Under the pieces are notes generated by a model that was given only the letters and a program-made list of their open reading frames with translations, had not been told where the DNA came from and did no database searches. The translations under genes and the position numbers were made by a program. Below are positions 1 to 64,000 of a stretch of DNA of 64,000 nucleotides, piece by piece (within the stretch, counting starts at the first letter, position 1; every line of letters begins with the position of its first letter). Location: positions 35,432,402 through 35,496,401 of the forward strand of contig CM034238.1 in the NCBI GenBank assembly GCA_019916065.1, written 5' to 3'. Origin of the DNA: Vitellaria paradoxa. Lineage: Eukaryota > Streptophyta > Magnoliopsida > Ericales > Sapotaceae.

Positions 1-620
1 CATATCTAAGTCATAAAAGCTGCTTAATAGAATTGTAGAATTTTAAACAGTTGTGTAGGCCCTCCTAGGACTTGGGCTCTGCCCCTGCAATACAGTCTAT
101 AGGAACGTGAGCCTCAAACCACTTGTACTCACGATATATGAAAATATAATTTTTATAGTATATTAAAGGAATCACATAAAAAAATAATAAATATAGCAAG
201 AAATCATCGAATACATCAAACACATAGTAGAATAGGACAACATTAATTTGTAACTTTTATTAACCTTCCTTCATTTATTATTTTCTTTTCCCAAAGTGGG
301 GAAAGATACTCTGCAAGACTGTCTCATAATCAAAGTGGTAGTCCAAATTATCGCCGGTTCATATGTATATATACAGGTCGCGAAGCACCCCTGCATCATC
401 GTTTATAGATCCAAGTCTAAGAGCCACGATAAGCCTTACTTTTTTTTGTTGTCATTATGAATTACTAGTTCATGGGCACGATTGTCCAACCTTACGCAAG
501 TTGAAGGTCTTTCAACCTAAGGGTATCTCATAACTCTCCCTATTTTGTATAGTATTCTCACTTTCTTCAAAATTAACATTTTTCTTGGATTTCACCATTC
601 TTTTATTAAAACTTAGGAAT
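1..620 (-). mobile_element. Fragment of a Tekay-type LTR (family X-like), cut by the window edge
   Basis: Read on the minus strand, this stretch matches the family X LTRs seen elsewhere here. Around 60-140 it carries the module with a TCGTGAG-ACAAGTGG core followed by CACGTTCCTATAGACT, and around 500-570 it carries the module ending in CCCTTAGGTTGAAAG. The same two modules occur, in the same relative arrangement, in the LTRs at 5943-8597 and 40796-52743. Neither LTR terminus nor a target duplication can be placed. No coding sequence is visible. Confidence 0.5.
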
Positions 621-1965
621 AATATCTGTGTACTTTTATTATTTCATGTTTCCATTATTGTTACAAATTCGTTTATTATTAATTATTGTATGTTTCGCAA
701 TGAACACATAGCATAGCATATTCTAGTATTGAATAACAATTTAAAAGAAAAGTCTAATCACAGTTTTAGTACCACCAAAATTTTAGTTATAAAGCTTAAT
801 ATTAATTTAATTAATGTATAAAATTTAACCTACATTTATACCTTTATTAAATATAATATAAATAGATTATTATTTTATAATATTTAAGAATAAAAAAGAG
901 AATAAAACCAATCAATTTGGGAGAGTTGTGAGTGCCAAGGAATAAGATGACGGCAGCCTAAACTTTCTTTATTATTTATTTTTTTCCTTAAAGAAAATTA
1001 GGTTTTGTTTAAAAACTAAAAATTTTGTTTTTATAAACATGACAAAATTATTCTTATGATTATTTTCTATTAAAGAAAATATTACAAAAAGTATAAATAA
1101 TATACTAATTTCTTACCTCGATCTTTGTTAGAAAAACTGAAAATTAACTGTATGCTCAAACTAGATCCCTTTTCTTTGATCTGACAGTGCTAGCGCGTGT
1201 AAAATGGGTTTGATTAGAGAACTGAAAAAATAATTTGAGTTTTGGTATTAACTTCTCTTTATTTTTCTTTCTTTCTTTTTATTTTTTTTATTTTTTTCCT
1301 CTCCCTCGTTTGCTTTGCCTCACATATATATATATATAGTTGTCTTGTTGTCCACGTGGAAGGCTCCAAGAAGCCCTTAAGCCATCTGCCAAAGCTATGG
1401 TACACCAATCAAAGCTGGCTAACATCCTACGCGGATCATCAGTTAAGGAAAACAATCCAAGTGCCTAAGCTAAAGCACAAACTCACCATTCTAATGCCTA
1501 TAGGTGCCGCGTGTCCCAAAAAAGAAAAAAAAACTATTATTATTTTATTTTATTTTTTCGAATTATATATATATTAAAATTTATAAATTAAAAATTAAAA
1601 TTAGAAATTAAGAATTAAAAATTAAAATTAAGATTATTACATTACATATATATAAACTACTTGGTTCTTTTTTCAGAAATGTAAACTTAATGTTTAAAAG
1701 TTTCTTTTTAATTTTCTCTTATACAGAAAAATTATGTATTATTATTACTATCCATTTGCAACTTTTTTTCTTAAAAATCACTCACGATCTCAGAGTTGGT
1801 CTTAAATAATCTTAACAATGTCTAACAGTAGTTTCAAGATGGATTATAATTGACCTAATCTTCTATATTTATGATTTCTTAGTTGAAAAATAATTTTTAA
1901 TAGTTTTAAAGGTATATATATAAGATAAATAAAAATACAGGGTCAAACTTATAATTCTTACCAAA
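621..1965. other. AT-rich stretch without a recognisable gene
   Basis: Long A/T runs and short TA repeats dominate. An open frame at 1242-1577 has low-complexity composition with poly-F/poly-K runs and no recognisable motif, so it is not called a gene. Nothing else supportable was seen. Confidence 0.5.
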
Positions 1966-2106
1966 GAGGTGTTTGGTTAGCTAAAAAATACTATAAAAGT
2001 ACAAAAATTTAATATAAATATGATTTGTTTTGAAATTTTATAAAGTAAAAAAAAATAAAAATAAAAATTAATAAATTTTAATTTATTTTAATTAACCAAA
2101 CACTCC
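1966..2106. mobile_element. Short MITE with GAGGTGTTTGG termini
   Basis: About 141 bp bounded by imperfect terminal inverted repeats, GAGGTGTTTGGTTA on the left and TAACCAAACACTCC on the right. Flanks read TTACCAAA and TTACAAAT, a plausible but imperfect 8-bp target duplication, which would fit a hAT-type MITE. No coding capacity. A degenerate relative lies near 2371-2486. Confidence 0.5.
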
Positions 2107-2370
2107 TTACAAATACAAATAAGGTGTTAAAACAGATTTTGTTTTCCTTTTCAAAATTTCAAAAATTACGAAAAGAGGTAGACGTAAGTTTCTCAAAGTC
2201 TTGAAGGGAGGTACAGGTATATTACCAATTAATAATCGAAACTTATCCTTTTCTTAAATTTAGCCACAAAAGGACGCTCGTGACAGAAGCCAAACATTAA
2301 ATGAAGTGTCGGTGGACAAATAAATAGCAGAACTGAAAAATGAAAACTGGCTCAATTTCGTACGGAATTA

Positions 2371-2486
2371 TTTGATTTTTGGTGTAAAAATTTAATATAA
2401 AAATAGTATGTGATAAAATTTAGTTAAAAAATAAAAAAATTATAAAAATTTATAAAATTTAATTAATTTTCACTAATCAAACACCC
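2371..2486. mobile_element. Degenerate MITE related to the one at 1966-2106
   Basis: It begins TTTGATTTTTGGTGTAAAAA and ends AATCAAACACCC, with an interior of A/T runs like the neighbouring MITE. The termini are approximate inverted repeats; no target duplication could be fixed. Confidence 0.3.
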
Positions 2487-2896
2487 AATACACAAGCAGG
2501 CGTGAAGCTACTGGCCGAGGGTTTTGCAATGAAAGGCAATTATGATGACTAAGACAAACAACTGCTACCCTGGGAATTTGGGAACAGTACGGCTGTAATG
2601 TAACAAGTTAATAATGAAGGAAAATAACATAACAATAATTAATTTCTTAGAAAATGTAACTCTAAAGATGATACAATAATGAGAATATCGCATTTCATAT
2701 TCAATTTTACCATTTTAAAGTAATAGTTTCGAAATTTTCCTACGAAAGAGGTGATTAAATTAGACTTGAAATAGAATCTGCTTAAAGTGGTCTTAAGTTT
2801 CTTCTGCACGGTTTGGCAATATTGGGACAGTCAGATTTGTTTAAAGTATTTTTTAATTATTAAAGGTCAAAGGATTTTTATTCAAAATTTTAAGAC

Positions 2897-3212
2897 TTAT
2901 TTGGTTTGTTTTTTTATTTTTTATTTTCTATTTTTATTTTCTATTTTCTGTTTTGATTTCATTTTTCATTTTGTACTTTTGTAAATAAAGAAAATAGATT
3001 AAAACTTATTTGTTTACTTGTATTTTTAAAATTTATTTTCGAAAACCAAAAATAACTTTTTACATGAAATAAAAAATAACAAAAAGTCGTTTTGAGAGTT
3101 TTTAATAAAAAATGAGAAAAATCTCAAAATAAGGAAAATAAAGCTTTTTTTGTTTTCTCGTTTTGAGAGTTTTAACATGTAAAACAAAAATAGAAAACAG
3201 AAAAGTAAACCA
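2897..3212. mobile_element. AT-rich MITE, present in block A only
   Basis: Inverted ends ATTTGGTTTG and GTAAACCAAAT enclose about 310 bp of T-rich then A-rich sequence. The paralogous site near 16160-16185 runs uninterrupted from the region ending ...GATTATAC into TTTTTCTAGTGTAT, so this insert is missing there. The empty site is the main support. Open frames inside (2787-2984, 3026-3241) are low-complexity and not genes. Confidence 0.5.
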
Positions 3213-4377
3213 AATGCCATCTTAATTTTTCTAGTATACATTTTTATTTAAAAACAATTAAAGATCACATTATAAGGGACGAACAAATTGAACAAGGGAT
3301 CATACATAAATAACTGCAGGAATTTAAAGCTATGCTTATGACTATGAGGCCAGTTCGTTTTGATTTTTGCCATAATATTTAAATTTTTGTATTTTTTTCA
3401 AAATTTTTATTGGCTTGCCATCAGTTCTACAAATAAATAAAAAATAAGTAATTAATAAAAATACAAGAGCATATATAAAAAATTAGGAATTGTATTTATT
3501 TTTAACAAAAAATATGAGAGAGAAAAGTAAATAAAAAGAACGAGAAAAATTTTTACATTCTCAAGATGAAATTTATGCACTCTTTTTAGTTTTTTTTTTC
3601 TTTTATTTTATTTTATTTTATTTTTTACGTCTGGTATCAAGGAAAGGAAGAACATTTTAAACCAAAGTTATTATTTTAAGTAATCATCACAAAAGCTATT
3701 ACAAAATTTATATCATTATATGTGTATCTAAGATATGCTAAAATTTACTTTTATGTAATTGTTAAATAAAATAATTTTTTAATTAGAATGAATTAAAAAA
3801 TAAAAATATTTTAAGTAGGTTCTCTCACATGATAGAAAAATAGAAAAATAAAAAACAAGTGAACATAATTATAACCGAATGTAAAGAAAGTTATACCAAC
3901 AAGTAGTCGTACTAAATGCATTTTGTTTCTATCTATTTATACTAACAAGTAGGACTGATTATTGGTTACAACAGATTAAGAATATTTTTTTTTTTTGTCT
4001 ATTTGGTTTAAATTTAATTCTCAAACTCACCCATTTAAGCATATTTATTCTTCTTCTAAATATTTAAACTATATTTTATTAAAAATTTAAATTTTTTATG
4101 AAAATACAAATAAATAAAATATGTTTGTTTTTAATATTTTGAACTGAATTCGGGCCTACAAAATTAATCTAAAGCCGAAAAAAGTAAGGCGTGGTAAGAC
4201 GCCCGGTGAGGCAATCCTGAAATGTCTACTCCTAATAAAAAAATATTATTTATTATAAAAATGGATGAATTGTAAAAGTTTAACATAATAAATTGTATTT
4301 ATCATTTCTGAAGGAAAAGTATTAAAAGAAATATGGTAAAGCACCTTTTAACCCATTTCATTTCATTTGGGGGGGGT

Positions 4378-5073
4378 GTTAAATTGCCTCTTACCTCTAA
4401 TACTTAAAATAAAAATCACTTATATTTCTTAAATTTTAAAAACTTACCTTTGTATCTTTTATATTTTGGATTAAAGTAAAAATGTTAAAAAATTTGTCAA
4501 ACATAATTGTTTTGACTCTAAGAGGGTGTTTGGAGACACAATTTTCAGTAATTTTTTGTGTTTTTTACTAAAAGTTACTAGTTGTAATTTTTGGTGTCTT
4601 TGGTGAAACAAGTAGAAATTTTTAGCAATTTTCAATAACTTTTCATAACTTTTAGGTATTTGATAAAATTTATGGTAACTTTTACAATTTTTAGTAACTT
4701 TTGGTAACTTTTAACAACTTTTAATAATTTTTGAGTTAAGAAATTATTGTAGCAGAACAGAAAAATGACAAAAGTTAGTGGTGTGCTAAATGCTCAAAAA
4801 TCAATTGTTGGTAGTTTTTTACTAAAAATTTCGTTGCCAAATCCCCCAAAGTAAGTTTAAAAATTTTATTTGTAACCCTTATAGTTTATATTACCTACAC
4901 TTACATCCCTGATTCTATTTGATTTTTAATAGGTATTTTTTTTTACTTGAAAATCTAACGTCGTTTACAACTTCACTTTAGTCCAAATACAAGGAATGCA
5001 AAAGTAGGCTTTTAAAACTTAAGAGGCGCAAGTAATTTTCACTTTAAGCACAGGAGGTAAAAAAAACAATTAC
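4378..5073. mobile_element. Long-TIR MITE carrying a nested MITE
   Basis: The left arm (about 4380-4490) and right arm (about 4960-5070) are inverted repeats of roughly 95-100 bp. The left reads TTACCTCTAATACTTAAAAT and the complement of the right reads TTACCTCCTGTGCTTAAAGT, and both continue similarly to a TTTGGA(T/C)TAAAGT motif. Long arms of this kind are typical of Mutator-like MITEs, but no clear 9-bp target duplication was found. The insert is absent from the paralogous sites near 56325 and 60870. Confidence 0.5.
4524..4846. mobile_element. Nested MITE inside the 4378-5073 element
   Basis: About 320 bp, starting GGGTGTTTGGAGACA and ending TTGCCAAATCCCCC. The interior is built from repeats of a TAACTTTT-like word (about 4630-4735). 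It interrupts the spacer of the outer inverted-repeat element. No coding sequence; superfamily not assigned. Confidence 0.4.
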
Positions 5074-5267
5074 ATCTTTTTTTCTCCTACATTTTACCTT
5101 TTTCCAAACATAAAATCTATTCCTCCTTTATTCTGTGTCAATATTTTTTCTCATTCTTTCCTTTTTTCTCTTTTCTATTTGGGAAAATAGACTCATGGTA
5201 TTGCTTCTTTTTCTTATTTGAAAAGTAAAAGAAAAGGGAAATAATTTTCTCATGGTCAACTCAAAAA

Positions 5268-5570
5268 TAAGGCTCCATTTGAAAAGTTTAGCTGATTTCT
5301 TAACTTTTGATTACTCAATTTTTTATTTTTTTGAAATTATCAAATTTATCTTCTTAAATTTTAAACTTTGTTAAATTATAAAAGACAAAAATGTCAAATT
5401 AACAAAAGTTTATAAGTTATTTACTAAAAAGTTAAATTTTTTATTTTACAAATGGAAAAAAAAATTTTAATAGTTAACTAATAGTAAACTAAATAAAAAA
5501 ACTAACTAATAGTAAACTAAAGCCAAAAAAAAAAAAAAAAAAAAATTAACATTTCTTTTCTTCCCATACT
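5268..5570. mobile_element. AT-rich insertion with GGCTCCATTTG start, block A only
   Basis: Block A reads ...CTCAAAAATAA then about 300 bp of T-rich and A-rich sequence before rejoining the sequence shared with 56505-56560 and 61040-61080 (AAACTCT-AATAAAAGG). The paralogous sites lack the insert. It contains a direct repeat of TAACTAATAGTAAACTAAA (about 5474-5521) and ends in a long A run (5525-5545). Confidence 0.4.
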
Positions 5571-5942
5571 AAAGCTAACAAACTCTAATAAAAAGGTCCA
5601 TGTATAATTTACCCTCTAGTCAAACTAAAACATCTGAGCAATAACCACTCTATTGGACAATTCCATATTTCAATCAAACACCGAGTATGTTTAGAGTTGT
5701 ATAAATTAGTATAAATTTGTAAAAGTTATAGTCTCGTAGTTTGTACTGTGAGTAGAAAATTTAAATTTTGTAAAGATTTGTAGAGGGGTTCCACGGGATG
5801 TAGTGCAAAATACAAAGCAAGGGCAGATAAAGTTTAGAGATGAATGATAATGATTTAATTAGCATTAGTAATTCAGACAAACAACATTGGTTAATTCAGT
5901 TAATAATATTTATTAATTCAGTTAAATTTATTTTAATCAAAT

Positions 5943-8597
5943 TTTAATATCTCAGATTTCTGTATTAATATAAATAGATGGTTTTTAACATGCTTTGTAT
6001 GTGATAATATGTTATTTAAGTAATATTAGTCATTATGGGTGTCTTATGATTAAAAATTTTGGAAGTAATAGACCAAATAACCCAAGAATTAGCATTTTTG
6101 CCCAAAACAATGTAAAGGGCACCCCAAGTAGAGAGGTGGTTTGGTTAGGGGTTATTCCTATGGCCTTAGAGGGGCACCCTGCCTGTGTAGCAGATTGACA
6201 AACTGATGTGGCCCAGGCTGGCTTGGTTGGGCATTATTCCTATGGCCTTCTATAATCAGAATAAGGGGTAAAGGAAAGGTGTAGGGCTCTGTAGCATGGT
6301 TGGAAACCAAGCCAAGCATGTGTATATGTATGTATTAGAGAAGAGATAGAGAGAGAAAGAGGGGGGTTTGGTGTTTGGGAGAGAAAAATCGAGAGAGAAG
6401 AAGTGGAACTGAAGAAAGAAACCAAGAAACTTGGTTTTGGTAAGTCACTCAAACCCTCACCAAACTCAAATTAATCTTGTAAAGATGCAATTAAGCACTC
6501 AATGAACACTTCTATATGGTTTGTTTGTTGTTTGGATCAAAGGGTGAGGAAATTGATCAATTCAAATTTGAAAGCCAAAAACCGGAGTTCACTATTTTCT
6601 TACTTCAGTTGTTCAAGCTTGAGGTAGGGAATTTATAACCTCTTATTACATATATGAAATGTATTGAGTTAGAAAATGTTGTTATGATGGTTATTTAAGA
6701 AGTTGAAAGTATGAGGAAGGGATTCAAGCAGTGTAATATAGGTGTATATGTGTATATATAGGTTGAAAATAATATTTTTATTTTGATAGATTAAGTAAAT
6801 TAAAACTTGTTTTGATTGACTCTTTAGAGTCTTTTAGGTTCTAAACAACATAAGAAAACAAGGTTTTGGGCTAAACATTGGATTTTGCTAAGTTTAGGAC
6901 ATAAAACCATGAGTTATAGCTCGAACCAGAACAAAGTAGCTCTCTGGACAATAGGAGGCACTAGGGTCCCTATGCGGGCACCCGGGGTGCTTCATCTAAC
7001 CTGAGTTGAGTGGTGAGGTCGTCCAAGTCCTTCAACGGGGCCCCGACCCCTCAAAAAAGCTAAAACTTGGGATTTTATTATTTATGTTGTTATTTTATTG
7101 AACACACAAGGTTTTAACTTACTCATTTACTCAAGTAAACTTTATAAGTGTAAGATCATGGTTATAGAACAAGTTTTTTTTGGGATAAAACATAAGAAAA
7201 CTTACAAAACTTGAACTTGCCCTCAGAAGGGCACCCCATCCCTTGATGCAGGCACCCGACTCCCTTATAGGGACGCCCCGAGTGCTCTAGAATCTCAGTT
7301 TAGGTCTTATTTAATGTATTTATTAGTTTTGGGCATTTTACTCTTGATATATACTTCTCATTGTGTTGTAGTAAACATGAGAATATGTATTATGTGATGT
7401 TTAAGTTAAAAAGAGTAGAAAGTATGTTAACCAAATAAGACAGTGTTACAATCAAGTGATATGATGTTGAATCTAATTGAGATTTATATGTGGCTTATTA
7501 TGATGATATTATTTATGATCTAGTTGAATAAGATGATGATGTTAATTGTTACATAGTTGAAAGAGGTGATGATGTTAATTGTTGATTGAGATGATGATAT
7601 GAACATAATTATGTAAATGGGATGGATAAATAAATAAGAAGAAATGTAAATGATATTGAGACACGAGGTTGGTGAGTGTAAAGAAAATAGAAAAGGTACA
7701 GAGATTACCCTACGGTTGAAAACCCAAAACCTGTGCAGGGATTGGTATTCATGCCAGTAGGTTAGTAGCCTACAATATAACGTGTGATATGGCTAACCAT
7801 GGCTCTTAACGATGACGTATGATGTGGCTAATCATGGCCCTTAACAGCGATATATACTAAGGTTAATCGTGGCCTTTAATGGCAACGTTAATTGTGCCCA
7901 CTCCTATAAATAAAATGGAAATGGAACATGTGCAAGGATGATTATGATAAGAATTCTTAAGTAAATGATAATTGAATAAAATGATGAGATTTATGACAAT
8001 GATCATGGCATGTGTTTATATAAGGTCAATTTTGGTAATAAAATTATGATGCTTGTATGTATGAGAACTTGAATTTTGTTTAATGATATTGCATGGTTAT
8101 ATTGAGATATGTTAAACTCTAAATGTTAGTGTTGACTTACATTATTACTTTACATATTATATATGCTTTTATGATACTTCATGGGTACAAGTAAACTAGT
8201 GTTCACGTCCCTATAGACTTTGTTGTAGGGACTGATCCTAAGAACTATGTGGCATTTGGCAGGATTAGAAGTGTATAAACTGTTACTGGCATTGCATCTT
8301 TTGTTTACTTAAATTAAATTTTTATTTGAAACTGTAATATATATTTTTTTAATTTAGAGATTTATTCGATTGGATTGTAAAAACCATAAGTCCTATGTTT
8401 GGGCATGATGGTTATTGGATATGTTGGAGCATTATAGCTTAGTAATAGTCGAGACTTGGTCTAGATTATTTTATGTTATTATCTTGTGAATGTTGCTCCA
8501 GGGTTAATATATTACTTTGATTAGGGAAATGATTACTTAGTGCATGATATGCATGTTATTTACTCACTTCTCGGATCACGAGATTTAGGGTGTAACA
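5943..8597 (+). mobile_element. Solo LTR, family X copy 1 (Tekay-like)
   Basis: This 2655-bp unit begins TTTAATATCTCAG (consensus in the other copies TGTAATATCTCG) and ends GGTGTAACA. It is flanked by CAAAT (5938-5942) and CAAAA (8598-8602), a 4/5 match to a 5-bp target duplication. It aligns along its length with copy 2 (40796-52743). It contains the ACCCTACGGTTGAAAACCC module and the TTCACGTCCCTATAGACT module shared with the Tekay LTRs at 40842 and 47836, in the sense direction. No second LTR, primer-binding site or coding domain adjoins it, so a solo LTR is the simplest reading. Confidence 0.65.
7776..7900 (+). repeat. Minisatellite of about 35 bp inside family X LTR
   Basis: Three to four degenerate copies of a unit with core GTGGCTAATCATGGCCCTTA, each followed by a short ACG/GCG-containing spacer. 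The same array occurs in copy 2 (about 51940-52070) and more degraded in copy 3 (about 19700-19880), so it belongs to the LTR family. Confidence 0.55.
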
Positions 8598-8712
8598 CAA
8601 AACATGACCATTCATTTTCAAACTTCAGCTCCTATAGTATATTTTACACTGCAGCACCATTTAGCTATTTGTAGAGGTTTAGAGTGCTCTAAACACATCC
8701 ACCATATAGATA

Positions 8713-8932
8713 GGGTTCTAGGGGGCTATAGTACAAAATGCATGGTAAGGGTCGAAGTGTAAAAATGAAGAGTTAGGATTTAATCAAGATAAATTTAACT
8801 AAATCAATAAATATTATTAACTGAATTAGTAAATATAATTTGACAAAATTAATAAACATCGGTTAAATAATGACCGTTTGTCTCTACACTTCAATGCAGT
8901 GCAATGCAGCCCCCTTTACCAATGTGGACATG
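8713..8932. mobile_element. Candidate MITE with GGGGGCT...AGCCCCC ends
   Basis: It begins AGGGGGCTATAGTACAAAAT and ends with the near complement GCAATGCAGCCCCCTTT, with TTCAATGCAGTGC just inside the right end. A related pair of arms flanks the family X insertion (about 5770-5850 and 8610-8690), which suggests an earlier related MITE was split by copy 1. No target duplication was resolved. Confidence 0.4.
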
Positions 8933-9111
8933 GCCCTCAATGTGTGCTTCGATCCTCTCAATTTAGGGGACATCTTTGGCTGAAATTTCTTCCATAAACG
9001 TTTTAGGTGTTATTTTCGGAATTCTAGAGTTTCACGTGGGCAGGGCAGCCAGGTTTAGACTTAATAATATTTTAATAATTATTAAGACTCTATTTGATAA
9101 CAAAAGTAAAA

Positions 9112-9876
9112 GCTTAACCCCTGTCTAATAACATTTTTATTTTTATTTTATTATTTATGTTTTTAAAATTTTTTAAATTGGCAACAAAAATATATTTGTT
9201 AAATCGTTTTTATTCCTAAAAAACAAAAATTTAAACATAAAAACGTAAATAAAAAAATATTTTTATTTTATTTTTCTGTTACAAATATTTTATCAAATTT
9301 AACACTTTTGTCCTTTGTTGCATTATATAAAAATGAATTAATTTATTCAAATACTCTATTAAATTATAATTATTTTTAATAAATAATATAATTAAATTAA
9401 TAAAATTTAAATTAAATTGGTTAATTTAATTAACTTGATATATATTACTAAATTATTTTTAATAAATAATAAAATTAATTTAATTAATATATTTTATAGT
9501 TACTAAATTAAATGATATAATAATTATATTTTATTCAACTATTTTTAATAAATAATATAATTAAATTATAATTTAATATATTTTATATTTATTAAGTTAA
9601 ATTATTTTTAATAAATACACAAATAAATAAATAAATAAATTAGATTAATTAAATTAAATTAAATCAATATGAAATATATTTTATTAAATTCAATTAATTT
9701 TTTACAAACTAATAATATTAATTAATTTATTAAAATAAAATATTAATAATTGTAAACAAAATTGAATTTTCAAAATGGAGTTTCAGATTTAGATCTTTTA
9801 GAAAAAAAAATAACAATTGAAAACAGAAAATAAAAAATATAAATAAAAAATAACAAGTTACCAAACTTGTCCTTAG
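9112..9876. mobile_element. AT-rich insertion upstream of UGT, absent from the right block
   Basis: Block A contains about 765 bp here that the right block lacks: 62205-62250 joins directly across the equivalent point. The ends are loosely inverted (CCTGTCTAATAACATTTTTA on the left, AACAAGTTACCAAACTTGTCC on the right in direct orientation). The interior (about 9360-9640) repeats a word ATTTTTAATAAATAATA four times at 60-90 bp spacing. No genes. Confidence 0.4.
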
Positions 9877-10530
9877 CTTTTTGTTTCTTTGTGCAAATTC
9901 AAAAATATATTACGTCAAATTTACAAATATATCATTATACGTATCCTTAATATTTGTGCATGATAGAGATAAAATTAACTTTTCAAATACAAAACAAGAA
10001 AAGGTAAAAAAATTACTCTTTTCTTTTTAAGGGAACTTCTTTATTGCCAAACAAATTATAAGTCAGGCTGAACTGGGTTGATTTAAAAAAATAATAAAAT
10101 CAAACTTAGGTATTAATTTCAAAGCCATTATTTTTTTTAGAAAAATTGTATTATATTTTTAACCAAAAATAATTTTAAAAATTATAAAAATAAATAGTTT
10201 AATATTAAAACAAACAAATTTTATAAAAAATATTAATAGAATACTATATAAAATTTTTGATATTCGGTATTTGCATCAGTTAATAAAATTTTGTTATTCA
10301 GTATGTATCAGTTTAATTTCAAAAACCAAATCAATTACATCCCTAAATATAAGGAATTCAATATTTAATTAGTTAACCAATAATATTGGCTCTCTCTGTT
10401 TAATTTGCATATATAATTTTTTTTTTCAATTTCAATTTCAATTATTAAAAAAAATAATATTCGTTATCGATATCGATTTTTCTTGTTCTTAGGAGACGTT
10501 TTGTTGATTTTTTTTTTGGAAATTCAAACG

Positions 10531-10897
10531 CACCCTTATTCAGTGAGTAAAATTTTATAACCGACCTGAGTGCCCCACTATTTGGTGGCAATATTCTTCA
10601 AAGTTCCACGACATGATGGTAAAGACTTCAACAACGTAGGAGAAAGAGAAAGAAGTGTCCAATTCTGAGCTTCTTTCCAATTTTCTACTACCTTCCTTTT
10701 GGGTTTCTTTTAACGTCAGCTTCTTTCCAATTTTCTACCACCTTCCCTTTTGGGTTTCATAACGTGAGGGCCATCCTCACTGCTTCAACCCTATTCACCG
10801 AACAAAATCTCTATTCTTTGCTCTCGATTAACTTCCTTTCCTAGTTGTCTACTGCCACCTTTGACGAAATACCAAAATAATAATAATAATAACAATA
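10531..10897 (+). promoter_or_regulatory. UGT upstream/leader region with a 50-bp tandem duplication
   Basis: 10668-10717 and 10718-10766 are near-identical direct repeats, each starting AGCTTCTTTCCAATTTTCTA and ending at an AACGT/AACGTG word. The stretch is pyrimidine-rich, as plant 5' leaders often are. A TTTATAA word sits at 10553-10559; no TATA box with better placement was identified. An AATAATAATAAT run immediately precedes the ATG. The transcription start cannot be fixed from sequence. Confidence 0.4.
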
Positions 10898-12319
10898 ATG
10901 GGTCAGCTTCATGTTTTCTTCTTCCCAGTGATGGCTCATGGTCATATGATCCCAACTCTGGACATTGCCAAGCTCTTCGCTGCCCGCGGCGTTAAATCTA
11001 CCATGATCACCACTCCTCTCAACGCTCATTACTTCGCAAAATCAGTCGATAAAACCAAAAATTTGGGTCTTCGAATCATCAAATTCCCCACAGCTGAGGC
11101 TGGCCTGCCGGAGAGATGCGAGAATCTCGACCAACTCCCTTCCGACGACATGATCCCCAACTTCTTCCGAGCTACCACGATGTTGGAAGACGAGCTCGAA
11201 CAAGTCCTAGAAGAGTGTCGCCCCAGTTGCCTCGTCGCCGACATGTTCTTCCCCTGGGCTACCGATTTAGCCGCAAAGTTCGGGATTCCGAGGTTGGTTT
11301 TCCACGGGACTAGCTTCTTCGCGCTTTGCGCCGCCATAACTTTGGTGATGTACAAGCCTCAGAGGAATGTGTCGTCCGATGATGAACCCTTTGTTGTGCC
11401 GAACCTACCTCATGAAATCAAGTTGACGAGATTGCAATTGTCTGTTAACGATCGACAAGACACCGACAATGACTTAACCAGGATGCTGAATCGTGCCAGA
11501 GAGTCGGACAAGTTCAGCTCCGGAGTGATTGTCAATAGCTTCTACGGGCTTGAACCGGACTACGCCGATTATTACAGGAACGTTCTGGGGAGAAAGGCGT
11601 GGCACATTGGGCCGGTTTCTCTCTGCAACAGAGAGATCGAAGATAAAGCACGGAGAGGTAAGAAATCCTCCATTGACGAACAAGAGTGCTTGAAATGGCT
11701 CGATTCCCAGAAACCCAATTCGGTTATCTACGTGAGTTTTGGAAGCACTGCGAATTTCCATGCTTCTCAGCTGTACGAGATTGCAATGGGTCTTGAAGCT
11801 TCTAGGCAACAATTCATCTGGGTCGTTAGGAGAGGCAGGAACGAAGAGAAGAACGAAAATTGGTTGCCGGAGGGATTCGAGGAGAAGACGAAGGACAAAG
11901 GACTGATCATACGAGGGTGGGCTCCCCAAGTTTTGATTCTCGAACATGAAGCGGTCGGAGGTTTCGTGACCCACTGTGGGTGGAATTCGACCTTGGAAGG
12001 TGTCAGCGCCGGAGTTCCGATGGTGACTTGGCCGGTGTTTGCAGAGCAGTTCTATAACGAGAAGTTTGTGACTGAGATTCTGAAAATTGGGGTCGGGGTC
12101 GGGGTTGTTCAGTGGAATAGCAGAACTGCAACAGGAGGGATTCAGAGCGAAGCAATTGCGAAGGCGGTGAGGAGGATTATGGTGGGGGAAGAGGCAGAGG
12201 AAATGAGAAACAGAGCCACGGGATATAAAGAGATGGCAAAGAAGGCCGTTGAAGAAGGTGGGTCGTCTCACTCTGATCTAAATGCACTGATTCAAGAATT
12301 AAGTTCCCACTGTGCTTAA
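10898..12319 (+). CDS. UDP-glycosyltransferase, UGT73-type (family 1 GT)
   Basis: An intact intronless frame of 473 residues, the normal length for plant family 1 glycosyltransferases, which transfer a sugar (usually glucose from UDP-glucose) to small hydroxylated metabolites in the cytosol. Seen: an N-terminal acceptor-domain start with the catalytic His in HGHMIP (His16); the partner Asp candidate at residue 115 in [10 protein letters not shown], followed by [11 protein letters not shown]; and a complete 44-residue PSPG donor box at residues 341-384, opening WAPQ, containing HCGWNS (359-364) and closing with Gln384, which generally goes with UDP-glucose use. The [14 protein letters not shown] linker region and the MAHGHMIP start resemble the UGT73 group, which includes phenolic, flavonoid and triterpenoid glucosyltransferases. 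Substrate cannot be assigned. The ATG is preceded by an in-frame-independent A-rich context and fits the conserved [10 protein letters not shown] start. Base composition is much richer in GC than the surroundings, as expected for a real gene. No frameshift or premature stop. A second copy is predicted just beyond the right window edge. Confidence 0.93.
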
Positions 12320-12985
12320 TTGAAATGCCATCAAGCTAGATCAATAAATAAATACACTTGCTTTGTATTGGTGGTTCTTGTGTACGTTTGTTCATTGGCT
12401 TTTGTTTGCAATCCTCGCAATTTGATTCAAAATAAAATATCCTTTCAAGGGAAATGTCCAATGATCCATTCACTCTCATTATTCACGTCTTTTTACGGAT
12501 CCGGGAGGGCTGAAGTTGTTTCTTAAATTTAAATTTCCGTCATTCATCTAGACTATGTTTGAAAACATTTCTTTTTTAAAATTAATTTGATTTTTAATTA
12601 AAAAATTGATTTTATTTTGTTTTGTTTTATTTGGCAAATAAGATTTTATATTTGAATCACATTTTGAATTTAGAATTCAATTGATTTGATTTAAGATAAA
12701 TACCAAATTTAACTATATTAACAGGAAAAAAAATATGGTAAATATGATATATGAGAATAAATTAATTCACTTACTTAGATAACTTAAGAAAATAGTAAAT
12801 TTTTATCAAATTCTATTGTTTTGAATTAAATTTCAAAAGATGTGAAAATATTAAAATTTAAGTTATGAAATAAAAAAATCAAATCTAACTCATAAAATTT
12901 TATTTTAAAATGAAATCAAATCCTATCAAACCTATCATTCTAAACGGAGTGTTAATGTCACGTTGATCTTACCGTTAAATATAAA
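12320..12985. other. UGT 3' flank, AT-rich
   Basis: AATAAA words at 12343-12348 and 12431-12436 are candidate polyadenylation signals for the UGT transcript, the second at a more usual distance from the stop. From about 12540 the sequence is AT-rich, with a loosely palindromic start and end (GTTTGAAAACATTTC near 12553, TAAACGGAGTGTTA near 12940) that may be an old MITE. No gene seen. Confidence 0.4.
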
Positions 12986-13153
12986 GGGCCCGTTTGGCGT
13001 GCTATAATTTGCTGAAAATATCTGAAAATCTCTATAAATCTCTGTTAACTTTATATCACATCAACTTTTTTCTCTCATTGCACGCATTACGAACTCTTCC
13101 CAAACCACAATTTATCTCAATTTATCTCATTTTTTCTTACTCCAAACAAACCC
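12986..13153 (+). mobile_element. 168-bp MITE (GGGCCCGTTTGG...CCAAACAAACCC)
   Basis: The termini are inverted repeats of about 12 bp. A second copy, in the opposite orientation, lies at 61994-62158 and matches along its length, including the conserved GATTTATAGAGATTT and TTATATCACATCAA words and their complements. The two independent positions define the element ends. Target duplication is unclear (perhaps AAA here). Confidence 0.6.
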
Positions 13154-13189
13154 AAAGAAATATATATTTTTTATTTTTTTAAAGGATAA

Positions 13190-13640
13190 ATCAGTGAAGA
13201 TAAAAACAAAATCAATAAATCCCAGCAACCCAAATTCTCTCAAAACCAGGAACACGCTAGGGAAATTGCAAGGATAGACGCTGAAAACCAGTCCCAGATT
13301 GGGTTTGGCCATGGCAAGAGAAGCTCCGGAAGTCAAGATTTGTTGCGGCTCCCTGTAGAGCCCGGCAAGAGAAGATGTAGAGGAAGGTTTTGGAGAGAGA
13401 AGGTTGAGGAAGAAGATATGGCAGAAAGCGAAGGATAGAAGCTTGGTTGAGGCACATTTTTTAAAAACTATATCTTTAAAGCTAGAGAGACTTAACTACT
13501 TGGATTGCTTTTAGATTTTAATTTCAGCTCTACCGTTAGAGAAGAAAAAGAGATGTGTTATTGGGAGAGAGAAGAAGAAGATGAGAGAGAGAGTCAAAAA
13601 GAGTAGAGTAAGGAATGTAAGAAGGGTATATACCAATGGG
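13190..13640 (-). pseudogene. Possible truncated gene: promoter plus first exon, targeting-peptide-like
   Basis: On the minus strand there is a TATATAC word near 13625-13632, then a CT-rich leader, then an ATG at 13457 opening a 66-codon frame to 13257. The frame starts MCLNQASILRFLPYLLPQ and is rich in Ser, Arg, Leu and Phe with very few acidic residues, as in mitochondrial or plastid transit peptides. Its end, CCCTAG, is followed by CGTGTTCCTGGTTTTGAGAG, which has the flavour of a plant intron start, and no further exon can be found before a MITE at 12986-13153. I do not recognise the protein. It could be a gene fragment left by rearrangement or captured by an element; a chance frame is also possible. 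Confidence 0.3.
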
Positions 13641-13683
13641 AGACAAAGAGGGGAGTGGACACAGCCATGGCTCATAGTATTCT

Positions 13684-13955
13684 GGGTTCAAGGGAGTTGC
13701 AGTGAAAAATCCACTGTAAGGACTGCAGTGGAAAGATGAACGGTTGAGATTTTTTTACCCTTTAATTACATGTGATCTTTGACATTCCGTATTAATTGTA
13801 TTCCAATCATATTTTTTAAACTTTTATTTTTATTTTGAAAATAAATTGGATTAAAACAAATTGGAACCATCGGATTAAATACAAAGAAATCTCAACCGTT
13901 CATCTTTCCACTGCAGCCCCTGTAGTGGATTTTTCATTGCAGCCCCCTTGAACCC
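13684..13955. mobile_element. Mutator-like MITE with long TIRs and 9-bp target duplication
   Basis: A 272-bp element with terminal inverted repeats of about 72 bp: the left arm starts GGGTTCAAGGGAGTTGCAGT and the complement of the right arm starts GGGTTCAAGGGGGCTGCAAT. The arms remain nearly matched through AGATGAACGGTTGAGATTT. It is flanked by a perfect 9-bp direct repeat TAGTATTCT (13675-13683 and 13956-13964). Long arms plus a 9-bp duplication identify a non-autonomous Mutator-like element. No open frame. Confidence 0.85.
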
Positions 13956-13964
13956 TAGTATTCT

Positions 13965-15430
13965 TTTCTTTTATTTTCTCTGTCATATCTTTCTGCCATT
14001 AACAAAATATTAAGATGTAAAAACAAATCCAAGTTGGTCTAGGAGGGTGTGTTCTTGGTTTTGAGAAGGTTTGGGTTGTTGACTTTTACTAATTTTGTTT
14101 TTAACTTTATTGTTTACCTTTTAAAAAAAATAAAAAAAATATGTTTCTAAATTGAAAGGCCAAATCGACTTGATATTAAATGAACGGCTTAGATGTAAAT
14201 TTAGAAACTTAAACTTCAAAAGTAACTTCTGACCCCTATCCCTTTTGAGGGTGTGAAAAGTTTGAGGTGAAATATATTTAGTATTATTTTATTTTAATTT
14301 ATTTTAAGATATTATTTCTACTATCTAATTTTATTTAGAATTTTAATTTTTTTTTGAAAAGTCAGAATTTTAAATTTAATTATGTTAGTGATTGGAGTTT
14401 ATGCATCGACATGTTTAAATTTAGGATAAATAATGAAAATCTTTTCTTAAAATTAACCTAAATAGAAGAATCTCCTCTAACATTTAATTTTGCAATTAAC
14501 TCTCTCATTTTAAAATTTTTGTAACTAAGTTCTTCTGTTAATTAAGTTGTCAAGTGATAAGGAAAAATGATTTGGTCACTCAAAATTTCAAATAAAATTT
14601 TTACATATTTGCCCATTCCATTGCTTTATGAAGAACAAAATAGTATTAATTAATGAAAATTACAATTCAAAAATGTAAAAAAATATTAACTAATATTAAA
14701 TATAAGAATTAGTTACTACTAAAATAATATGACTTGCAATTAATTTAAAAACCTTAATATAAGAACCATAAAATGCCCATCAAGCCCATCAAAATAGTAT
14801 TTTTGTTCTTTATTTGCGAAGGATATATAGACTTTTCTTAACAATATTAGCAGAATTGAAAGTCTCTTCACTTTGAATTTGACTGCTTTGTTAAATAGTT
14901 TATTCTAGGTTACGTTTACACTTCTTTCTATGATGAGATAGCTTGTCTGAATGAAATAAAGTATTGAAAAGAGATGCCATAGGTGATTGAGCAGTCTTAC
15001 TTCTTACCCTAGTAAAGGGGATGATCCAAGGTAAGAAAGAATGTACATTTTTCTTTTCGGCTCAAGAGGTTTAGCAAGGGCTACTTCTACTTCTAATGAT
15101 GAGGCTTTATCAAAGTTGAGGTCAAATTTAAGGCCCGCTTGTTTGAATTGACTGAATCTGAATGAGAGCATGGAGTATGTAAGTGTTTTGATCCTAGATC
15201 CAGGTCTCATGCCTCCCTTACAAGCTTTTCATTTTTTCCCTGAGCCCACCTTCATCCCTTGCTTCATTAAAAGTGCTTTCCTTTGAGACTTTTTGACTCA
15301 TAGGAGCATAGAGTTGTTAGAGTTATGCCTCATTTTAACTCACAAGAATACATAGAAGGCTGGGAGTGTAGGGAGTTTTCCCCATATTACAATATAGCTA
15401 GTATAACAACTCACTGGAAATGCGACTAGG
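13965..15430. other. AT-rich spacer, no supported gene
   Basis: Sequence up to about 14880 is AT-rich and featureless to me. 14880-15430 has more balanced composition and may be repeat-derived, but no termini or coding motifs were found. The minus-strand frame at 15004-15210 has no recognisable domain. Confidence 0.35.
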
Positions 15431-15432
15431 AG

Positions 15433-16042
15433 TTGTTGGAAAAAGTTGAGAAGTCTACAAGTGAAAAGTAAGTTTGTTGAATGCTTGCTAGATGGTCACT
15501 GGATGCCCACTTAGAAAAAAGAGAGAGCATTGCATTGCTGCAAGGAGCTCGCTAGGAAGGCCACTGACAAGGTCGGTGGCTTCCCTTGAAAATGCAAGGG
15601 CTTCGCATTGTGGTTGTTTATCTCATTGGGAACCTTGTCCCACCAAGTGGTGCATCTAGTTTTAATTCTAGGTTATTTTTAGTCTAGCTTTGATCAGGTT
15701 TCTTTCTCCCATATATAGGACTTATTATACATCAACTAATTTTAGTTTAGGGTTTCTAAAGGTTAGGATTGAGAGAAAAACTACGAACAAAGTGATAAGA
15801 TTATCTAAGGGTTTCTTAAGAATCTTTCATCTTTCTTTTATAATTTCTTAATCTATTATTGGAGTCTCTATAGGAAAAATACAAATCTTACTATGTTTGT
15901 GAACGTAGATAAATTACCGAACCACATACTGTTGTTCTTTCACTATGTGTTTTTCTTTTTGTGTTTGTCTATGTGTTTGTCATTATTTGCTACTATATTG
16001 TATGAAGGCGATCCAGTATTTCATACAACATGAGGTGATTAA
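15433..16042 (+). mobile_element. Probable copia-like LTR (solo or fragment)
   Basis: It begins TGTTGGAAAAAGTTGAGAAG, a start common in plant Ty1/copia LTRs. It has a TATA-like CATATATAGGAC at about 15710 and then a T/G-rich stretch (about 15930-16000) like a copia R/U5 region, and it ends near CATACAACA. No matching target duplication was found and no second LTR or primer-binding site follows. The right block of the segmental duplication starts immediately after it. Confidence 0.35.
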
Positions 16043-17464
16043 ATTGGATTTGGAATAGAATATTCCTAACATAATCTTACCTAATTTCTCGATTTTGTAA
16101 TATTAGGAAAGTCACAATTGTTCATAGTATTTTCTAATTATTAAAAATCAATTGATTTTTATTGAAGATTATACTTTTTCTAGTGTATTTAAAAAAAAAA
16201 AAAATTAAGGATCACATTATAAGGGAAGAAGAAATCGAACTAGGGAACAAAAATAACTGCATAGATTTAAAGTTATGCTTATAACTACTTGGCTAGTTGG
16301 CTTTGATTTTTACCCTTGTTTTTAAATTCTTTCATTTTATTTTCCAAAATTTCCATTGGCTTGCCATCAGTTGTAATGACCTAAATGTTTTAATTAAAGT
16401 TAATTTATAATTTTGGATGTGAGTATGATGGGATCAAAGGATAAATGTGATTAATTTAATGAAATAACAAGCTTAATTGGGTTGAATTTGGAAGTTTGGG
16501 GCCCAAAATACATCATTTTGCATTTTAGACCAAGGAAAAGGGGGCCCGGCTGCGCAGGCTTGAGCCTTGGGGCACATATGAGTAAGAGTCTAATAAAATG
16601 ATGTGTGGCTTTGTGTTTCACTCTATCGCGCATCACTTGATCATCACTTCAACTATGGGCTAAAGAAGGGAGAGTACAGAGGGAGGGGAGGAGGCTTGTC
16701 TGCCTTCCTCCCAAAGGTTCATTATGTATGTATATGTCACTATGTGTGTGTGTTTGTGCTGTTGGTTTCAGACAAAAGGATAACTGAGAATGAGAACTTA
16801 ATAATGATTAGTAGGTGTATGAAGCCTTAACAGGTTTCAAATTAGCTTTGCAATCATGCAATTAGAGATATTGAACCTGTTCATGTGATTATTTTGATGA
16901 TATGATTAACCATTTGAGCGTGCACAATTTTGAAGTTTTTTGAACTTTACCGGTGAAGTCACTAGTCTTTGTTCTTCTTCGTTTTATCACTTGAGGTAGG
17001 GATTTAATACATTTCATTTACATATACGATGTGTAGAAGATGTTAGGATAATGTTTAGATATTCATTTTAAGTTTTGAACACTTTTTGTGGGAGATTATA
17101 CAACTTATATATGTGAATATACATATATATATATATATATGCCTGTGAGAAAGATAACAAATGTAATCTTATAATTGATCCATGATTGTTAAAACTATAA
17201 ATTGATCATATCATTGAGTTCATATAAGCTTTGTTATTTCATCTAAAATAAGAAATTTTAAGACAATAGCCTTAAAATGAATCAATCTGAAGATTAAATT
17301 GTGAACTTGTGAAGAGTCGGAAACAGAGCATGACTTGGGAAGCACACTACTACAAGCCTAATGGGCTGAGCGCACGGGCTTGGGACCCCATTCACATGCC
17401 CCTGGTCTTGAACCCCATATTTGACTCATTTTAAATGATAAATATGTTTTTGATCCAATCTTTG

Positions 17465-19049
17465 TGTTATCCCAAATAGCAACACTAAAGGGGGGTGAAT
17501 AGGGTTGCTTAAAAATTTTGCAAATAAAAATTTCAACCCTAAAACAAATATGTCAAGATGAATATGAAATGCACCAAAAAATTATTCAATATTTGTGAGT
17601 GAAGAGTGAGTGCTAGTGTTTGCAACAAATATAAAGAGAAGGGAAGAGAAGCAAACACAATTGATTTATAGTGGTTCGGCTTCAATGTTGCCTACGTCCA
17701 CTCCCCAAGGCCTTCCTTGAGATTTCTCCACTATTTTTTGAAGAGTTTATTATACACTAGCTTCCCAAGGTGTTAGAAACCTTTCCCAAGTGATTTTATC
17801 CCCAAATCACTCACACAAGTCTCTCTCAAAGAAAGTATCTTGTTTTGGTTCTAACACATGAACCAAAACCAACAAGAGCTCACCCAACTCTCACAAATTA
17901 AAAGGGATTTAAATTTCCCTTTCTTACAACAACAATGATGAGTTTAAAACTCAATCAAATAAAAAAGAAACTCTCACAAGTTGAATATGAAAGATGAAGC
18001 ACAAGTGTGAGAAGAAATCACTTTATGTTTGCAAAGTTATGGAATTTCTTGTATCTCTTTGTAAGCACTTCTTTCTTGCCTTCTTCTTCTTCTTGAATCT
18101 GAGTTTGAGGCTCTATTTATAGATGAAAATCTCTAAATGGCCGTTACTAAGTGAAAAGACACTTTTGCCCTTGAAAGAAATTGAATTTCCTTGCTTCCAA
18201 TGCTGTCTTTCAGATTCAGATTTTCTGAGATATATTTGTGACCGTTTTTCACGCTCATAACGTTCAAATCTAACATTGTCTCAGAGTAAATACTTTGTAG
18301 ATATATAAGTCAGCTATCACATGTCAAATTTTGAGCTTCATCCAATGGTTAGATAGTCAGATATGGCTTCTGAACCGAGACCAGATTCTGATAGCTTTTT
18401 CTGACATTCTGAATCTGTGTTTACCGTTTAAGCTTCCGTTTCACTATGATAATTTTAGAATTAGAATAAACTTAAACTACAAAAAGTGTAGCTTTTTGAG
18501 TCTTCTTTTCACACACCAAAAATCAGAATTTTTAAAGCTGTAGAGTATGAGTTATGTCTCAAAAACTAAGACTAGCTCCAGAATCCAGAATTAAAAACCT
18601 TTCTGTAATGACTAATATTCCAACTCATGTTTTGATATCTTAACGTCAGATCCACAAAAATTTCCCTTCGGTAAAGTTGTAGATATAGAAGTCTAGTTTA
18701 CTATATTAAAATTTCATAATAATTGAACCGTTGGATCTTAACATATCATCTATATACTGATATATGTCTGGTTTATCTGTTTACCCTAGTTAACCTCTAG
18801 TTCAAATTTTCATTTTACTTTGATTTCTATTACTCCCAACTCTAAAATTCCTTTATTCCATCATCCAAATTATGTGAAAATATCTAAAAAATAATATCAA
18901 TCTCTTCCAACTCTATTATCTTCAATCTATCAAATGAATTGTAACATTTCTTACAATGTCTATTTAAAAATTTATTGTGAAAATTTAATTCAATGTTTGT
19001 TATCATCAAAATCAATTATAAAACTAACTTTATAAATCTTGGGCCAACA
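17465..19049. mobile_element. Solo LTR, 1585 bp, nested in family X copy 3
   Basis: Ends are TGTTATCCCAAATAG and TTGGGCCAACA, close to inverted repeats, flanked by a perfect 5-bp target duplication CTTTG (17460-17464 and 19050-19054). It contains the GGGGGGTGAATAGGG word near the start and GATTTATAGTGGTTCGGC near 17662, both of a kind frequent in plant LTR sequences. No primer-binding site or coding region adjoins it, so it is called a solo LTR. Superfamily is not certain; copia is my preference. The frame at 18331-18543 is not a gene. Confidence 0.7.
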
Positions 19050-19272
19050 CTTTGATTACAAAAGATTTTAAAAAGTGTTTTATTAAAATAAAGGATGTTT
19101 TAACTATATAAATGAGTTGAGAAATATGATTTGAGTATTTGGTAAAATATCATTGGTAAAGGAAAGTTGTTTATGTTAAGTTATGTTACTATTGAAAGAT
19201 ATGATGATTCAAGCATGTTATTATTTATGATGAGTCATTAAGGATAATGGTTATGATGAAATTAGTAATTAA

Positions 19273-19505
19273 TTTTTTTTTGCTAAGTAAAAAATTTTGA
19301 TTAATTAAAAAACAAATTTACAACAAAACCAGGGCATACCCTGTGACAACAAACTAATAATGTGACATAAACCACATTACCATGAACAAGTCACAAAAGA
19401 CTAGCCCAAGAACAACAAAACAACATGACTAAACAGATCAAAATAGAACAAAACTGGCAAACTTATAGCAAAGAAAATACTCAAAGATCTATGTAACGCA
19501 TACTT
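19273..19505 (-). mobile_element. Possible 5'-truncated LINE tail
   Basis: On the minus strand this ends in TTACTTAGCAAAAAAAAA, preceded by GGGTATGCCCTGGTTTTGT-like sequence, an arrangement I associate with 3' ends of plant L1-type LINEs. It interrupts the family X alignment between copies 1, 2 and 3. A run of about 15 A on the right (19505-19520) muddles the other boundary. No target duplication was resolved. Confidence 0.4.
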
Positions 19506-21064
19506 AAAAAAAAAAAAAAAAGAGTTAAGAATGAGATATGATGTTGAAAATGGAAAAAAGATAAATGAAATGTAATATTGTGATTGTGAGGTTGGTGGAT
19601 ACTGAAAAATAGGAAGGGTACAGAAACTATCCTTGGGTTGAAAGACTCAAAACCTACAAAATGGTTGCTTATCATGCCAATAGGTTAGTAGCCTACATCA
19701 CAACATTTATTCTGGTATATCGTAACTGTTAGATTTTGATCTATAAATGACGATGTTAATGATGATTTGGATCAACGTGGCTCATGATCCCAGGATCACA
19801 AATGACGATGTTACAGTTGATTGTTTTCATTGGGTATTGACCCATAAAAACGGTGTTAGTGGTATCCAACCCATAACTGTGATATGATGACATGAAAATG
19901 GTAAAGAGATAAATAAAAGATAATAAATAAATAACTAATTATTGACATTGATTGTTAGTTATTGACATGGATTAATGACATACGATTATTGGATATTAAT
20001 TTTATGATGGTTATCTATTGTTCAACTATTACTGCATATTATATATATTTTTATCGTAATAGCCTGAATTTTGTTTATTTGCTTAAGTGTGGTTGTAATA
20101 TTTATTATAATAAAAAAATCTAGAAAATTGAGGATTTGAAAATTTTTGGAAGATAAAATTAGTTGGAAAGATTTTTGGATTTAATTTCACACTGTATGAG
20201 AGTTTAATGAAAAAAATTTCTAAACTTTTATCCAAACAATTCCTAGCCCAATTACCTATTTGGTTCAACCCAAGCCCATTAACCTATGGGTCAACCCTTT
20301 CTTTGACTCACTTCAACTCACTTTATCACTCACTGAGTTGACTCATGAATAGTAGCTCTAAATCATTTCTCGGCAAACTTCATTTTCTATCTATCCTTTC
20401 TTCCATACATCTCTCACAATCTCTCAAATTATTTAGTTTATTAGTAAAAAAGAAGACCCTACATTGATGACTTTAAAGCATTTCTTTTAAATTATTTAGC
20501 AAGCATGATTTAAAGACTTAAAGCATCTTTTAAATAATTTGTTTAATTAGTCAAAAAGCTAGCATGATTCCTAGATCATGCCACCCATCTCCATCCATCC
20601 TCCAATACCTCTCTTAAATTATATGGTTAGATAGTCAAAAAGCAAAGCATGATTCTTGGATCATGCTACCTATTATATATGCATGATTCTACCTTAGTGA
20701 CTTTGAAACATGGGGAGTGGAGGTTATTTTCTCCACCGATACTTTCTCTACACTCCTAAGACTTCCTATAAATTTGTGTGCCTTCAAAGAGAAAAAAAAA
20801 TAAGAAAAAAAAATCATTATTTAGTGTGGTTGGAAATTCGGTGTTGCTTGGAGGAAGAAGAAAGGCTTGGAACTTTTCAATTGGGTAGTGTTCAAAGCTC
20901 AACTCCTTTTTCCTTCTCAGACTTGGTCACCAATATCTTCATTAAGGTAGGATGACGAACCTTCTAAAATGTATTTGATACCTTCAATTTGAAGCTGAAA
21001 CATTTTTTACATTTGAAGTATGAAACTTGATTGTGATAAAAAAATACTCGCATATTGGGGGTAG

Positions 21065-22576
21065 TGATTACACTTGAAAAGTGTAATTACACACTCCCTA
21101 ACTCAACACTTATTCATGCATTAAAATAAGTAAAGTTGAAGTTTTAGTGTTATTGTGTTACTTATACTTTTATTATTTTATTTGGTGGAAAAAGGGCAAG
21201 GATGTCGAAGTTTATAGCTATGGAGAGGGCCAAGAAGATAAAGAAAAAGTCATGGTTCGAACCTCATCTTCAATGGAAAAGACTAGCCCAAAGACCCAAC
21301 CAAGAGAAGGAAAGAAAGCAATGAAGGAAAAACTAAACGGTCCCCACCGTCACCCAGACGGTCGGGACCACAGAAAGTACAAATCTTCAGATGGTCCCGA
21401 CCCCCTTTCCAGACGGTCGGGACCACCCGTGATTTACAATAGCCGCGTGAAAGCTCCTCTTCTAGGGTTTTCTTGCATCTCTATAAGGACCCATTGCACG
21501 GCCAAGGAAGGAGGAAGCCCCTTTTGATTTTGCACCTTCAATTGAGCGTTAGAATAGAATTTTGAGAGTTTTTAGATTAGTTTTTTTTTAAACTTGGATG
21601 CGTGGATTCATGGTTTTCGTTGGAGCTTTCATAGTTGTCTTTGTAGTGATTCTTCACCTCGTCTTTTATATTCGCTTTATATTGTAAGTTGCACTTTAAT
21701 CTATTTCGTTTTATTTCGATTTTTTTCGTAATATCATGTTTTGCTTGTTTTAATTCTCTTTTCGTATGATTGAATGCTATTATATTGTTTTTAAGATGCT
21801 TAAAGTAGTCGTAGCGTAAAACCCTAGTTCTTGATTCAACGAATCAAGAATGGGTAGTTCACGAAAAACCTTAAGGTGTTAGTAGACCCTTCGCATGGGT
21901 TGTGAGAGCTCATGCGTAAGGATCTACCGTGTTAAAATCTATTTTCAACTTGTTTCGAAAACATTCAAAATCGAAAATCTTTAACCATACTCGTTTGAAG
22001 TCACTGGTATGGGTTCTCAAATATAACCGTTTACATACTTTTGAATAAGGTTAAAAATAGGTTTCGAATTCATTTCTAGTTTCGTTTGTTTGAAAAACTT
22101 TTGGAAACAAAGGTCTTTAACCATATCCGCTTGAGATCACTGGTACTGACCTTTGATTACAATATTCTTAACACTTTTCGAATTAAACCCTAATCTAGTT
22201 TTGAATAAAAACATCCCAAGGTAAAGTAGTGAACTACCCGGACTTGAAAGTTGGATCAAGAACCTTTTTAGTATCGTGCTTGTTATTTAATTTAATTTAT
22301 GAGTTGATTTATTCACTTTAAAATTTAGTGTAGATGCTTTGTTTGCACTTTAAATTTAAATTGAATTTCTTTCATTTAGAATCGAAAACAAAAGTTTGAG
22401 TTGCTAAAAAATTAGTTTAAATTAATTTAGGTTCACCTACTAATCAAGAGAACAAGTCTAGAGCTTTTAACAAAGCCCTCCCTGTGGATTCGACCTCGGA
22501 CTCACCGAGTTTTAAAACTACGACTGCCCTCTTGCACTTGAGAGGTAGAACCCGAAACACAATTTAGGGTCGGTCA
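21065..22576 (+). repeat. TR-GAG-1 5' LTR
   Basis: It starts TGATTACACTTG and ends GGGTCGGTCA (TGA...TCA ends). The first 23 bases hold a perfect hairpin with 9-base arms ATTACACTT and AAGTGTAAT around GAA. The promoter region has four GGTC-centred repeats (about 21339-21425) and a TATA box CTATAAG at 21481-21487. A 126-codon frame at 21147-21527 overlies these signals and is not considered a gene. Confidence 0.85.
21481..21487 (+). promoter_or_regulatory. Probable TATA box of TR-GAG-1
   Basis: CTATAAGG in the 5' LTR, matched by TTTATAAGG at about 27269 in the 3' LTR and by a TATATAAAA form at the equivalent place in TR-GAG-2. Position about 415 bases into the LTR fits a U3/R boundary shortly downstream. 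Confidence 0.5.
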
Positions 22577-22582
22577 AGTTTT

Positions 22583-22600
22583 TGGCACTGTTGCCGGGGA
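22583..22600 (+). promoter_or_regulatory. TR-GAG-1 primer-binding site (tRNA-Asp)
   Basis: TGGCACTGTTGCCGGGGA, six bases after the LTR. It differs from the exact complement of the plant tRNA-Asp 3' end at two positions, both G-to-A or C-to-T changes at CpG sites, as expected from methylation-driven decay. TR-GAG-2 keeps the perfect 18-base site. Confidence 0.8.
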
Positions 22601-22804
22601 GGGCAACTAAGCGCTAGACTTGGGAGTTAAAAGAGAGTTCACTTGAGAAATTGGGTAAGTTTTTTTTTCTCCATCTCTTTATTAGTAGTTTTCTTTCTTT
22701 TGCATATCATATAACCTAGTTTGCATGCTAGTTAACTTAGGTTGCATTTTAGTGTAGTTTTTCTCTTTCTTATTTTATTTTCATTTTATTTTCTGATCTT
22801 AGAC

Positions 22805-24564
22805 ATGGAAGTTGGTGATCTTGTACATGGCCCTTTTGATACCCGAGAATACATAGAGTATCTAGGTGGCATGTTTGGATATGCTTTTACATTAGACACC
22901 TATAGTATTCTTCCTCAATTCTTTGGGCATGAGGAGGAAGACCCATGTCTTCACCTTGATAGGTTTAAGGTAGCATGTGGTTTATGTGATGATGCTAGAA
23001 AGAGTGAGAGACTTAGGTGTATGTTTTTCCCTTTATTATTGCAAAGTGTGGCTGGTGACTGGTGCTATGCTGTAAGTGAATGGGTTTGTACTTGGGAGCA
23101 ATTTCATCAAGCTTTTATTGAACATTTCCTCCCTATTCATCAAACCTTCACCCATGGCCTTCAAATCAAAAATTTTTATCAAAAAAGTGGTGAAGTATTT
23201 TATAAAAGTTGGGAGAGATTTAACAATCTTTTGGAAACATTCCCAAGTCACGGATTAGAGTTAGTGGACATTGTAGCAATATTATATAATGCTCTACCTA
23301 GTAGTTTACACCAGGCGTTTGATCAAGTCTTGATAGGGAATTTCTTGACCTTACCCCAGGTGAGGCATGGTCATTCCTCGAATTTTTCTATAAGCACACC
23401 AGGCCACAGGGAAGACTTAAGCCTAGTTTTGAATATCATGCATTTAAAAGCCACACTGAACCTTCCCCATATACTCCTATTTCACTTGATATTCATGATC
23501 CATCCTTTAGAAGTAGCACATGCATAGAGACTGATTATTGTGCCTATCCCAATCTTATTCCACTCACTGAGGGTCAGCATGAAGAATCTCAGGATTATTG
23601 GCCTTGTGAACCTAATGATGCCCAATTCGGGGACACTTTTCATCAATTTATGCAACATCAAATGATGATCAATGATAATTTGTCTAGGTCTTTCGATGAT
23701 TTTAAAGGACAAGTGTCTAGGTCCTTCGATGACTTAAGAGAGCAACTTTCTATGATAACACAAGCTATGAGCACCAATCTAAGTGGTAACATGACTGAGA
23801 CGTCGACCTCAGACACTATTATAGGCACTAAGTGGGACAATTGCCCTAACTACACTGGGGAAAACACTTGTAATGAGCATTTTTCTCATATTCCTTTAGA
23901 CACTCCTGTTCAGGGTATCCCTCTACCACTTACTGAGAGTCAGGGAGATATGCAATTCTTTCCTACTACCGAGCTTGATGTTCAACCTACCCCTACCATC
24001 CCAGACCTTATTGAGAGTCCTTTGACTCCAACTGAGCATTTGAATGCCACATGGCTCGAGGAACATATCATTGAGTCGGTTGACTCTAGTTCACTCCACT
24101 ACATAATTGAGGTTGAGAGTGGTGCACACCTCTCATCTCCTGACTTAGTCCCATCCAAAAATCTGACTATGGGAATTGTGAGTGACTACCATGAGATCGG
24201 CCATTATTGGGGAGAGGTAGTAGACACGGGGAAGGCTTACATTGACTTTTTGGGTGTTGAGAGATCATTCAAACCCACCATTCCCACACCCATAGATTTC
24301 TTGGGCATTGAAAGACTTATTGAACCCACCATTTCCACATCCATAGATTTCTTGGGTATCAAGAGACTAATTGAGCCAACCATGTCCATACCTGCACTTA
24401 CACTTTGGCCACATCCGAGGTTTCAAGAACCTCACTTGGCCTTTCATTCCCTGGTGTATTTTACACCTGGAAAGCATCCATATTCAGTGCCTAGTGGGCC
24501 CAAAGAGAACATTTTATTTCGTAAACCATTTGTGGATGCATGGGATAAAGAGGGTGTTGGATAA
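22805..24564 (+). pseudogene. TR-GAG-1 gag, interrupted by one frameshift
   Basis: Gag packages the element's RNA into particles. The frame opens at ATG 22805 (MEVGDLVHGPF) and shows a Retrotrans_gag-like core: an EEDPCLHLDRF segment, LRCMFFPL, GDWCY, a WEQFHQAFIEHFLP motif and SWERFNNLLETFPSHGL. A one-base deletion near 23330, judged against TR-GAG-2, shifts the frame; coding resumes in another frame through to a stop at 24562. The C-terminal part lacks a CCHC zinc knuckle and contains a three-copy 17-residue repeat around DFLG (24241-24391). No protease or polymerase follows. The two copies stay recognisably alike after the break, so decay is recent. The frame at 23650-24564 alone would miss the shared upstream part. 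Confidence 0.75.
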
Positions 24565-25065
24565 CACTTTTGTTTTCATTTCATTTGTACATAGTAGATT
24601 GGCTTTTTCATTTTGTTATTTTCATAGTTCTTTTTAATTTGATTCTCTTCCTTTATTTTATTTTCTTTTATTTTTATTTCTTCTTTCGTACTAACCCTTT
24701 TCTTGTTTTATTTTCATTTCATTTTATGTCTAACCTTTTCCATTGAATAGTTTCTTTTGTTTTCTTCAAATAAAGAAGCTCTTGAGGTAATACCTTTCCT
24801 CTCCTTCTTATTTAATCTTGCACTTTCAATTTTGGAACTCCATTATATATAATTGCTGTTGTTGGGACTGCTGTAGAATCTAGGTTGGGGGGTGTTTTGG
24901 GTGATGCCTTAAGGGGCTTGAATAATGGGTGCATGCCTGGTTTAACTTGTGCTATGTTCTTATCTGTGCCTTTTGTGACTATTATTTCATGCTCATCATC
25001 ATGCTCACTTTGCACACTACAGACCCACTTATGCATCATAGTTCTCACATTGAGGACAATGTTTA

Positions 25066-25084
25066 GTTTAAGTTGGGGGTAGAG
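25066..25084 (+). promoter_or_regulatory. Central polypurine-tract-like motif
   Basis: GTTTAAGTTGGGGGTAGAG, closely resembling the 3' polypurine tract (TTCAAGTTGGGGGGTG at 26839-26853). Both are preceded by a GA-GGAC/GGGAC-TA-CAATGTT word. The motif is kept in TR-GAG-2 (36211-36231, reversed). It could serve as a second plus-strand primer. Confidence 0.45.
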
Positions 25085-25860
25085 TTCGCATGATGACTTT
25101 TGTGCTAAAATTGTCAAATTTTTCAAATTTTGAGCATTTTTTAGCTTGAACACACGAATTTAGCACATTTATACTTACATGTCAACCCTTTTGGTTGGTC
25201 AATGGTGAATTTGAGTGAGAAAGTGATAAGTGAATCTTGTTCAAGTATTAATAGGAAACATAATTCAAGTGGAGTGTGTGATGACTTTGTGCATTTTCGG
25301 ACTATCATGGTGAAAAGTTTATATGCTTAGGAGTAGACTTTATTTGATATTGGTTACTTGAGCATCTTTGGACTAGGTAAAGACTTATACCCCTTAATTG
25401 TGAGCTTTTGAGCCTATTATTTCTTTTTCTTGAGGGGTTGCACATAATCACAGCTCTTTTGCTCTTCACTTCGATTTCAATGCACTAATTGCATCACACA
25501 CACTTGCATGAGTTTCACTTGGCACATTATGAGTTGTTGCAAGCTTTGAACATGATGCTAGGCTATCTTTGCTATTGTTGGGCCTTTTCATCCTTCCTTG
25601 ATATGAAATTACCCTAGGAACCAACTTGAAGCCTTTTAATAAAGTGTGTGATATTTATATATATTTTTTTCTTGGCTCCCACCTCATATATTATCCCATA
25701 ACCTTGTTCACATACTTTTAAGCCTTACCCTCACATGTTTTGGGTTATGAAAAGTTCCTCAATGTCAGTGATGTGAGTGGGGATTGGGAATGGAAACTTT
25801 TGAGAGCATATTGAGAGGGAATATTAGGTGGAGAATTTAGCTTATGTTTATTTCATTATT

Positions 25861-25922
25861 TCAAAAAAAAAAAGAAAAAGAAAAAAAAACAAAAGAGAAA
25901 AAAAAAAGGAAAAGAAAAAAAA
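25861..25922 (+). repeat. Long A/G-only tract in TR-GAG-1
   Basis: About 60 bases of A runs with scattered G and one C. The equivalent tract in TR-GAG-2 (35311-35430, shown as T/C) is about twice as long, so it is length-variable. Confidence 0.7.
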
Positions 25923-26840
25923 GTTTGTCATTCATTTTTGCTTATGTAATTTTGGGACCTGTGCATTGTATTATAATTATTGAGAATGTCCCATGAGTAG
26001 TTTGTAAGTTAGTGAATAAGCTTCTTGTTGTAGTTCTTCTTGGGGTTGGAAAGGAAATGGGTAGTTTGGGACTTGTGTGCACTTGAATATCTTTATCCCA
26101 AGACATGTGCCTTGATTTCCATATCTTCCATTGTTCACAATTACCCTTGGCTAAGTTACAACCAAAACAAAGACCTAGTGGATTCTAAGCAAGCAACTTT
26201 TGTATTGTGCATGTAGTGGTCTTGTTTAGGTTGTGTGGTGTGATCTCTTGCATATGCATTGGAACATTATCATGAGCTGTCCACTTTAAACTTTAATGCA
26301 GTTCACTCACATGTTTGTGGGCTTATGTGCAACTAGGATAGCATTTCATGCTATTAGGAATGTGTGAACCCCTGAATGAGTGAATTTCTTTCTATGAGTG
26401 GAATCCTGTGAGCTTTTGAAGTCAAAACTTAGTTTCAGTTATGCTCTTGAGACCTTGTTGAATGAATGAAACAATTTTGCACACATGCTTTTTCTACTTT
26501 GATAGTCCATGCATTTATGCTTAGCACTTGGAAATTACACATGATATTTGGATTTTGTAACTTGCTGAGCTTGAACTTAATTCATTTTTTATCTTGATCA
26601 CTCTTTGACACATTAAGACCATGCCATAGAATTTTGTGGGTAGATTCACTGCAAACCCTCACGAGACCTTACTCGTCCACTAGGGGAAACCTAGGGGTTT
26701 AAGGGGCTTGCTACACGTAGCTAAGTGTAGCCGTGCTTCCAACGAAAAGAGAAATAGGATAATAGTTGCATCGCATTTTAATAAAGAACATCATGCATTT
26801 CATTTTAATAAAGAGCATTGCTAAGGGACTAGCAATGTTC

Positions 26841-26853
26841 AAGTTGGGGGGTG
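26841..26853 (+). promoter_or_regulatory. TR-GAG-1 3' polypurine tract
   Basis: AAGTTGGGGGGTG directly abuts the TGATTAC start of the 3' LTR. This is the expected plus-strand primer position and composition, and TR-GAG-2 has the same tract. Confidence 0.75.
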
Positions 26854-28362
26854 TGATTACACTTGAAAAGTGTAATTACAAACTCCCTAACTCAACACTT
26901 ATTCATGCATTAAAATAAGTAAAGTTGAAGTTTTAGTGTTATTGTGTTACTTATACTTTTATTATTTTATTTGGAGGAAAAAGGGCAAGGATGTCGAAGT
27001 TTATAGCTATGGAGAGGGCCAAGAAGACAAAGAAAAAGTCATGGTTCAAACCTCATATTTGATGGAAAAGACTAGCCCAAAGACCCAACCAAGAGAAAGA
27101 AAGAAAGCAATGAAGGAAAAACTAGACGGTCCCCACCGTCACCCAGATGGTCAGGACCACAGAAAGTACAAATCTTCAGACGGTCCCGACCCCCTCTCCA
27201 GACGGTCGGGACCACCCGTGATTTACAATAGCCGCATGAAAGCTCCTCTTCTAGGGTTTCCTTGCATCTTTATAAGGACCCATTGCACGGCCAAGAAGGG
27301 AGGAAGCCCCTTTTGATTTTGCACCTTCAATTGAGCGTTAGAATAGAATTTTGAGAGTTTTTAGATTAGTTTTTTTTAAACTTGGATGCGTGGATTTATG
27401 GTTTTCATTGGAGCTTTCATCGTTGTCTTGTAGTGATTCTTCACCTCGTCTTTTATATTCGCTTTACGTTATAAGTTGCACTTTAATCTATTTCGTTTTA
27501 TTTCGATTTGTTTCGTAATATCATGTTTTGCTTGTTTCAATTCTCTTTTCGTATGATTGAATGCTATTATATTGTTTTTAAGATGCTTAAAGTAGTCGTA
27601 GCGTAAAACCCTAGTTCTTGATTCAACGAATCAAGAATGGGTAGTTCACGAAAAACCTTATAGGTATTAGTAGACCCTTCGCATGGGTTGTGAGAGCTCA
27701 TGCGTAAGGATCTACCGTGTTAAAATCTATTTTTAACTTGTTTCGAAAACATTCAAAATTGAAAATCTTTAACCACACTCGTTTGAAGCCACTGGTATGG
27801 GTTCTCAAATATAACGTTTACATACTTTCGAATAAGGTTAAAAATAGGTTTCGAATTCATTTCTAGTTTCGTTTGTTTGAAAACTTTTGAAAACAAAGGT
27901 CTTTAACCATATCTGCTTGAGATCACTGGTACTGACCTTTGATTACAATATTCTTAACACTTTTCGAATTAAACCCTAATCTAGTTTTGAATAAAAACAT
28001 CCCAAGATAAAGTAGTGAACTACCCGGACTTGAAAGTTGGATCAAGAACCTTTTTAGTATCGTGCTTGTTATTTAATTTAATTTATGAGTTAATTTATTC
28101 ACTTTAAAATTTAGAGTAGATGCTTTGTTTGCACTTTAAAATTAAATTGAATTTCTTTCATTTAGAATCTAAAACAAAAGTTTGAGTTGCTAAAAAATTA
28201 GTTTAAATTAATTTAGGTTCACCTACTAATCAAGAGAACAAGTCTAGAGCTTTTAACAAAGCCCTCCCTGTGGATTCGACCTCGGACTCACCGAGTTTTA
28301 AAACTATGACTGCCCTCTTGCACTTGAGAGGTAGAACCCGAAACACAACTTAGGGTCGGTCA
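26854..28362 (+). repeat. TR-GAG-1 3' LTR
   Basis: 1509 bp, same ends as the 5' LTR and followed by the GGTAG target duplication. It differs from the 5' LTR by scattered single-base changes and short indels only. Confidence 0.85.
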
Positions 28363-28367
28363 GGTAG

Positions 28368-31261
28368 GGAAGCCAAAACTTTAACTGATATAGCCCAGCA
28401 TGCTGACAGCTCTCTGTTTATAACTTCTGATGTGCTTCTAACCCCTAAAACGGTGGAATTAGGCTTTGGCTAAAACATAAAAGTTGTAGCCTTTTAAGTT
28501 TTCTTCCCAACCCAAAAAGATTTGCACCAATCCAATTTGTAAGTCAAAAGTTATGCCCAAAATACTGAACACGTGTAAAATTGTATCTTCTAAACAAACT
28601 AAATTCAAGGCCGTTTTTGAACCTTTAGACTTTAGAATTTTAAAAAGTGTAAAACATGAAAGTTGTAGGTCCTAAAGTCTAGTTTCTACAGATATAAAGT
28701 TTATAAATATCGGAGTTCTGCTCTATTTTATATTAATTTTATTTTATGCTGTTATCTTTGCTTAGCCTTTAATTGATGCTTGTTTGGATTTCTTTTAGAA
28801 TTTTATGTTTAAAGATTTATTTAAATTTCCAATTACCCTCTATTAGTTATAGTCATGTTAATAATTTCTATTGATGTGTAATTTTGTTCACAAGGCCTAA
28901 TATAATAAAACACTTATACTATTTGATATAATACTGAAGTAGACTGTTAAGTTGATACTACTTAGTTATCTTCCAACTGATATGAAATTATTTTAAACTG
29001 GATATTATATATTATTTGACACTCTAATATTTATGATAACTGAGTTAGACAGTCAGTTTCATCATGGATAGTTGGATGACTTATTCAAACTAAATTGGCT
29101 AAGTAAAACCAAGTATTTGATAAAATGCCCAAATAAAATAATGGACTTATTCTTTCCTTATTTGGTCTTGCTTAAATGAATTTGATTTATTTTAATTGAT
29201 TCTTTTAGGCATTATTTTGTCAACCTAGCAAGTTATATAACTATATTTTTATGATTGTGAATTTAATGAAACATATTTAATACCTTCCTAAACATTGGAG
29301 TAATTCTATGGACATTTGTGGATATCTTGAAGCCGAAAACCTATGACAAGGGTTTGGTTATAAATAAGATGATGATTGGAATTTATTCAAATTATTTTGA
29401 ATAATATTATTCCCCTACCAAATCAGAAGTTTAGAAAGAATTGGCTTTGTAATCTCACATTGGCTTAATTGTTCAACTAATGTACTATACTATCCGATTA
29501 GAATAAAATAAAACTTATAAATTTTTCTAAAATTAAATATAAGTCTAAAGAGCTATTTATTATCTTTATATTTCATAAAATAATAAAATAAAAAGGAAAA
29601 AGAGGCAAAAATCGAAATCACAGCCAATGAAGTTCGAACTCGCGACTTTAAATCACAATTAGGGTTGCCCGCCCACTAAGTTGCCAACCTCGGCTTAATT
29701 AATATACCATTAGAAATAATTTATTCTTATCAAAGGTAGTACGACAATTTGTCTAAACAATTAACTAAAATACTAATTCGAATTCTAAATTATTGTTAGT
29801 TACTTGTTACTTGTTAATTTACATGTAGTATCTACCTTTGCGATAATAATATTGGTGACTATGTTAAATCTTTGATTTATTGAGAATTACTATTGAATTA
29901 TGGATTTAGATAAAGTACTTAAAAATATATTGCATGTGACTGAATAATCCCACTTATGATTCATCGCCTGGAACATTGCTGGTTGTTATTAAAAATGTTT
30001 TATTTCCATACAAGGTACCCTTGGGAATGTAAAAGGGTGAGAAGAAATTAAGGCACTCGGTGCTAAAGTTATTTTTGGCAATGGGGTGATAGGTGGGTAG
30101 AAATGGCCTTTTAGATGGAGATGGGAACATATGCATTTTAATTGGGAGATGTTCCCTTCTGACCTGGCCAGTCAGGTAGCCAGTTGTGACGGCTAGGTTT
30201 TTGGTAGGTGACACCGTCGGAATGCATTGGATAAGCCCGTAAAGTCACTGGTTCCCAAAGCTTGGGGTAGAGGAGGATAGGAGTATATTATCCTAAGAGG
30301 ATTTAGATTAAACTCCTTTACCAAATTTTACTATGACTAGCAACATCTCTTGTTTATGTATGAATAATGTGTTGGAATTATTTAATTATATTTAATTCCT
30401 TTTGATGAATATTTTATAAAAAAAAATATATGAAACCTGTATTGCTATGGGTTTGATCCTGAGACCTTAAAGATCTGAATATGAGATCCCTACCACTGCG
30501 ACACCGATTTCATTTTGGTCCAAATAACAACATTAAACTATTTGACGCGTAAGTATAATAGTAGTTACAGTGACGGTCTCATCGAACCGTTGTAAGTATA
30601 ATTTATATTATTCAGTTGGGATCTATTAAATTAATTGTTGCATGAACAGTATGCCACCTAATCACATTCACTGTATTGGGTCATCTAATACAGTGTAGTA
30701 TTACAACCACTGCATATAGGCACCTAGGAGATTCTGACTACTGGGCTTTAGTAGCTCACCCCTTTGTAGGAATATTTTTTCAGGATTTTAAGCACAGGAA
30801 TACTGAAGATGAGTTGGAAAGAGATTAATTTCTCTTAAATATTCCACCAAAAGAGTTATCTATTTTTTCTTGCGTAGTATTAGAAGACTTTATTTATTAT
30901 TGTGGTCTGTAATAATAATTGTTGGATGATTGTAATAATTAAGTTTAGACCTAGTTGCTTTTATTTGATATGTAATGTTAATCGCATGGTTGGGACGCTT
31001 AGATGGCCCTACAATACTATTCTCTATCTTTATTTTGTACTCTGTGGTTGAACCCTACCAAATGATTCAGCCTAATGGCTTATAAATATTGGTTGGGATA
31101 AACTAGAGATTTTGAATACCTTAAATTTTTATTACGAGTCAACCCCAGTTTGAAAGAAAATTTGGGATGTGATGGCATATTGTTATCATCTCATTTTTAT
31201 ACTCAGCAAATAATCCCTAGTCACCCTCGGGCATTCGGGTTATGAAAATCCGGGGCGTGAC
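28368..31261 (+). other. Right part of the nested long LTR, no gene
   Basis: Non-coding LTR sequence. It includes a module near 28470-28530 (GTAGCCTTTTAAGTTTTCTT) that resembles one in the solo LTR at 17465-19049, and a TTTAGTAGCTCACCCCTTTG word near 30747 typical of Tekay-like LTRs. Short frames such as 29954-30214 (minus) carry no motif. Confidence 0.5.
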
Positions 31262-32461
31262 ATTTATTATGCATCGTGAGCACAAGTGGGTTAGTGTTCA
31301 TGTTCCAATAGATTTTGTTACAAGTGTGGATCCTGAAAGTTAGGTGGGGCTCGCTGTGATGAATTTAGTTTTACTTTATTAGAGTTGATGTTATTAATTT
31401 AATTAGTTATGATTATAATATTATTTTAATTAGACTTCTTTGATTTGGTTGTAAGGCTATAAAACTAAAGTTATTATTATGTTGGGAATGTGGTGGAGCA
31501 TTATTGCCTAGTTTGACCAAGACTTAATTATAATTACTTTCATGTTAATTTGTCATTGTAGATTGTAGATGTCTATACTAGTGTGGTTATGGCTCTGATT
31601 AGGGTTATAGTTGATATATGCATGTTATGCATGATTACAATTAGTTCATCACTTAGGTTACAAAATCTAGAACGCGACATTATTTCTATAAAGAAATAAA
31701 AAATTACAAATTAATAAAAACACAAGAGCATATAAAGAAAATTAAGAATTTAATTTAATTTTTGGTAAGAAAAAGATAAAAGAGATAAGCAAACAGAAAG
31801 AATGAGAAAATTTTTCCACATTCCCGAGATAAAGTTTATGCACTCTTTCTAATTTTTTGTAGGTTAATGGTTTTTAATTATTGTCGAGGAAAATAAGAAC
31901 ATTCTAAAACAAAGTTATTATTAACTGACCCAAAAAAAAAAAAAACAAAGTTATTATTATTTTAAGTATTCACCAAAAAACCTATATAGAATTAATGTCA
32001 TTATATGTGTATTTGAGAAATACTAAAAATTATTTTTATATAACTATTACAAAAAAATAATTTTTGAATTATGAAAATTCTTGAATAGAGTTAGATCAAT
32101 GATAATGAATCCAGGCAATACACTCAATTAAACAACCAATCACAATAAAAACTCTCTCCTACAACTATATAATATGCTATCTCTCGCTCTCTCTCTCTAA
32201 AGGTGGTCGAACCATCGCCCATCTTGTGTTCTACCTACGAACTCTTTTGATTTTGTGTTTTAGCTTTAAATTTGATGATCGAAGCTTTGACTTCCTTATG
32301 GCATGTCTGCAAACCTCTCTAGGATTCGTCTTTAAGTCCAAGAGAAATCCTAAGGCTTGTGGACTTCTTTATATTTCCTTCTTTTAATCAATTTGAGAAC
32401 TTTTCAACTTGAAAAAACTACAGATTTTTGAATTTTTTTCCTTATGGAATTGGGAAACAAT

Positions 32462-32772
32462 TGATTACACTTGAAAAGTGTAATTACAAACTCCCTAACT
32501 CAACACTTATTCATGCATTAAAATAAGTAAAGTTGAAGTTTTAGTATTATTGTGTTACTTATACTTTTATTATTTTATTTGTAGGAAAAAGGGCAAGGAT
32601 GTCGAAATTTATAGCTATGGAGAGGGCCAAGAAGACAAAGAAAAAGTCATGGTTCGAACTTCATCTTCGATGAAAAGACTAGCCCAAAGACCCAACCAAG
32701 AGAAGGAAAAAAAGCAAAGAAGGAAAAACTAGACGGTCCCCACTGTCACCTAGACGGTCGGGACCACAGAAA
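32462..32772 (+). repeat. Inverted partial LTR (U3 end) at the outer edge of TR-GAG-2
   Basis: It matches the complement of the outer end of the adjacent 3' LTR almost perfectly through GGTCGGGACCACAGAA, then switches at an A run to the complement of the LTR/primer-site border. It includes the GTCACCTAGACGG variant that is typical of TR-GAG-2 and not of TR-GAG-1. The junction has two or three A of shared sequence. Confidence 0.8.
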
Positions 32773-32776
32773 AACT

Positions 32777-34381
32777 TGACCGACCCTAAAAAGTGTTTCG
32801 GGTTCTACCTCTCAAGTGCAAGAGGGCAGTCGTAGTTTTAAAACTCGGTGAGTCCAAGGTCGAATCCATAGGGAGGGCTTTGTTAAAAGCTCTAGACTTG
32901 TTCTCTTAATTAGTAGGTGAACCTAAATTAATTTAAACTAATTTTTTAGCAACTCAAACTTTTGTTTTAGATTCTAAATGAAAGAAATTCAATTTAATTT
33001 AAAAATACAAACAAAGCATCTACTCTAAATTCTAAAGCGAATAAATCAACTCATAAATTAAATTAAATAACAAGCATAATACTAAAAAGGTTCTTAATCC
33101 AACTTTCAAGTCTGGGTAGTTCACTACTTTGCTTTGGGGTGTGTTTGTTTGAAGAACAGGGTTTAATTTGAAAAGTTTTGAAAATGTTATAATCAAATGT
33201 CAGTACCAGTGATCTCAAGCGGATATGGTTAAAGACCTTTATTTCCTAGAGTTTTTCAATTAAACGCCAAAATATTAATAAAAATCTGATTTTTAATTCT
33301 ATTCAAAAGTATTTGATGATTGGTTACGAAAATCCATACCAGTGATCTCACACGGATTTGGTTAAGGGTTTTCGTATTCGAATGTTTTCGAAATAGAAAA
33401 AAATAGAATTGTGAAAGGTAAATTCATTCGTGAAAGGTTTCGCAACCTATGCAAAGGGTCTCGCAACTTACGCGAAGGGTCTCGCAACCTACGCGAAGGG
33501 TTTCGAAACCTATGCGAAGGGTCTCGAAGCCTACGCGAAGGGTTTCGCAACCTACGCGAAGGGACTACGAACGCCCCAAGGCTTTTCGTGAACTACCCTT
33601 TCTTGATTCGTTGAATCAAGAACTAGGGTTTTACGCTAAAACTACTTTAAGCATCTTAAAAACAATCAAATAGCATTCAATCATATGAAAAGAGAATTGA
33701 AACAAGCAAAACATGATATTACGAAACAAATCGAAATAAAACGAAGTAGATTAAAGTGCAACTTACAACGTAAAGCGAATTTAAAAGATGAAGTGAAGAA
33801 TCACTACAAAGACGACGATGAAAGCTCCAATAAAAACCATGAATCCACGCATGCAAGCTAAAAACCTAATCTAAAAACTCTCAAAATTCTATTATAACGC
33901 TCAATTGAAGGTGCAAAAATAAAAAGGGGATTCTTCTCCTCTTGGCCGTGCAATAGCTTTTTATATAGATGCCACAAAACCCTAGAAGAGGAGCTTTCAC
34001 GCGGCTATTGTAAATCACGGATGGTCCCGACCGTCTGGAGAGGGGGTCAAGACCGTCTGAAGTTTTGAACTTCTGTGGTCCCGACCGTCTAGGTGACAGT
34101 GGGGACCGTCTAGTTTTTCCTTCTTTGCTTTTTTTTCTTCTCTTGGTTGGGTCTTTGGGCTAGTCTTTTCCATCGAAGATGAAGTTCGAACCATGACTTT
34201 TTCTTTGTCTTCTTGGCCCTCTCCATAGCTATAAACTTCGATATCCTTGCCCTTTTTCCTACAAATAAAATAATAAAAGTATAAGTAACACAATAATACT
34301 AAAACTTCAACTTTACTTATTTTAATGCATGAATAAGTGTTGAGTTAGGGAGTTTGTAATTACACTTTTCAAGTGTAATCA
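32777..34381 (-). repeat. TR-GAG-2 3' LTR (1605 bp)
   Basis: On the plus strand it starts TGACCGACCC and ends AAGTGTAATCA, followed by the reversed polypurine tract CACCCCCCAACTT (34382-34394). It is longer than its partner at 38712-40255 mainly because of three extra 21-bp units at 33436-33561. Confidence 0.8.
33436..33561 (+). repeat. 21-bp minisatellite in the TR-GAG-2 3' LTR, six units
   Basis: Units read GGTTTCGCAACCTACGCGAAG with small changes. The other LTR has only three units (39372-39434). The 63-bp difference explains almost all of the 61-bp net LTR length difference. Short arginine-rich frames over this array are by-products of the repeat. Confidence 0.85.
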
Positions 34382-35310
34382 CACCCCCCAACTTGAACAT
34401 TGCTAGTCCCTTAGCAATGCTCTTTATTAAAATGAAATGCATGATGTTCTTTATTAAAATGCGATGCAACTACTATCCTATTTCTCTTTTCGTTGGAAAC
34501 ACGGCTACACTTAGCTACGTGTAGCAAGCCCTTTAAACCCCTAGGTTCCCCCTAGTGGACGAGTAAGGTCTCGTGAGAGTTTGCAGTGAATCTACTCACA
34601 AAATTCTATGGCATGGTCTTAATGTGTCAAAGAGTGATCAAGATAAAAAATGAATTAAGTTCAAGCTCAACAAGTTACAAAATCCAAATATCATGTGTAA
34701 TTTCCAAGTGCTAAGCATAAATGCATGGACTATCAAAGTAGAAAAAGCATGTGTGCAAAATTGTTTCATTTATTCAACAAGGTCTCAAGAGCATAACTGA
34801 AACTAAGTTTTGACTTCAAAAGCTCACAGGATTCCACTCATAGAAAGAAATTCACTCATTCAAGGGTTCACACATTCCTAATAGTACATAATGCTATCCT
34901 AGTTGCACATAACCTCACAAACATGTGAGTGAACTGAATTAAAGTTTAAAGTGGACAGCTCATGATAATGTTCCAATGCATACGCAAGAGATCACACCAC
35001 ACAACCTAAACAAGACCACTACATGCACAATACAAGAGTTGCTTGCTTAGAATCCACTAGGTCTTTGTTTTGGTTGTAACTTGGCCAAGGGAAATGGTGA
35101 ACAATGGAAGATATGGAAATCAAGGCACATGTCTTGGGATAAAGATATTCAAGTGCACACAAGTCCCAAACTACCCATTTCCTTTCCAACCCCAAGAAGA
35201 ACTACAACAAGAAGCTTATTCACTAACTTACAAACTACTCATGGGACATTCTCAATAATTATAATACAATGCACAGGTCCCAAAATTACATAAGCAAAAT
35301 GAATGATAGA

Positions 35311-35430
35311 CTTTTTCTTTTCTTTTCTTTTTTTTCTCTTTTTTTTCTCTTTTTCTTTCTTTTTTTTCTTTTTCTTTTTTTTTCTTTTTTTTCTCTTTTT
35401 CTTTTTTTCTCTTTTTCTTTTTTTCTTTGA
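35311..35430 (-). repeat. Long purine (minus) / pyrimidine (plus) tract in TR-GAG-2
   Basis: About 120 bases of T runs with scattered C on the plus strand. It is equivalent to the shorter tract at 25861-25922 in TR-GAG-1. The lysine/glutamate-rich minus-strand frame at 35239-35463 is this tract read through and is not a gene. Confidence 0.7.
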
Positions 35431-36210
35431 AATAATGAAATAAACATAAGCTAAATTCTCCACCTAATATTCCCTCTCAATATGCTTTCAAAAGTTTCCA
35501 TTCCCAATCCCCACTCACATCACTGACATTGAGGCACTTTTCATAACCCAAAACATGTAAGGGTAAGGCTTAAAAGTGTGTGAACAAGCTTATGGGATAA
35601 TATATGAGGTGGGAGCCAAAATATATATATATATAAATATCACACACTTTATTAAAAGGCTTCAAGTTGGTTCCTAGGGTAATTTCATATCAAGGAAGGA
35701 TGAAAAGGCCCAACAATAGCAAAGATAGCCTAGCATCATGTTCAAAGCTTGCAACAACTCATAATGTGCCAAGTGAAACTCATGCAAGTGTGTGTGATGC
35801 AATTAGTGCATTGAAAACCGAAGTGAAGAGCAAAAGAGCTGTGATTATGTGCAACCCCTCAAGAAAAAGAAATAATAGGCTCAAAAGCTCACAATTAAGG
35901 GGTATAAGTCTCTACCTAGTCCAAAGATGCTCAAGTAACCAATATCAAATAAAGTCTACTCCTAAGCACATGAACTTTTCACCATGATAGTCCAAAAATG
36001 CACAAAGTTATCACACACTCCACTTGAATTATGTTTCCTATTAATACTTAAACAAAACTCACTTATTACTCTCTCACTCAAATTCACCATTGACCAAACC
36101 AAAAAGGTTAACATGTAAGTATAAATGTGCTAAATTCATGTATTTAAGCTAAAAAAAGGCTCAAATTTTGAAAATTTTTGCAATTTTAGCACAAAGTGCC
36201 ATCATGCGAA

Positions 36211-36231
36211 CTCTACCCCCCAACTTAAACT
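36211..36231 (-). promoter_or_regulatory. Central polypurine-like motif of TR-GAG-2
   Basis: Reverse complement of the motif at 25066-25084 in TR-GAG-1, with one more G in the run. Kept in the same relative position, just downstream of a CATTGAGGACAATGTTTAG word. Confidence 0.4.
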
Positions 36232-36733
36232 AAACATTGTCCTCAATGTGAGAACTATGAGGCATAAGTGGGTCTGTAGTGTGCAAAGTGAGAATGATGA
36301 TGAGCATGAAATAATAGCCACAAAAGGCACAAATAAGAACATAGCACAAATTAAACCAAGCATGCACCCATTATTCAAGTCCCGTAAGGCATTACCTAAA
36401 ACACGCCCCAACCTAGATTCTACAGTACTCCCAACAACAACAATTATATATGATGGAGTACCAAAATTGAAAGTGCAAGATTAAATAAGAAGGAAAGGAA
36501 AGGTATTACCTCAAGAGCTTTCCTTATTTGAAGAAAACCAAAGAAACTATTCAAAAGAAAAGGTTAGACACAAAATGAAATGAAAATAAGACAAGAAAAA
36601 GGGTTAGTATGAAAGAAGAAATAAAATTAAAAGAAAAGAAAATAAAGGAAGAGAATCAAATTAAAAAAAATTATGAAAGTAAGAAAATGAAAAAGCTAAT
36701 CTACTATGTACAAATGAAATGAAAACAAAAGTG

Positions 36734-38461
36734 TTATCCAACACCCTCTCTATCCCATGCATTCACAAATGGTTTAAGAAATAAAATGTTCTCTACGGGC
36801 CCACGAAGCACTGAATATGGATGCTTTCCAAGTGTAAAACACACCGGGGAATGAAAGGCCAAGTGAGGTTCTTGAAACCTCGAATGTGGCCAAAGTGTAA
36901 GTGCAGGTGTGGACATGGTTGGCTCAATTAGTCTCTTGATACCCAAGAAATCTATGGATGTGGAAACGGTGGGTTCAATAAGTCTTTCAATGCCCAAGAA
37001 ATCTATGGGTGTGGGAATGATGGGTTTGAATGATCTCTTAACACCCAAAAAGTCAATGTAAACCTTCCCCCTGTCTACTACCTCTCCCTAATGATGGCCG
37101 ATCTCATGGTAGTCACTCACAATTCCCATAGTAAGACTTTTGGATGGGACTAAGTCAGGAGATGAGAGGTGTGCACCACTCTCAACCTCGATTGTGTAGT
37201 GGAGTGAACTAGGGTCAACCGACTCAATGATATGTTCCTCAGGCCATATGGCATTCAAATGCTCAATTGGAGTCAAAGGACTCTCAATAAGGTCTGGGAT
37301 GGTTGAGGTAGGTTGAGCATCAAGCTCGGTAGTAGGAAAGAATTGTATATCTCCTTGACTCTCAGTAAGTGGTAGAGGGATATCCTGAACCGGAGTGTCT
37401 AAAGGAATATGAGAAAGATGCTCATTGCAAGTGTTATCCCCAATGTAGTTAGGGCAATTGTCCCACTCAATGCTTAAAGTAGTGCATGAGGTTGATGACT
37501 CAATCATGCTACCACTTAAATTGGTGCTCATAGCTTGTGTTATCTTAGAAAGTTGCTCTCTCAAGTCATCTAGGGCCTAGTTGCACTCGTTATTAAAGCT
37601 CAATTGCTGTTGCATAAATTGACAAAAAGTGTCCTCTAATTGTGCATCATTAGGTTCACAAGACCAATAATCTTGAGGTTCCTCATGCTGGCCCTCAGTG
37701 AGTGGAACAAGGTTGGGATAGGCACAATAATTAGTCTCCATGCATGTGCTACTTCTAAAGGATGGATCATGAATATCAAGTGAAGTAAGAGTATATGGGG
37801 AAGGTTCAGTGTGGCTTCTAAATGCATGAGATTCAAAATTAGGCTTAAGTCTTCCCTGTGGCCTGGTGTGTTCATAGAAAAATTCGAGGAATGACCATGC
37901 CTCACCTGGGGTAAGGTCAAGAAATTCCCTATCTAAGACTTTATCAAACGCCTGGTGTAAACTACTATGTAGAGCATTATATAATATGGCTACAATGTCC
38001 CCTAGCTCTAATCCGTGACTTGGGAATGTTTCCAAAAGATTGTTAAATCTCTCCCAACTTTTATAAAATACTTCACCCTTTTTTGGATAAAAATTTTTGA
38101 TTTGAAGACCATGAGTGAAGGTTTGATGAATAGGGAGGAAATGTTCAATAAAAGCTTGATGAAATTGCTCCCAAGTATAGACCCATTCACTTACAGCATA
38201 ACACCAGTCACCAGCCACACTTTGTAATGATAAAGGGAAAAACATACACCTAAGTCTCTCACTCTTTCTAGCATCATCACATAAACCACATGTTGCCTTA
38301 AACCTATCTAGGTGAAGACATGGGTCTTCCTCCTCATGCCCAAAGAATTGAGGAAGCATACTATAGGTGTCTAATGTAAAAGCATATCCAAACATGCCAC
38401 CTAGATACTCTATGTATTCTCAGGTATCAAAAGGGCCATGCACAAGATCACCAACTTCCAT
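36734..38461 (-). pseudogene. TR-GAG-2 gag, broken by three stop codons
   Basis: Same protein as the gag of TR-GAG-1: Retrotrans_gag-type core with EEDPCLHLDRF, GDWCY, WEQFHQAFIEHFLP and SWERFNNLLETFPSHGL, then the DFLG repeats near the C-terminus. The start codon equivalent lies at 38461. In-frame stops occur at 38420-38422 (an Arg codon CGA turned TGA), near 37574 and near 37085 (TGG turned TAG), and a short in-frame segment present in TR-GAG-1 near the second stop is missing. In contrast to TR-GAG-1, the frame is not shifted around the middle of the core, so the two copies are broken independently. No zinc knuckle and no polymerase domains. Confidence 0.75.
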
Positions 38462-38687
38462 GTCTAAGATCAAAAAATAAAAATGAAAATAAAATGAGAA
38501 AGAGAAAAACTACACTAAAATGCAACCTAAGTTAACTAGCATGCAAACTAGGTTATATGATATGCAAATGAATAAATAACAATGCAAAAGAAAGAAAACT
38601 ACTAATAAAGAGATGAAGAAAAGAAAAATTCACCCAATTTCTCAAGTGAACTCTCTTTTAACTCCCAAGTCTAGCACTTAGTTGCCC

Positions 38688-38705
38688 TCCCCGGCAACGG
38701 CGCCA
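38688..38705 (-). promoter_or_regulatory. TR-GAG-2 primer-binding site (tRNA-Asp), perfect
   Basis: On the plus strand TCCCCGGCAACGGCGCCA, the exact 3' end of plant tRNA-Asp including CCA. Six bases (AAAACT) separate it from the LTR. This identifies the priming tRNA for both TR-GAG copies. Confidence 0.85.
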
Positions 38706-38711
38706 AAAACT

Positions 38712-40255
38712 TGACCGACCCTAAAAAGTGTTTCGGGTTCTACCTCTCAAGTGCAAGAGGGCAGTCGTAATTTTAAAACTCGGTGAGTCCGAGGTCGAAT
38801 CCATAGGGAGGGCTTTGTTAAAAGCTCTAGACTTGTTCTCTTAATTAGTAGGTGAACCTAAATTAATTTAAACTAATTTTTTAGCAACTCAAACTTTTGT
38901 TTTAGATTCTAAATGAAAGAAATTCAATTTAATTTAAAAATGCAAACAAAGCATCTACTCTAAATTCTAAAGCGAATAAATCAACTCATAAATTAAATTA
39001 AATAACAAGCATAATACTAAAAAGGTTCTTGATCCAACTTTCAAATCCGGGTAGTTCACTAATTTGCCTTGGGGTGTGTTTGTTTGAAGAACAGGGTTTA
39101 ATTTGAAAAGTTTTGAAAATGTTATAATCAAATGTCAGCACCAGTGATCTCAAGTGGATATGGTTAAAGACCTTTGTTTCCTAGAGTTTTTCAATTAAAC
39201 GCCAAAATATTAATAAAAATCTGATTTTTAATTCTATTCAAAAGTATTTGATGATTGGTTACGAAAATCCATACCAGTGATCTCACACGGATTTGGTTAA
39301 GGGTTTTCGTATTCGAATGTTTTCGAAATAGAAAACAAATAGATTTGTGAAAGGTAAATTCCTTCGCGAAAGGTTTCGCAACCTATGCGAAGGGTCTCGC
39401 AACCTACGCGAAGGGTTTCGCAACCTACGCGAAGGGACTACGAACGCCCTAAGGCTTTTCGTGAACTACCCTTTCTTGATTCGTTGAATCAAGAACTAGG
39501 GTTTTACGCTAAAACTACTTTAAGCATCTTAAAAACAATCAAATAGCATTCAATCATACGAAAAGAGAATTGAAACAAGCAAAACATGATATTACGAAAC
39601 AAATCGAAATAAAACGAAGTAGATTAAAGTGCAACTTACAACGTAAAGCGAATTTAAAAGATGAAGTGAAGAATCACTACAAAGACGACGATGAAAGCTC
39701 CAATAAAAACCATGAATCCACGCATGCAAGCTAAAAACCTAATCTAAAAACTCTCAAAATTCTATTATAACGCTCAATTGAAGGTGCAAAAATAAAAAGG
39801 GGCTTCTTCTCCTCTTGGCCGTGCAATAGCTTTTTATATAGATGCCACAAAACCCTAGAAGAGGAGCTTTCACGCGGCTATTGTAAATCACGGATGGTCC
39901 CGACCGTCTGGAGAGGGGGTCAGGACCGTCTGAAGTTTTGAACTTTCTGTGGTCCTGACCGTCTAGGTGACAGTGGGGATCGTCTAGTTTTTCCTTCTTT
40001 GCTTTCTTTCCTTCTCTTGGTTGGGTCTTTGGGCTAGTCTTTTCCATCGAAGATGAAGTTCGAACCATGACTTTTTCTTTGTCTTCTTGGCCCTCTCCAT
40101 AGCTATAAACTTCGACATCCTTGCCCTTTTTCCTACAAATAAAATAATAAAAGTATAAGTAACACAATAATACTAAAACTTCAACTTTACTTATTTTAAT
40201 GCATGAATAAGTGTTGAGTTAGGGAGTTTGTAATTACACTTTTCAAGTGTAATCA
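38712..40255 (-). repeat. TR-GAG-2 5' LTR (1544 bp)
   Basis: On the plus strand TGACCGACCC to AAGTGTAATCA, followed by the ACAAT target duplication. TATA-like TATATAAAA (reversed) near 39832-39842. Three 21-bp minisatellite units at 39372-39434. Confidence 0.8.
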
Positions 40256-40317
40256 ACAATTCAATTACAAATTTAATCCTAATTTTGTTTGGATTTTCCA
40301 TTTTTTTGGATTTTAAT

Positions 40318-40795
40318 TATAATCTCCCCTTGGCAATTCCATAGCAAAACTTAAAATTAAATTTCAATTTGAGAACTACAACACTTGAACAAATGCATTA
40401 AAATATCTCCTAGCAATCAAAATAATGAAACATTAACAACAAAACCAATTTATATATATGCATCTGAATATATTACTTCAAGGTTAGTTCCCAAGTACAA
40501 ACCCAATTCAAAGACAAATTATTACAAGGCACAACAGAATTTCCAATACTCTCCCTTTTTGTTAGGGAATTAATAGCACGTAAAATAAAAATAATAATAA
40601 CAACTTAATGGAAATGGTTTTAAAGAATCAAATACTCAAAATAAAACATTCCAAGCACTATAATCAGAGCTATGTCATAAGAATCAAGAACTTGAAATTA
40701 AATGGCATACATGACTATGCAATGACAAGGATTTCATATCTTAACACTTTTTCACGTCATGAGTTGTTTCTAGTCATACAAGTAAAAATACCAGT
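40318..40795 (-). other. Copia interior remnant next to its left LTR
   Basis: Non-coding sequence of the old copia element between its 3' LTR and the family X insertion. It starts with the reversed polypurine tract (TTATAATCTCCCCTTGGC) and includes a CTCTCCCTTTTTGTTAG word. No domain was recognised in the short frames 40385-40573 and 40608-40826. Confidence 0.4.
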
Positions 40796-40841
40796 TGTAA
40801 TATCTCGAATTTTTGCATTGATATAAATTAATGGTTTATAA

Positions 40842-42789
40842 TGTCACGCCCCGAGTTTCACAACCCAAGTACGCGAACAAATAATACATGTTACGCCGTT
40901 CAATAACTTTCCATGTCCCACATCAGAGCCATACACACACACTATGGAGTAATGTAAAGAAAAATAAATAAAATTCATACTTTAAAGTTAAATAAATGCC
41001 TTCGTCAAAACCAACTAGGCAACAAAGCTCCAAAAGCTAAGCTCAAACATCCTCCCAAAGCTAGATAAAAATAATTATAAATCACCTCATAAATAGAGGC
41101 TTATCACAATTCACCAAAAAAAAAATTCTCTAAAGAAAATTCTAATGTAATTAAATAAAAACAAACAAATAAATTCCTAATTTCCATGGTGAGTAGGCCC
41201 TGCGCATGACTCAAATTCGTTACCTACATCACAAGCTGTAAGGGGATGAGCACTAATACCACGTGTGCTCGAAACCCTAATAATAATAATATAAATGCAG
41301 TATGCCCTAGTAAACTACTAAGTGAAACAATTATGCACAGGTAGCAAACTCAAGAAAGAAATTAAATTAATTTATCAATTTGTCTTCGTTACAATTTAAT
41401 TTTTTTTTTCACCACACAACACATCAAAGAAAAACAATTAAATTTTCAGGTACCGCTGCTTGGTTGTCTTGTAGAAACAAGACCCAACCAATATACATCA
41501 TTATTTGATGTCTGCTTGGTTGTCCCGTAGAAACATGACCCAACCAATATACACCATCCTTCGGTGTCTGCTTCCTAAGCCGAAGCCTTAGGAATATAAT
41601 ATGCCACCTTTAGGCATCTGCTCGTTCGTAAGTTACTAGCCTACTGGAATCAATAACTAACCCCGCGCGGGTTTTGGGACTTTCAACCCTTTGGGTACAT
41701 GTACCCGATATTTTCAGTGCCCCTCAATCCTAAACAAAACACAATAAATAAATAAATAAATAAATTCTATCTAAATCCCTACCTTACAATACCTTTGTTT
41801 ATTTAAGTCTTAAAATCTATAGATCGTCAGTTTCTGAAAATTTGTACACAAATAAGCGAATCCAACTATTTCCATAAAGTAACCAATCAATTAATGGGAT
41901 TACACGGATCATCTTCAAATACACACCAAAGTCATCATAATAATTCATATATGTATAAATATATAATTAATTAAATATTATATATAAATGTAATTAGTAA
42001 CCTTTACATGTGTACATGTGTAATCATTGCATATTATGTATATATATTTACATGACTACAAAGTTCCACGTTTTTTTTTTTTTTTTTTTTTTCATATTCC
42101 ATCAATGAGAGGTTGCAGATCACTTTGCCTAATATCCTTTATTCACCCTTAAATATAAACTTGAGGTGACTTTTGATTATAAACATGATGCCACGTGATG
42201 CAAGGTGATGAGTACATATATTGTTGGACACTTTATATATATATATATATGTAGGTATGTAAAACAAAGACTCTATGTAAAACAAGACACGACCTTCCAC
42301 TGAATAGCTCGTTACAGTACATGTCCAAAGAAAAAAAAGTAATAATAATAATAAATAAATAAATCAAATAAATGGGTTCCAGCCCCTTACCTTTATAATT
42401 CAACAACAGGGAAAGATTTGACAAACGGAAGAAAATCCGGCAAAATGGAAGACAAAGAAATCCGTCACCGCTTCTTCTTCCTTTCTACCTCTCTCTCTCT
42501 CTCTCTTTATCTAGGGTTTTTTTTTATCAAAATAATTATAGCATTATATATATAAATTAGCAGAATTTTTATCTTTAACAAATTTAATTAATTTCCTACT
42601 CCCCATATGATTAGGAAAATTACACATTTTTCTCTAAAATTAAAAATCTTTTCAAATATAACCAAAACAAATTGATCTTTTTAATTATAATTAAAAATAA
42701 CAAAAATTTCAAATCATTAAATTTAAATAGCAACTAAATTATCAAATAAAAATATCCAAATTAAATAAGAAAAAAACTGGGTTATTACA
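40842..42789 (-). repeat. Tekay left (3') LTR, 1948 bp
   Basis: TGTCACGCCCCGAG start and GGGTTATTACA end on the plus strand. It includes a poly-T run of about 22 (42069-42091) and a CT repeat near 42490. The polypurine tract in element sense (AAGTGGGGTAGGA) lies at 42790-42802. Confidence 0.85.
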
Positions 42790-42845
42790 TCCTACCCCAC
42801 TTACAAAAATTTCGTCCTCGAAATTTAGGAGGTAAAGAAAGAAAA

Positions 42846-43196
42846 TTAAAGAAACAACTCTGGATACCTACTCCGCATATCTGCCTCTCGCTCCCAAGTC
42901 GACTCCTCAAAACCATGATGCTTCTATAACACTCTAACTAAGGGAATAGTCTTCCCTCGAAGCACTTGCTCCCTAGAGTCCAAAATTTCCACCGGTTTCA
43001 CCTCATATGTCACATCTGAGTCAACATCAAGCTCAGTCCAATCTAATACATGTGAAGGGTTCGGGTTATACTTTCTAAGCATAGACATGTGAAACACCTC
43101 ATGAACTCCTGAAAGCTGCGGGGGCAAAGTAAGACGATAAGCTACCTCTCCAACCCTAGTCAAAACTTCAAATGGCCCAATATATCTCGGGGACAA
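42846..43196 (-). pseudogene. Tekay integrase C-terminus and chromodomain
   Basis: It begins with the GPY/F-type segment [20 protein letters not shown] and the HEVFHMSMLRKY motif, then the chromodomain-like segment YEVKPVEILDSREQVLRG followed by a conserved KHHGFEEST-WERE region. In chromoviruses this domain directs integration to particular chromatin. A stop at 42921-42923 replaces the Trp codon expected just before KHH, cutting off the last 25 residues; the coding trace ends at 42846. It overlaps the next block in another frame (43160-43196), which shows a frameshift between them. Confidence 0.7.
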
Positions 43197-44291
43197 CTTC
43201 CCTCTGCGCCCAAACGAAACTGACCCTTCCGTGGTGAAACCTTTAAGAACACATGGTCTCCTGCCTCAAACTCCAATGGTCTTCGCCTCTTATCAGCATA
43301 ACTCTTTTGACGGCTCCTTGCTGTCTCCAGTCTCTGTCGAATTAGTTTGACCTTCTCAATCGTCTCTTGCACAAACTCAGGCCCAACAATTGCAGTTTCT
43401 CCAACCTCAGCCCAACAGATAGGAGATCTACACGGTCTACCATACAAAGCTTCAAAAGGAGCCATCCCAATGCTCGACTGGTAGCTATTATTATACGTAA
43501 ATTCAATCAAAGGAAGATGGTTCTACCAGCTGCCATGAAAATCAAGCACACATGCCCTGAGCATATCCTCCAAGATCTGAATTGTACGTTCTGACTGTCC
43601 ATCAGTCTGAGGATGAAAGGTAGTACTAAATAACAATTCTGTCCCCATGGCCACCTGGAGATTGCCAAAACCGAGAACCAAAACGTGGATCCCTGTCTGA
43701 GACAATGGATACAGGAGCTCCATGAAGCCTCACAATTTCCTTGACATATAATTTAGCCAAAACATCCATAGAGTCGGTCAGTCGAATCGGCAAGAAGTGA
43801 GCCGACTTTGTTAACCTATCCACTATCACCCAAATAGTATCATGGCCCTTTAGTGATCTCGGTAAGCTAGAAACAAAATCCATTGTAATGTTCTCCCACT
43901 TCCACTCTGACACTGGCAAAGGCTGCAAGAGACCCGCTGGTTTCTGATGCTCTACCTTAACTTGCTGACAAGTAAGGCACCTACTCACAAACTCTACCAC
44001 ATCCTTCTTCATACCTGCCCAAAAGAACTGACGGCGCAGGTCGTGATACATCTTAGTACCTCCAGGATGTACTACAAATTTAGAGTGATGGTATTCCTTT
44101 AAACCTATATCTCGAGCAGAGATGGGCACGAAAATTCTCCCCAAATACCTCAAACCGTTATCGTCACCAATCACCCATTCTGGCATCTCATCAGGACTCG
44201 ATAACTTAGCTCGAATCACCTCACATTCAACATCAGTCCCTGAGCTTCTATCACACGACTCAATAGAATTGGCTGAGTATCCATGGCACAC
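43160..44291 (-). pseudogene. Tekay integrase
   Basis: Integrase cuts and joins element DNA into the chromosome. Visible parts: zinc-binding HHCC region ([13 protein letters not shown] and CLTC, in 44291-43626), catalytic-core Asp in MDFVSSLP, second Asp in [14 protein letters not shown], and the Glu-bearing HPQTDGQSERTIQILEDML in a separate frame (43723-43523), then [20 protein letters not shown] (43510-43160). The change of frame near 43650, a stop near 43520 and a shift near 43180 break it into pieces. All three catalytic acidic residues can still be seen. Confidence 0.75.
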
Positions 44292-44749
44292 AAAATAGCA
44301 TGACCTTCATCTTCCTGCAACTCCAGATCAAACTCACTAAGGCTTCTCATCATTTCCCACTCTTGCACGAAAAGACCTGCTAAAGTACCCCGAGTCTTTC
44401 GACTAAATGCGTCAGCAACTACATTTGCCTTACCAGGATGATACTGAAACTCAAAATCATAGTCCTCCATATACTCCATCCATCTCCTCTCCCTCAAATT
44501 CAAATCCTTCTGAGTGAAAAGATATTTTAAACTCTTGTGGTTAGAAAATACCTCAAACTTTTCACCGTACAAATAGTGTCTCCAACTTTTTAGAGCAAAG
44601 ATAATTGCTGCCAACTCCAAATCATGTATTGGGTAGTTACGCTCATGAGTCTTCAATTGCCTAGACCCATAAGCTACTACTCTGTCACCCTACATCAGCA
44701 CATAGCCTAAACCTTCCTTGGATGCGTCACAATAAACTAAATAACCCAA
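44216..44749 (-). pseudogene. Tekay RNase H
   Basis: RNase H removes element RNA during cDNA synthesis. Recognised from [28 protein letters not shown], the [18 protein letters not shown] segment and the [14 protein letters not shown] end. A position normally Asp in the TDHKSLKY motif reads Asn here (SNHKSLKY), a G-to-A type change, and a stop lies near 44690. It overlaps the start of the integrase frame by reading in another frame. Confidence 0.7.
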
Positions 44750-45826
44750 TCATCTTTCAGGAATCACAAGTACTGGTGCAGTAGTTAGCCTCTTCTTTAA
44801 CACCTGAAAAGACTGTTCACACTTCTTATCCCAAATAAACTTGACCCCTTTTCGAGTCAGCCTAGTCATCGGCCCGGTTAACCTCAAGAAATCACAGACA
44901 AATCTTCGGTAATACCCTGCCAAACCCAGAAAACTCCGAATCTCAAAAACTGTCTTCGGTCTTTGCCAATCCATAACTGCCTCAACCTTAGATAGATCAA
45001 CTGCAACTCCCTCCTCAGAAACAACATGCCCCAGAAATTTCACTTCTTTAAGCCAGAACTCACACATGCTTAATTTAGCATAGAGCTGGTGATCTCTCAA
45101 GGTCTAAAGTACAACTCTTAAATGCTCCTCATGTTCCCCTTCTGACCGAGAATAAACTAGAATGTCATCAATAAACATGACAACAAACTTGTCTAAATAT
45201 CTGCTGAACACCCAGTTCATCAAGTCCATGAATACGGCAGGAGCATTGGTCAGCCCAAATGGCATCACCAAGAACTCGTAATGCCCATATCGAGTCCTGA
45301 ATGCCGTCTTAGAAATGTCTTCCTACTTCACCCTCAACTGGTGGTAACCAGATCTCAAATCAATTTTTGAGAAAATGACCGAACCTTTCAGTTGGTCGAA
45401 CAGATCGTCAATCCTCAATAGAGGATACTGATTCTTGATCGTGACCCGATTCAACCTTCGGTAATCTATACACATCCTGAGAGTTCCATCATTTTTAGCT
45501 GCAAATAAGGTTGGTGCACCCCAAGGTGAAGTGCTAGGGTGGATAAATCCCTTAGAGCTCAACTCTTCTATCTGGGATCTTAACTCCACCAACTCTGCAG
45601 GTGCCAATCTATACGAGGCTATAGAAATTGGTTCTGTGCCAGGAATTAGATCAATCCCAAATTTAACCTCCCGTTCAGGCGGTAATCCAGATACTTCTGA
45701 AAACACTTCTAGAAATTCACAAACAACTCGTGGTAACTCAATTTTGTCACCCTCCTCGTCCTCCAGAGCCATACAAGCAAACAAACTGCACAAGTCTACT
45801 CGTCCCTGCCTATTGAGGAAAGGCAA
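44750..45826 (-). pseudogene. Tekay reverse transcriptase
   Basis: Reverse transcriptase copies the element's RNA to DNA. Seen in order: [22 protein letters not shown] lead, [72 protein letters not shown], the catalytic box FIDDILVY at about 45155-45178 and then [14 protein letters not shown] and [14 protein letters not shown]. Stops at 45320-45322, near 45101 and near 44747 interrupt it. Both Asp residues of the catalytic box are intact. Confidence 0.8.
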
Positions 45827-45829
45827 GAG

Positions 45830-46264
45830 TTAAGGACTACAACGATCACCAGAAAATCGTATCTGATCTCCCTCTATAGTAAATAAGGTCAGTCGACTCT
45901 TAGCACAATCTATCATCGCCCGAAAGACTGACAGCCAGTTAATGCCAAGAATCACATCAAAGCTTCCCATGTCTATCACAATCAGGTCAAAAACTGACAA
46001 GTGCTCCCGTCCCGAAGTCTCATCCCTAATAGTGATCTCACAATTCTTACAAACTCGATTCAACACAGAATGACCTTCTATCGGTGTTTCAATGTGCAAT
46101 GGTGGAATTAACTCGTCCACAAATAAATTCAATGTAGACATAAACGATGCAGCAATAAATGAATGAGATGCTCCTGTGTCTACAAGGACTGTGGATTTGG
46201 TAGCATAAATGAGAAAGGTACCTCTCGTCACTATAGGCTCTGCACGTCCATCATTTTGGGCCAC
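45830..46264 (-). pseudogene. Tekay aspartic protease
   Basis: Contains the active-site motif VLVDTGASHSFIA, a CEITIRDE segment, and the GINWLS motif that closes chromoviral proteases. The protease cuts the polyprotein into gag, polymerase and integrase. A stop (about 45827-45829) separates it from the reverse transcriptase, and another just upstream (46265-46273) separates it from gag. Confidence 0.75.
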
Positions 46265-46273
46265 AGTGAAAAC

Positions 46274-47658
46274 TCATCCCTGAACTGGTGTCGTTTGTGG
46301 TCTACCCCCCTTTTGTCCCTGCTGGGATCCACCCTGAACTCCTTGATACTGTTGAACACCACTTGGAACACCAATCTGATACTGCGGTGGCCCACCTTGA
46401 GTACCCCTCTGAAAACGAGTCTGCACTGATTGTGACCCTGCTGGCCTGCTACTCTGTACTGACTGAACTGGCGGTGGAGGTCTCATAATACTTCCATTAC
46501 CTTGCCTCTGCGGACAACGCCTTTGCACATGACCTGGTAGGCAACACGTGTAACAAGTCTTTACCTCGGCCCTATTTTCAGATCCACCCGACACACCTTT
46601 GTAAGGACAATTAAACTGACGATGCCCAGGCTGTCTGCAATTATGACAAACAATAGGACTCTGTGCAGAAACTCCAGTTGCCGCTGACTTACTTGGAACC
46701 ACACTCCCCTGCTGAAATTGCTGAGACTGTGCCCCATGTAAATTCTCTCTCTGCCTTTTGGTGGGTCTGCTCTCCTGGTGCTGAGTCCTTCCTTGCCTGG
46801 CTTCATTCTGTGTCCTGGTATCTGCCAAATTCTTCTCCACTGCCATTGCACGATCAACCAAGGTCTCATATTCATTAAGCCCTAAAGGCACTATCCGATC
46901 TCTGACAGCAGGCCTTAATCCCTTCTCAAACCGTCTACACTTAGTGCGTTCAGTGGACACCAACTCCTTAGCATATTTGGCCAATGAGGTAAATTTACGC
47001 CCATACTCCAGCACAGTCATTGGCCCTTGAGTTAAATTCAAAAACTCGCCAAGCTTAGCATCTCTCAGAGATTGTGGGAAGAAGTAGTCTCTGAAATGCT
47101 CCTTAAAATCATCCCAAGTAAGTGCAGACGCCCCACGAGACCCCTCACAGTACTCCACCAATCCGCTGCAGCACCTTCCAACTGAAAAGCAGCAAGCAGA
47201 ACTCTAGTTTTGTCTTCATTTAACTGTATCACTTCAAATATTTTCTCATTCTCGTGCAAGAACTTCTCAACCTCTTCAGTGTCTGTTGTGCCAGAGTAAG
47301 TAGGAGGTTTCATTCTCCTAAACTTCTCATACAGAGCTGTAGGCTGACTCGCTTGCATTCCTCCAGCAAACATTACAGCCATTTGTTGCATCCACATCTG
47401 TGGGTCCACCATTCCTGGCTACGGCACACTTGGTGCTTCAGATTGCACCTCAGCCACGTGAGGCACCCCTAATGGAACTTCTGCTCCAATCCTAGCAAAT
47501 GACCCCTGCTCTTGTGACACTCCTGCAGCAATGGGAACATCATCTACTGGAACTTCATGACCCTGCCTAGCCTGAATCCCTCAGCCTCGGCCTCTGCCAC
47601 AACCACGACCTTGGCCCCTGTCTCTACCTCTAGCACCTGGAGCTACACGTGGCGGCAT
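46274..47658 (-). pseudogene. Tekay gag
   Basis: The start codon equivalent at 47658 opens MPPRVAPGARGRDRGQ, a glycine/arginine-rich lead. The core follows: FRRMKPPTYSGTTDTEEVEK, LEGAAADWW and FRDYFFPQSLRDAK. Two zinc knuckles of CX2CX4HX4C form lie near the C-terminus (CHNCRQPGHRQFNC and CYTCCLPGHVQRRC), then a Gln/Gly-rich tail. Stops near 47580 and 47420 and a frameshift near 47163 break the frame. The middle and C-terminal parts are otherwise well preserved. Confidence 0.75.
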
Positions 47659-47815
47659 TTCTCTAAAAATTTACAAAAATATACTAAGGTCAACGCCTTC
47701 TTAACAATTTAAGTCCAACAAAACATCAAATTCACGTATCACAACTAAATAAACTAACATGTAATCACATAATACTTAGAAAAATAAAAGACCCACTGTC
47801 CCTAGGTATTCTAAA

Positions 47816-47832
47816 CCTAGGCTCTGATACCA
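47816..47832 (-). promoter_or_regulatory. Tekay primer-binding site (initiator tRNA-Met)
   Basis: On the minus strand TGGTATCAGAGCCTAGG, three bases from the LTR. The first 12 bases are the usual complement of plant initiator tRNA-Met. Confidence 0.85.
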
Positions 47833-47835
47833 AGT

Positions 47836-49464
47836 TGTCACACCCCGGGTTTCACAACCCGAGTACGCGAACAAATAATACATGTTACGCCGTTCAATAA
47901 CTTTCCATGTCCCACATTAGAGCCATACACACACACTATGGAGTAATGTAAAGAAAAATAAATAAAATTCATACTTTAAAGTTAAATAAATGCCTTCGTC
48001 AAAACCAACTAAGCAACAAAGCTCCAAAAGCTAAGCTCAAACATCCTCCCAAAGCTAGATAAAAATAATTATAAATCACCTCATAAACAGAGGCTTATCA
48101 CAATTCACTAAAAAAAAAAAATATTCTCTAAAGAAAATTCTAATGTAATTAAATAAAAACAAACAAATAAATTCTTAATTTCCATGGTGAGTAGGTCCTG
48201 CGCGTGACTCAAATTCGTTACCTACATCACAAGCTGTAAAGGGATGAGCACTAATACCACGTGTACTCGGAACCCTAATAATAATAATAATATAAATGCA
48301 GTACGCCCTAGCAAACTACTAAGTGAAACAATTATGCACAGGTATCAAACTCAAGAAAAAGATTAAATTAATTTATCAATTTGTCTTTGTTACAATTTAA
48401 TTTTTTTTTCACCACACAACACATCAAAGAAAAATAATTAAATTTTCAGGTACTGCTGCTTGGTTATCTTGTAGAAACAAGACCCAACCAATATACATCA
48501 TTATTTGATGTCTGCTTGGTTGTCCCGTAGAAATAGGACCCAACCAATATACACCATCCTTCGGTGTCTGCTTCCTAAACCGAAGCCTTAGGAATATAAT
48601 ATGCCACCCTTAGGCATCTGCTCGTTCGTAGGTTACTAGCCTACTGGAATCAATAACCAACCCCGCGCGGGTTTTGGGACTTTCAACCCTTTGGGTACGT
48701 GTACCCGATATTTTCAGTGCCCCTCAATCCTAAACAAAACACAATAAATAAATAAATAAATAAATAAATTCTATCTAAATCCCTACCTTACAATTCCTTT
48801 GTTTATTTAAGTCTTAAAATCTATAGATCGTCAGTTTCTGAAAATTTGTACACAAATAAGCGAATCCAACTATTTCCATAAAGTAACCAATCAATTAATG
48901 GGATTACACGGATCATCTTCAAGTACACACCAAAGTCATCATAATAATTCATATATGTATAAATATATAATTAATTAAATATTATATATAAATGTAATCA
49001 GTAACCTTTACATGTGTACATGTGTAATCATTGCATATTATGTATATATATTTACATGACTACAAAGTTCCACGTTTTTCTTTTTTTTTCATATTCCATC
49101 AATGAGAGGTTGCAGATCACTTTGCCTAATATCCTTTATTCACCCTTAAATATAAACTTGAGGTGACTTTTGATTATAAACATGATGCCACGTGATGCAA
49201 GGTGATGAGTACATATATTGTTGGACACTTTATATATATATATATATATGTAGGTATGTAAAACAAGACACGACCTTCCACTGAATAGCTCGTTACAGTG
49301 CATATCCAAAGAAAAAAAGTAATAATAATAATAAATAAATAAATCAAATAAATGGGTTCCAGCCCCTTACTTTTTTAATTCAACAGCAGGGAAAGATTTG
49401 ACAACGGAAGAAAATCCAGCAGAATGAAGGACAAAGAAATCCGTCGCCGCTTCTTCTTCCTTTC

Positions 49465-49509
<45 letters not shown>

Positions 49510-49790
49510 ATCTAGGGTTTTTTTTATCAAAATAATTATAGCATTATATATATAAATTAGCAGAATTTTTATCTTTAACAAATTTAATTAATTTCCTACT
49601 CCCCATATGATTAGGAAAATTACACATTTTTCTCTAAAATTAAAAATCTTTTCAAATATAACCAAAAAAATTAATCTTTTTAATTATAATTAAAAATAAC
49701 AAAAATTTCAAATCATTAAATTTAAATAACAACTAAATTTATCAAATAAAAATATCCAAATTAAATAAGAAAAAAAATTGGGTTATTACA
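47836..49790 (-). repeat. Tekay right (5') LTR, 1955 bp
   Basis: TGTCACACCCCGGG start on the plus strand and GGGTTATTACA end. It has a longer CT repeat (about 49468-49507) than the left LTR, while the left has the longer T run. TATAA target duplication follows. Confidence 0.85.
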
Positions 49791-52748
49791 TATAACATGT
49801 TTTAGGTGTGATAATATGTTATTTAAGCAATATTAGTCATTACGGATGACTTATGATTGTAAATTTTGAAAGTAATAGGCCAAATAACCCAAAAATTGAC
49901 ATCTTAGCTCAAATGCATGCTTGAAAGCGCCCTGGGTAGAGGTGCAGGCGCTCAAGTCCTTAGGGGGGTGCCCGAGGTGCCTAAGGGGCGCTCAACCTGT
50001 GTAGCAGATTGATAGATTGAAGTGGTTCTAGTTGTACAACTGACGGTCACCCTTACAGTTAGAATAGAGGAGTCGGGGGAGAGTGTAGGGACCTGTAGCA
50101 TGTTTGGAAACCAAGCCAACTATGTGTATATGTATGTATGATAGAAAAAATAGGGAGAGACTTGATGTTCCGGAGAAGATAACCGGGAGAAGAAGAGGAA
50201 CCAAAAAGGAACCAAGGGAAATCATGTTGGTAAGTCAAACCTTCACCAAACTCAAATTAATTTTGTGGGATTGAAATTAAACACTCAATGAACACTTCTA
50301 TATGGTTTGTTTGTTGTTTGGATCAAAGGGTAAGGAGATTGATTAACTCAAAGTTGGAAGCCTAAAACTAGGTGTTCACTAACTTTGTGGTCAAAGTTTG
50401 AGGTAGGGATTTCTAGCCTCTTACTCGCATATATGAGATATGTTAAGTTAGAAAATGTTGTTATGATGGTTATTTAAGAATTTGGAGGCATGAAGATGTG
50501 ATCAAGTGGTGTGATATAGGTGTATATGTGTATGTATAAATTGAAACTAAGATTTTTAATTTGATAGATTGAGTGAATTAAAACTTGTTTTTATTGACCT
50601 TTTAGAGTCTTTTAGGCCCTAAACAACACAAGAAAACAAGGTTTTGGTTACACATTGGATTTAGCTAAGATTGGGATATAAAACCTTAAGTTTTAGCTTA
50701 AACCACAATAGAGGTCACTAGACAGTGAAAGGCGCCTGGGTTGCTTCATCTGACCCTAGTTGGAGCTGAGGGCACCCGAGTCCCTCAAGGGGGTGCTTGG
50801 ACCCCTCCAAAAACTTTAAATGTGGGAATTTTTTTGTTTAAGTTACCATTTTCTTGAATATACAAGGTTGTAAACTTGCTACTTTACTCAAGTAAGGTTT
50901 TTAATTGTAAAGGCTTGGTTATAGAATAAGTTTTCAAGATAGAACATTAGAAAACTTGTAAAAACTTGAGTTTGGCCATAGAGAGGCGCCCTAGTGGTGT
51001 AGAGGGGCACCGTGGCCCCTGATGCGGGCGTTTGGGTCACCTACATGGGTGCTTTGGATGCTCCAGAACCTTAGTTTTAAGCTTTTTAAGATGTAATTCT
51101 CCATATTTAATAACTCATCCTCAATATATGTTTCATGTTGAGTTAAAATAAGTTGAAAATGTGTAAGAAAATGAGGAAATATTATAATATAGTGATAGCA
51201 TGTTATTGTAAAATTGGATTGAAATTGATATATTGGTTATTATGATGATATAAGATGTTCCTTAATTAAATAGGAGGATAAAAAGAATATGATAAGGTTA
51301 ATGAAAAGGAAAAGAGATAAATGAAAATGTGAATGAAAAAATGTATAATATGGTGACTAGATATTATGAATAAAGAGAAATTTGTGATTGATTATTTATA
51401 ATAAATAGATTATAATCAGGTGTTTACAATAAAATGATTAAATGAGATATTAGTGGTGGAAATGTTTTGATGGGAGATGTTTAAGAGATAAGATGAAGGA
51501 TTTTGGATTATTGAAGAGATATATAATTTGGTATTCGTGGCTTTATGAATGATTTCATTATTATTGATTTATTATGATTACTAGAATATGATTAGTTGTT
51601 TATATTAAATGATATTAATTATTTGATCATGATAAAAATAACTTGATTATGATGAAAATGATGTGATAATTGGATTTGGTATATGTTGAGTTACTGTTGA
51701 ATTTGATAATGAAATTGAAATGGAATGATAAGACGATATGTATTGATTGTGAATTATGATGATATGTTACGAATAAAATGATAAAGGATGATAATGGAAA
51801 GAGATAATAAGATAAAGTAATTGATGCCGTGATACGAGGATGGAGGGTACTGAAAAATAGGAAGGGTACAGAGATTACCCTAAGGTTAAAAGTCCCGAAA
51901 CCTGTGCAGGGATTAGTGTTCATGCCAGTAGGTTAGTAGCCTACGACATGACCTGTGATGTGACTAACCGTGACCCTTAACAATGACGTGTTTTGTGGCT
52001 AATCGTGGCCCTTAACGGCAATGTGTATTGTGGCTAAATCGTGGCCCTTAATGATGACATATAATGTACCCACTCCATAGATTTAAATGAAAATGAAAAT
52101 GCAATTGTTGAACATTGATGATAATGCTAAGAAAGATAATAAGTGGAATGAATGTCAAAATTGTAATAATGATTGTAATATGATGGTACGAAGAGATGCC
52201 TTTTACTTATTTGATTATATTGAATCTTACTATTTATGATTGCTTATGATAAGGTTGAAGATGTTGATTTACTTGTAATCATATTGTATGCTTTTGTTTT
52301 ACATATTATATATACTTTTATCATGCTTCGTGAGCACAAGTGGAATAGTACTCACGTCCCTACAGACTTTGTTGCAAAAATAGATCATAAAAACTAGGTG
52401 GGCATTTGGTGGGATTAAAAGTGGATAAGTTGATGCAGACATTGAATTTTCATTTTCATAAGTTAAAATTATATTTGGAATTGCAATATTATTTTAATTT
52501 AGAGATTTATTCAATTGGGTTGCGAAAGCTATAAAACCTATGTTTGAGTATGATGGTTATAGGATATGTTAGAGCATTATAGCCTAGCAATAGTTGAGGC
52601 TTGGTTTAGATTATATTATATTATTATCTTGTGTAGATGTTACTCTAGGGTGGTGAATGACTCTGATTAGAGTATAGTTAGTCAGTGCATAATTTGTATG
52701 TTGAATCACTCATCCTTTGGGTCACGAGATCGGGGGCGTGACACCAGT

Positions 52749-54480
52749 GATATGTGTGATTTGAATATCCTCTAACAAATAGTGAGTGCATATCAATCAA
52801 CTTCATTGCACACAAAATATGCTCTTCATGGATACTAATTAGTAATTGAGATGAAATTTAAATATTTTTGCACTTTTCAACTAATTTTTCCCAATCTGGT
52901 TTCAAGCATATGCCTTTTTCTTTTTCAATTAAGCACAATTGTTGTCCTGCAAGCTTGTTTTAAGGAATTTTTCATGATTTTACAATTATTGCACAAAACC
53001 TAGCAACCTTGGTAGTTTTCACGCACTTAGGGTAGATAACCTTTTCCTTTATATCATTTCTTCCCAAATAATAGTTATTTTGATAACCACATATTAATAG
53101 GGTGACTTCACTCTAATCTGATCCATTAGTAGCCCTTTCCAAAAAAAATCAACTTTAAAGATCTTAAAGAGCAACCATAGTACATGTAAAGAATACAAAG
53201 CATGTAATAAGATGAATATATGAAAACACTACATCCTGATTTAACTCATGTAAGAAAATAAAAATGATAAATCATAACTATGACGATAAACAACAAAACA
53301 TTACTTCGTGTTAATCTAAAACTTCCAAGTCATGACATGCATGTAGTTAGATTTTAATTCTAGTAACATAGATATGATAATAGCATATACGAGAAATATC
53401 ATTAAATACTCAAGACTACTCTCTTCACTCTAAAAACTCATTTTTTTAGATAAGCTAAAAAATATGCAAGAAAGAAAAAAGGTTTTCATAGAACTACGTA
53501 ACCAAATAAACAATATGGCAAATAGTCTACGATAAAACTATAGTTTCTATTTAATGAGACTCACCTTCAAATTTCTTAAGGGTGTAAGCGACATTCAAGT
53601 CACTCTTCCTAGCCTAAATAGCCCTTATTTTTTGAAAAACTTTTTTGAACATTAGGAGCTTTAGGTTTAGGTCTAATGAGTTTTGAAAACTTATCTTTTG
53701 TTTTTTCTCATTGACTTATTAAAGTGAGGTCTAGAATGGTCAAAATTATTAGTAAGCTCAATGGATTGTACTTATTTGATACTCTAAAATTAGTTTTTTG
53801 AAATTTTTTGTGTCAAAATAGGAAAAGAGAAATGCAAATAATTTGTAGCAATTAGGGCGAATATGACCCTTAATCCCACAATGATGACAAATAGGTACAA
53901 AATTATTGGAAGAATTAAATTGTATACCTTTCATCTTAGGAGGAGAGAATGAATTCATCAGTTCTTTACAGTGCTTCTTTTTGGTGGATTGAAGACTTGC
54001 GGAGATTTCTTTGAAGAATGTCTTTTTGAAGGGTTGGTGACTTAAGGGGACTGCTTTGTGCACTTTTTTTTTTTAAGTAGTCCAATCTAGATTTGTCGCC
54101 CATATTTGTCACCATATCTCCTTTACTTGCCCCAAATCTTGTCAAAATTTTGAGAAATCGCATTCATTTTCTCAAGGATACTTTTCTTTGAATTAGCTTT
54201 ATTTTTGAGGTCCCTGAGTTTTGACAATAGGTCTTTTACTTTTTTTTTCTTTCTCAAGCTTTGTTTTCAACTTTCTTACAAGTTGACACCGAGATTCTTT
54301 GTCAGAATCTAAGTAGGAAAACTTACTTTTGATTTTCTTATTCTTAATTTCTTTTCATAACTTAGATTTTGTATTTCTATATCAATTGAAATCTAACTCC
54401 AAAACAATAAAATTTGATGAGAATTCCTTCTTTCCTTAAGCTATTACAATAAGTGGACAAATTCATCCTCATATATCATA
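52749..54480 (-). pseudogene. Copia gag relic, tandem unit I
   Basis: On the minus strand, traces of a Ty1/copia gag remain: a lysine-rich coiled segment (about 54180-54330), then a zinc knuckle CHHCGIKGHIRPNC at 53848-53889, followed by YKLFAFLF. The knuckle wording GIKGHIRPNCYKL is typical of plant copia gag. Many stops and shifts; no polymerase domains were found nearby. Open pieces are at 53758-54063 and 53966-54163. A second decayed copy lies at 58640-59690. Confidence 0.6.
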
Positions 54481-55615
54481 TTTACCATATTTTCTAGGGT
54501 GAGCCTATTTGCACTCCAAACGTAGTCTCCTCCACTCCATTCTACTTTTTTCATTAAGTAAAATTATAAAATTATTCCTTTTAACTGGTTATTCTTATAT
54601 ATATATATATTCTCAAATAACATAATTGCTCCTTATAAATAAATATTTATAAATTTATATAAATACTCTTAGGCTTAGTTTGGTACAAAAGACTTGCAAA
54701 AAATATTTTAAACTCTAAAATAATTTTATGTATATTTATATTTTTAACAAGCGTATTAAAATTTATTTTATTTTCCAACTAAATTAAATAAAAAGATCAA
54801 TTTATTTCATTTCTTTTTTATTTACATACTTTTATCATTTAAACTTTTGTCACCAATCTCAAGTAATTTAGTAGAAATCTATATGAAACTCTCAAAAAAA
54901 AAAAAAAAAAAAACTACAAAAATAAGTAAATCAATGTATTAATAATATTAACTTTTAAGCAAAAAAAAAAAGAAAAGAAAATTTGTCATATAAATCATAA
55001 GTATCATTATTCTAAAAACCTATTCTAAAAACCTAATTTGATTTTTTTATAATAGGAAATACTTTTTAAAAAAATTAAAATTAAAAATATTTATCATAGT
55101 AAAGTTATTCACAAGCCATAAGTGAATTTTTTTAAAAATCTAAAGTGGTAATTGCCCACTTATCAACAAAACTTAGAAAGATAAAATTATTTTTGATAAG
55201 TTAATTTTTGGTAAGTTATCTTCTCAATATTTTGTTTATAATAAAAATATATTTTATTATAAAATGAAGCTATATATGGCATTATAATTGTGCCTTTGAT
55301 TAAATTTTTGAATAAGAGTATTATGACATTATAATTACTTAAAACATATTACAAAAATGAAGAGGGACAATTATGTAATTTTACTAATAAAAAAATAAAG
55401 TAAAGTGTAAAAAAGAATTAGAGTACAAAAAAGCTTATCCTATTTTCTATTTCCTATTAATATGGTCAAATTTGATATTTTTTGTAAATTAATTCAATTC
55501 AATTATTAAATTTAAACATGTGTTCCAAACACAAATTTTCATTTATCAAATCAAATTAATTCTTTATTTTAAAATAAAATCAATTCTAAGAAACGAATGT
55601 TTCCAAACAGAGTGT
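54480..55615. other. AT-rich stretch replacing the copia LTR in unit I
   Basis: No gene. Contains poly-A runs near 54893-54912 and 54961-54970. Its start around 54660 (TAGTTTGGTACAAAAGACTTG) and end near 55600 (TTCCAAACAGAGTGTTA) hint at a non-autonomous DNA element, but inverted ends are weak. Confidence 0.3.
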
Positions 55616-56762
55616 TATGAAATTAGGAAACAATTCAATTGCAAATTTAATTGTAATTGTGTTTGAATTTTCCACTTTTAGATTTTACAAATTAGAATGA
55701 ACAATAAAAAAAATTAATAAAAAATAAAAAAATTAAGTAAGTCCTCTCACATAATAGAAAAACATAGAAAATCGAAAGTAAGTGGACATAATTGTCAACT
55801 GATTGTGGAGAAAGTTTGACGGTTAGAATTTAGGGGGAAAAAAATGTACTAAATGTATTTTATTTTATTTTTTATGGTAAGAAATAGGATTAGTTATTCG
55901 CCAGGCCAAGTTAAGAATATTTTTTTTTTTTGGTGTTTTCATCAATCGAGTTTAAAATTAATTCTCAAACCTTTTTTCTTTGAACGGTATTAATTCTCAA
56001 ACTCACTCATGTAAACCTATTTATTTTTTCACAAATATGTAAATTATATTTTACTAAAAATTTAATTTTTATAAGAAAATAAAAATAAAAATATATATTT
56101 ATTTTAATATTTTGAATTAAATTCGGGCCTACAAAATTAATCTCAAGTCAAAATAAAATTAGGATGTGTTAAAACGACCTAGCGAGGCAAGTCTAAAATG
56201 TTTACTCCTAATATAAAAGTACTATATATTATGAGAATGGATGGATTGTAAAAATTTTAAAATAATAAAATGTATTTATCATTTTTGAAGGAAAAGGGTA
56301 AACCAACTTTTAATCTATTGCATTTCTTTGTCCTATCTTTTATTTTTTGCCAAACAGGAGTTATGTTCATCCTCTATTCTATCTTAATATTTTTTTTTCT
56401 TTTTTCTCTTTTGGAAAATAGGCTTGATGGTGTTGGTTCTTTTTCTTGATTGAAAAGTAAAAGAAAAAGGAAAAAGAAATAATTTTCTCATGGCCAGCTC
56501 AAGAATAATGATAAAAAAAACTCTGATAAAAAGTCTTGAATTAGTGGGAGGTTAATATTTAAAAAAAAATAAAGGAGGTTAATCTCTTATACATAAAAAT
56601 TTTTAATAAAAATATTAAAAGTTTAATAAAATTTTTAAAATCGTAAAAAAAGTTACAATCTACATAATCTATGCATAATTCCGTCTCTTGTCAAACTAAA
56701 ATATCTAAGCACCATGTCAGTCTAAAATACTAAACAGGCTTGGTGGTAGACTAGGATTGAGG

Positions 56763-56848
56763 GTCCCTTACAGGACATCCGATGAAATTGGAATGATATA
56801 GAGAAGATTAGCATGGCACTTTACCTTTCCAAAAAACAAAAAAGGATC
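56763..56848 (+). pseudogene. Retroposed, truncated U6 snRNA (chimaeric tail)
   Basis: 56763-56817 matches the first 55 bases of plant U6 snRNA with about six changes: GTCCCTT start, GACATCCGAT, AAATTGGAA, and GAGAAGATTAGCATGGC are all there. U6 identity stops at GCATGGC and is replaced by an A-rich tail of about 30 bases ending AAAAAAGGATC. A perfect 10-bp direct repeat AGGATTGAGG flanks the insert (56753-56762 and 56849-56858). The sister site in unit II, near 61298, reads AGGATTGAAG without insert. No upstream snRNA promoter elements are present, so it is a retropseudogene probably made by LINE machinery, not a functional gene. Confidence 0.8.
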
Positions 56849-57513
56849 AGGATTGAGGGGGCAACTAGTGCACCATGCACCAATTTATAGTCAAGTGTAA
56901 ATTGTAGAGTGTTGGATCTTCCAAAGTGAAATCTGGCGGTTTTTGCCACAAACCCAAAAAAATAAATTTCTCTTTGTCACTCTCTCCCTCACACAAAACA
57001 TGCTGTCATGGATATTGTTATCAATTGAGATGAAATTTAAATATTTTACACTTTTCAACTATTTCTCTCATTTTTTTTAACTATACGCTTTTTTTTTTTT
57101 TTTTCAATTAAGCACAATAGTGGTCCTCCAAGCATGTTTCAAGGAATTTTCACAATTTTTCAATTTTTGCACAATTTCTAACAACCTTAGTGGTTTTCAC
57201 ACACTTATGGATAAGTATCACTTTCCTCTATATCATTTTTTTTTTCAGAGGATAGTTATTTTGATAATTGACGTGTCCATATGGCAGTTTTACTCTACTC
57301 TATTAGTAGCACTTTCTAAGAAAATCTACTTGTAAATTCTCAAAGAGCAACCATAATCCTTATAGAGAATGCTAGGAATCTAACATGATGAATGTGTGAA
57401 TGCACTACATGACAGGTTCAACTTGTGTAAAAGAATAAATGACAAACGACAAGAAATAAAAAAAACTATTACGTTATGTTAATCTAAAACTTTTAAGTCA
57501 TGACATACATGTA

Positions 57514-58425
57514 ATGAATGTTGGGGTGTTCACTCACACTCACTGGCAGACCCAAATGGAGGCAAAGCGCCAAGTGACTCCCTTAATTTTTGACATGAAA
57601 TTACTCACTTGATTTTTGACATGAAATTACTAAAATACCCCTATCATTTTAGTTTTGTTAAAAAATTAAATTAATTCAAAATTTAGGTATTTTAGTCTTA
57701 TTAAAAATTGAAGGTTATGCAAAATTTTTTTAACATAAAAAAAATACAAGAAACCTAAGTATTTTTGGTGAAATAAAGTGCATTATCCCATTGCACAATT
57801 GAATATTTTTGTGCATAATATCATTAATTTCAACACATAACATAACAAGTTCTATATGCAACAAAACTTAATGATAATTATATATATATATTTTTATAAC
57901 GATGGACATCTCTAGTAAATCTTAGGTGCTGTTAAAAGGGGCTGTTAAACCATTAAATTGTAAAAATTATATACATTGATTTAATGTATAAAAATAATTT
58001 TCTTTTTCCCTAAAAGCTACATTGCTCCTCTCCTACTCTTAATTCCGGCGTAACTCTTTGTCCCCTTCTTAAGTCCTCGATACCCCCTTAGTAAAAATCC
58101 TTTATCTGCCCCTACACACACATATATATTGACCATTAGCCCATTTCACAATCGATGTAGGAATACTCTAACAATCTCCTCTTTCACATATCGGGCCTAA
58201 TAATCTCTTCTTTCACATATTAGGTCTTAGGTCGGAGGAAGCGATAATTTGTTTCTCCCAGTAGACTAAGATTGATGGTAAACTTGGGCTCTGATATTAG
58301 TGATGGGTGGGCTTGGGCCTATCTCACCCCCAAAAACTAACTCATGAGTAAGACTTTCCCTTAGACTTATATATTAACCACCAGGCCTTCCACAACTAAT
58401 GTGGGAATAACCCAATAGTCAACTA
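57514..58425 (-). mobile_element. TRIM-like LTR element remnant in unit II
   Basis: About 910 bp absent from unit I at the equivalent point (53343). On the minus strand a TAATATCAGAGCC site (58287-58299) resembles the initiator-Met primer site and sits next to a possible LTR of about 120 bp (58301-58416) starting TGATGGGTGGGC. A second, partial LTR-like copy ends near 58172 (TATATATTGACCATTAGCCC aligns with TATATATTAACCACCAGGCC). Short LTRs and no coding sequence suggest a terminal-repeat retrotransposon in miniature. Confidence 0.4.
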
Positions 58426-58639
58426 CTTCCAATTTTAATTCTACCGGCATAGATATGACAATAGAACATGCAATAAATACCATTAAGTACTCAAGACCAC
58501 TCCTCCTCACTCTAAAAACACATTTTATTAAATAAGCCAAAAAATGCAAAAAAATAAAACAAAATAAAAAAGATTTCATACAACTAGGTAACCAAATAAA
58601 CAAAATGCACATCCTAGTCTACAGTAAAACTATAGTTTC

Positions 58640-59690
58640 TATTTAACGGGGCTCATCCTTTCAAATTTCTTAGGGGTGTAAGTGACATTCATGTCACTCT
58701 TCTTAACCTAAATAACCCTTTTTTTTTCTTAAAAAATTTTTAAACATTAGGGGCTTTAGGTTTAGATCCAATGAGTTTTGAAAATTTTCCCCTTTTTGTT
58801 TTTCCTCATTGACCAATTAAAGTGAGGCTAGAATCATGAAAATTATTATTAACCTCAATGGGTTATACCTATTTGACACTCTAAAATTAGGTTTTCTAAA
58901 ATTCTTTGTGTTAAAATAGGAAAAGGAAAACTCATATAATTTATAGGAATTAGGGCGAATATGATCCTTAATTAATACCACAAATCGAATGAGGGTATTG
59001 CTTTCATGTGCTTTCTTATTTTGAGTATCCTAGTCTAGGTATCCTAGTCTAGATTTGTCAACATATCTCCTTTATTCGCATCAAATATCGTCCAAGATTT
59101 AAGAATCCGCATTCATCTTCTTAAGGATATTTTTTTTGTTTGAATTAGTTTTGATTTTGAGGTCCTTGAGTTTTGATAGTAGGTCCTTTACTTATTTTTC
59201 TTTCTCTGCAAGCTTTGTTTTCAACTTTTTTGCAAGTTGACACTGAGATTCTTTGTCATATTCTAAAGGGGAAAACTTACTTCTGATTTTCTCATTCTTA
59301 ATCTTCAAGGTGTCTTTTTCTTTCTTCAGTGACTTGTTCTTTTGATTTAGTACCTCGTTATTTTACTTCAATTCACAGCATTCTTCAAACAGAAAATCAC
59401 GAGCCTTTTGAAGAGAAATCCATATTGACATCCCCTTCCTCCTTGTCAGTTGATGAGGATGATTCAAAAAGATCACTTTCACTTTTGATAGGCTTAAATG
59501 AATCAACCTTAACAACATTAGAAATATAAATTTTTTAAATATTTTTGTAAAATTTAGTAATACCTAAAAAATTATTTTCATTTGAAATCTAAAAAATTGT
59601 ATGATACTCCATATGGTGGGTTGATAGATACTAGCTTTTTAGGATCTCGCTTGTATAGTAAAAACCTTAGACGAACACTACTCTGATACT
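58640..59690 (-). pseudogene. Copia gag relic, tandem unit II
   Basis: Second decayed copy of the gag region at 53560-54480, in the same orientation. The zinc-knuckle equivalent (about 58947-58985) has lost its first cysteine codons, and the frame is interrupted throughout. An ACTCTGATACTA remnant (59679-59691) is the initiator-Met primer site next to the right LTR, so this side is the 5' end of the copia element. Confidence 0.55.
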
Positions 59691-59693
59691 AAT

Positions 59694-60272
59694 TGAAAAT
59701 TCTCGAATCCGATTAGATCGACAATAACAAATTCAGACAAAACACTCAAATAAACAATCAATCACAATAAAACTCTCTCATACAACTCTATAATATGCTC
59801 TTTCTCTCTCTATCATTGTATTTTTATATTGAGCATACACACATATATATGGACTCTATAGATCCAAACAAAGTATGAAACTTAGATTTACAGAAATTTT
59901 GACAAGCTGAACCCTCGGGTTCCTTATGCCTTCCCTACGAACTGCTCTAGAAGAGGGTCGAATCCTTGCCTTGCCTGCGAGTTCTTTTGGTTTTGTGTTT
60001 CAGCTTTAATTTTTTATGATTAAAGCTTTGGCTTCCTTGTGGCATGCCTATAGACTCTCTAAATATCATCTTTGAGTTTGGAGAAATCTTAAGACTTGCA
60101 AATTTCTTCTTGTTTCCTTCTTTAAATCAATTTGTAATTTGTCAACTTAGAAACACTGCAGGCTTAATTACCAAAAAAAAACACTGCAGGCTTTGGAATT
60201 CTTTTCCTTATGAAATTAAGAAATAATTATTTAATCCTAATTTTGTTTCTATTTGTCACTTTTGATTTTACA
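59694..60272 (-). repeat. Right (5') LTR of the old copia element
   Basis: 579 bp, TGAAAATTCTCGAATCCG to TTTGATTTTACA on the plus strand. The following ACTTC (60273-60277) is a decayed form of the AATTA target duplication seen at 32067-32071 and after the partial LTR at 55699. Confidence 0.65.
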
Positions 60273-60277
60273 ACTTC

Positions 60278-61990
60278 GAATGAACAATAAAAAAATAAAA
60301 AATTTAAGTAGATCCTCTCACATAATAGAAAAACATAAAAACTCGAAAGCAAGTGAACATAATTGTTAACCAATTGCAGAGGAAGTTTGACTATTAGAAT
60401 TTAGAAAAAAAAAAATCGTACTAAATACATTTTATTTTATCTTTTTATAGAAATAAGTAAGACTGGTTATTAGTTAGGTCTAGTTAAGAATAATTTTTTT
60501 ATTTTTTATTTATCGAGTTTAAAATTAATTCTCAAACTCGCTCATGTAAACCTATTTATTTATTTTTCTAAATATGTAAACTAGACTATATTTTATTAAA
60601 AACTTAATTTTTATAAGAAAATACAAATAAATAAAATATATTTGTTGTTAATATTTTGAACTAAACTCGAGCCTATAAAATTAATCTTGAGCCAAAAAGA
60701 ATAAGGCGTGTTAAGACGGCCCAGTGGAGTAAGCCTAAAATATTCATTCCTAGTACTATTTATTATGAGAAATGGATGGATTGTAAAAACTCTAAAATAA
60801 TAAAGTGTCTTTATTATTTTTGAAGAAAAATATTGAAAAAAAAATGGTAAACTCACTTTTAACCTACCACATTTCTTCTTCCTATCTTTTACCTTGTGTC
60901 AAACAGAAGTTATCCTCCTCTATCCTGTCTCAATATTTTTTTTTCTTTGTTCCCTTTTGGGAAATAGTCTTGATGGTATTGGTTCTTTCTCTTGATTAGA
61001 AAGTTAAAAAAAAAACAAAGAAAATAATTTTCTCATGGTTAGGAATAAAGCTAAAAAAAACTCTAATAAAAGGAATTGAATTAGTGGACGGTTAATATTT
61101 AAAAAACAAAAAAAAAAAGAAGGTCAATCTCTTATATATAAATTTTTTTTAATAAAAATAGTTAAAAAATTAATAAAATTTTAAAAATCGTGAAAAAGTC
61201 ATAATCTACATAATTTATACATAATTCCATCTCTGGCTAAAACTAAACATCTAAGCGCCATGGTTAACCTAAACTACTAAAAAGACTCATGGTAGACCAG
61301 GATTGAAGAGTCAATCAGTGCACAATGCACCAGTTTTTAGTCAAGTGTAAATTGTGAAACGTTGGATTTTCAAAAGTGAATCTAATGGTTTCTGTTAGAA
61401 ACCCAAAAAAATTAAAATTTTTTCTCTCTACCATTCTTTCGCTCACTATATTTTGTTCTCATTTAAAACTCTTCTCTAAATCATAATTTTAAAAAATAAT
61501 TAAATTTTAAATTAATATAAATTTACATATTTTAAAAAAATAAAATAATTACAAATTAGTAAATTAACAAATAAAGATAAATAAAAATATAATAAAGTTC
61601 AAAAATAAAGCTAAAAAAACTCTAATAAAAGGTCTCGAATTAATGAAAAGTTAAAATATTTTTGAGAAAAGAGAAAGTGAATCTATTATATATAAAATTT
61701 TTTAATAACAAATAGAAAATAATTAATAAAACTTTTTCAATAATTAAAAAATTATAATCCGCGTATTTCACGCATTGATTCCATCTCTGGCCAAACTATT
61801 CCATGCATGATTCAATCTCTGGTCAAACTAAAACATCTGATCACCATAGTCAGCCCAAACTATTCAATGCATGATTTCCATCTCTGGTCAAACTAAAACA
61901 TCTGATCACCATAGTCAGCCTAAAATGCTAAAGAGACTCTGGTTGTAGCCCTTGGAGTTATGAGAATGGGTACAAAATATATGACCGAAG
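60278..61990. other. Block B sequence right of the copia element, no gene
   Basis: AT-rich sequence matching 3786-5640 in block A apart from its MITEs. It includes a local re-duplication: 61600-61780 repeats the 61040-61210 sequence type, and a 67-bp unit is tandem at about 61802-61935. Frames 60611-60856 (minus) and 60805-60999 (plus) have no domain and are not genes. Confidence 0.5.
61802..61935. repeat. Two tandem copies of a roughly 67-bp unit
   Basis: Both copies contain TCTCTGGTCAAACTAAAACA, then TCTGATCACCATAGTCAGCC, and both start with CATGCATGATT or AATGCATGATTT. The copies differ at only a few bases, so the duplication is recent. Confidence 0.7.
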
Positions 61991-61993
61991 CAA

Positions 61994-62158
61994 GGGTTTG
62001 TTTGGAGTAAGAAAAAATGAAATAAATTGAAATAAATTATGGTTTGGGGAGAATTCGTAATGCGTGCAGTGAGAGAAAAAAATTGATGTGATATAAAGTT
62101 AACAGAGATTTATAGAGATTTTTGGAAATTTTCAGCAAATTATTGCACACCAAACGGG
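61994..62158 (-). mobile_element. 165-bp MITE, second copy (opposite orientation to 12986-13153)
   Basis: GGGTTTGTTTGGAGTAAG start and CACACCAAACGGG end; it is the reverse complement of the element at 12986-13153 across its length. It sits in block B where block A (about 8760-9058) has no such insert. Confidence 0.6.
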
Positions 62159-64000
62159 TTGAGAATTAATAAAATTTTAATAATTATTAAGGTTTTGTTT
62201 GGTAACAAAAGTAAAAAAAAAAAAATTTATTTTTTACACAAACCAAAAAATTGCATTATATCAAGTTTACTAATATATTCTTATAAATACCGTTAATTTT
62301 TGTACATGATAAGGATAAAATTAACTTTTTAAATATAAAAAATTAAAAAAATTATTATTTTTTAAAACTAAGTTCTTTATTGTCAAACAAACCCAAACCC
62401 TAAGTCGAGTTGACCTGTATTAATTTTAAAAAAACAAACCTAGGTGTTAATTTCGAAAATTTAATTGATTTGAAGAAAATTATATTATATTTTTAACTAA
62501 AAATAATTTTAAAAATTATAAAAATAAATAAATTAATATGAGAACAAATAATTTTATAAAAAGAATAAATAAAATATTATATAAATGAAAAAATTTAAAT
62601 ATGCCTGTATGTTTTAGTTAAATGGATAAAAATATGGTGTATGTTTAGTTAAATAAAATCAAAATTATTCCCAACTTCAAAAAATAGAATGGTTCAAAAT
62701 TTTCAAAGCGTTAAATATTAACCCATATTCTATTCACACCACAATTGTTAACTATTTTTCATAAGCTGATTTTGTGAAGTCATTTATGATGCACCCAATA
62801 ATTTTCCACATGCATGTAATTAGGGGTTGAAAAAAGGCCAAAAAATCAGAAATCTAAATCAATTCAATCACTAATTTGGTTTGGATAAGTTTAATTTTAT
62901 ATCATTTTCAGTTTGACTCTAGATTAAAAAATTAATAAACTGATATTTTCGATTTAGCTCTCGATTAATAGGTACTCAGCATGAATCCGAACAAAAAATA
63001 ACTCAGTCCGAATTAACCCAAAGTAACCCCAAAAATATATATGTAATATTTACATAATATTACAAAACTAATTAAATAATACTATAGCATATAAATATTT
63101 ATATATTCTCAAAATTTAGATCGAATTAGTCTAAACTAAAAATAGAACCGACCTAACCTAAAATGGTCTAAACAAAAAACTGAACCAAACTAACCCAATA
63201 ATTTTTTTTTTCAGTTTTAATTTAAAATCGATTCAATTTAGGGTCAAAATTTTAGAAACAAAAAAAAATTCAATTTAGTTCTAGGTTAAATATAAACGTA
63301 AACCGAATTGATTACATGGAATGATGCACTAAAGTTTTGGTCAGAAGGATTAATAAAAAGGGAAATCATGAAATTAAACCAATTAATATTAATGTTATAG
63401 CAAGTATCAATTGTTTGTATTATGTGCCATTAATGAATATACACTATTTTAACATTAACATGATTAATATCACATTATTAATTTTTTTAAAAAGAATTAT
63501 CACTTACAGAAAAATAAATTTATAAAAATATATTTTAACTGTAAATCTACCATTTAAAACATTTTTCCGTTTTAAGCACCAAAAAGAGCTAAAAAAAAAA
63601 AAAAAAAACCAACAAAAAAAATAGAAAGCAGTCAAAGTGGAGAGAGTTTGGTGTGTTGTTCAAATAGTTGGAGAACAGTAAAAAATAAAAAATGGTATAA
63701 ATTAAAAAAAATTTAGTAACATTTTGTGATTTTTGGTGCCCCAACTAACACATAATTTTAATTCTACTTCTTCTTGGATTACTTTGGATCGGTTTCGATA
63801 TGAGACTTTTTTTTATTTATTTTGATTATTTAGACAGCAAAAATTCAATATTCAGGATATGTATCGATTGGTAAAATTTTTTCGATTTAGTTTCAGGAAC
63901 CAAATCAGCTAACCAATAATATCAATAATACCGATAATACCAACTCTCTTAATTCCAGATGTAAACAATTCAAAATTTAATCAGTTAACTAATAATAACA
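62159..64000. other. Upstream region of a predicted second UGT copy
   Basis: It matches 9059-9110 and 9877-10390 of block A, including TTTTAATAATTATTAAG, the GTACATGATAAGGATAAAATT word and the CCAAATCA-GC...TTAACTAATAATA end. No gene within the window. Contains long A/T runs and short frames (for example 63337-63525) without motifs. Confidence 0.5.

What the first reader, a model, noticed from the sequence alone, without database searches (positions are those of the whole stretch)
32462..40255. Integrated gypsy element whose two outer ends are the same LTR end
Seen: TR-GAG-2 has both LTRs in minus orientation, but its left outer edge is about 310 bp of inverted U3, so both extremities read TGATTAC outward-in. 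A perfect ACAAT duplication flanks the composite, not the inner LTR. At the fusion point the inner LTR is followed by exactly the AGTTTT that separates LTR from primer site, that is, the first bases copied from the tRNA primer, and then an A-rich microhomology leads into U3. Inference: a chimaeric cDNA formed by strand switching or end joining before integration, leaving two U3 ends, and integrase accepted two U3 ends. I know of no common description of this structure in plant elements.
Basis: partly seen in the sequence, partly recalled or inferred. Interest (0 to 1): 0.75.

Follow-up and report, generated by a model that had tools for sequence, protein, structure and literature searches.

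The report
Retrotransposon inserted by two identical ends
A plant jumping gene here was pasted into the chromosome by two copies of the same end instead of one of each, and a second clean case found elsewhere in this genome suggests that fused DNA copies of such elements can still be inserted in the normal way.

Summary
TR-GAG-2 (32462-40255, minus) has a 5' LTR, internal region and 3' LTR. Its left edge carries 311 bp of inverted U3, so both outer ends are U3 ends (TGATTAC). A perfect ACAAT duplication flanks the composite, and paralogous sequences in the window show the uninterrupted site. The 3' LTR runs into AGTTTT(T), the spacer between LTR and primer site. Normally integrated 3' LTRs lack it, so the fusion was most likely made on unprocessed cDNA before integration. 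The inverted U3 is about as diverged as the two LTRs are from each other.

It is not unique. The host genome (667 Mb) was searchable. A second, independent two-U3 insertion lies at C8:30800896-30808189: a flipped LTR joined at exactly AGTTTT to an inverted internal region, TSD GGGCC. A third chimaera (C11) joins the same spacer to a direct LTR fragment of another subfamily. A fourth (C3) joins it to an inverted LTR fragment without a TSD. For scale, 413 normal spacer-primer junctions were counted.

Best reading: the unprocessed U5 end of a cDNA acquired a second terminus by strand jump or end joining, and integrase used two U3 ends. The joining route is unresolved. New variant of a known kind.

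The parts
32457..32461 (.). left copy of the target-site duplication, ACAAT
32462..32772 (+). inverted U3 fragment (first 311 nt of the LTR, complete TGATTAC terminus), opposite in orientation to the rest of the element
32770..32776 (-). junction: AGTTTTT on the element strand = 6-nt LTR/primer-site spacer plus one T; 3-nt overlap with the U3 side
32777..34381 (-). inner (3') LTR, complete
34382..34393 (-). polypurine-tract region (AGTTGGGGGG then TG) just upstream of the 3' LTR
   Evidence: naming as PPT from general knowledge
37577..38395 (-). gag-like ORF, 272 aa (Retrotrans_gag, below the curated cut-off)
38688..38705 (-). primer-binding site TGGCGCCGTTGCCGGGGA (tRNA-Asp type, recalled)
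38706..38711 (-). spacer AGTTTT between 5' LTR and primer site
38712..40255 (-). outer (5') LTR, U3 end at 40255
40256..40260 (.). right copy of the target-site duplication, ACAAT
55615..55687 (+). paralogous uninterrupted site, aligned across the insertion point with a single ACAAT
59974..60270 (+). second paralogous uninterrupted site (70% identity, several gaps, one of 9 nt next to the insertion point)
21065..28362 (+). TR-GAG-1, normal member of the family used as control: U3 and U5 outer ends, TSD GGTAG, no AGTTTT at its outer U5 edge

Best explanation
TR-GAG-2 is a single insertion of a chimaeric cDNA. Reverse transcription produced an ordinary linear cDNA (U3...U5-AGTTTT). Before integrase trimmed the U5 end, that end was joined to a 311-nt U3-terminal piece of a very similar cDNA in inverted orientation. 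Either the plus-strand 3' end jumped onto another plus strand at a short T/A match and copied it to its natural 5' end, or two DNA ends were joined by host repair. The product had two U3 termini and no free U5 terminus. The Ty3/gypsy-type integrase, probably supplied in trans by Athila-like relatives, inserted both U3 ends together, giving a normal 5-bp duplication. Shown: the structure, the TSD, the empty site, the spacer at the junction, similar divergence of the pieces, and a second two-U3 insertion with TSD. Inferred: timing before integration, integrase action in trans, and the joining route.
For: Perfect TSD around the composite and not around the inner LTR. Empty site in two paralogues. 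Spacer AGTTTT sits at the inner LTR's edge, but not at the outer edge of TR-GAG-1 nor at the 3'-side LTR of 4 of 4 same-strand pairs within 15 kb. Divergence in U3: inverted-inner 3 substitutions + 1 gap, inverted-outer 4 + 1, inner-outer 5. Independent second case C8:30800896-30808189: LTR(+), AGTTTT, inverted internal region missing only its last 9 nt, inverted 5' LTR, both outer ends TGATTAC, TSD GGGCC; its two LTRs differ at 78 of 1508 sites (64 transitions) and lie at K 0.25-0.31 from TR-GAG LTRs, so it is a different, older subfamily event. Third junction at the same border on C11 (TSD ACCCC), fourth on C3. Relatives with the same LTR ends encode protease, RT, RNase H and integrase domains.
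Against: No reads were available, so assembly error is excluded only indirectly. The C3 case shows no TSD, one U3 end lacks about 9-10 nt, and a polypurine-tract-like stretch (TTGGGGGGT) lies some 50 nt further out, so that locus is not understood. The C11 TSD is weak because ACCCC makes up 4.2% of 5-mers in its satellite target. The C11 partner piece differs from its own LTRs at about 25% of 706 aligned sites, so a homologous partner is not required. Three further non-primer-site U5+spacer junctions (C8:52075529, C10:17407035, C3:39273427) were not resolved, and C1:71827105 is a 5' LTR with an altered leader. One search sorted 42 U5 ends by the presence of AGTT (38 with, 4 without); that split is by definition and is no control.
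Confidence: 0.87

Rival explanations
1. Same cDNA chimaera, formed specifically by nuclear end joining of linear cDNA pieces rather than by a polymerase jump.
For: Junction homology, judged by eye, is small: 3 nt (C6), 0 (C8), about 1 (C11), about 1 (C3). Partners come in both orientations and once from another subfamily. The C8 case looks like a 3' LTR broken off near the polypurine tract and re-joined backwards.
Against: Needs a break inside U3 at nt 311 that is otherwise unexplained. Short homologies fit polymerase jumping as well.
Confidence: 0.42
2. One end was inserted by integrase; the other, unprocessed 3' end was extended by a host polymerase on nearby element DNA and joined by host repair, as proposed for aberrant HIV and ASLV proviruses.
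For: PMC5041404 (passages and Discussion read) describes 3' viral ends priming on either strand of viral DNA with short homology. The C3 case (one clean U3 edge, no TSD seen) could fit this.
Against: For the finding and C8, both ends are exact U3 termini with perfect 5-bp TSDs, and the finding has an undisturbed empty site. Host joining is not expected to give this.
Confidence: 0.06
3. Rearrangement after integration: nested or tandem insertions followed by deletion or inversion in the chromosome.
For: Nested and recombinant LTR elements are common in plants (Sabot and Schulman). The family is abundant: 413 normal junctions.
Against: Breakpoints would have to fall within 1-2 nt of the spacer border in four separate loci and leave exact U3 ends with TSDs in two. 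An integrated 3' LTR has no AGTTTT to start from (TR-GAG-1; four pairs).
Confidence: 0.04
4. Assembly artefact.
For: LTR families are hard to assemble; no reads were available to me.
Against: Perfect TSDs at two loci and the recurrence of one biologically meaningful border at four loci.
Confidence: 0.03

Closest known systems
Template-switching complex LTR retrotransposons of Triticeae, rice and maize (Sabot and Schulman 2007, PMC1950507; full text read)
   Same: Abnormal plant LTR insertions bounded by one 5-bp TSD and explained by a fault in reverse transcription before integration
   Different: Those are three-LTR complexes with two internal regions, drawn and explained in direct orientation. 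Here an LTR piece or a whole LTR is inverted, both outer ends are U3, and the junction carries the unprocessed spacer
Aberrant HIV/ASLV proviruses with one integrase-made end (PMC5041404; passages and Discussion read)
   Same: A free viral 3' end gains extra viral sequence of either orientation at short homologies
   Different: There the second end is joined by host repair, mostly with large duplications or deletions; here both ends are exact U3 termini with a 5-bp TSD
HIV proviruses with asymmetric LTRs (PMC9278108; passages read)
   Same: Integrated elements whose LTRs differ because of reverse-transcription errors
   Different: Deletions, usually in the 3' LTR; no inverted U3 or two-U3 ends in the passages read
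TR-GAG / Athila-type Ty3-gypsy elements (family of the element itself; the Athila label is recalled)
   Same: LTRs, primer site, polypurine tract, gag-only member plus RT/IN-bearing relatives with the same LTR ends
   Different: Normal members such as TR-GAG-1 end in U3 and U5

Membership tests
Ty3/gypsy LTR retrotransposon, non-autonomous gag-only (TR-GAG) member | Two LTRs, primer site and polypurine tract, 5-bp TSD | tested here: met
Ty3/gypsy LTR retrotransposon, non-autonomous gag-only (TR-GAG) member | gag ORF but no pol domains in this copy | tested here: inconclusive
   Only ORFs of 90 aa or more were listed (5) and 3 of the 5 were scanned: gag-like hit at 20.8 bits, below the 24.1 cut-off; no pol hit
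Ty3/gypsy LTR retrotransposon, non-autonomous gag-only (TR-GAG) member | Autonomous relatives with RT and RNase H upstream of integrase | tested here: met
   C11 and C1 relatives, 10 ORFs scanned: gag, protease, RT, RNase H, integrase, plus PF20167; the Athila label is recalled
Template-switching complex insertion (Sabot and Schulman) | One TSD around the whole composite | tested here: met
Template-switching complex insertion (Sabot and Schulman) | Two internal regions sharing a third LTR | tested here: not met
   one internal region; extra U3 inverted
Aberrant one-ended provirus (Hughes laboratory) | One viral end joined without a short TSD, with host duplication or deletion | tested here: not met
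   perfect ACAAT and contiguous empty site

The most novel reading that the evidence does not exclude
Two-U3-ended insertions are a recurrent by-product of this plant family. cDNAs whose U5 end stays unprocessed are rescued by gaining a second proper terminus from another cDNA strand, and the plant Ty3/gypsy integrase needs no U5 end for concerted integration in vivo. The retained spacer then serves as a genomic record of the true unprocessed cDNA end (AGTTTT; three of the four junctions are compatible with one further T opposite the primer tRNA's last base).
Probability: 0.45. Interest if true: 0.65.

Novelty: new variant of a known kind. Interest (0 to 1): 0.55.

Why it matters
Textbook integration joins one U3 and one U5 end. 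These loci are natural evidence that a plant Ty3/gypsy integrase can insert two U3 ends in the normal, concerted way, and that chimaeric cDNAs reach the chromosome. The leftover spacer marks the unprocessed cDNA end, which is normally lost on integration, and it gives a simple signature for finding such events in any genome whose elements have a long LTR/primer-site spacer. Annotation tools that expect direct LTR pairs could miss or misread them.

Tried and rejected
Considered and rejected: two separate insertions (no second TSD; the remainder of an older element is missing); inversion after integration (no AGTTTT at normal outer edges: TR-GAG-1; four pairs); inner LTR as the true left boundary (AAACT does not match ACAAT).

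Pattern search detail. GGTCGGTCAAGTTTTTH gave 33 hits; all 33 were read (15, 15, 3). By my reading 28 are primer-site variants (C2:44396650 only partly primer-site-like; three are units of one apparent array) and 5 are not: the finding, C11 and its identical copy on small contig C27, C1:71827105 (a 5' LTR with an altered leader followed by a gag ORF), and C8:52075530 (a lone LTR in host-like DNA). GGTCGGTCAAGTTTTM: 3 hits, 1 chimaera (C8:30802398) and 2 variants. GGTCGGTCAAGTTTTGH: 3 hits, 2 variants and 1 old element at C10:17407035 (unresolved). GGTYRGTCAAGTTTTTHH: 4 hits, 1 new and diverged (C3:39273427; unresolved). GGTYRGTCAAGTTTTVH: 5 hits, 1 new, a variant primer site. The C3:21107134 junction was not found by pattern but from two abutting opposite hits. 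A search for three-T spacers (first sent) and one for AGTTTTTG followed by non-G (first sent) did not complete, so the list of chimaeras is incomplete. The empty-site search for the C8 insertion did not complete either.

Source of the inverted U3: one shared derived base (U3 alignment column 250) groups it with the inner LTR. Too little to decide.

Literature: 10 full-text searches. No listed title or abstract start describes an integrated LTR element with two U3 ends. Not all hits were listed (10 of 12, 25 of 34), and subscription journals are mostly not held, so this is not proof of absence.
Full report
OBSERVATION. The window holds two members of one LTR retrotransposon family. TR-GAG-1 (21065-28362, plus) is ordinary: U3 at the left, U5 at the right, TSD GGTAG on both sides, and its 3' LTR ends ...GGTCA directly against the TSD. 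TR-GAG-2 (minus) has its 5' LTR at 38712-40255, its primer site at 38688-38705 after a 6-nt spacer AGTTTT, a gag-like ORF, a polypurine tract, and its 3' LTR at 32777-34381. Left of the 3' LTR lies 32462-32772, the first 311 nt of the LTR in the opposite orientation. Both outer edges therefore read TGATTACACTTG inward, and ACAAT flanks both.

EMPTY SITE. The left flank, one ACAAT and the right flank, joined in a script, align across the insertion point to 55615-55687 (85% identity) and, less well, to 59974-60270 (70%, several gaps, one of 9 nt beside the site). The whole composite is thus one insertion into a site that still exists as paralogues. Random 5-mers of the window match in about 0.2% of pairs.

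JUNCTION. On the element strand...GGGTCGGTCA AGTTTTT CTGTGGTCCC... A normal 5' LTR reads GGTCA AGTTTT TGGCGCC, and inverted U3 reads ...AACTTTCTGTGG. Three T residues could come from either side, so the break lies between AGTT and AGTTTTT, a range that includes the spacer border. The spacer is present in the cDNA next to the primer and is not found at the outer edge of a normally integrated U5 end. Controls: TR-GAG-1, and the four same-strand LTR pairs that lie within 15 kb of each other in the list (C5:26153750/26159568, C7:20400550/20406537, C8:19673954/19679886, C9:47072823/47086784; the finding left out). In 4 of 4 the 3'-side LTR starts matching at query 315-316, the LTR edge, and the 5'-side LTR at 309, spacer included. 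(sorted 42 U5 ends by AGTT, 38 with and 4 without; that is a split by definition, on loci mostly fetched for having the spacer, and no control.) The inner LTR of TR-GAG-2 was therefore most likely fused before its U5 end was processed.

AGE. Over 308-309 U3 positions, inverted versus inner shows 3 substitutions and 1 gap, inverted versus outer 4 and 1, inner versus outer 5. The numbers are small but consistent with one age for all three. LTR divergence is K = 0.016. One shared derived base puts the inverted piece nearer the inner LTR, which is too little to name its source.

THE HOST GENOME. The window lies at C6:35432402-35496401 of a 667-Mb assembly. There are 413 exact matches to the normal junction GGTYRGTCAAGTTTTTGGCRCC. 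Patterns for the spacer without a primer site returned few places, most of them mutated primer sites (28 of the 33 hits; for the rest). Four distinct loci join the spacer to sequence of the element family itself.

(1) The finding, C6.

(2) C8:30800896-30808189: LTR (+) 30800896-30802406, AGTTTT, then the internal region inverted from its nt 4321 (of 4330 in TR-GAG-2 numbering; the missing nine are the polypurine end) down to nt 1, then the 5' LTR inverted. Both outer ends are TGATTAC and GGGCC flanks both. Its two LTRs differ at 78 of 1508 sites (64 transitions, 14 transversions; K 0.054) and lie at K 0.25-0.31 from LTRs of TR-GAG-1 and TR-GAG-2. It is an independent, older event of another subfamily. 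Its empty site was not tested.

(3) C11:5153259-5167656: an element with full-length 5' and 3' LTRs, then AGTTTTT, then a direct LTR fragment (from about nt 829 to the U5 end) that differs from its own LTRs at about 25% of 706 aligned sites. Outer ends are U3 and U5, and ACCCC flanks both. ACCCC is 4.2% of 5-mers in that satellite target, so this TSD is weaker evidence. Contig C27 carries a copy identical over the 3017 bases compared, counted as the same event.

(4) C3:21107134: LTR (-), AGTTTTT(G), then an inverted LTR fragment starting about 117 nt inside the U5 end. The right U3 edge is intact and followed by sequence without a polypurine tract. On the left, U3 is recognisable only from about nt 10, no TSD is seen, and a polypurine-like TTGGGGGGT lies some 50 nt further out. 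This locus is not understood and is not counted as a two-U3 insertion.

Three further loci are unresolved: C8:52075529 and C10:17407035 have U5+spacer against apparently host DNA, and C3:39273427 is diverged. C1:71827105 is a 5' LTR with an altered leader. None of these is counted as a chimaera.

WHERE THE ENZYMES COME FROM. Relatives with the same LTR ends and spacer, at C11 and C1, contain ORFs with gag, protease, reverse transcriptase, RNase H and integrase domains in Ty3/gypsy order, and PF20167. TR-GAG-2 probably moved with such enzymes in trans (inference).

MECHANISM. Shown: one insertion, two U3 ends, 5-bp TSD, unprocessed spacer at the fusion, and recurrence. Inferred: a full-length cDNA kept its unprocessed U5 end, which was joined to another cDNA piece carrying a genuine terminus. 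A polymerase jump explains why the inverted piece runs to the natural 5' end of U3: a plus strand begins there, so copying stops there. It also fits the polypurine-tract break point at C8, where plus strands end or begin. End joining explains the same facts if broken pieces were present. Homology at the joins, judged by eye, is 0-3 nt and does not decide. Only products that end in a proper U3 or U5 terminus can be integrated normally, which would select exactly the inverted-U3 and direct-U5 outcomes seen at C6, C8 and C11 (inference). Three of four junctions are compatible with one T beyond the spacer. In HIV-1 one primer ribonucleotide is left on the minus strand (recalled, not checked), which would give this T.

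KNOWN WORK. Sabot and Schulman (PMC1950507, read in full) described TSD-flanked complexes made by faulty template switching, with three LTRs and two internal regions. PMC5041404 (passages and Discussion) describes viral 3' ends that prime on either strand of viral DNA when integrase fails at one end. PMC2923131 (passages) shows template switching in tobacco Tnt1. PMC9278108 (passages) reports asymmetric HIV LTRs. Ten searches of the open-access library listed no title or abstract start on an integrated LTR element with two U3 ends, but subscription papers are mostly missing from it. In vitro use of two like ends by retroviral integrases is known to me only by recall.

VERDICT. The finding is real and its interpretation is largely right. 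The general phenomenon, chimaeric cDNA reaching the chromosome, is known. The two-U3 form with a TSD and a retained spacer, seen twice cleanly, is a new variant as far as I could check.

Noticed in passing
window 40842-49791: A separate LTR element (minus), LTRs about 94% identical, with a TGGTATCAGAGC primer site (initiator-Met type, recalled) and TATAA on both sides.
   Followed up: partly
G000 C5:29643493, 29643892, 29644291 (L023-L025): Units with 399-bp spacing, each holding an LTR end, spacer and mutated primer site: an apparent tandem array made from an LTR/leader junction.
   Followed up: no
G000 C5:29655377-29655766: Two LTR U5 ends face each other about 390 bp apart (hits); possibly another inverted arrangement.
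   Followed up: no
G000 C1:71827105 (L042): A 5' LTR followed by spacer and an A-run instead of a primer site, with a 1060-aa gag-protease ORF close behind.
   Followed up: partly
G000 C8:52075529 and C10:17407035: LTR U5 ends with retained spacer against apparently host DNA and no TSD recognised; possible one-ended or host-joined insertions.
   Followed up: partly
window 33432-33563 and 39361-39436: A 21-bp tandem repeat inside the LTRs differs in copy number between the two LTRs of TR-GAG-2.
   Followed up: no
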